Shown here piece by piece: positions 1 to 30,068 of a stretch of DNA of 30,068 nucleotides. Source of the stretch: a virus; IMG/VR virus record IMGVR_UViG_3300032047_000083, positions 1-30,068 of that record; one strand, given 5' to 3'. The position numbers were made by a program, and so were the translations under genes. How positions within the stretch are numbered: position 1 is the first letter of the stretch; every line of letters begins with the position of its first letter. The notes under the pieces were generated by a model. That model was given only the letters and a program-made list of their open reading frames with translations. It did no database searches and was not told the origin of the DNA.

Positions 1-985
1 GAGTAACTTCAATAAAAGGTTTAATCTTTAACCAAGCATGACTACGTTTACATTTATAGCCTTGGTCAATTGGCTTAATCATTAAGCCTTCGTAACCTTC
101 TGCTAATGCTTGTTTGTTCATTGCTTTGAAACTTGCTTGACCATCATCAGTATCTAAGTCTAACATCACAGCATCTACAAGTTGTAGTCTGTAACTAAAC
201 AATGGTTGGTAACTGATTAATCTCTCACGTCTTTCAAATGCTGTCATATCAGTAGCACCAGCATTGAACTCTTCAAGTGTGAGCATGTCAAATACAGCAA
301 GGTAACTGTCTTCAGTCTGAGCGCCTTCTTTTCTGTGTACTTGCTTCATAAGTGTTTGAAAGTCTTCGCTCATTACTTCGCCATCAAATACCAAGCCTTC
401 AAACTCTGATCTACTTAGTGCTTCATTGATGTGTGGAAAGTTTTCTAGTAACTTACCGTTACGTGAGTATAATGTAGCATCACCATTTTGTACAATAGCA
501 ATAACTCTTACACCATCATACTTGTATTCAATAAAGCATTCGCCAGCAATCTTTTTAGGATGTTTAGCACCATCATGTGCTAACATACAACCAAATAGTG
601 GAATAGTGTTTTTTTGAACTTTGTTAATAAGTTTAGCACCAGTACCACAACGTAGGTCTTTAATTAGTATTCTTCTGTACCAATCGTTCCATTGCTCAGC
701 AGTACTGTGGTCTGCTAATGTTTGAATGGCATCTCTTGCCGCATGTCCGGTTAAGTCTCTAGCAATTAGTTTGTCTGCTAATGTATTAAATAAATCCCAA
801 CTAACACCTGGACCGTCTGTGTCTGTTGTAGGTACTTGCTTAACACCAAAAGTTACAAGAGGATCAAGACACATAGTAGCACCAGTGATAAACTCTTGAT
901 TATCAATGTTTGCTTTAATAACGTCTTGCTTGAATAGAGAACTATTGTTGCTCTCTAACTCTTGAATTATACTCCATGGATTCAT
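1..985 (-). CDS. 30: ATP-dependent DNA ligase, gp30-like (3' end outside window)
   Basis: This gene seals nicks in phage DNA through an enzyme-AMP intermediate during replication and repair. Reading down from the ATG at 985, the 328 visible codons hold the nucleotidyltransferase signature. The adenylated lysine is K155 in EYKYDGVR, motif III is FDGEV, motif IV is EGLMIKP and motif V is SHAWLKIKP near the window edge. The lysine position is close to that of T4 ligase (about residue 159 of 487), so roughly the last third is missing, cut by the window and not by mutation. The start follows GGTAGGAG with good spacing and a sigma70 promoter at 1017-1045. No longer ORF had been called here, but the frame is open throughout. 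Identification is confident; assignment to gp30 rests on the motifs and T4-like context. Confidence 0.93.
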   Translation of the reverse strand, partial: MNPWSIIQELESNNSSLFKQDVIKANIDNQEFITGATMCLDPLVTFGVKQVPTTDTDGPGVSWDLFNTLADKLIARDLTGHAARDAIQTLADHSTAEQWNDWYRRILIKDLRCGTGAKLINKVQKNTIPLFGCMLAHDGAKHPKKIAGECFIEYKYDGVRVIAIVQNGDATLYSRNGKLLENFPHINEALSRSEFEGLVFDGEVMSEDFQTLMKQVHRKEGAQTEDSYLAVFDMLTLEEFNAGATDMTAFERRERLISYQPLFSYRLQLVDAVMLDLDTDDGQASFKAMNKQALAEGYEGLMIKPIDQGYKCKRSHAWLKIKPFIEVT

Positions 986-1016
986 AAAAACTCCTACCTT
1001 TTTAATTTATATAACT

Positions 1017-1045
1017 ATTATACTAAAAAAGGTGTATATGGTCAA
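1017..1045 (-). promoter_or_regulatory. Early sigma70-type promoter, class I, for the ligase gene
   Basis: On the minus strand the -35 box TTGACC (1045-1040) and the -10 box TATAAT (1022-1017) are separated by 17 nt. The flanks AGG before -35 and TTTTAG before -10 are shared with the other class I promoters. The predicted start near 1010 gives a leader of about 25 nt containing GGTAGGAG. Confidence 0.85.
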
Positions 1046-1046
1046 C

Positions 1047-1412
1047 CTATTTTGCCACATTTTCTGGTGTTTTTTTGGCCTTGTAATCAGCCATTGCTTC
1101 TTTGATCATTGTACGATACTCGCCCATTAAAGACCAAGCATTGTAATCACCAGTTGCTTGTATATCAAAACCGTAACCTGACTTAGTTGGTCTTCCTGCT
1201 CTGAACTCTTCGGTAACTGGACCAAATACTATTTTATAGTACTTAGGACCATCAATATAATTACCACGTTTATCGCCGCTAATCCAAAAAGCATCGCCAT
1301 TGTTTTGAACAGGAGTAAGTTTAACGCCTGTACAATGTGTAACAAATTTTTTGAGTTGTTCTGTACTTTGATAATCTGTAGCAAGAACAGTTGTATTTCG
1401 ATCCTTAATCAT
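1047..1412 (-). CDS. Hypothetical protein, 121 aa
   Basis: I do not recognise this protein. It is soluble, with no signal peptide or membrane segment, and has a basic C-terminal tail (residues about 105-121, rich in K and A). It follows the 173-aa gene in a TAATG stop/start overlap at 1412-1414, so the two are translationally coupled. Both are probably expressed early from the promoter at 1969-1997. The context suggests one functional unit, but its role is unknown. Confidence 0.8.
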   Translation of the reverse strand: MIKDRNTTVLATDYQSTEQLKKFVTHCTGVKLTPVQNNGDAFWISGDKRGNYIDGPKYYKIVFGPVTEEFRAGRPTKSGYGFDIQATGDYNAWSLMGEYRTMIKEAMADYKAKKTPENVAK

Positions 1413-1933
1413 TACGCCGCTCCCTCCTGAATTTCTTTTTTCAGTTGAGCATCTTTTTGGTCAAACCAACCATTAGCAGTCTTGTACTGACATTTGTAGT
1501 CTGACCTACCTTGCTCCTCTAAAGGAATCCATTGCTCAGCCTTGCCAATGATAGCACGGTTCCAATGGCTATACTCAGGATTGGGAGTGTGATGGGTACG
1601 ACATAACCAACGGTCCATCTTCCAATAAAACTCTACTGGAGTTTCCCATGGTTCGCAAATTGGACCTTTGCCATCGCCATTTTTACCAAGGTCACGTATT
1701 TCCCAATCCAGGATATATTCTTCTGAGGCCTCATTTGAGTACTCAATCAATTTAGTCAAAGTAGGGATACCTTCTTGAGCAATCTTGTTGATCTGCTTAG
1801 AAGTTAAGTCCGTTACAAAAAAAGTGCTACCACCCTTGTACTTCCAATGAGCATCACTAACGCCATGCTCATAATCATCGTTGTGAGCGGCATAGTTCTC
1901 TCTGTATTGGGTGTGTATTACTAAAGTTTGCAT
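1412..1933 (-). CDS. Hypothetical protein, 173 aa
   Basis: The function is not recognised. The protein is rich in W, Y and H (for example WKYKGG near residue 31 and FYWKMDRWLCRTHH near 104-117). It opens with a beta-strand-like stretch, MQTLVIHTQYRENY. There is no signal peptide or membrane segment. The start is ATG at 1933, preceded by GGTAGGAG and an early promoter at 1969-1997. It is the first gene of a two-gene unit with the coupled 121-aa gene. Confidence 0.82.
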   Translation of the reverse strand: MQTLVIHTQYRENYAAHNDDYEHGVSDAHWKYKGGSTFFVTDLTSKQINKIAQEGIPTLTKLIEYSNEASEEYILDWEIRDLGKNGDGKGPICEPWETPVEFYWKMDRWLCRTHHTPNPEYSHWNRAIIGKAEQWIPLEEQGRSDYKCQYKTANGWFDQKDAQLKKEIQEGAA

Positions 1934-1968
1934 ATTTAAAATCTCCTACCTTTTTAAATTATACAACT

Positions 1969-1997
1969 ATTATACTAAAATACGGGGTCGAGGTCAA
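1969..1997 (-). promoter_or_regulatory. Early sigma70-type promoter, class I
   Basis: TTGACC at 1997-1992 and TATAAT at 1974-1969 have a 17-nt spacer. The spacer contains the class I element CCCCGTATTTTAG. It drives the gene starting at 1933 through a short leader with GGTAGGAG. It lies just downstream of the sulfotransferase gene. Confidence 0.85.
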
Positions 1998-2000
1998 CCT

Positions 2001-2025
2001 TTTTTACCAGTTTTTTTGGTAAAAA
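2001..2025 (-). repeat. Inverted repeat after the sulfotransferase gene
   Basis: A perfect 9-bp inverted repeat, TTTTTACCA / TGGTAAAAA with a 7-nt loop, begins immediately after the stop codon at 2026-2028. It could protect the 3' end or weakly terminate the late operon. It lacks the GC-rich stem of a standard intrinsic terminator, and its flanks are A-rich where a U tract is needed in the direction of transcription. Confidence 0.4.
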
Positions 2026-2934
2026 TTAAGAATTTTCTCGTAAAACTACATCATTAACCTTAAGTTTAGATGTATTTTGAAGGAAAACACCTCTATTTTT
2101 ACCCTCTGGCATGTAGCGATAACTGATAGAATCGTGTAATAATTGTATGCCTCTAGAACCGTAATACTCTCTAAGTGGCCAATTATCCATCATTTCTGCG
2201 TATGGATCTGAACTTGGCTTTGGCATAATTCCTGTATTCCTAGTAGGTGAAGTATCTTCAATTTGCCAATCTTTTGGATAACCAAATGTATCAAAATCCC
2301 ATTTATAAAAATCATAAATTAAGTCTAATACATCATCTGTATTATCACATTGCTCGTATATCTTTTGCCATGGAACTAAACCTTTGTTAAGTTCGTTCCT
2401 ATGCGGTGTTGGGTTACCCATTGCTACATGTTTAACATAATCGTAATTTTCGTGGAAACGTTTTCTAGTATGATCATACATTTCTTCCATACGTTCGAAG
2501 CAACCAATGTAATCAACTCGAGGAGCAGTAGATTCGTCAACTAGATAATATACTTGTGGTGTTTTGTGCATTGCCCATAAACTTGTAACAGTAACAGGAT
2601 CAAGATATGTAAGTAAATTAGATACATCTTTAGGCTTACCTCTAAACCTCCAATTACACCAATATTCGAAACTCATATCACTGGCCGCGAGTGGACCTTC
2701 AATACCCCATCGCCATAAACTTACCTCTCTATCATAAGGGTTTCTGACCATTGCTAGTTTATGATTTGAGTCAGGATTGTCAAAATAATGACATGCAGTA
2801 CTGACTGGACTATGATTATCGAATATTTCGATGTCAGTATTTGTACCGTAGTTCTCTAAAAACATTTTAAATGACTTACCGCCAGTACGTGGTATATGAA
2901 TAAAAAGTAAGTCTTGTTCTGGTAAGTAAAACAC
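2026..2934 (-). CDS. Sulfotransferase family protein
   Basis: This is a probable PAPS-dependent sulfotransferase that moves a sulfuryl group to an unknown acceptor such as a carbohydrate or protein. The N-terminus has the 5'-phosphosulfate-binding loop FIHIPRTGGKSF (residues 11-22). The 3'-phosphate-binding segment is MVRNPYDREVSLW (62-74), with R64 as a likely phosphate contact. The length of 302 aa fits the family. The start codon is GTG at 2934, which shares its G with the stop of the upstream gene (TAGTG). The next in-frame ATG would remove the PAPS loop, so GTG is preferred. It is the last gene of a unit with a late promoter at 4231, which suggests expression during virion assembly. The family call is firm; the substrate is unknown. 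Confidence 0.85.
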   Translation of the reverse strand: MFYLPEQDLLFIHIPRTGGKSFKMFLENYGTNTDIEIFDNHSPVSTACHYFDNPDSNHKLAMVRNPYDREVSLWRWGIEGPLAASDMSFEYWCNWRFRGKPKDVSNLLTYLDPVTVTSLWAMHKTPQVYYLVDESTAPRVDYIGCFERMEEMYDHTRKRFHENYDYVKHVAMGNPTPHRNELNKGLVPWQKIYEQCDNTDDVLDLIYDFYKWDFDTFGYPKDWQIEDTSPTRNTGIMPKPSSDPYAEMMDNWPLREYYGSRGIQLLHDSISYRYMPEGKNRGVFLQNTSKLKVNDVVLRENS

Positions 2935-3254
2935 TATTTTAGATTTGCGTTCTTAAATATTTCTTTAACTTTATTTACAACTATGTTTTCAACCTTTTGT
3001 AAATTAAGATAAATCTCAACAGTTTTAGTTTCCTTATTCCAAATATGCGATAAAGGTGAGGCATGATTGGGATCTAGTGGTATAGCACCTTCTAGTTGTT
3101 CGCCCAATATCTCAGAAATATTACCCTCATTCGTGGTAATGATTATTTTATCAACATACTGTTTAGGGATCGATGACGGGAATACTTGTTTAAGCATCTT
3201 GTCAAATCCGCCTACTTTAGAGTTATGGGTGAGAATTATTTTTCTCTTTCCCAT
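2934..3254 (-). CDS. Hypothetical protein, 106 aa
   Basis: The protein is not recognised. It is basic at both ends (MGKRKIILTHNSK and VNKVKEIFKNANLK) with no membrane segment or signal peptide. It lies between the AT-hook-like gene and the sulfotransferase and is coupled to the latter by a TAGTG overlap. It probably belongs to the late unit driven from 4231. Confidence 0.75.
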   Translation of the reverse strand: MGKRKIILTHNSKVGGFDKMLKQVFPSSIPKQYVDKIIITTNEGNISEILGEQLEGAIPLDPNHASPLSHIWNKETKTVEIYLNLQKVENIVVNKVKEIFKNANLK

Positions 3255-3259
3255 GAACC

Positions 3260-3901
3260 CTAAGTCTTCTTAATTGCTGATTTTTTTGGTCTGCCTGGTT
3301 TAGGCGCCGGCTTCAATTGCGGTGCTCTTGCGTAGGCTTCTTCTCTTTTACTGTTTGCGTCTGCCATCATCTGCTGTTGAACATTCTCAATATCAGATTC
3401 AATTAGGTCTGCTTGTCTAAGTAAACCTTCAGCGATTTCTAATTGCTCTTCCTGTTCTCTTTCAGATAAAGCATTTGGTCTTTCGACTTGATTAATCGCA
3501 TCAATTTCTGATGTGTCAGCGAGATTAGGCTTCTCTGCTTCTTGTCCTGCCTCAATGTCTGCTATAGCACTATTGAGATCACCTAACGGTACTCTATCCT
3601 TAGTAGTTGGTAGCATTACTACTTCACTAACAGGTACTTTAGTAATTAGTTGATCTTCGTGTAATGCTCTAAGCATTATTCTACCATCACTAAAGTTTCT
3701 ACCGTTTAGAACGTCAGCAAGATTATTATTATTCTGTGCTTCAAGTGACTCGACTTCTCTGACTAGTTCGTCATGTTGAGTTGTTCCTAGTTCGCCTGAC
3801 ATTACAACTAGTGCGTTTTCAGGTTCTCCAGGAACTTCTCTAAATAAAACTAGACATTTACGTTCTTGCCATTCAGCAACATGTTTCATTATGTCTGCCA
3901 T
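3260..3901 (-). CDS. Hypothetical protein with AT-hook-like C-terminus, 213 aa
   Basis: The function is not recognised. Residues 1-110 look globular. Residues 110-195 are acidic and glutamine-rich, and probably alpha-helical or coiled. The last 14 residues are strongly basic with a PGRPKK core resembling an AT-hook, which binds the minor groove of AT-rich DNA. It follows the acidic 97-aa gene by one base in a late-promoter unit, so a role in the virion or in DNA packaging is conceivable. That is inference only. Confidence 0.75.
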   Translation of the reverse strand: MADIMKHVAEWQERKCLVLFREVPGEPENALVVMSGELGTTQHDELVREVESLEAQNNNNLADVLNGRNFSDGRIMLRALHEDQLITKVPVSEVVMLPTTKDRVPLGDLNSAIADIEAGQEAEKPNLADTSEIDAINQVERPNALSEREQEEQLEIAEGLLRQADLIESDIENVQQQMMADANSKREEAYARAPQLKPAPKPGRPKKSAIKKT

Positions 3902-3902
3902 A

Positions 3903-4196
3903 TTATTCCTCTTCTGGTGCCGCTTCTTCTTCTACCGGGGCTTCACCTTCTGCCGGTTGATTTGCCTGAGCAACTGCTCCCAAGAAAGAATTCAGTTTAT
4001 CAAAAACTGCTCCAACTTGTGAAATTTCGTTACCTCTAAAGGCTCCTCTTTGAACTGCTAAATCTACAATCTGCATTAGCATACTAAGTTCATCTAAACT
4101 TAATGCTGGGCCTTGTGCTCCTTCTGGTGCTCCTTCTGGTGCTCCTTCTGGTGCTACTGCTTCATCAACAATTTCTGTATTATCATTATCTGCCAT
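3903..4196 (-). CDS. Small acidic protein with EGAP repeats, 97 aa
   Basis: This is a very acidic protein. Residues 16-29 are tandem PEGA units and the C-terminus is a run of glutamates and alanines. The central part (LSLDELSMLMQIVDLAVQRG and onwards, residues about 33-75) is a predicted amphipathic helix pair. It resembles a short conserved protein of marine T4-like phages, from memory only. The ATG follows TTAGGAG, and a late promoter lies 35 nt upstream. The role is unknown; a structural or scaffold protein is possible given the late promoter. Confidence 0.78.
   Translation of the reverse strand: MADNDNTEIVDEAVAPEGAPEGAPEGAQGPALSLDELSMLMQIVDLAVQRGAFRGNEISQVGAVFDKLNSFLGAVAQANQPAEGEAPVEEEAAPEEE
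4114..4155 (-). repeat. In-frame 12-nt tandem repeat
   Basis: A 12-nt unit (plus strand GGTGCTCCTTCT) is repeated three times plus a half unit inside the acidic protein gene, the first copy differing by one base. Each unit encodes four residues (E-G-A-P register), so slippage would change the length of the protein without shifting frame. Confidence 0.9.
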
Positions 4197-4230
4197 GTTT
4201 TCTCCTAATGGTATAAATTAATTACTTTAG

Positions 4231-4238
4231 TATTTATT
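4231..4238 (-). promoter_or_regulatory. T4-type late promoter AATAAATA
   Basis: The minus strand reads AATAAATACT, matching the T4-like late consensus (TATAAATA, NATAAATA in marine relatives), 35 nt before the ATG at 4196. There is no sigma70 -35 box here. This marks 4196 down to 2026 as late genes. Confidence 0.65.
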
Positions 4239-4249
4239 AACTGATGTTT

Positions 4250-5020
4250 TTATGTGAACGATAAAAAGGTGTCAATTGCAAGTTGGTTGTGGAAATTAAA
4301 GGTTAATTTGGCACCACTAAGGGTACCACCTTTACCACTACCAGTATCTAAGAATATTACTCTTTCCTCGTTCTTCGTGTAGTAAACCAAAGGCATCTTT
4401 AAGTTATCTTCAAAGTCTGGTTCACTTTTTAAAGGTGATCTATCGTGTCCAACAAACACAATTTGTCCTTTGGGGATTGATTCTGCCCAATCATATACTC
4501 TGTGAGCATACTGCTGACCTTTGTACATGACTGTTTTAGAATTGTCAACTTGGCCATATAGGAAAACATTCTCTATTGACTTCTTAGTAATCTTTCTTTC
4601 TGCCCAAAACTCAGGGTGTATACCACCGTGGGTAAACATGAAATTTTTGTAAGTAGCATAGAAAGGTTGTCTTTCGCCAACTTCCAAAATAAGATCTCTA
4701 AATAAGTCAATACTGAAATCTACTCTAGCAAGAGTATCTCTCTGAGGTTTACCTAACTTGACATCGTTGCCCTTTGCCCAACGAAACATCTTGTTATCGT
4801 GGTTACCTTGGATTATTACTCCGTGTCCACTATCCTGAATCTCCTTAGCAAGAAGTAAACTTTCTAATGGCTTTGGACCGTAATCCAGTATGTCACCTAA
4901 CTGTAGGTAGAATAAATTGTTCTTACGAGCATAGGAATATGACGTAGCAAAATCAGAGAATACTGAGTGTACATCTCCTACTACGAGCAATCCTTTATAC
5001 TTTTCTAAATTAAGTTCCAA
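4250..5020 (-). CDS. Calcineurin-like metallophosphatase (PP1/PP2A-like)
   Basis: This predicted metal-dependent phosphoesterase has the full motif set in order: GDVH (D16, H18), GDILDYG (D43), GNHD (N73-D75), THGG and GHD. It resembles bacterial and phage serine/threonine phosphatases such as lambda PP. It may dephosphorylate host proteins or cleave a nucleotide, and the substrate cannot be read from sequence. The chosen start is a TTG at 5020, because GTAGGAG lies 8 nt before it and no ATG occurs before the first catalytic motif. It is a single-gene unit under the early promoter at 5048-5076. Confidence 0.88.
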   Translation of the reverse strand: MELNLEKYKGLLVVGDVHSVFSDFATSYSYARKNNLFYLQLGDILDYGPKPLESLLLAKEIQDSGHGVIIQGNHDNKMFRWAKGNDVKLGKPQRDTLARVDFSIDLFRDLILEVGERQPFYATYKNFMFTHGGIHPEFWAERKITKKSIENVFLYGQVDNSKTVMYKGQQYAHRVYDWAESIPKGQIVFVGHDRSPLKSEPDFEDNLKMPLVYYTKNEERVIFLDTGSGKGGTLSGAKLTFNFHNQLAIDTFLSFT

Positions 5021-5047
5021 CTTACTTACTCCTACCTAACTGTGCAT

Positions 5048-5076
5048 ATTATACTAGAAATACGGGGTTAGGTCAA
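5048..5076 (-). promoter_or_regulatory. Early sigma70-type promoter, class I, for the phosphatase
   Basis: TTGACC at 5076-5071 and TATAAT at 5053-5048 have a 17-nt spacer containing CCCCGTATTTCTAG. It lies between the end of the amidinotransferase gene (5083) and the phosphatase start, with GTAGGAG in the leader. Confidence 0.85.
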
Positions 5077-5082
5077 GCGATT

Positions 5083-6156
5083 TTATCGCCAATAATTGTC
5101 TAATTGTCCCTCTCTAACCAGGTCAGTACTCACACAATGTGGGCCTCCTGCGAGGGTTCTCATATGACGCATTTGAACAGGTACTGGTGTAATACCGTGT
5201 TTTTCCATCTCTTTCATTAATGGTACTTCTTCACTTGGAACCAAAACATGTTGGGGATCAACACTAAGAACATTCATACCAATCCAACTACTTGCTGGTG
5301 CGTAATCCTCTAAACACGGTTGTCCTACACACATTTCTTCAGTGTACCAAATCTTATCCCATTTATCAAATATCCTAGGAACCTTATCCTCGTCGACCCT
5401 ACTAGCATTTAGTATTACCAGTCCGGGTCTGAGCGGCATTATTGTACTGTCGACATGTGCCCAACTATACAAATCATGCATCTTATGTATTCTAAAGTCG
5501 GGTCCTAGAGCGTTCTGTAACCACTTTGCACCCATTTCGTTGCCTGTATTGGATATCAAGTATAGGATATCGTAACCCATGCGTATAAGGTTAGCAGGGT
5601 CTAATATAGGTTCATTATTGTTTACACTCGGGTCTCTGCCTGGTTGTATTCTAAATAAATCATCTTGTAAACGTGGTTTTGGCATTTGTAACCAAGTAGC
5701 ACCTTCCATCATCTTATCCATAAAGATATCGCGAAATAGAAAGGTTTCATGGTACCTTGCTCTCAAACTCATGGCACCTTCTATAATTTTATCACCTATT
5801 ACAGTAACACTATCACGTGGACAGTATGCTTCGTATTGGTCTGTGTTCCATAAGCCGTTGCTAACGTTCGCTGTAAAGTCCACAGCATTTAGGTTAGGCC
5901 TATGTACCTTTACACCGAAATCGTTGCTTAAAACGTTGCACAATGCGTCTAAATCCTCTTCTGCTTCGGTATATACATGCTCTGGGTATCTACCCTTAGG
6001 CATTTTAGCATACTCTTCAGGACTTAAATTAGCATAGTTGGTGGCGTGATGTGATAGGTCACCATGTGGAATATTGGCACCTTTTGCCGTTCCAATGATT
6101 ATTTCTTTAAGGGGATCCCACTCATTACAGGACCAAAGATCTTTATTCTGTGTCAT
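5083..6156 (-). CDS. Glycine amidinotransferase-like enzyme (GATM/StrB family)
   Basis: The enzyme is predicted to move the amidino group of arginine to an amine acceptor. Glycine, giving guanidinoacetate, is the acceptor in the best-known family members, and inosamine phosphate in StrB. At 357 aa it is near full family length. Visible landmarks are NEWDPLKEIIIG near the N-terminus, CPRD with IIEGAMSLRAR (112-133), a PKPRLQDDLF segment (159-168), HVDST (H234, D236) and GGPHCVST with the catalytic cysteine C341. All elements of the Cys-His-Asp centre appear present. The ATG overlaps the 3' end of the 120-aa gene, so it is probably the third gene of the unit started at 7755. The acceptor substrate is not known. 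Confidence 0.88.
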   Translation of the reverse strand: MTQNKDLWSCNEWDPLKEIIIGTAKGANIPHGDLSHHATNYANLSPEEYAKMPKGRYPEHVYTEAEEDLDALCNVLSNDFGVKVHRPNLNAVDFTANVSNGLWNTDQYEAYCPRDSVTVIGDKIIEGAMSLRARYHETFLFRDIFMDKMMEGATWLQMPKPRLQDDLFRIQPGRDPSVNNNEPILDPANLIRMGYDILYLISNTGNEMGAKWLQNALGPDFRIHKMHDLYSWAHVDSTIMPLRPGLVILNASRVDEDKVPRIFDKWDKIWYTEEMCVGQPCLEDYAPASSWIGMNVLSVDPQHVLVPSEEVPLMKEMEKHGITPVPVQMRHMRTLAGGPHCVSTDLVREGQLDNYWR

Positions 6157-6505
6157 GTGTAGTATTTACTACAATTGACTCAATTCTCGGTGTTTCTGTG
6201 GTTTCCTGTGTCGCGGCAGAAAGTAATTGACGGAATGCGTTCATATCCCCACATGCTTCAAAATATACTCTCCAAATATTATCGGAACCTAATGAAGTCA
6301 TATGAAACATACCTGTAGCATGTTCGTCTAAATGATCTAGTATTTCCCATATGGTTCCGTCATCTTTAGCATTAGCAAATATATGAAGTTTGTTGCTCAG
6401 CATTTCAGCATAAATAGGAGTTCCAATAATACCTTGGAACTCACTACTGCTAAGTTTTTTGGATACCCTTACGATTGGTACTGGTATGTCTATATCTCGA
6501 CTCAT
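6143..6505 (-). CDS. Hypothetical protein, 120 aa
   Basis: The protein is not recognised. It is soluble, with alternating hydrophobic segments (for example LHIFANAKDDGTIWEILDHL near 45-64) and a threonine-rich tail. It starts in an ATGA overlap with the metallopeptidase/VWA gene (6502-6505) and overlaps the amidinotransferase start by 14 nt, so all three should be co-translated. Confidence 0.78.
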   Translation of the reverse strand: MSRDIDIPVPIVRVSKKLSSSEFQGIIGTPIYAEMLSNKLHIFANAKDDGTIWEILDHLDEHATGMFHMTSLGSDNIWRVYFEACGDMNAFRQLLSAATQETTETPRIESIVVNTTHDTE

Positions 6506-7725
6506 GATTTTTGATCTGCCTTATATTGAACAGTTACGCCATATGGAGCAACTGGAGTTCTACCGCCATAACCTGCGCCGTGTACAATAAACAAAGTATC
6601 GCAGTAATCTTCATCGCCCCAACTACCCCATGGGTAACCATCAGTGAATACAATCAACTTCTGCGGAACAATGTCTTCAGCCTTAAGCCTATCGAACATA
6701 CAATCAAACTCAGTACCGCCGCCACCTTCAATTTCAATGTCGTGTATTTCATCTATGTTACTAGAATCAAACTCGTGTATTGTATAAGTGTCAGTGTCAA
6801 AGAAACAAAGTCTAAGAGTAAAGTTAGTGTATTGTTCCATGATACCTTTCACTTCGCTACATAAGTCTCTAAGCATGTCGTCTAACATAGAACCGGAACT
6901 ATCAATAAAACAGAACACATCTAAGTCTGTGTCGTAGTCCATACCAGGTAAGTATACTCTTTCAGCAATACCTTTTCTAGCAGGTCTCATAAATGTAAAG
7001 TCATTCTTTACAACACTTTGAATGTTAGTAGCCAGCAACTCTCTCCAATCCAATTCAGGATTAGTAAGATCCTTGATCATCTTTCTTACGCCACGTGGTA
7101 CATCTTTGTTACCAGCACTCTTGGCCGCATTCATGATCGCTTCTTTCATTTCGTCTTGTATTTGACGTCTTTCTTCTTGCGAGTACTGTGGCGGGCCATC
7201 TTTACTATCGCCACCATCAGTATTACCTTGAGCACCTTGACCGTCTTCGTCGCTGTCTTCACTGTAGTCTAAATGCATATCAAGTGTTTCTTCTGTCACT
7301 TGCTCAGCATTCTCAAACAAGTCATCGTATATTTCGTCTGAGAACATATTTTGATATTTGTAATCAAAACAAATTTGTACTTTGGTAATCTTCTTACCAA
7401 TGTTGTTTTCAACTAGATCCATGTTTACAACATAGTCATTTGCTATGTTCCAAAGACGAGGATCTCTAGTACCACGTCTTCCCATATGATCATAAACATT
7501 ATGAAGAACTTCGTGGCCCATCAAAAAGATAAGTTCATCGTCATCTAACATGTCGATAAACTCTTTGTTATAGAAAAAGTATCTGCCGTCAGTTGCGGCT
7601 GTTGGGCACCAACTAGATGCGTCTTGTAACTGTAGCCTTGTAGCCAAGTTACCAAAGAAACCATTATTAAGAAGTAATTGTACCCTTGCGGTAATCAATC
7701 TATCTTCTGTATTCATATTTGTCAT
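6502..7725 (-). CDS. Metallopeptidase-like/VWA-like protein (DUF2201 type)
   Basis: This is a two-part protein of 407 aa. The N-terminal part carries a zinc-peptidase-like HEVLH (H71, E72, H75). The middle (about 152-200) is acidic and low-complexity. The C-terminal part is VWA-like with the metal-ion-site motif DSSGS (275-279) and later FTDG. This architecture matches putative metallopeptidases with a VWA-like domain that pair with MoxR AAA+ ATPases in bacteria; such an ATPase lies just upstream at 7886-8968. Chaperone-like complex assembly or maturation is the usual guess for these pairs, and peptidase activity is unproven. The first ATG is preceded by GTAGGAG with 9-nt spacing and an early promoter. 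Confidence 0.85.
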   Translation of the reverse strand: MTNMNTEDRLITARVQLLLNNGFFGNLATRLQLQDASSWCPTAATDGRYFFYNKEFIDMLDDDELIFLMGHEVLHNVYDHMGRRGTRDPRLWNIANDYVVNMDLVENNIGKKITKVQICFDYKYQNMFSDEIYDDLFENAEQVTEETLDMHLDYSEDSDEDGQGAQGNTDGGDSKDGPPQYSQEERRQIQDEMKEAIMNAAKSAGNKDVPRGVRKMIKDLTNPELDWRELLATNIQSVVKNDFTFMRPARKGIAERVYLPGMDYDTDLDVFCFIDSSGSMLDDMLRDLCSEVKGIMEQYTNFTLRLCFFDTDTYTIHEFDSSNIDEIHDIEIEGGGGTEFDCMFDRLKAEDIVPQKLIVFTDGYPWGSWGDEDYCDTLFIVHGAGYGGRTPVAPYGVTVQYKADQKS

Positions 7726-7754
7726 ATTGAAGTTCTCCTACAAACTATACTTAT

Positions 7755-7783
7755 ATTATACTAAAAAAACTGGGTGTGGTCAA
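7755..7783 (-). promoter_or_regulatory. Early sigma70-type promoter, class I
   Basis: TTGACC at 7783-7778 and TATAAT at 7760-7755 have a 17-nt spacer ending TTTTTTTAG. It drives the gene starting at 7725 and probably the coupled genes down to 5083. Confidence 0.85.
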
Positions 7784-7797
7784 CCTATTATTTTGGG

Positions 7798-7830
7798 AAA
7801 AAAGGTGGGGGGACCTGTTTAGATCCCCCC
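7798..7830 (-). terminator. Intrinsic terminator after the MoxR-type gene
   Basis: On the minus strand GGGGGGA (7830-7824) pairs with TCCCCCC (7813-7807) around a 10-nt loop, followed by ACC and a T6 tract (7803-7798). It separates the AAA+ gene from the promoter of the next unit. Confidence 0.85.
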
Positions 7831-7835
7831 TTAGT

Positions 7836-7878
7836 CTGTGCCGCTTAGTGTAGGTTGTAGGAGTAACTGGCGACACAG
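7836..7878 (-). other. Second 3'-UTR hairpin
   Basis: CTGTGTCGC (7878-7870) can pair with GCGGCACAG (7844-7836) over 9 bp with one G-U pair, enclosing a 25-nt loop. It sits between the stop of the AAA+ gene and the intrinsic terminator. Its role is unknown; 3'-end stabilisation is one option. Confidence 0.45.
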
Positions 7879-7885
7879 GAACTAA

Positions 7886-8968
7886 CTAAGAGCCGATATT
7901 CATATATTTGCCGTATCTTTCAACCCACTCATCGATACGTTCAACATCAGCAAAATCAACATCAATGTCGTACTCACTAAGAGCAATCTTACAACCTAGT
8001 ACGCACATCTCTGGTTCGAAATTATCCATTAAGAAGTTAATGAAATTATTGAAAGAAGCAGTAAGTTCTTTCTCATTACCTTCGTCTTGGATATTCTTCA
8101 ACTCGTAACTCATACCAACTGTAAGAGCATACTTGGAAGAAATTTCTAATTTCTTAAGTTCTTTAACACTACCTGAAAGGATTTCAGATGGCTTAGGAAG
8201 TTTAGAAGCATTCTTCTTATGATTCATAAACTTAATAGCCATGCCTTCACCAACCAAGCCTGTAACAATGTCCATTTCCTCTTCATGAGTCATGTCACTG
8301 TCTTCAAGCATCTGGCTGACAAACGCCCAAGATCTTGGAGTAGCAAAACTTCTGCTAGAACTCTTTGGATCAAAGTCAAAAAGGTCTTGTTTAGCAAAAG
8401 CCAAGTAACCAACTACATCAGGAATGATGTCGTTGTCAACTGCCCAAGTCTGCCAATCTGTGTGGTCGACTTCAATCTCTAAGTGAAGAAACCTATTAGC
8501 AAGTGGACTAGGCATTCTGTAAGTAACACCTTTATCAGTGTCTCTGTTACCAGCCGCCGCAATTACCACGTTATCAGGCAATTTGTATTGACCAACACGT
8601 CTGTTTAGAATCAACTGATAAGCAGTTGCTTGAACACTTGGTGGTGCTGAATTAAGTTCATCTAAGAACAAGTAAACAGTTTCATATTCACTTGCTAGAT
8701 CTTCTGATGGTAGTTCGGCAGGTGCCGCCCACATCATTTTGTTAGTGTCCTCATCTCTGTAAGGATACCCTTTGATATCTGTTGGGTCAAGCAAAGCCAT
8801 TCTCAAATCAATTAAAAGGTTGTTACCTTCTTCAGCGATCTGAGCCAAGATATCGGATTTACCAACTCCTGGAGGACCCCAAATAAATACAGGACGTTTT
8901 TTAGAAAAAGCACGTTTCAAGTGGCTTTTTGCCCTGCTTAGTTTTACTGTTCGAATGTTATCTGACAT
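7886..8968 (-). CDS. MoxR-type AAA+ ATPase
   Basis: This is an ATPase of 360 aa with Walker A GPPGVGKS (31-38), Walker B VYLFLDEL (98-105), and a sensor-like region near AAAGNRD about residue 137. MoxR proteins work with VWA-domain partners to remodel or activate complexes. Here the VWA/metallopeptidase gene lies directly downstream, but the two are separated by a terminator and have separate promoters, so their levels can differ. GTAGGAG precedes the ATG. Identification of the ATPase is firm; the target is unknown. Confidence 0.9.
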   Translation of the reverse strand: MSDNIRTVKLSRAKSHLKRAFSKKRPVFIWGPPGVGKSDILAQIAEEGNNLLIDLRMALLDPTDIKGYPYRDEDTNKMMWAAPAELPSEDLASEYETVYLFLDELNSAPPSVQATAYQLILNRRVGQYKLPDNVVIAAAGNRDTDKGVTYRMPSPLANRFLHLEIEVDHTDWQTWAVDNDIIPDVVGYLAFAKQDLFDFDPKSSSRSFATPRSWAFVSQMLEDSDMTHEEEMDIVTGLVGEGMAIKFMNHKKNASKLPKPSEILSGSVKELKKLEISSKYALTVGMSYELKNIQDEGNEKELTASFNNFINFLMDNFEPEMCVLGCKIALSEYDIDVDFADVERIDEWVERYGKYMNIGS

Positions 8969-9003
8969 ATAATTACTCCTACGAAATTATTTAATATGTA
9001 TAT

Positions 9004-9032
9004 ATTATACTAAAATACAGGTTCAAGGTCAA
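9004..9032 (-). promoter_or_regulatory. Early sigma70-type promoter, class I, for the MoxR-type gene
   Basis: TTGACC at 9032-9027 and TATAAT at 9009-9004 have a 17-nt spacer ending GTATTTTAG. The promoter overlaps the 3' end of the 65-aa gene upstream. Confidence 0.85.
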
Positions 9033-9207
9033 CCTTTTCTTCAACATTATTTAAATTAAATGTTAATTCAACAATGTAACCTAGTGCCTGTAACTCATCA
9101 AGCCTTACAAAAACGTCGCTATCAGAATAGGTATTAGGATCAGATACCCACGCATGGATACCTGCCCTAGCACTAAATCTATCTAAATAGCGAAGTTTGT
9201 AAATCAT
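9010..9207 (-). CDS. Hypothetical protein, 65 aa
   Basis: This is a short soluble protein that I do not recognise. It starts in a TAATG overlap with the 171-aa gene, so the two are translationally coupled. Its last codons overlap the promoter of the AAA+ gene. Confidence 0.72.
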   Translation of the reverse strand: MIYKLRYLDRFSARAGIHAWVSDPNTYSDSDVFVRLDELQALGYIVELTFNLNNVEEKVDLEPVF

Positions 9208-9722
9208 TATGCTACTTGGACTGCTTCAATTACTTGAGAAGTAATATCTTTAAAACCCATTCCAGCAACAATGTGGAAAGAACCATTTGTAACATCTTCA
9301 ACAATGTCACCAACACTCAGCGAGTGCATGTCACGGTAAGTAACAACTTCGCCATCCTTACGAGTGACTGTCTTCATTTTGAAACCACTTACATGATTAT
9401 CAAAAACAATATCTTCGTTGGCGTCTTCGTCATAGTATCTGCCATTAAGAATAGCAAACACACCTTCCAAATCATCACACAACCACTTGTTACCATCACC
9501 GTCAACAAGACCTGCGTCTTTCTCAACTGAGCAAACATGAGTGAAGTGCTGGAAGTCAGTGTGCTTAAACTTATCAGCATAATCATCACCGCGTCCGTGC
9601 ATCAATCTCATGTATGTTTCGTAGATTGGATACTTTGCTTCTCCACCTGCGTGACCATTACCGTTGGTATTAACATAATCGCTAACTTCACGGCTGATCT
9701 TGATTTGGTAAACTTTGTACAT
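9207..9722 (-). CDS. Hypothetical protein, 171 aa
   Basis: The protein is not recognised. It contains an acidic, aromatic-rich central region (CDDLEGVFAILNGRYYDEDA near 82-101). The C-terminal stretch SVGDIV...FHIVAGMGF looks like a small beta-barrel. There is no signal peptide or membrane segment. GGTAGGAG and an early promoter at 9758-9786 precede the ATG. Confidence 0.8.
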   Translation of the reverse strand: MYKVYQIKISREVSDYVNTNGNGHAGGEAKYPIYETYMRLMHGRGDDYADKFKHTDFQHFTHVCSVEKDAGLVDGDGNKWLCDDLEGVFAILNGRYYDEDANEDIVFDNHVSGFKMKTVTRKDGEVVTYRDMHSLSVGDIVEDVTNGSFHIVAGMGFKDITSQVIEAVQVA

Positions 9723-9757
9723 AAAAACTCCTACCTTTTTATTTAAACTATGTGCAT

Positions 9758-9786
9758 ATTATAGCGAAAAACGGGGTCCTGGTCAA
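9758..9786 (-). promoter_or_regulatory. Early sigma70-type promoter, class I
   Basis: TTGACC at 9786-9781 and TATAAT at 9763-9758 have a 17-nt spacer with CCCCGTTTTTCGC. It lies just before the stop of the oxygenase gene (9790) and drives the genes starting at 9722 and 9207. Confidence 0.83.
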
Positions 9787-9789
9787 CCT

Positions 9790-10371
9790 CTACCAACGAT
9801 TTTGTTGAATTATTTCACCTGCTAAGTTGTTGAATTGATTAGTAAAAGCAGAATATACTGTAATTCTTGTTAAATTTGCTGTATGTGACTCCATATTATG
9901 GAGCAATTGACCCGGAAAAATCACTAAATCGTTGTATTTGTTAGGTATGCTAAACGATTGGTCTTCACCTAACACCAAGGAACCACCAAACCTTTCCTCC
10001 CACTTAGGATTAGCAAACCATAACGCAATGGTGTAAAACTCCCCTTCATCTAGTGTGTATCTATCTTTGTGTGGTTCAAACGTTTGGTTTGATGTAATAG
10101 CATTTATATAAGATTTTTGGTATGATGCTTTTTTACAATTTGGTGATATTTGCTTGATATGTTCGATTACATCATTTGCTGGAAACAAGTTAATGTAGTC
10201 TACTAAATTAAGACTTGATGTAAAATAGTGAGTAGCATCTTCTTTCCTGTTGCCACCAACATTATAAAATGGGGTTGTTAAGTAATACTCTTCCCATTTG
10301 CGTAATACACCTTCTGAAAAAGCATTTGGTATATGTAATACATCAAGGCCGTCTATTGTATGTTTGTTCAT
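9790..10371 (-). CDS. 2OG-Fe(II) oxygenase-like protein, next to DNA methyltransferase
   Basis: This is a predicted non-haem iron dioxygenase using 2-oxoglutarate. The iron triad is H101-x-D103 (EPHKDRY) and H158 (QLLHNM), with R169 (LTRITVY) placed to bind 2-oxoglutarate. The double-stranded beta-helix is the only domain in 193 aa. An upstream in-frame TTG would add three residues. I chose the ATG at 10371 because it forms an ATGA overlap with the stop of the methyltransferase gene. That coupling places the enzyme third in a nuclease-like/methyltransferase/oxygenase operon. The substrate may be DNA, protein or a small molecule. The family call is good; the role is inferred. Confidence 0.82.
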   Translation of the reverse strand: MNKHTIDGLDVLHIPNAFSEGVLRKWEEYYLTTPFYNVGGNRKEDATHYFTSSLNLVDYINLFPANDVIEHIKQISPNCKKASYQKSYINAITSNQTFEPHKDRYTLDEGEFYTIALWFANPKWEERFGGSLVLGEDQSFSIPNKYNDLVIFPGQLLHNMESHTANLTRITVYSAFTNQFNNLAGEIIQQNRW

Positions 10372-11276
10372 GCTGACCAAATATAAATTTTATCTTGCTT
10401 CTTTTTACCTGTTTGCTGTCCTAACTGCTGTTTTAGATCTTCTTCATCATCGCATTCAGGTAATCCAAACGATACAGCATCATCATACATCTTTGGAGAT
10501 ATGTTAAAGCAGATAGTACCGCCTGCTTTGATGTTATCTATACACTTTTGCCATAATGGTATGAAGAACTCTTTGTAAAACTTTTCATCGCTTTCCCAAG
10601 GTTCCATGTGTTCGTATATTTCTAAGTTTACATAAGGCGGGGACGTTAGTACAAAGTCATAGTCTAACTTGCTAAAATCTACATCTAAGGCACTTTGCCA
10701 TATCATTTGTAAATTAGGCTTTTCAAATATAGCAGGTGTTTTGTTGTCTAGCATTTCGATCATACTATCGTATGCTGGTTTCATATTGATATTTGTATCA
10801 ATACCAGTATAGTTAATACCTAATGCCCAAGCACCTAACATTCTGCCACCCCAACCTGCTGTAGGATCTAGTACACTTTCAGCATTATACTTTTGATATA
10901 GATACTTTGCTGTGGTACTTTTAAACATCACAACAGAGCCTAAGTTAATCCTAAAGCATTCGTATACATTTCCTGCGGCAGTTTTGCCGCCTCTGTTACG
11001 TTTTCTTGCGGATTCAATTAGTTTATCCCACTTTTCTTTGCGGTTGTAGATATCATATATAGTATCTCCGCCCTCGCGATGACACTTTATTAAATTCTTA
11101 AATTGAAAATGATACAGGAATGGATTGCCGTAAAAGTTATTCTTATTTTCGCTGGCATCGTAACCAAACAGATTAGCAAGATCTTTATTAAGTTCTTCCT
11201 GTGTGATTATCTTATGATCTTCTATCTGCTCGATAGTTACATCTTCGATATGTTTGTTTACTGGCTTCAGTTCCAT
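10368..11276 (-). CDS. DNA methyltransferase (amino-methyltransferase type)
   Basis: This is a SAM-dependent methyltransferase of 302 aa. The SAM-binding motif I is VLDPTAGWGGRMLGA (135-149) and the catalytic motif IV is TSPPY (211-215), in the order motif I then IV. The (S/D)PPY motif is typical of enzymes that methylate N4 of cytosine or N6 of adenine. The final residues KKKQDKIYIW are basic. It is flanked by a PD-(D/E)XK-like gene 5 nt upstream and a coupled oxygenase gene downstream, so it may be the protective half of a restriction-modification-like unit or part of a modification pathway. The recognition sequence is unknown. Confidence 0.86.
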   Translation of the reverse strand: MELKPVNKHIEDVTIEQIEDHKIITQEELNKDLANLFGYDASENKNNFYGNPFLYHFQFKNLIKCHREGGDTIYDIYNRKEKWDKLIESARKRNRGGKTAAGNVYECFRINLGSVVMFKSTTAKYLYQKYNAESVLDPTAGWGGRMLGAWALGINYTGIDTNINMKPAYDSMIEMLDNKTPAIFEKPNLQMIWQSALDVDFSKLDYDFVLTSPPYVNLEIYEHMEPWESDEKFYKEFFIPLWQKCIDNIKAGGTICFNISPKMYDDAVSFGLPECDDEEDLKQQLGQQTGKKKQDKIYIWSA

Positions 11277-11281
11277 TAAGA

Positions 11282-12127
11282 CTACGCATTACCTGTGAAT
11301 ACTGTAAAGCAAGGTGTAGCACCGCCCTGACAAATGTTTTTCCATGTAGTAGAGAAACGTAAAACTACTTTACCATGTTGGTTAAGCAATTTAATACTTT
11401 GTCCTGAGTTTACTACTTCAGTCACTACACTATCCATTTCTGAAAAATCCTTAAACTCAACTGTTTGCTTTTTTGATTCGTAAAATTTAACTATACAATA
11501 CATTAACTCTGAATCTGAACTAAAATCAGAAGTTGTATTGTCACCTGACAAGATATCTTGTACTAAAATATTTAGTTTTTCTAAATGGTTGTTAAGTTCA
11601 GTTGCGGCATACTTGGCGTATGCTGACTGTCCTGGTGTAGTAATATCAGCAATTTGTTCTAATACTTGAGGTTCTGTGTTTCTAAACTCACGTAGAACAC
11701 GACCCCAATCAGCACCACTTTGAATACTTCTACCTATTTTGCCTTCAACTAATTGATACCTTTCGTCAAGTAAACCTAGTTGTTTGTCATAGTCTGTATA
11801 GCCAAGAATCTCATTGCTGACTTTCTTGTTAAACAACGCCTGGGAAGGGTTTGCTTTAGTACCACTACCACCTTTATAAGAAACTTTTAGTTCTACAGGA
11901 ACTTCTGTACCATCTGCTAAAAAGACTTTGATATCGCCTTTGTCGTCGTATGCTTCAGCACCAACCCACTTAGCATCGGCAATAGTAGAATTAGGATACT
12001 GTTCAGCAACTTGTACCTTAATAGCATCAGCAATTTGCTGATTATAAATGCTATCAGAAGTACCAAGTATACCCTGAGCGGTATCTTTCTCGGCTTCTTC
12101 TGCCCAATCTCTACAATAATTTCCCAT
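11282..12127 (-). CDS. Possible PD-(D/E)XK nuclease-like protein, 281 aa
   Basis: The family is not recognised as a whole. Residues 58-84 read as a beta-hairpin with D65 (KGDIKVF), then E79-L-K81 (VPVELKVSY). This is the spacing expected of a PD-(D/E)XK endonuclease active site. The rest has no recognised domain. It is the first gene of a unit with a DNA methyltransferase 5 nt downstream, which is why a restriction-enzyme-like role is attractive. GTAGGAG lies before the ATG, under the promoter at 12162-12189. The nuclease call is tentative; the gene itself is firm. Confidence 0.6.
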   Translation of the reverse strand: MGNYCRDWAEEAEKDTAQGILGTSDSIYNQQIADAIKVQVAEQYPNSTIADAKWVGAEAYDDKGDIKVFLADGTEVPVELKVSYKGGSGTKANPSQALFNKKVSNEILGYTDYDKQLGLLDERYQLVEGKIGRSIQSGADWGRVLREFRNTEPQVLEQIADITTPGQSAYAKYAATELNNHLEKLNILVQDILSGDNTTSDFSSDSELMYCIVKFYESKKQTVEFKDFSEMDSVVTEVVNSGQSIKLLNQHGKVVLRFSTTWKNICQGGATPCFTVFTGNA

Positions 12128-12161
12128 AAAATGAACTCCTACATTCTTAATTTATACTTGC

Positions 12162-12189
12162 ATTATAGCATTTTTTACAAGTTTGTCAA
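12162..12189 (-). promoter_or_regulatory. Sigma70-type promoter for the nuclease/methyltransferase/oxygenase unit
   Basis: TTGACA at 12189-12184 and TATAAT at 12167-12162 are separated by 16 nt. The -35 box is the perfect consensus TTGACA, and it lacks the class I AGG and CCCCG elements. The leader of about 28 nt ends in GTAGGAG. Confidence 0.78.
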
Positions 12190-12224
12190 GTATAAAGTTA
12201 GCACGGTTCTTGCTTAATATACTA

Positions 12225-12302
12225 TATTAGCGGAGAGTGTGGGATTTCCAACACCAAAAACGACGGTTTACGGGTACTCTGTTGGAAATTCCTCCGCTAA
12301 TA
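12225..12302 (+). ncRNA. Long structured hairpin, candidate small RNA or cis element
   Basis: A perfect 11-bp outer stem pairs TATTAGCGGAG (12225-12235) with CTCCGCTAATA (12292-12302). It is followed by a 6-nt bulge on one side only and a 12-bp inner stem, GGATTTCCAACA (12242-12253) with TGTTGGAAATTC (12280-12291), containing one G-U pair. The 26-nt apical region can form a further small stem (AAAC/GTTT). A TATACT lies at 12218-12223, which would start an RNA near 12230. CCA follows the outer stem directly, but there is no T-arm, so it is not a normal tRNA. The strand is a guess because the structure is nearly symmetric. Confidence 0.5.
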
Positions 12303-12354
12303 CCACAAAATTTTGACGGTCTTTCACAACTCATTTAATGATGTGTTAATGAAT

Positions 12355-12362
12355 GATAAATA
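12355..12362 (+). promoter_or_regulatory. T4-type late promoter GATAAATA (plus strand)
   Basis: GATAAATAA matches the NATAAATA late consensus and is identical in core to the minus-strand site at 13645-13652. It lies 113 nt before the only plus-strand gene, which also has the ACAGGAG ribosome binding site seen in front of other genes near late promoters. Confidence 0.5.
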
Positions 12363-12366
12363 AATC

Positions 12367-12406
12367 TGTAACACGATTGTAACATACAGTTTGATTACCT
12401 GTAACA
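12367..12406 (+). repeat. Three helically phased TGTAACA repeats
   Basis: Identical 7-mers TGTAACA start at 12367, 12378 and 12400, so they are spaced 11 and 22 bp apart, about one and two turns of the helix. This arrangement is typical of protein-binding arrays on one DNA face. They lie between a late promoter and the small plus-strand gene. Confidence 0.6.
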
Positions 12407-12474
12407 GAGCCCAATAGGGATGAAGTTACTGCAAACGTACTAGCAGTTAGGTTATAATATCACAGGAGAAAAAA

Positions 12475-12603
12475 ATGGCGAAGTCCTTAGGAATAGTAGC
12501 CAGTGCAACTCATCGTTTAGCATTGGACTACTTTAGAAAATTTGATACCATGATGAAAAGCGGCAGAATAGAAACTGTCTCTAATCAATTCTGGGCATCA
12601 TAA
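12475..12603 (+). CDS. Small protein, 42 aa, only plus-strand gene
   Basis: This is a 42-aa ORF, basic and probably helical (RLALDYFRKFDTMMKSG in the middle), of unknown function. Support comes from a strong ribosome binding site ACAGGAG ahead of the ATG and from a clean intrinsic terminator that begins 12 nt after the stop. A late promoter candidate lies upstream. It is oriented against all its neighbours. The hydrophobic-aromatic pattern resembles small phage proteins of the DUF1127 type only vaguely. Confidence 0.72.
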   Translation: MAKSLGIVASATHRLALDYFRKFDTMMKSGRIETVSNQFWAS

Positions 12604-12615
12604 AACACAACCACT

Positions 12616-12645
12616 AAAAAAGGGTCCACGAGGACCCTTTTTTTT
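12616..12645 (+). terminator. Bidirectional intrinsic terminator
   Basis: AGGGTCC (12621-12627) and GGACCCT (12632-12638) form a 7-bp stem with a 4-nt loop, followed by a T8 run for the plus strand and preceded by A6, which gives a U tract for the minus strand. It ends the 42-aa gene on one strand and the 71-aa gene on the other, where converging transcripts meet. Confidence 0.88.
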
Positions 12646-12656
12646 CTATACAAAAA

Positions 12657-12872
12657 TTACTTAACTTCAGTTACGAATTCATAAAGTTTTTCTGCTTGAC
12701 CAATTACTTGCTCAGGGGTGATCTCAATGATAGGGCAAAGTGTGCCTTCTCTTTGTTCATCCGTTTGTGCGTAGAATTGATTGGTAGTCTGTGCTCTGTT
12801 TTCTTCCAACATGCCCATTGCCATACCTAGAATTTCGGTTCGTAATTCGAACCCGCTTTTATTATTACTCAT
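12657..12872 (-). CDS. Hypothetical protein, 71 aa
   Basis: This is a small, mostly helical, acidic protein beginning MSNNKSGFELRTEILGMA. From memory it resembles a short conserved protein of marine T4-like phages; no function is known to me. The ATG follows ACAGGAG. Its leader contains the inverted repeat at 12897-12919, and it ends at the bidirectional terminator. Confidence 0.78.
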   Translation of the reverse strand: MSNNKSGFELRTEILGMAMGMLEENRAQTTNQFYAQTDEQREGTLCPIIEITPEQVIGQAEKLYEFVTEVK

Positions 12873-12896
12873 TTTATTCTCCTGTGTGTGTATGTG

Positions 12897-12919
12897 TAAT
12901 GTAACTTTCTGTTACATTA
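12897..12919 (-). repeat. 9-bp inverted repeat in the leader of the 71-aa gene
   Basis: TAATGTAAC and GTTACATTA flank a 5-nt loop, a perfect 9-bp stem about 25 nt before the ATG. Its arms contain the TGTAAC core of the repeats at 12367-12406, so one DNA-binding protein could recognise both. A translational hairpin is the alternative. Confidence 0.6.
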
Positions 12920-12923
12920 ATAT

Positions 12924-13328
12924 TTACTCAGAGGAGTCGTCTTTGGTAGGATTTTTTGGTTCTCGTAAACCTGTTAACCATTTTTCCAAGTTCTGACCTT
13001 TCAGTTTTAGTATCACAGAGTCCTTTTCGCTAAACAGTACCAACTTCTTATTATCTATGTAGTAAGGCCATTGCATTGTTCTATCCATTTTGACTACTGC
13101 TTTATTTGTTAGTAGGAAGTTTTCTAATTTAAAAGGATATGATGTAAATGATTTTTCCATTACCTTTAAACCAAACTTAGACAAACGTACACCAGTAACA
13201 GAATTTGATCTAATTCTACAATTTTTGAATATAATATTAATCAGTTCAATGACAGCATACTCTGACATGTCAAGTTCTTGTTTAAGTTTGGATACTATTT
13301 GATATTGTAAACTATTTTGAAGACTCAT
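12924..13328 (-). CDS. Hypothetical protein, 134 aa
   Basis: The protein is not recognised. It is basic, mixed helix and strand (for example YQIVSKLKQELDMSEYAVIELI in the first third), with an acidic tail. An upstream in-frame ATG at 13388 would overlap the 104-aa gene by 77 nt. I prefer the ATG at 13328, which has GAGGACG upstream and overlaps that gene by only 17 nt. Confidence 0.7.
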   Translation of the reverse strand: MSLQNSLQYQIVSKLKQELDMSEYAVIELINIIFKNCRIRSNSVTGVRLSKFGLKVMEKSFTSYPFKLENFLLTNKAVVKMDRTMQWPYYIDNKKLVLFSEKDSVILKLKGQNLEKWLTGLREPKNPTKDDSSE

Positions 13329-13626
13329 TGCGTACTTCGTCCTCTTGTACAACAGGCCCACCTTCCATTCTGACGACACAGAACTCATCTGTGTTGAATT
13401 GCTTGTTTAACCTTTCTGCTAAGTTAAAAGCATGTCCTGGATTTGAAAAACTAGTTTTCTTATATTTAGGTCCTGGGTAGTTTAGATACGAATGCATTGT
13501 TCTAAGATTTATAGGAGCACCTTGAAAAAACACACTATATACACTAGCCGCCGCTAAGACTTGCTCTGTTTTATAATTTGTAGTATCGTGATGTTCTAGT
13601 ATCACTTTTGGTTTTGGTCTACTCAT
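13312..13626 (-). CDS. Hypothetical protein, 104 aa
   Basis: The protein is not recognised. It is basic in the first 80 residues and includes LRTMHSYLNYPGPKYKKTSF (42-61). It has no membrane segment. The ATG follows ACAGGAG, and a GATAAATA late promoter lies 19 nt upstream, so this gene and the 134-aa and 71-aa genes after it may be late. Confidence 0.76.
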   Translation of the reverse strand: MSRPKPKVILEHHDTTNYKTEQVLAAASVYSVFFQGAPINLRTMHSYLNYPGPKYKKTSFSNPGHAFNLAERLNKQFNTDEFCVVRMEGGPVVQEDEVRNESSK

Positions 13627-13644
13627 GTATGTCTCCTGTACTTT

Positions 13645-13652
13645 TATTTATC
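13645..13652 (-). promoter_or_regulatory. T4-type late promoter GATAAATA
   Basis: The minus strand reads TTTTGATAAATAAAAG in a 61-bp intergenic gap directly before the gene at 13626. It matches the NATAAATA late consensus and lacks sigma70 boxes. Confidence 0.6.
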
Positions 13653-13687
13653 AAAAATACAGTTAAAACATACTTTAACGGATACGA

Positions 13688-13915
13688 TTATACCAATTTA
13701 GAACGCAATAATTGATCGAATCCGCCAATATGCTCATCGTCGATGAACACCTGTGGTAAACTGTTTACCTCCATATCTAAGGATTCGTAAAAGCCTTGAA
13801 TTATATGCGGATTATCGTATTCGACTTCCGTATATGTGTAATTGTTAATATCTAACCATTGCTTTGCCATATGACAAATAGGATTTTTAACTTCTGTATG
13901 TATTTCAATCTTCAT
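13688..13915 (-). CDS. Glutaredoxin-like protein with altered active site
   Basis: This is a 75-aa thioredoxin-fold protein of glutaredoxin type. The beta-alpha-beta start is KIEIHTEVKNPIC, the cis-proline loop is SLPQVFIDD and the glycine pair is GGFDQL. The usual C-P-x-C site reads N11-P-I-C14, so the N-terminal nucleophilic cysteine is replaced by asparagine and only C14 remains. It probably cannot act as a standard dithiol reductant for ribonucleotide reductase. A monothiol, binding or inactive role is possible. It overlaps the preceding gene by 11 nt. Confidence 0.83.
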   Translation of the reverse strand: MKIEIHTEVKNPICHMAKQWLDINNYTYTEVEYDNPHIIQGFYESLDMEVNSLPQVFIDDEHIGGFDQLLRSKLV

Positions 13916-14207
13916 TGTGTTTTAACATGTACCAAGTAAATTTAGCATGGTCCTCTTTTGTTTTAAAACTAACATAGGCTCTATCATTTTCATGTGGTTG
14001 GGTCACATATGGCTCTTCTCTCTTAAACCACCAACCATATCCATTTTCTATATTATCTTCACACCACATTAAGTGACCATGGCTAATGCCATACGACTTC
14101 ATTTTGTAGTTATATTTATATTTCTTATTGTACTGGCCTATTTCTAAACCAGACCTACCGTGTTGCTTTGTCAAAATATAACCTTTAGAAGAAGCCACTA
14201 TCGACAT
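13905..14207 (-). CDS. Hypothetical protein, 100 aa
   Basis: This is an unrecognised basic protein rich in Y, K and W (GYGWWFKREE in the middle). An upstream in-frame TTG at 14234 would lengthen it by nine residues. I chose the ATG at 14207, which reduces the overlap with the 56-aa gene to 23 nt. Neither start has a strong ribosome binding site. Its 3' end overlaps the glutaredoxin start. Confidence 0.68.
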   Translation of the reverse strand: MSIVASSKGYILTKQHGRSGLEIGQYNKKYKYNYKMKSYGISHGHLMWCEDNIENGYGWWFKREEPYVTQPHENDRAYVSFKTKEDHAKFTWYMLKHNED

Positions 14208-14355
14208 CCATCGCGATAGTTTTCTTTGGCTCAACGTCTTTGGTAGTAGGAACTTCTTCTAATGCTGTTAGCAGTTCGTCAATATCTAACGATACTACTT
14301 TAGACCCTTGTTCCTTATAAAACTTTAAATTCTCAATCAGAGTTTTTAATTTCAT
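14185..14355 (-). CDS. Small hypothetical protein, 56 aa
   Basis: This short ORF begins MKLKTLIENLKFY and ends VDSGFF. It has a helical N-terminus and an acidic C-terminal half, and the function is unknown. It fills the otherwise empty interval between its neighbours. It overlaps the end of the 172-aa gene by 23 nt and the start of the 100-aa gene by 23 nt. The ribosome binding site is weak, which limits confidence. Confidence 0.55.
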   Translation of the reverse strand: MKLKTLIENLKFYKEQGSKVVSLDIDELLTALEEVPTTKDVEPKKTIAMDVDSGFF

Positions 14356-14851
14356 TTCTTTTGATCTTGTTAAGTTCTTTTAGTCTAAATCTTAACTCAT
14401 CTTTGGTATTGAATGGACCTTCATAACCATATTGAAATAATGTACTTGCTTTAGGACAGTAACCATGTTTCCAGCCTTTTTCAAAGTTAATAGCATACCA
14501 ACCTGCGGCATACAATACATCACTATTAGCAGTTTTACTAAACAATGGAATGTCTCTGTTATATTCTGGGTGATCAGATGTTATTAGTTCAGGTGCTGGA
14601 AATGGAATTTCAAATCCTGCTATAAACATTTTATCTGGTTGGACTACATCGTCGACTTTATTTTTGAATACCTTAGCACCAAAGAATTTTTCTACCTCGC
14701 GGTTACTACCAAATTCTTCTTTAATTTCGTTAGATAGATATTCGTATGTACCTTGAATGTTCTGATATAGAACACCTACATTACCACGTTGTTGATCTAT
14801 TACTAACCAACTACTATCATCAACCTTTTTAATTGTTGCTTTCTTACTCAT
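14333..14851 (-). CDS. Hypothetical protein, 172 aa
   Basis: The protein is not recognised. It is soluble, with a mixed alpha/beta pattern, a YAAGWYAINFEKGWKHGYCP segment near 115-134 and a basic helical C-terminus. GGAG with good spacing precedes the ATG, and the start overlaps the end of the 60-aa gene by 8 nt. An AATAAATA lies 34 nt upstream inside the preceding gene and could be a late promoter, which I do not claim. Confidence 0.78.
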   Translation of the reverse strand: MSKKATIKKVDDSSWLVIDQQRGNVGVLYQNIQGTYEYLSNEIKEEFGSNREVEKFFGAKVFKNKVDDVVQPDKMFIAGFEIPFPAPELITSDHPEYNRDIPLFSKTANSDVLYAAGWYAINFEKGWKHGYCPKASTLFQYGYEGPFNTKDELRFRLKELNKIKRNEIKNSD

Positions 14852-15026
14852 TACTTTCTCCTTCTTTAATCAACTCTCGTTGTCTATTTATTAGTCCTGT
14901 TCTTTTGTTAATTGTTGTTGTCTTTTGAAATACTGTTTTGCCACGATCAGGTGACTCATAAGTAACGATCTTATCTTCTGGACCATACTTAATGGCATCC
15001 CACATCTTTCTTATTGTTTCTGACAT
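14844..15026 (-). CDS. Small basic hypothetical protein, 60 aa
   Basis: This is an unrecognised 60-aa protein, rich in K, R and T in the middle (GKTVFQKTTTINKRTGLINR). It overlaps the end of the RNase H gene by 16 nt and the start of the 172-aa gene by 8 nt, consistent with translational coupling. Confidence 0.68.
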   Translation of the reverse strand: MSETIRKMWDAIKYGPEDKIVTYESPDRGKTVFQKTTTINKRTGLINRQRELIKEGESNE

Positions 15027-16003
15027 GAGTTTAATATCTCTCCAAATTCTGTTGCGGCTTCTGTAAGTTTAGGCATATTCCATTTGTTACAAAACTTCAT
15101 AAAGAATATACCAACGTTCTGTACTTTTTCTTTATTAGATGATTCAGCAAATACTTCTTTAATGCCTGCTTTAATCTCATCTGGTTGTTGTGTAAGATCA
15201 ATTAGTATTTTGTTACGTTCATAATCATCTATTACTCTATGCTCTTCTTCATTATGGTCTACCCAACGTTGTAACATAAAGTTATTGAAGTCAAAGCCTC
15301 CACGTTCCATATCAGCAAATGCTTCTAGCATACCTGTTTTATTCTTACTGCCTTTCTTTCTAGCACCTGGAAAAGCAGAAAATATGTTGTCTGATGTATC
15401 GCCTCTTACACACTTTTCAAACAGTAACCATTTAGGGTTAGGTACTGCTTTAGGCTCTTGTGTCTTCTTATCAATAGCACGTTTCATAGTCTTTGCTTCA
15501 AATATACCATCTGCTCTAACTATTTGATCTGTTACGCCATTGTATTGACTAACATTCTCACTAATTAACTGATAGAAGTCACTGTCTGTGCTTACAATAA
15601 TATGATCGTCTTGTGGGTGTTCTTGTGTCCACATAGCAATTAAGTCATCTGCTTCTGCTTGTGGGTGGTGTAGTACACTACAATTAGTCTTAGTTTTTAA
15701 GTAATCAACAAAGTGATCATATGCTTCAAAAAATATTTCGTCTTCTTCTTGTTGACTAGGAGACCTTTGATCCATTGTAACCTTTCTATTCTTCTTGTAA
15801 GGCTCATAGAAGTCTTTACGCCAACTCCTACCTTCTAAGCAAAATATTACATGATCACCATCAAACTCTCTCCACACTTTCTTAACACTATTAAACATAA
15901 TGTGCATTGCCATACCAACTTTCATATCAATGTCGCTGGTACGAGCAGTCACATGCTTTGCTCTAAAGAACATGTTAAGTGTGTCAACTAGAATGTATTT
16001 CAT
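15011..16003 (-). CDS. rnh: RNase H / 5'-3' exonuclease (T4 Rnh, FEN family)
   Basis: This enzyme removes RNA primers and flaps from the lagging strand. It is a flap-nuclease-family protein of 330 aa, near the 305 aa of T4 RNase H. Metal-binding acidic residues are visible: D7 (ILVDTLN), E117, D119 and D120 (AEADDL), D140 and D142 (STDSDF), and D202 and D205 (RGDTSDN), the last followed by a helix-hairpin-helix-like region. With ligase and polymerase in the same window it completes a lagging-strand maturation set. It lies in a long multi-gene unit with small unknown genes. Confidence 0.9.
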   Translation of the reverse strand: MKYILVDTLNMFFRAKHVTARTSDIDMKVGMAMHIMFNSVKKVWREFDGDHVIFCLEGRSWRKDFYEPYKKNRKVTMDQRSPSQQEEDEIFFEAYDHFVDYLKTKTNCSVLHHPQAEADDLIAMWTQEHPQDDHIIVSTDSDFYQLISENVSQYNGVTDQIVRADGIFEAKTMKRAIDKKTQEPKAVPNPKWLLFEKCVRGDTSDNIFSAFPGARKKGSKNKTGMLEAFADMERGGFDFNNFMLQRWVDHNEEEHRVIDDYERNKILIDLTQQPDEIKAGIKEVFAESSNKEKVQNVGIFFMKFCNKWNMPKLTEAATEFGEILNSCQKQ

Positions 16004-16004
16004 A

Positions 16005-16433
16005 TTATTCGCCTTCGTTATTTTGTTTAACTTTTGCTATATCTTCATCTGTAACTTTAACAACATCTGCTGGTTGCCTAGCATCTGCTTCTAAGCCAAA
16101 GTCTTGATCTGCTAACTCTTGCTGTAGTATTGTTCTACATAAGTCATTAAACCAAGTATTAACTATGTCTTCGTCACTATTACCTGTATAACCATTTCCT
16201 TGCAACATTGTAACAAAAAAATCATTAAAGTCAAGTTCTACAAAACCTTTTTTAGGATTAATAGGATCTACATCCATTTGTAATACATTTACATAAGGTT
16301 CCTCGTTGATAGTTGCTAGTTCTTTTTCAAGTTCAGCACCTTCAAGATCCCTATTAGCAATAGCAATTTTTTTATCCTTCTCGTTCTTGAACCACAATTT
16401 AGGGTCCATCATATCTTTAAATTTATTCGCCAT
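16005..16433 (-). CDS. Hypothetical protein, 142 aa
   Basis: This is an acidic protein. Its central part (GFVELDFNDFFVTMLQGNGY with a later WFNDLCRTIL, residues about 63-108) looks like a conserved helical domain known to me from marine T4-like phages without a function. The ATG is reached by GGAGAAAAAAG inside the end of the zinc-ribbon gene, which overlaps by 11 nt. Confidence 0.76.
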   Translation of the reverse strand: MANKFKDMMDPKLWFKNEKDKKIAIANRDLEGAELEKELATINEEPYVNVLQMDVDPINPKKGFVELDFNDFFVTMLQGNGYTGNSDEDIVNTWFNDLCRTILQQELADQDFGLEADARQPADVVKVTDEDIAKVKQNNEGE

Positions 16434-16578
16434 CTTTTTTCTCCTTATCCTTTAATTCAATAAAGTATGCGTGGCTACAATTAGCACCGCAAAATATCTT
16501 AGTTTTATCAGCAGTATGATATTTTACATCAAACGGTTGAACATCAAGTCCGCACATAAAACACTTAAATGGAATCAA
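16423..16578 (-). CDS. Zinc-ribbon-like miniprotein, 51 aa, TTG start
   Basis: This 51-aa protein has two cysteine knuckles, CFMC (6-9) and CGAN-C (30-34), in a layout typical of a zinc ribbon, followed by a lysine-rich helix. The start is TTG at 16578. It overlaps the stop of the preceding gene as TTGA, and GGAGGTG, the strongest ribosome binding site in this region, lies 5 nt before it. The only in-frame ATG falls between the first two cysteines and would break the knuckle. It may bind nucleic acid or a host protein; no function is proven. Confidence 0.75.
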   Translation of the reverse strand: MIPFKCFMCGLDVQPFDVKYHTADKTKIFCGANCSHAYFIELKDKEKKDGE

Positions 16579-17009
16579 CCAAACACCTCCATTGATATTA
16601 CTTTCTTAACATAACACGGTTGATCTTTATATAATATACCGTCTACTACTGGCCATACTTTTAAGCCAGGCTTAATCACATGTAAGTTATTCCAACCAAA
16701 GTCACCATATAAGTAAGATTGTGCTAAGTTTAAATTCCAACATGCTTCTATTAGTAATACATACATTTCGTCATGCCTAGTTTTAATGACTAACTTGTTA
16801 TCATCTTTAAACCATGTGTCTGTTATATCGCCAACAAATAAAGGTCGTGTATATCCATCAAGTAATTTATCTTCAACAGTATGACCATGAAACGTTACGT
16901 TATGATCATCTGCTCTGGCATCATACGCCACCATCATCAAAAACATTACCAATGCTGTTATCAGCAAAGGAGACATGTTCTTTATAAAGTTCCAATCGTG
17001 TTTATCCAT
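16575..17009 (-). CDS. Exported protein resembling DUF6491
   Basis: This predicted periplasmic protein of 144 aa has a signal peptide: a positive start, then a hydrophobic core (SPLLITALVMFLMMVAY), with likely cleavage after ARA at residue 33. The mature part has two cysteines, C90 (EACWNL) and C132 (QPCYVKK), in the same relative places as the conserved pair of DUF6491 proteins of proteobacteria; this resemblance is from memory. It lies between QueE and the zinc-ribbon gene. An exported phage protein outside a lysis cassette is unusual. Superinfection exclusion or envelope stress are possible roles. Confidence 0.7.
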   Translation of the reverse strand: MDKHDWNFIKNMSPLLITALVMFLMMVAYDARADDHNVTFHGHTVEDKLLDGYTRPLFVGDITDTWFKDDNKLVIKTRHDEMYVLLIEACWNLNLAQSYLYGDFGWNNLHVIKPGLKVWPVVDGILYKDQPCYVKKVISMEVFG

Positions 17010-17010
17010 A

Positions 17011-17898
17011 TTATTTTCCTATTGCGTTACCATATATGTGTACGTGAACTCTACTTGTATAGTAGTATCCTCTACGTATGGCCTCGTCTGCTATACTGGC
17101 CTCTGTCTGTATTAAACCTTCAAAGGTGCCGCCAACTCCCATAATCCATACAGGATAGTTACAACCAGCATCTCTAAACAGTTTAGTGTTCTCTTCTACT
17201 TCACGCCAACTCTCATCAGTACCATTTACAACATACTTCAACTGCCCTGCTGGTGAAACTTCAGCATATCTGCCTATCACGTCAGGCTTGATTGCTCTTT
17301 TATGTTGCTCTCCAGCAGTACTCCATAGTTTAGGAGATAAACTCCAATACCATTCTCTGCCAGTCCAATTAGTGTATTCGCGTTGTATCCACTCCGCAAA
17401 ATCATCTGTAATTGGTTTAGTACCATTTGTTTCTACAGTAACATTCATTGGCTGATTGTCTCTGCGTTTAAACTCTTCTATAACCTCAGTCATACCTGGT
17501 TGTGTAGGTTTAAGCATTGGCTCGCCGCCTGTAAAGACCATGTGTGCGTTTTGTTGTGTAACTGGGTGTACAAACTTACCATGCGGTAGAAGTGCTGTAA
17601 GTTCGTCACAAGCCTCCTCTACAGTTTTATCAGTAATTAAGTGTCTGTACTTCTTACTCCAAGTATATGAACTATCACAACCTTTTTCAAACACAGGTAA
17701 ATCAAATACATTAGTAATGTCTGTGATATCTAACTTCTCATAAGGTAATTCATATGTGCTAGGATCTGTAGGGTCCTTTTGTCCAAAGCCATTACATTGT
17801 AAGTTACATAGGAAGAATCTCATCCACAGACTAGGAATACCTACGTATTGGCCTTCGCCTTGTGCTGAATAAAATGTTTCGCTATACTTTAATGTCAT
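17011..17898 (-). CDS. queE: 7-carboxy-7-deazaguanine synthase QueE (radical SAM)
   Basis: QueE converts 6-carboxytetrahydropterin to 7-carboxy-7-deazaguanine. The N-terminus YSETFYSAQGEGQYVGIPS is typical. The [4Fe-4S] cysteines are C31 and C35 (CNLQC), with the third at C74 (GCDSS) after a long insertion in place of the usual CX3CX2C loop. GGEP (124-127) is the SAM-binding motif. The length is 295 aa. The ATG forms a TAATG overlap with the FolE stop, so the two are co-translated. With FolE, a QueD-like protein and a DpdA-like transglycosylase in the same window, it most likely feeds DNA modification instead of tRNA modification. Confidence 0.92.
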   Translation of the reverse strand: MTLKYSETFYSAQGEGQYVGIPSLWMRFFLCNLQCNGFGQKDPTDPSTYELPYEKLDITDITNVFDLPVFEKGCDSSYTWSKKYRHLITDKTVEEACDELTALLPHGKFVHPVTQQNAHMVFTGGEPMLKPTQPGMTEVIEEFKRRDNQPMNVTVETNGTKPITDDFAEWIQREYTNWTGREWYWSLSPKLWSTAGEQHKRAIKPDVIGRYAEVSPAGQLKYVVNGTDESWREVEENTKLFRDAGCNYPVWIMGVGGTFEGLIQTEASIADEAIRRGYYYTSRVHVHIYGNAIGK

Positions 17899-18587
17899 TA
17901 CTTATCGCACGAATATTGTTGTTGTAGTTTAATGTTATCCATAAACTCTTTCTTTGTACCTGCGTCTTCTTTGAACGCACCTTTAAGAACAGTTGTTTGT
18001 GTTAGTGAACTATGTGCCTTAACACCTCTATTCTCTACGCAACCGTGTGTGGCTTGTACATAAACACCTAAGTGTTCGGCCCCTGTTGCTTTTTGAATCT
18101 CTCTAACAATGTCGTTAGCAAGTTCTTCTTGTAGTGTACCTCTAGCCGCACACCACTGTGCAATTCTAGTGTACTTGCTTAAACCAATTAGTTTGTCTGC
18201 GGCAATAATGCCAATGTATGCCACACCTCTAACTATTTGGTGATGGTGTGAACACATACTAATAAGTTCACTTCTAACAACTAGCATACCTTCGTATCTA
18301 TCGTCGCTGTCGTTAGGGAAAGCAGTTGCGTTAGGTATGTTTTCGTATCTACCAGACATTAGTTCATTAATATACATCTTTGCTAGACGCCTACCAGTAT
18401 CATTACTGTTAGGATCATTTTCAGTATCGATAACTAATCCTTTTAGCACATCTTCAAACTTTACAGCAAGTTCATCTATTAATTGATCTTTTTCGCCTTC
18501 TTCAATAAATTCAGATATGTTGTCGCCGGCCCAATGTCTTTTGCCTGCTTCTACTAATCTTTGTTTAATCTTTTTACTTGTATCCAT
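17898..18587 (-). CDS. folE: GTP cyclohydrolase I
   Basis: This enzyme opens GTP to give dihydroneopterin triphosphate, the first step to pterins and 7-deazaguanines. The zinc ligands are visible as C112 and H115 (MCSHHH) and C183 (HGCVENRG), matching the Cys-His-Cys set of the family. RIAQWCAARGTLQE near 141-154 is the conserved core. At 229 aa it is full length. It is coupled to QueE by the TAATG overlap. GGAG lies before the ATG. Folate supply is the alternative role, but the QueE neighbour favours deazaguanine synthesis. Confidence 0.94.
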   Translation of the reverse strand: MDTSKKIKQRLVEAGKRHWAGDNISEFIEEGEKDQLIDELAVKFEDVLKGLVIDTENDPNSNDTGRRLAKMYINELMSGRYENIPNATAFPNDSDDRYEGMLVVRSELISMCSHHHQIVRGVAYIGIIAADKLIGLSKYTRIAQWCAARGTLQEELANDIVREIQKATGAEHLGVYVQATHGCVENRGVKAHSSLTQTTVLKGAFKEDAGTKKEFMDNIKLQQQYSCDK

Positions 18588-18604
18588 TTATGTTTTACTC
18601 CGAG

Positions 18605-18805
18605 TTATTTTGTTAAGGACGAGGATGTCCTTTTAATGTATTGGTTATCTTTTTTCAAGATACCATTTTCCCAATTCTCCACTACATCGTTAGCATAGTG
18701 GATTGACTTACTTCGCACATCAATTGTACCAAACAAGTTACCATTCTCCATCAGTTGTACCATGTAGCCTGTGCCATCATGGTTAGTTATTTCTGCTGTT
18801 CTCAT
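18605..18805 (-). CDS. Hypothetical protein, 66 aa
   Basis: This is a small unrecognised protein with a beta-rich N-terminal half (AEITNHDGTGYMVQLMENG) and a basic end. An earlier ATG at 18814 has its Shine-Dalgarno sequence too close. I chose the ATG at 18805, which forms an ATGA overlap with the phosphoribosyltransferase stop and has GAGGA 9 nt upstream. Confidence 0.7.
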   Translation of the reverse strand: MRTAEITNHDGTGYMVQLMENGNLFGTIDVRSKSIHYANDVVENWENGILKKDNQYIKRTSSSLTK

Positions 18806-19290
18806 CTCCACCATTCCTCATAAGGAAAAACAATCCAACGTTCTTGATCAGGTAGTACATTGTTAGCAGTAAATTCAACTTTACCAAAACTGCTAGACTC
18901 CTTATCAAACAATGTAGCATATCTAATATCTTGATGAGCATACGCCATCCTATTAGTTGTGCTATCTACATAGTCTGTGATTACCTTATCGATACCGTGT
19001 AATGTTGTTCCGGAATCATTAATATCGTCAACAACTAAAACTGTTTTATCATTGTATTTAGATAAAATGTGCTTTAGAGTCTCCGAATCTTCGATATGTG
19101 CGTCTCTTGTTTGCCATCTAAATGCTTCAAATGGTACTTCATAGTAATGACTCATCATTACACCAAAAGCATACGCACCACGTCCAGGACCGATTATAAC
19201 TTCAGGCTTGTAACTTTCGTGTGCCATTTCTCGCACAATGATTCTACAATCTCTGTTTAAGTCGTCCCAACTGTAATATAGTTTCTCCAT
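18802..19290 (-). CDS. Phosphoribosyltransferase (purine PRTase-like), apparently leaderless
   Basis: This type I phosphoribosyltransferase of 162 aa has the PRPP-binding signature VLVVDDINDSGTTL (84-97) and an upstream GPGRG loop (34-38). It is most like xanthine/guanine or hypoxanthine PRTases, which join a purine base to PRPP. The start is ATG at 19290. The -10 box ends at 19297, which puts the transcription start on the A of that ATG, and no Shine-Dalgarno sequence can exist. It is the first gene of the unit leading to FolE and QueE. Base salvage, or handling of a deazapurine base, are both possible. Confidence 0.84.
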   Translation of the reverse strand: MEKLYYSWDDLNRDCRIIVREMAHESYKPEVIIGPGRGAYAFGVMMSHYYEVPFEAFRWQTRDAHIEDSETLKHILSKYNDKTVLVVDDINDSGTTLHGIDKVITDYVDSTTNRMAYAHQDIRYATLFDKESSSFGKVEFTANNVLPDQERWIVFPYEEWWR

Positions 19291-19325
19291 TTTTATATTA
19301 TACCATATTTTGTGGCCAATGTCAA
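19276..19325 (-). repeat. Promoter-plus-gene-start module, copy 1
   Basis: From -35 to -10 this copy matches the one at 24650-24700 at 28 of 29 positions. After a short variable gap the match resumes at 14 of 15 positions over the first five codons of the phosphoribosyltransferase gene (ATGGAGAAACTATAT). Confidence 0.85.
19297..19325 (-). promoter_or_regulatory. Early sigma70-type promoter, class II
   Basis: TTGACA at 19325-19320 and TATAAT at 19302-19297 have a 17-nt spacer, TTGGCCACAAAATATGG. Both boxes are perfect consensus. The predicted start is 19290, the first base of the phosphoribosyltransferase gene. The promoter overlaps the last codons of the 180-aa gene. Confidence 0.88.
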
Positions 19326-19864
19326 TCGGAATCTAATAATATTATCTCATTATTTTCAAAATGATCTAAATCTAATAGATTCATATTATCACTGACGTTA
19401 CGTTTAGTCATTTCTAAAAACATCTCTATTTCATTTGCGAATGCTTTATCAAGTATAGGGTTAAGTGATTCTGTTTCATCAATCCTACCTGTAATTAATT
19501 CACACGCATTTCTTAAAGATATTGTCAAACCTTCTAATAACATGTCATCAAAGTTTTTCAATCTTTTATTCATGTATATAGATCTGTTTAACATACGCAT
19601 ATAACATTCTGCTGAAATTTCTTGTATTTTAAGTTCAATACAGCATTCAGAAAAATTTAAATTCTTAAATGTCATTATGTGGAAAGGATCAAAATCTGTG
19701 TACTTACAAAAAAACTGTATACAATCAACAATATCGTCATCGTTTACAGGATATATTTTTTTAATCTCTTGTAAATCGTAACCTGCTCCAATTTGCTTAC
19801 ACACTCCCATCATAGGAACAGCATGCCTATCAGTTACATATATACCGCGTCTCTTTTGTATCAT
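19322..19864 (-). CDS. Hypothetical protein, 180 aa
   Basis: The protein is not recognised. It is acidic and cysteine-containing, probably all-helical. The first 50 residues (DRHAVPMMGVCKQIGAGYDLQEIKKIYPV) could form a helix-turn-helix, which is weak evidence. It starts in an ATGA overlap with GalE and ends over the -35 box of the next promoter. Confidence 0.75.
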   Translation of the reverse strand: MIQKRRGIYVTDRHAVPMMGVCKQIGAGYDLQEIKKIYPVNDDDIVDCIQFFCKYTDFDPFHIMTFKNLNFSECCIELKIQEISAECYMRMLNRSIYMNKRLKNFDDMLLEGLTISLRNACELITGRIDETESLNPILDKAFANEIEMFLEMTKRNVSDNMNLLDLDHFENNEIILLDSD

Positions 19865-20850
19865 TTATTTTTAATTGCCTTAGATTTGTTTTCTAACCAA
19901 AGTTGTGAATGCTCAAACATTTGATCTAAATTATAATTTGGTTGCCAATTCAACAACTCTTTTGCCTTATTAGTATCGGCACAAAGATATGATGGGTCGC
20001 CTGCTCTTCTTGGACCAACCTCATAATTAACCTTTTTACCTGTAACATTTTCAACTGAGGAGATCAAGTCGAAAATACTAAAACCTACGCCGGAACCTAA
20101 ATTAAAGATACCGCTTTCGCCACCATTATTAAGATAATCTACTGCTTTTAATTTAGCATCAGCAATATCTTGTATATGGCAATAGTCTCTAATACATGTA
20201 CCATCTTTGGTATCATAGTCGTCACCACAAATAGTAAACTTAGTACCATTCATAGCACAATCTATAAGGATTGGCATAACATGACTAGCCGGTTCTTGCG
20301 TATAACCATTTTGTGCTTCAGGGTCGGCACCTGCGGCATTGAAATATCTAGTACTAATATAATTAAGACCATATGCCTTATGGTAATCCTCCAGCATTAG
20401 TTCAGTCATATACTTACTTGTTGCGTAAGGACTCATTGGATTTGGTGTTAAATCCTCTGTGAACGGTTCTTGTGTATCTCGTTCTCCATATACACTACTA
20501 GACCCACTAAAAATAAAGTTCTTTACATTGTGCTGTACGCACATATCTAGTAATGCCTGTGTTCCAGATACATTATTTTTGTAATACTTGCCTGGGTTTT
20601 CTAAACTGTCTGGCACAACATGGCTTGCCGCTAAGTGTACAACTGTATTAGGTTTAAACATTTCGATTATACCAGCAGTTGATTGTGTAGCGAAGTCATG
20701 TGGGAACATAGTATAATCTTTGGCCGCCCATTTTCGTGAACCGTTGTCAATTACTATAACATCATACCCTGCTTGGGAAAATGTTTTAGATACTTGAGCA
20801 CCGATGAAACCGGAACCACCTGTGATAACTACTGTTTCTTTATCACTCAT
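19861..20850 (-). CDS. galE: UDP-glucose 4-epimerase-like protein
   Basis: This is an NAD-dependent epimerase of the extended SDR family that interconverts UDP-glucose and UDP-galactose or similar sugars. It has the Rossmann motif TGGSGFIG (10-17), a catalytic serine region FSGSSSVYG (114-122), YATSK (Y142, K146) and RYFNAAGAD, all as in GalE. At 329 aa it is full length. A GT-B-type glycosyltransferase lies in the same gene cluster (23404-24651). Together they could build a sugar for DNA or the cell surface. Substrate specificity cannot be read from sequence. Confidence 0.9.
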   Translation of the reverse strand: MSDKETVVITGGSGFIGAQVSKTFSQAGYDVIVIDNGSRKWAAKDYTMFPHDFATQSTAGIIEMFKPNTVVHLAASHVVPDSLENPGKYYKNNVSGTQALLDMCVQHNVKNFIFSGSSSVYGERDTQEPFTEDLTPNPMSPYATSKYMTELMLEDYHKAYGLNYISTRYFNAAGADPEAQNGYTQEPASHVMPILIDCAMNGTKFTICGDDYDTKDGTCIRDYCHIQDIADAKLKAVDYLNNGGESGIFNLGSGVGFSIFDLISSVENVTGKKVNYEVGPRRAGDPSYLCADTNKAKELLNWQPNYNLDQMFEHSQLWLENKSKAIKNK

Positions 20851-21010
20851 CTTCTTCTCCTTCTTGTTCGTCTGTAAACAAGCCTCCTCTATCTTCTATC
20901 TCGTCGATAGTGTCGCTTAGTCCTTGAGCAGGTTGCGACTTAGTCGGCTGTATTACAGTCTCTGTGTCTCCTTTCTTTTGTGTAAAAGGAATACGTTTAA
21001 TATTAGGCAC
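20843..21010 (-). CDS. Small acidic hypothetical protein, 55 aa, GTG start
   Basis: This ORF has a basic start (PNIKRIPFTQKKG) and a strongly acidic end (TDEQEGEEDE). GTG at 21010 overlaps the stop of the histone-like gene, and its stop overlaps the GalE ATG by 8 nt. The interval has no other ORF and GalE's GGAG lies within it. The ribosome binding site is weak, so the call is moderate. The function is unknown. Confidence 0.55.
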   Translation of the reverse strand: MPNIKRIPFTQKKGDTETVIQPTKSQPAQGLSDTIDEIEDRGGLFTDEQEGEEDE

Positions 21011-21185
21011 TATTTTTTGCTTCTTGAATTTCGTTTCTTCTAGTTTTACAAAGTTTAGAAATTTCCATTAATGCCTTTCTTGCTCTTGTGGCACTTGCTT
21101 TGATACCTGCGCCTTCTTTGAACTTTTCGTTCTCGCTTACATATTCTTCGAATAGTGCTTTTAATTTAATATGTGACTCTGTCAT
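21003..21185 (-). CDS. Histone H1-like (Hc1-type) protein, 60 aa
   Basis: This is a short helical protein with pattern LKALFEEYVSENEKF near the start and KASATRARKALMEISKLCK (29-47). It matches the layout of the bacterial Hc1/histone H1-like family, in which a first helix is followed by a basic (A/S)-T-R-x-R-K-A helix. Those proteins bind DNA. In a phage it could coat modified DNA or disturb the host nucleoid. TAGGAG precedes the ATG. The family assignment is from pattern memory. Confidence 0.65.
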   Translation of the reverse strand: MTESHIKLKALFEEYVSENEKFKEGAGIKASATRARKALMEISKLCKTRRNEIQEAKNSA

Positions 21186-21194
21186 AATTTTCTC

Positions 21195-21632
21195 CTATTT
21201 TAAACTGTCAAATACATCTACGATGTCACTTTCTTCAACATCGAAGTTTGGACCATCCAACTCTTCTACTGGATACTCCATTTCGCAACCGTTTTCATTG
21301 TCTTCGGCTACTGAAATCTTTATGTAGCGACCAGGATACTTTGCTTGTATCTCACTCGCTAAATCATCAGCGATCATCTCGCATGATTTGTTATTAAGTT
21401 GGATTACATCTTCTTTATATAAGTTCTCCAACCATCTCTTAAATTGTATAAATTCTATATCCCTATCATCATGGAATACTTCTATCCACACTTTAAAGTG
21501 GAATATGTGTCTGTGTTTATATCCTAGGAAACTTACATCATACTCATCGCCTGTTGCTGTAGCAGGATTAGTATCTGCTCCAGGATAAAAATGTATGCCC
21601 TCTTTACTGAATGTTACCCATATACTTCTCAT
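21195..21632 (-). CDS. queD: QueD-like (6-carboxytetrahydropterin synthase-like) protein
   Basis: This is a probable T-fold pterin enzyme of 145 aa. It has a histidine cluster (H40, H42, H45 in YKHRHIFHF), a strand/helix pair DIEFIQFKRWL like the (V/I)DF..LK segment of QueD, SCEMIADDLA (83-91) like the catalytic T-x-E-N-(I/L)-A region, and a late ISVAED (E110) like the pterin-binding VxET. It is divergent, but FolE, QueE and a DpdA-like protein in the same window support the role. An ATG at 21641 exists, but its Shine-Dalgarno sequence is only 1 nt away. The ATG at 21632 forms a TAATG overlap with the upstream mini-gene and is preferred. Confidence 0.62.
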   Translation of the reverse strand: MRSIWVTFSKEGIHFYPGADTNPATATGDEYDVSFLGYKHRHIFHFKVWIEVFHDDRDIEFIQFKRWLENLYKEDVIQLNNKSCEMIADDLASEIQAKYPGRYIKISVAEDNENGCEMEYPVEELDGPNFDVEESDIVDVFDSLK

Positions 21633-21742
21633 TATAACCATTCTCCTATTTTAATAAATGCTATAGGTATTAATACTACAGCAAGTATAGTTAAACTAAT
21701 AAAAGTTGCTAATTCACTTGGATCGTTATTAAATGCTCCCAT
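21632..21742 (-). CDS. Small membrane protein, 36 aa
   Basis: This mini-gene encodes one membrane-spanning segment (FISLTILAVVLIPIAFI, residues 13-29). It has the best ribosome binding site in its area, AAGGAGG 4 nt before the ATG, and TAATG overlaps at both ends, so it is tightly coupled to its neighbours. The function is unknown. Confidence 0.75.
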   Translation of the reverse strand: MGAFNNDPSELATFISLTILAVVLIPIAFIKIGEWL

Positions 21743-22152
21743 TATGCCTCCTTGCTTGGATCCCACATAACTAGGTTTTTCTTTTTCAACCTATTAGTTA
21801 CAATAGTCCATCTATTTTGTTCTTCTTTCCATTCCTTTAACCATTTGTGTCCATCTCTTTCTGCGTCAACAAAAATAGCATTAGTAAATGCTAATGGCAC
21901 AATAACAGCACAATGTATAACAATACTTACAACAATGTTATAATTAAAAAAGCCTAAGTATGTAGATGCTACTAGTCCAAAGAATACACTCCATGCTACA
22001 AACAACACTAACATAAAGTAAGTTTGTAAACTTGGATCTGGTATATATTTTAATGGATTGTATCTAACATCCATTACACTTCTCCACCCATTTACAAGTT
22101 TCATTACCGTTCTTCTAAATAGGCTAGGTTTATTAACACTCGGTTCTATCAT
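21742..22152 (-). CDS. Membrane protein, 136 aa
   Basis: This predicted inner-membrane protein has two hydrophobic segments: YFMLVLFVAWSVFFGLVAST (residues 45-64) and a second at about 72-92. Both ends are charged, and the C-terminal third is basic and tryptophan-rich. It resembles a conserved marine-phage membrane protein from memory, with no known function. Its stop overlaps the start of the 36-aa membrane protein. Confidence 0.8.
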   Translation of the reverse strand: MIEPSVNKPSLFRRTVMKLVNGWRSVMDVRYNPLKYIPDPSLQTYFMLVLFVAWSVFFGLVASTYLGFFNYNIVVSIVIHCAVIVPLAFTNAIFVDAERDGHKWLKEWKEEQNRWTIVTNRLKKKNLVMWDPSKEA

Positions 22153-22259
22153 ATTAATCTCCTCTCAATCGGACTCTGATGTACTCCTTTACTACATGCA
22201 TTCCATAAGATAGCCATGTAACTATCAATAGACTCCATATAATAATTTCCAGCACTCAT
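22149..22259 (-). CDS. Small hypothetical protein, 36 aa
   Basis: This mini-gene begins MSAGNYYMESID and ends SPIERRLI. It starts in a TAATG overlap with the gene before it and stops in an ATGA overlap with the 136-aa gene. GAGGA lies 4 nt before the ATG. The double overlap supports real translation. The function is unknown. Confidence 0.65.
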   Translation of the reverse strand: MSAGNYYMESIDSYMAILWNACSKGVHQSPIERRLI

Positions 22260-22435
22260 TAGTCCTCAGTTAGTTTATCTAATTCCTCGATGTTATGTTC
22301 ACCGAGTATTTCTACATTATACTTGCCTTCTGCTGTTCTGTCAACAGTAAAAGACAAATCATATCCTTTACTTTCAAGTACATCTACTTTAGCACAGAAT
22401 TCGTTAAAATCTTTTGTATTAAGTGTTGCTATCAT
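22259..22435 (-). CDS. Hypothetical protein, 58 aa
   Basis: This is a small acidic protein with strand-helix-strand pattern (MIATLNTKDFNEFC, then YDLSFTVDRT). The open frame extends to an ATG at 22477, but that lies deep in the previous gene. AAGGAG sits 4 nt before the ATG at 22435, so I start there. The function is unknown. Confidence 0.66.
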   Translation of the reverse strand: MIATLNTKDFNEFCAKVDVLESKGYDLSFTVDRTAEGKYNVEILGEHNIEELDKLTED

Positions 22436-22586
22436 CATTCTCCTTTTTACGTCTTTCATCTGCCCATCCACTTTCAATATGTAGACCGGCAGGCAATCGA
22501 CCTTTAATATCTGCGAGTTCTTTTAGGATTTTATCCACGCCCTCATCTATTGCCCTTTTAATCTGTGTTTCAGTCGGATGACCCAT
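22419..22586 (-). CDS. Small hypothetical protein, 55 aa
   Basis: This mini-gene encodes a charged helical peptide (IKRAIDEGVDKILKELADIK, residues 9-28). It starts in a TAATG overlap with the outer-membrane protein gene and ends 17 nt inside the following gene. The function is unknown. Confidence 0.7.
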   Translation of the reverse strand: MGHPTETQIKRAIDEGVDKILKELADIKGRLPAGLHIESGWADERRKKENDDSNT

Positions 22587-23248
22587 TACCACTTAACTCC
22601 TAATGTAATACTTAATACATTATTATCGATCGGGTCTTCAGTATATGTATTACTAAAGCCTACTGTAATTGCTTCACTTAAATTATAATTAATTGCTGTT
22701 TCGTTACGCAAATAAGTGTCTGTGCCTGTTTCGTGTAATAACTTGTTTGTTACATTTAAGTTATCATCTAGTTTATAAAATACCCATAAACTGTTTCTTA
22801 ATATTGCTTCGCTTACTTCGTCATTAGAAAGATACGCAACTGATGTTTCGTGGCTTACTTTCCAATTATCATTTCTAAACAGTTTCATACCAAGGCCAGC
22901 ACCACCAACTATTCTATCACCCGAGGCTCTTAATTTATCTGTACCGTAACTAAGTACACCAAAGGTATAATACTTGCCAGTTAGGCCTTTATTAACTTTG
23001 CTAATAATATTAAACTCGTCCATTTTAGTTATGTCGTCTTGCTTCTTAAAAACATAATCGGCTTCTAGTATTAAATCAACATAGTCTAGTTCCCAATTTT
23101 GATCAGCACTAGCATTTAATACAGTTGAATCACTATTAATTTGTGTAAGGCCAAATTTAGCACTTCCTTTTGCTTGTACAGGCATTGTAATCATTACTAG
23201 AACAAAAACTGCTATAATAAATAATACTGCCTTTTTAACTCTACTCAT
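22586..23248 (-). CDS. DUF481-like outer-membrane beta-barrel protein
   Basis: This 220-aa exported protein has a signal peptide (AVLFIIAVFVLVMITMPVQA, cleavage after residue 26). Many alternating strands follow, and the C-terminus SITLGVKW ends in an aromatic residue, as needed for insertion by the BAM complex. The pattern of paired strands with short loops resembles DUF481 proteins such as YdiY. An outer-membrane barrel in a phage genome may mask or replace a receptor. It is framed by small membrane-protein genes in one coupled operon. Confidence 0.75.
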   Translation of the reverse strand: MSRVKKAVLFIIAVFVLVMITMPVQAKGSAKFGLTQINSDSTVLNASADQNWELDYVDLILEADYVFKKQDDITKMDEFNIISKVNKGLTGKYYTFGVLSYGTDKLRASGDRIVGGAGLGMKLFRNDNWKVSHETSVAYLSNDEVSEAILRNSLWVFYKLDDNLNVTNKLLHETGTDTYLRNETAINYNLSEAITVGFSNTYTEDPIDNNVLSITLGVKW

Positions 23249-23411
23249 TGTCTTTCTCTATTGGGTTATCGTAATAATCATGTGTACCTGCTCTGTACCT
23301 TGCTTTCTTTTCTGAAACAAGTACACTACTCATATAGGCGAACCAGGCCGCCGCAATAACAAATACAATGCCTATAAAAAAATTAACAACTGTCATTAAT
23401 GCTTCAAACAT
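23241..23411 (-). CDS. Small membrane protein, 56 aa
   Basis: This protein has one N-terminal membrane segment (VVNFFIGIVFVIAAAWFAY, residues 8-26) and a charged, tyrosine-containing tail. It overlaps the end of the glycosyltransferase gene by 8 nt and the start of the outer-membrane gene by 8 nt, so it is part of the same coupled operon. The ribosome binding site AAAGG is modest. The role is unknown; it could anchor a neighbour. Confidence 0.72.
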   Translation of the reverse strand: MFEALMTVVNFFIGIVFVIAAAWFAYMSSVLVSEKKARYRAGTHDYYDNPIEKDNE

Positions 23412-24651
23412 ACTTTGCCTTTGCTACTTGTCTTCTGTACCATTGTCTGTCTCTTTGTTGCTCAAGACCTAAACCAGCAAGTACCTTTAGTGTTCTTTCG
23501 ATTGTGCCATTTTGATAATCACTTATTTTACCTAGACTGTAATCCTCAAGATTATCAGTTTTAATATCATCTAGCATGTTACCAAGTTTGCTTATACAAT
23601 CCTCCATGCTCCATGGAACGTATAAATGTCTGCCGTTGTTAGCAAATACTTCTGGGAAACTTCTGTAAGCAGGATATAATGTAAGTGTACCAAATGAGTC
23701 TGCTTCACTTACTGTATTGCTTACCCAATCTTGTAAGGCACAATTAAATAATACCTTGCTGTCTGCTAACAAGTTGTAGTAATCATCTTTCTTTAAGCCT
23801 GTGTATATTTTAAAGTTTGCTTTTCTATCGGGCCAACCTGTATTGCTTTCGCCACTTGCTAGTGCCATTGCTCTGTCAACATACTCTTGATCTGAACTTT
23901 TTAACTCTGGGTGTCCACAAAATATAGCAAACTCTAATGTAGGATCTATTTTGTAATAGGCTTCTGCTAAATCCATATAGAAGTGTGGTTGCTTCTCATC
24001 GTCCCAACGTGCCGCAAAGCCAACTCTATGTGCTCTCATGTGTAACGGCTTAGGCTCTGGAATTCTACCTTGTACTTCTTCTTTACCAAACGGTAAACCT
24101 GTTACATATATAGGCTTTTTAAAACCTGCTGTTCTTAAATGTGCTACAAACTCTTCACTAGCAACACAGATACCTGTAACAAATTCGTCTACCATTTGTT
24201 CATATCTACGCATCCAGTCAAACATACCTTCCCTAATTAAGAAGTCATCTGGGTCTGTTGTTTGTGCTAAAAATCTTAAATAGACTTTAGGCCTGTATTC
24301 AGGTGGGGATTGATCCATTATGTAAGGCAAACATTCTAAGCCTGGTGTAAACATATCTTCATAAAAGATTACATCATCGCTTGTAATTTCACCGTTCTTC
24401 ATTTTCTGTACTAAGTTCATTGTTTGACTTAGACTGTAATAACTTCTGCCATGTGCGTCTAACACACTACCTGTAACGATTGCTTTACTGTTATCTAGTT
24501 CATCACCTGTAATGATTTCATAATCAATACCATGCTTTTTAAACTCTCGTTCGTTCCACTCTTGTAACTGTAATGTGTATCTTGCTTCATAAGACTCTAG
24601 CCCCATGTAAAACAATTTACGCATTCCAACATTATACACGCCTTCACTCAT
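23404..24651 (-). CDS. GT-B-type glycosyltransferase
   Basis: This 415-aa protein has the two-domain layout of GT-B enzymes. The C-terminal half reads like a sugar-nucleotide-binding domain: VGFAARWDDEKQP near 230-243, then a glycan-transferase-like VSNTVSEADSFGTLTLYPAY. A short promoter-proximal leader holds GGAG 7 nt before the ATG. With GalE in the same cluster, it may use a UDP-sugar on DNA, teichoic-like or lipopolysaccharide acceptors. Acceptor and sugar are unknown. Confidence 0.78.
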   Translation of the reverse strand: MSEGVYNVGMRKLFYMGLESYEARYTLQLQEWNEREFKKHGIDYEIITGDELDNSKAIVTGSVLDAHGRSYYSLSQTMNLVQKMKNGEITSDDVIFYEDMFTPGLECLPYIMDQSPPEYRPKVYLRFLAQTTDPDDFLIREGMFDWMRRYEQMVDEFVTGICVASEEFVAHLRTAGFKKPIYVTGLPFGKEEVQGRIPEPKPLHMRAHRVGFAARWDDEKQPHFYMDLAEAYYKIDPTLEFAIFCGHPELKSSDQEYVDRAMALASGESNTGWPDRKANFKIYTGLKKDDYYNLLADSKVLFNCALQDWVSNTVSEADSFGTLTLYPAYRSFPEVFANNGRHLYVPWSMEDCISKLGNMLDDIKTDNLEDYSLGKISDYQNGTIERTLKVLAGLGLEQQRDRQWYRRQVAKAKYV

Positions 24652-24700
24652 ATAGATTCTCCATATTGTTAATTATATCATATTTTGTGGCCAATGTCAA
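24650..24700 (-). repeat. Promoter-plus-gene-start module, copy 2
   Basis: This near-identical copy of the phosphoribosyltransferase promoter is followed by ATGGAGAATCTATAT. Here that stretch encodes only MENLYE before a stop overlapping the real start, so it is a vestige of the other gene's MEKLYY start. Its GGAG serves as the ribosome binding site for the glycosyltransferase. Confidence 0.8.
24672..24700 (-). promoter_or_regulatory. Early sigma70-type promoter, class II
   Basis: TTGACA at 24700-24695 and TATAAT at 24677-24672 have a 17-nt spacer, TTGGCCACAAAATATGA. It lies just after the stop of the 168-aa gene and drives the glycosyltransferase and the coupled operon down to about 19322. 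Confidence 0.88.
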
Positions 24701-24702
24701 CC

Positions 24703-25209
24703 TCAATCTATTACCTCGTCTTTAGTATATTTTGACCAATCTGTAAATGTCTTTCTTTTCTGTAAATTATGTAAACTATGACACCAAACACCTGGGTTTG
24801 TTGCTTTAAAGTCTTTATCATCTAGTTTAAGTGTAGCATTGTAATTAAACTGATTAATGTAAGGTAACTTAACACTTATCATTGGTATAAATGTACTATA
24901 CTCAGTCCACCCAGATTCTAATACTCTTTCTGCTAATGTCACATCAAAGTCTAATGTAACCCATATATCTTCATCTAGCATATTCATAATCATATCGTCC
25001 CAACCTGTCCAATCTTTATCGGTTGGTGGGTTAAAACTTTGGTTAGCACCTAAGTAAATATGCGGACAACCACTGTTAAGTGCCCTAGCAAGTATTTCGT
25101 TAGGTGGTTGGTACCCAACTACAAACAAAGTCTTTTGACCATAAGCAGGTGAATGCTCAACCTCTGTACCTATAAAAAACTTTACGTCTTCGTGCCCTTC
25201 TCTTTCCAT
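24703..25209 (-). CDS. Hypothetical protein, 168 aa
   Basis: The function is not recognised. The protein is alpha/beta, with KTLFVVGYQPP (26-36), GANQSFNPP (54-62), VTLDFDV and FIPMISVKLPYINQFNYNATLK further on. From memory this is a conserved protein of marine T4-like phages. It lies directly after the oxygenase gene, in the unit containing the DpdA-like gene and DNA polymerase. Confidence 0.78.
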   Translation of the reverse strand: MEREGHEDVKFFIGTEVEHSPAYGQKTLFVVGYQPPNEILARALNSGCPHIYLGANQSFNPPTDKDWTGWDDMIMNMLDEDIWVTLDFDVTLAERVLESGWTEYSTFIPMISVKLPYINQFNYNATLKLDDKDFKATNPGVWCHSLHNLQKRKTFTDWSKYTKDEVID

Positions 25210-25210
25210 T

Positions 25211-25894
25211 TTAATTTCCTATTCCAAAATCTTTATGTAATTCTTTAGTCAGTTTTTCCATTACAAATGCGTCCTTGTGTAATGCGTTTTTCAATGTAGC
25301 AGGATCAAAATATAAGTTCTTTTCCTTACCTTCTTGCTTTTGAAAACCAATATACACAGATAGCCTTATTTCACTTTTATCAATAACATCTTGTATTTGA
25401 TGAAACAAAGTACCTGGGAATATAACACAACGATTAAACTTATGCTCAATAAGTGTATCCTTATCTTCTCCTAGATAGAAGCCACCGCCTACATCTTTAA
25501 AGTATGGATTCCCAAACCAAAGGAATATTAAAATATCTCTGGAAAGGTGATCAACGTGTCCTCTAAAAGAATCACACTCTTGCGTAAGGTTAATATGTGT
25601 TCTAACACAATCAGTATATTTAAAATCAGTACCATTATTTTCATTCCACTCGTTTACAAGCGGTAGTATAGTAGTTGACATTCTAAATACTTTTTCAAGG
25701 TCTGGTTTAGTCATACCATGTGTAAAGTAAAATAAACTCTCACCTTCTGCTTCTGTCTGTGCGTATTCAACTGCGTTCATTACAAAACCACTATTCATAT
25801 AGTATCTAAGCCAGTCACTACATATTTCTTTGCTGAAAAAGTCATCAGCAATAAGGACTGGCTTATCATCTATAACTAGTGATTCTATATTCAT
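25211..25894 (-). CDS. 2OG-Fe(II) oxygenase-like protein, next to the DpdA-like gene
   Basis: This is a second predicted 2-oxoglutarate/iron dioxygenase in the window. The triad is H113-x-D115 (GHVDHL) and H165 (LFHQIQ), with R177 (EIRLSVYIGF) for 2-oxoglutarate. It is 227 aa and only loosely similar to the copy at 9790, so not a recent duplicate. It starts in a TAATG overlap with the 63-aa gene that follows the DpdA-like gene. It could hydroxylate a side chain on the modified base, a protein or a metabolite; none is proven. Confidence 0.8.
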   Translation of the reverse strand: MNIESLVIDDKPVLIADDFFSKEICSDWLRYYMNSGFVMNAVEYAQTEAEGESLFYFTHGMTKPDLEKVFRMSTTILPLVNEWNENNGTDFKYTDCVRTHINLTQECDSFRGHVDHLSRDILIFLWFGNPYFKDVGGGFYLGEDKDTLIEHKFNRCVIFPGTLFHQIQDVIDKSEIRLSVYIGFQKQEGKEKNLYFDPATLKNALHKDAFVMEKLTKELHKDFGIGN

Positions 25895-26085
25895 TAGTAA
25901 CTAATGTAACCCCATTGAACCAATTGGTTTTGAAAGAAGGTTGCTTTCTTTGTACTAAACTCCATTGGTGCTTGTATCTTGCCATCTTTGGTTTCTATAA
26001 TTGTTACGCCATGATCGTTTACTTCAAAGTTTACATCATGTCCTTCGTGACTATAAGTACCGCTATATACTGTTTTACTCTCCAT
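25894..26085 (-). CDS. Hypothetical protein, 63 aa
   Basis: This is a small beta-rich protein (VYSGTYSHEGHDVNFEVNDHG in the first third), of unknown function. The codon before the ATG at 26085 is TTG and could extend it by one residue. The start lies 11 nt inside the end of the DpdA-like gene, and its stop overlaps the oxygenase start. Confidence 0.72.
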   Translation of the reverse strand: MESKTVYSGTYSHEGHDVNFEVNDHGVTIIETKDGKIQAPMEFSTKKATFFQNQLVQWGYISY

Positions 26086-27616
26086 CAAAATCTGCCCTCA
26101 TTATATCCTCTTGCATGTCCGCTTCACTATCACCTGATTCGTATTCATCAGTTTCAAATAAAGCACCAAATGTAGATTGTTCCGCACTACCATCTGAGAA
26201 ACTAATCTCTTTTAAAAACTCTTTGTTATCTTCTAACATCTGCCTTGCGTCAGTGTTATTAGGATCTAACACTTCCTCAGCAAAACTTTCGAACATTAAA
26301 ATAGTACCTGGAACATAAGGTGAAGTTTCATTACTTACACTACTACCTTTTACTTTCTTCCAGTTCTTCCAATGTGTTGGAGTTCTGTGTTTTTCCATAT
26401 CAGCAAGTCTATTTGCTTCTTGGACTGCTGTGATATGATTATAAACACTATGACCCATGTAAAGAGCATAACTTAGTGTGTCCCAACTAGTTGTAGTTTC
26501 TTTACCATTTCTATTAACATCACCGTGTCCTAATACACAGATGTCACCAACAGTTAGTCTGTCCATTATAGGGGAATGTGCAAAAGGCATAGGCATCTTT
26601 GATCCTTTCATGTCTTTATTATCGAATGCTCTATCCATAAAGTATCCGAATCGCTTGGCTCTAAACTCATTATGTGTGTAGGTTTGGCCGTATGCTGTAT
26701 TGACAAAAGGCGATGCCGCATCAAACGATAATGTAATATTAGGATTGTCATGTTTTCTCAACTGTCTTTGGATACTGGTAAGGTGACATGCCCAATTAAG
26801 GCGTCCAGTACCTAAGAAGTGAATCCAATCCTTGCCTTCTAGTAAACCATCTTCTCTAAGATCTAATAGTCTACTCAAGACACTATACATGTGTTTCATG
26901 TTGATACCAGCGAATGCGTAACCTTCTAAGGTTCTATTAGCATCACCATATGCTTCTTGCACAAAACTTGTATTGGAAAAATGCTTTACAGCATCATACC
27001 ATTCTTTGCTATTTTCTTCATTACTGCCACTTAACACATTTAGGAACTTTGTGGCACCGGGTGTTCTATTCCTCATAAAATAGTCTAAATTAAGTAGACT
27101 AATATCTAGTGTGTCTTGAAATTCTGTAAGTCCTGTTCTTTCACTTAGTTTACCAACTGCCGCAAAAGCCGGAACATCTAATGTCATACTCCAGTCTGCT
27201 GTATGCTCTAACCATGTTAGTATCTTGTTACAAAACTGTGTTCTAGCAGGGTCATTAGGATCTTTAGCATTACTCCAGTCCATTTTGATAACACCGGTAG
27301 CAAGTTGGAAACCACCTGAGTCTCCTAGTATCATAGTTTTACTACGATCTCTTCCTTGTACCATTGGTTCGCGTTCGTCACTTTTGACTGGGTCTAAGTG
27401 TGCGTGACCACCGGAGTATAATCCCCATGGATAATGATAATAACTATTCTCAGGATCAAGGAAGTTCATACCTTGTGTGCCTTTTTCAAAGCCTTCAGGG
27501 CATCTCCATTCACTTGGATTAGCATCCATTTTTTGTAATTGCGTTACATAGAAGCCACTAATGGCAGGTAGGTATACTGCCCAATCCTGGTGCTTCTTTC
27601 CTAGGTCAACTGTCAT
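26075..27616 (-). CDS. dpdA: DpdA-like 7-deazaguanine DNA transglycosylase
   Basis: This is a predicted TGT-fold enzyme of 513 aa that swaps guanine in DNA for a 7-deazaguanine base. GDSGGFQ (98-104, with D99) corresponds to the active-site DSGGFQ of tRNA-guanine transglycosylases. DWSMTLDVPAF (141-151) follows. SFDAASP (297-303, with D299) matches the position of the FDCVxPTR nucleophile loop. The cysteine zinc site of tRNA enzymes is not obvious, and the acidic C-terminal 80 residues are not part of a TGT core. Both points favour DpdA over a tRNA enzyme. FolE, QueE and a QueD-like gene in the window support this. It lies between the clamp candidate and the small 63-aa gene. Confidence 0.83.
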   Translation of the reverse strand: MTVDLGKKHQDWAVYLPAISGFYVTQLQKMDANPSEWRCPEGFEKGTQGMNFLDPENSYYHYPWGLYSGGHAHLDPVKSDEREPMVQGRDRSKTMILGDSGGFQLATGVIKMDWSNAKDPNDPARTQFCNKILTWLEHTADWSMTLDVPAFAAVGKLSERTGLTEFQDTLDISLLNLDYFMRNRTPGATKFLNVLSGSNEENSKEWYDAVKHFSNTSFVQEAYGDANRTLEGYAFAGINMKHMYSVLSRLLDLREDGLLEGKDWIHFLGTGRLNWACHLTSIQRQLRKHDNPNITLSFDAASPFVNTAYGQTYTHNEFRAKRFGYFMDRAFDNKDMKGSKMPMPFAHSPIMDRLTVGDICVLGHGDVNRNGKETTTSWDTLSYALYMGHSVYNHITAVQEANRLADMEKHRTPTHWKNWKKVKGSSVSNETSPYVPGTILMFESFAEEVLDPNNTDARQMLEDNKEFLKEISFSDGSAEQSTFGALFETDEYESGDSEADMQEDIMRADFDGE

Positions 27617-27618
27617 GA

Positions 27619-28362
27619 CTAACTCTTTGCTGGTAATATGTAAGTGTATTCGCCTAAGCCACTGTCAATGACTATCTGCATTGCTCCGGCATTAGCAAAA
27701 CTTACAGTACAATTAGCACTATCACTAAGTCTTAGAATGCTTAATGCTTTATCAATTTCCCACTTCCAGTTACCAGATAACTCGCCATCAACATTATTGT
27801 TAATTGGCAACTTACTCTTATCGCCAGCACCTTCACCAATACTAAAGTATAAGGCACCGTCTTTGGTACTAGGAGAGAACACAGGTTCGAATCCACCCAA
27901 CACACCATTGAAGTAACCTAAGTCCTTTAAGTTCTTCTGTGTAGGAACAATAGTAACGTCCCATGGTATGTCTTTCATCTTAACAGACTTTAGTTGCTGA
28001 TTAATTACATCTGCTAACATAAATCTGTAACTACCGGTATGTCCTTCCGCACTAGAGAAACTAATCTCTACAGGAATGTCGTCACCGTTTCTTTCTTGTG
28101 TTTCAATTGATACGTTTCCGCCCTCGTCACTAAAACCAGGAAACTTTAAGTATCCATCAAGTACACTCATTCTACTCAAACCAACTGTTTGTTCTACAAA
28201 GTCCGCTACAGGATTGTGTAGTTTACCTTTTAGAATAACAGTTTTATCTGCGTCCATGGCCTCAATAGTAGTAGACTCTTCGTCACCACTAATCTTAGCC
28301 ATTTCAATAAAGCCTAAGGCGTGAGTATGCCTTAGTACGTCTTTAAATATATCTTTTATCAT
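27619..28362 (-). CDS. 45: Sliding clamp (gp45/PCNA-like), divergent
   Basis: This 247-aa protein has two similar halves. Features that fit a processivity clamp are the strand-rich pattern, a helix-like ADVINQQLKSVKM near 127-139, DGALYFSIG in the second half and the PCNA-like ending GEYTYILPAKS. It lies between DNA polymerase and the DpdA-like gene, and the polymerase ends in a clamp-binding-type peptide (HSLFEF). GAGGTGA is a strong ribosome binding site 8 nt before the ATG. I place it by fold pattern and context, not by clear sequence identity to T4 gp45. Confidence 0.6.
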   Translation of the reverse strand: MIKDIFKDVLRHTHALGFIEMAKISGDEESTTIEAMDADKTVILKGKLHNPVADFVEQTVGLSRMSVLDGYLKFPGFSDEGGNVSIETQERNGDDIPVEISFSSAEGHTGSYRFMLADVINQQLKSVKMKDIPWDVTIVPTQKNLKDLGYFNGVLGGFEPVFSPSTKDGALYFSIGEGAGDKSKLPINNNVDGELSGNWKWEIDKALSILRLSDSANCTVSFANAGAMQIVIDSGLGEYTYILPAKS

Positions 28363-28390
28363 ATGTTGTCACCTCTTATATTAAAGTTAT

Positions 28391-28414
28391 TATTTAGGCC
28401 TTTATACCTAAATA
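28391..28414 (-). repeat. 8-bp inverted repeat in the leader of the clamp candidate
   Basis: TATTTAGG and CCTAAATA flank an 8-nt spacer in the 90-bp gap between polymerase and clamp genes. Either arm resembles the TAAATA late core, and the RNA could form a hairpin about 29 nt ahead of the start codon. It may be a translational operator of the T4 gp43/RegA type or a late promoter; the sequence does not decide. Confidence 0.45.
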
Positions 28415-28452
28415 GTTTATAAATCCTGGCCGTTTGATACCTAACGACCATA

Positions 28453-30068
28453 TTAATCATCAAATTCAAACAAACTATGGAATGTATTAGTAGTGTCTGT
28501 TGCTGACAGATCCCACTTTAACACACCTAGTAAGTTTTCAACCTTCTTATCGACTACTGCTTTTTCCATAGCATCGTCATCAAAAGGCATTTCTTTGAAC
28601 CAATCGGGTAATTGCATTTCGTCTGTAGGGTAAGCAATACTGGTGTAACCCATATTGTTACTCTTAAGTCTACATACAATTACTTTCATACCATCAGTAA
28701 TTTTCATACTGTAAGCATCACTGTTTGCCAGCAACATGTTATTCCAATTAATACTTGCTCTAACATGTCCTGGTATCATGACTTTAGTGTTTTCTTCTCT
28801 CATTCTTTCTAACTTATACAGACTAGCACTCTTGTTCATACTAAATGCTTTATTGTATGCTTCTGTATAATGTGTTAGATTATTGACCCTTTTAGGCATA
28901 CCTTTCATCCATGGGTCCATTTGTTTGAAATCTTTCTTAAATTCTCTTACACTTTCTAATACATTGCTTTCGGTTTCACCGTTTAGTGTTTGTGATAGTA
29001 CATTACTAAGAAAATCTTGTACAAACTCAGGCGTATCACTTCGCTTGATATCTAACCCCATAACTTTAAGTTTACCACCTTCTGGTTGCCAACCTTCTAA
29101 GTCTAGTACATTAATAGCATAACGTTTCTTTGTAATAAACAAGCCTGCTCTACCAACTACTTCTCTACCTGCTTTAAGTATCTGACCTTGCGATTTACTT
29201 ACATTAAATGCTCTCTTGGCAAAGTCAGGAAATGAATCACTAACAGTATCAGATATAGTGTCATACAAAGTGATCGCACTATCCATATCAAGTGTTATAC
29301 CTTGTTCTTTACTTTGCTTGTCAGCACTAAAATACACAGAGTCAGTATCACCATACACAATAGTTTCACCTATGTGGTTGTAATCGCCTGTGAGCATTTT
29401 GTTTGTTTCTGCTCCCATGTGCCTAGTAATTGCTCTACCAGTTAGTGTTGTGCTTTGACCAATTCTGTGATCAAAGAACCTACTGCCTGGATTACAAATA
29501 GCACCATATGTACTGTTAAGTAAAATCTTTCTAACCAACTGTCTCTTGTCCCAGAATGCTATGTCCTCTGGTGTAGTTGCTTCTTTCTTTTTCTTTTGTA
29601 GTTCTTGTCTTTCTGAATACCAACGTTCTAACAGTCCAGGAATAATACCCTGTACATCTGTTCTGTATATTGTGCCATTAGCACTAATACACCAAGGCTC
29701 TTTGCTGTTGAATAACATGTTGTACACATCAGCACCTGTTACATTTAACTCTACGCCGTCCTCTAGGTCTAACACCATTTGACGTTTAATGTCTTTTTCC
29801 ATAACAAGTTCGTATTCGTTACTGCCAAACTTGCCTGCCCAAGCATCAGCAAAAGACTTTTTCTCTAATTGCATCTTTTGTTTGATTTCTGAATTAGTAA
29901 ACTCTTGTCTTAGTTGTCCTACTACAGTTTCAGGAGCCATATTCAGTGATCTAATAACACTCGGATACAGACTGTTAATATCCATTGAGCCTACCCAGTC
30001 ATGTATACCTTTCTGTGGGAAAGCCACATAGGCACCTGCTACTGTATTACCCCATGGGTTGTCTGAAT
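28453..30068 (-). CDS. 43: Family B DNA polymerase, gp43-like (5' end outside window)
   Basis: This is the replicative polymerase of the phage, and only the C-terminal catalytic part is present. The frame is open to the right edge of the window. A GTG at 30027 is an internal valine, as the reading continues upstream with GAYVAFP. Motif A is SMDINSLYPSVI, motif B is KILLNSTYGAICNPG and motif C is YGDTDSVYF with both catalytic aspartates. The last residues NTFHSLFEFDD resemble the clamp-binding tail of T4-like polymerases. It is the first gene of the unit with the clamp candidate and the DpdA-like gene. Confidence 0.95.
   Translation of the reverse strand, partial: SDNPWGNTVAGAYVAFPQKGIHDWVGSMDINSLYPSVIRSLNMAPETVVGQLRQEFTNSEIKQKMQLEKKSFADAWAGKFGSNEYELVMEKDIKRQMVLDLEDGVELNVTGADVYNMLFNSKEPWCISANGTIYRTDVQGIIPGLLERWYSERQELQKKKKEATTPEDIAFWDKRQLVRKILLNSTYGAICNPGSRFFDHRIGQSTTLTGRAITRHMGAETNKMLTGDYNHIGETIVYGDTDSVYFSADKQSKEQGITLDMDSAITLYDTISDTVSDSFPDFAKRAFNVSKSQGQILKAGREVVGRAGLFITKKRYAINVLDLEGWQPEGGKLKVMGLDIKRSDTPEFVQDFLSNVLSQTLNGETESNVLESVREFKKDFKQMDPWMKGMPKRVNNLTHYTEAYNKAFSMNKSASLYKLERMREENTKVMIPGHVRASINWNNMLLANSDAYSMKITDGMKVIVCRLKSNNMGYTSIAYPTDEMQLPDWFKEMPFDDDAMEKAVVDKKVENLLGVLKWDLSATDTTNTFHSLFEFDD

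Follow-up and report, generated by a model that had tools for sequence, protein, structure and literature searches.

A conserved phage gene cassette with a DpdA-like transglycosylase and a QueD-fold protein, and its probable role in 7-deazaguanine DNA modification

The closest described system is the phage DNA modification pathway made up of FolE, QueD, QueE, QueC and DpdA (Hutinet 2019, PMC6884629); the same study pointed to Mycobacterium phage Bipper, which has no QueC, as a possible carrier of the QueC substrate. The window analysed here, that is, the entire 30,068-bp IMG/VR record of a fragment of an uncultured marine phage, likewise has FolE, QueE and a TGT-fold transglycosylase. It differs from the FolE-QueD-QueE-QueC-DpdA system in that neither QueC nor Gat-QueC is present, in that its QueD-fold protein is devoid of the QueD catalytic residues, and in that the cassette carries in addition a glycosyltransferase (GT), an epimerase and a phosphoribosyltransferase (PRT). 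That the locus serves 7-deazaguanine modification of DNA is, in our judgement, highly probable.

Gene content and conservation of the cassette

Analysis of the open reading frames placed the QueE, FolE, QueD-like and DpdA-like genes where an earlier note on this DNA had located them, all on the minus strand. The genes of the window are densely packed and many overlap. The earlier note had described the pathway as distributed; the genes instead form a compact cassette spanning about 10.6 kb, with the following features.

17011..17898, minus strand, QueE-like radical SAM enzyme (7-carboxy-7-deazaguanine synthase); phrog_2076, 4.9e-51
17898..18587, minus strand, FolE, GTP cyclohydrolase I; PF01227, 1.2e-37
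18802..19290, minus strand, phosphoribosyltransferase of the xanthine/guanine type; PF00156, 4.5e-11
19861..20850, minus strand, GalE-type UDP-sugar 4-epimerase; TIGR01179 galE, 340.8 bits
21195..21641, minus strand, 148-aa T-fold protein with predicted QueD/PTPS fold; AF2 model, Foldseek and conservation
23404..24651, minus strand, glycosyltransferase (GT-B/GT4-like); weak matches to PF13524 and PF00534
24703..25209, minus strand, conserved cassette protein of unknown function; recurrence at 148-aa loci
25211..25894, minus strand, 2OG-Fe(II) oxygenase-like protein; phrog_274, 4e-13, and phrog_61, 3e-5
26075..27616, minus strand, predicted TGT-fold, DpdA-like transglycosylase of 513 aa; AF2 model, invariant D99 and D299

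The cassette is flanked by a family B DNA polymerase gene and by a gene for a conserved, clamp-like protein of unknown function that stays adjacent to the polymerase in relatives. Megablast returned no phage matches to the cassette region.

Judged by their sequences, FolE and QueE are plain members of their families, as previously proposed. FolE scored 129.5 bits against PF01227 (curated cut-off 27) and shows the CSHH and HGC motifs. For QueE, the NCBIfam QueE models ranked best, yet scored under their cut-offs. Cys31, Cys35 and Cys74 are invariant among 62 relatives, and the spacing of these cluster cysteines fits neither CX3CX2C nor CX14CX2C, an insertion preceding the third Cys; the 17011 protein was therefore filed as QueE-like. 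The epimerase exceeded the NCBIfam cut-off of 262.3 for TIGR01179, while the best NCBIfam match of the PRT, xanthine PRT, was under its cut-off. The window GT reached 25.2 bits against PF13524 (cut-off 25) and PF00534 was matched by 7 of 10 members of its family, with a best value of 2e-4; by these weak matches it is GT4/GT-B-like. A motif resemblance to the queuosine mannosyltransferases was considered for the GT and no such match was found.

The neighbourhood of the 148-aa gene was compared across 141 distinct loci, many of them incomplete, so that all counts are lower bounds. A GT was found at 132 loci (at 92 of these within 500 bp of the 148-aa gene), a TGT at 118, FolE at 115, PRT at 97, GalE at 96 and QueE at 93. 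The family of the 24703 protein, for which no PDB sequence match was found, occurs at 108 of the 141 loci, its median distance to the 148-aa gene being 305 bp. The 2OG-Fe(II) oxygenase-like gene, whose product matched PF13640 under the cut-off, was present at 7 loci only and is an optional member. In a 250-kb relative the genes for the GT, the 24703 family, the 148-aa protein, TGT, FolE and QueE are each single copy and all lie within about 9 kb, the same stretch that also holds the best copies of PRT and GalE. The reading frames of GT, 148-aa protein and TGT overlap in Magnetospirillum.

The recurrence of this gene set across the 141 loci is well beyond chance, and the FolE, QueE, 148-aa and TGT genes form one widely conserved cassette; the gene identities and the conservation of the cassette were observed directly. 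It is common in marine phages and is also integrated in Magnetospirillum chromosomes.

The DpdA-like transglycosylase

No Pfam, NCBIfam or PDB sequence match was obtained for the 26075 protein, and a PDB search with the protein and its profile gave nothing useful. An AF2 model built from 44 relatives (pLDDT 89) was assigned the TGT (beta/alpha)8 fold: the top Foldseek matches were tRNA-guanine transglycosylases, and in a second structural comparison the best 50 rows were all TGTs with Z from 17.5 to 18.4, the last value being that against 2ash. D99 (DSGGFQ) and D299 (FDxxSP), which we take to be the general acid/base and the nucleophile Asp of TGTs, are invariant in the 44 relatives. The alignment of the same relatives contains no invariant Cys, so the CxCxxC...H zinc site of tRNA TGTs is missing and the protein was not filed as a tRNA-type TGT. 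Close relatives (49 percent identity) are found in Pseudomonas jumbo phages.

On the strength of the model, the 26075 protein is a TGT-fold transglycosylase, DpdA-like as the earlier note had supposed, with both catalytic aspartates retained; a missing TGT active site, which the note had named as grounds for refuting its reading, was thus not observed. That it acts on DNA we infer from its phage origin and the cassette context only. FolE and QueE are also used in queuosine synthesis, and for phages without DpdA a role of such genes in tRNA is allowed by Hutinet 2019 (PMC6884629). It is nevertheless very improbable that the present set boosts queuosine in host tRNA rather than modifying DNA: the cassette has a dedicated and strongly divergent TGT, clustered by the DNA polymerase and the clamp-like gene, it has neither QueC nor QueF, and a GT and an epimerase are present.

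The 148-aa QueD-fold protein

The 21195 reading frame encodes 148 aa, or 145 aa if counted from the second Met. It has no PTPS match in Pfam and falls in a PHROG of unknown function, while its profile is collinear with P. horikoshii PTPS at E 0.26. In the AF2 model (pLDDT 85) the best Foldseek match was PTPS/QueD (2.9e-6), with Z values of 12.9 against 2dj6 and 12.4 against 4ntk, the E. coli QueD; a single-sequence PDB match to 2hfq was weak and was discarded. By these models the protein has the QueD/PTPS T-fold. Alignment of 15 diverse family members revealed that the zinc ligands H17, H43 and H45 are invariant, and the anchor residues E88 and E113 are conserved in the family.

The catalytic residues of QueD are lost, and this loss, like the conserved residues, was directly observed. 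An invariant Leu39 stands before the HxH where QueD has the catalytic Cys, with no conserved acid there, and the Asp-His dyad is missing, the DH segment of 2dj6 being an insertion relative to the family. H57, R60, E63, S86 and C87 are new invariant residues, not shared with QueD. By the known chemistry of QueD, a protein with this sequence should not make CPH4.

The gene content of other genomes was consistent with this. A separate PTPS/QueD above the Pfam cut-off is encoded by nine of ten isolated phages carrying the 148-aa gene, and in an eleventh, Chryseobacterium phage MA9V-3, one was detected by a local profile. An uninterrupted run of GT, 148-aa, TGT and QueD genes, in this order, occurs in four contigs of Magnetospirillum and in a MAG related to them, and in a Streptomyces a distant 148-aa homolog, QueD and FolE stand in a row. 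In the complete 54-kb genome of the Faecalibacterium (gut) phage Roos, the 148-aa homolog is accompanied by a TGT and by a precursor transporter of the Vut_1 (YhhQ) type, and no FolE, QueE or QueD was found. The companion QueDs and phage Roos thus indicate that the 148-aa protein tracks the transglycosylase and the base and not CPH4 synthesis. Most companion PTPS proteins have no zinc His but keep the Cys and the DH, the reverse of the 148-aa protein. A complementary split QueD was considered and rejected, since a canonical QueD accompanies the 148-aa protein in Paride, Bakedbeans and Magnetospirillum, and Roos is without any QueD.

The lost catalytic residues, the coexistence with a separate QueD and the gene set of Roos together indicate that the 148-aa protein is very probably not the QueD. 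The divergent QueD of the earlier note is thereby upheld in its fold and not in its activity. Of the proposed route from GTP to 7-carboxy-7-deazaguanine (CDG) and on into DNA, FolE, QueE and the TGT-fold enzyme stand, while the QueD step is very probably not filled by the 148-aa protein. The contrary reading, in which this protein acts as QueD, CDG is the product of the gene set and the transglycosylase places it in DNA as the final base, can draw on the retained fold and zinc triad, on the missing QueC, and on two large relatives, the 250-kb contig of the nearest clade and a 256-kb contig, in neither of which a QueD of any kind was found. In the nearest clade the 148-aa protein might conceivably carry out the CPH4 step itself; the missing QueD may also be supplied by the host or lie in an unsequenced part. 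Given the missing Cys and Asp-His dyad, the separate QueD in most relatives, Roos without FolE and QueE, and a cassette that includes GT and GalE, we regard that reading as quite improbable.

Another step, at or after the carboxy base, is probably performed by the 148-aa protein. The Streptomyces genome, in which neither QueE nor QueC was found except for one partial, barely-over-cut-off QueC match, does not fit CDG as the substrate. The protein might instead be a partner of the TGT that has no catalytic role or that delivers the base, the inserted base then being CDG or a product of host QueC. Its gene is near a TGT gene at nearly all loci, and in Roos only TGT and transporter go with it; against this, it is paired with several unrelated-looking transglycosylase types (phrog_10773, phrog_20335, phrog_887 and the family of the window), and the conserved zinc ligands and purine-anchor Glu residues suggest catalysis, so a mere partner appears unlikely.

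The inserted base and comparison with known systems

No QueC was detected in the 30,068-bp window, in agreement with the earlier note; absence from a fragment means little taken alone. None was found in Paride, phiST or most of the large relatives. Where relatives have larger or complete genomes, QueC is almost always missing, and no QueC or QueF was found at any retrieved 148-aa locus. Among the retrieved loci a full QueC occurs in host genomes and in Vibrio phage 2.275.O only; this phage encodes a protein distantly related to the transglycosylase, and no 148-aa homolog was detected in it. In Vibrio phage D479 the QueC match is limited to the C-terminal part, and in Xanthomonas phage X1 it is weak and under the cut-off. 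Weak QueC matches in five relative contigs (G003-G007) appear to be NAD synthetase: L135, the one examined in full, resembles that enzyme and was rejected as QueC, and the others were judged from it.

The missing QueC is what favours the carboxy base as final product, as the earlier note had suggested. Against this, a GT is nearly always and an epimerase often in the cassette. The presence of GT and GalE, together with a role of the 148-aa protein at or after CDG, implies that CDG is probably not the end product.

The explanation that we favour, and hold to be somewhat on the probable side, is a cassette that would replace some guanines of the phage DNA with a 7-deazaguanine. GTP would be the starting point and FolE would act first, CPH4 would come from a QueD encoded outside the fragment by phage or host, and QueE would convert it to CDG. 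The 148-aa T-fold zinc protein would then act at or after CDG, most likely in processing of the base, for example by removing or activating the carboxylate, and not in the making of CPH4. Further 7-deazaguanine derivatives, including dCDG and dDG, and a predicted decarboxylase, DpdL, were reportedly described by Cui in 2023; decarboxylase activity of the 148-aa protein itself is conceivable, if rather unlikely. The TGT-fold protein would exchange the base into DNA, and the guanine thereby released would probably be salvaged by the phosphoribosyltransferase. Finally the GT, probably fed with its sugar donor by the GalE-type epimerase, would add a sugar to the inserted base.

Glycosylation of the inserted base is plausible and falls a little short of an even chance. 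The target of GT and GalE may be a different one, and no GT was seen near the 148-aa gene in phiST, RHph_I1_18, Ahp1, Bakedbeans, D479, MA9V-3 and Roos; these seven isolated phages indicate that glycosylation is not general. More tentative still is the full proposal of a glycosylated 7-deazaguanine in phage DNA, in which a new zinc enzyme of QueD fold would process a base derived from CDG, the TGT-fold protein would insert it, and the dedicated GT would then transfer a hexose to it from a UDP-sugar. If true, very common marine phages would carry further hypermodified, probably sugar-bearing 7-deazaguanine DNA, the same modification would occur in the cultured Pseudomonas jumbo phages PA5oct and Paride, and a function would be given to a QueD-fold family of at least several hundred members that at present carries no functional label and is readily mistaken for QueD in annotation. 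A literature search found no report of DNA modification in phage Paride.

Comparison with described proteins and phages indicated both shared and distinct features. E. coli QueD 4ntk and P. horikoshii 2dj6 have in common with the 148-aa protein the T-fold, the zinc His triad and the anchor Glu, while the 148-aa family differs from QueD/PTPS in having Leu for Cys, a deleted Asp-His dyad and the new invariant residues H57, R60, E63 and C87. As in T4-type DNA glucosylation, a GT-B-type phage glycosyltransferase probably acts on DNA; unlike in T4, the target in the window would be a 7-deazaguanine and not hydroxymethylcytosine, sugar and target both being predictions. In QueC-less phages such as Bipper the pathway ends before QueC, as in the window, whereas the extra T-fold enzyme and GT of the window suggest further processing. 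Carboxy-7-deazaguanine as an end product is not new, having been considered in 2019; what appears to be new is a conserved cassette in which GT, epimerase and PRT accompany a QueD-fold enzyme that is not QueD.

Gene neighbourhoods and fusions in phages

Homologs of the 148-aa QueD-like protein were located at the following phage loci (L-numbers; coordinates within each locus).

phiST (L002), 8807-9586: ~260-aa protein of phrog_20335 (unknown function), adjoining the 148-aa gene
MA9V-3 (L245), 8788-9582: ~260-aa protein of phrog_20335, adjoining the 148-aa gene
MA9V-3 (L245), 7434-8315: 148-aa domain fused to another N-terminal part
Bakedbeans (L116), 7215-8366: 148-aa domain fused to another N-terminal part
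Faecalibacterium phage Roos (L246), 9276-11872: ParB-like gene, 148-aa homolog, tRNA-guanine-transglycosylase-fold (TGT) gene (phrog_887) and Vut_1 transporter in a single run

Judged by eye from the motifs DNGAGDHD and HFLGAG, the phrog_20335 proteins of phiST and MA9V-3 look like TGT-type enzymes. The Roos gene run is a salvage-only form of the proposed modification system.

Bacterial loci

Magnetospirillum (L254), 6817-10914: glycosyltransferase, 148-aa homolog, TGT, hypothetical protein, QueD and second possible glycosyltransferase
Streptomyces sp. NEAU-Y11 (L259), 7917-9639: 148-aa homolog, QueD and FolE, consecutive

The Magnetospirillum island, also seen at L255-L258, is integrated, carries an integrase and contains overlapping reading frames. 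The Streptomyces run, of which a second copy was found (L260), is followed by one deaminase-like and one flavoprotein-like gene. Searches of the NEAU-Y11 genome revealed no QueE and, for QueC, a single partial match barely above the cut-off; the product of the run is possibly a pterin or a 7-deazapurine.

Oxygenase-like, QueE-like and companion PTPS proteins

The window carries two related 2OG-Fe(II) oxygenase-like genes (9793-10389 and 25211-25894), the latter lying inside the cassette and being rare at other loci. In the QueE-like group of window protein 17011-17898, Cys 31, 35 and 74 are invariant, and an insertion of ~38 residues separates the second from the third.

Most relatives (L002, L113, L118, L103 and L223-L230) harbor a second class of PTPS (6-pyruvoyltetrahydropterin synthase), which lacks the zinc His (FRQ...HC..LHGY) and retains the Cys and the Asp-His dyad, a residue pattern that is the reverse of that observed for the 148-aa family.
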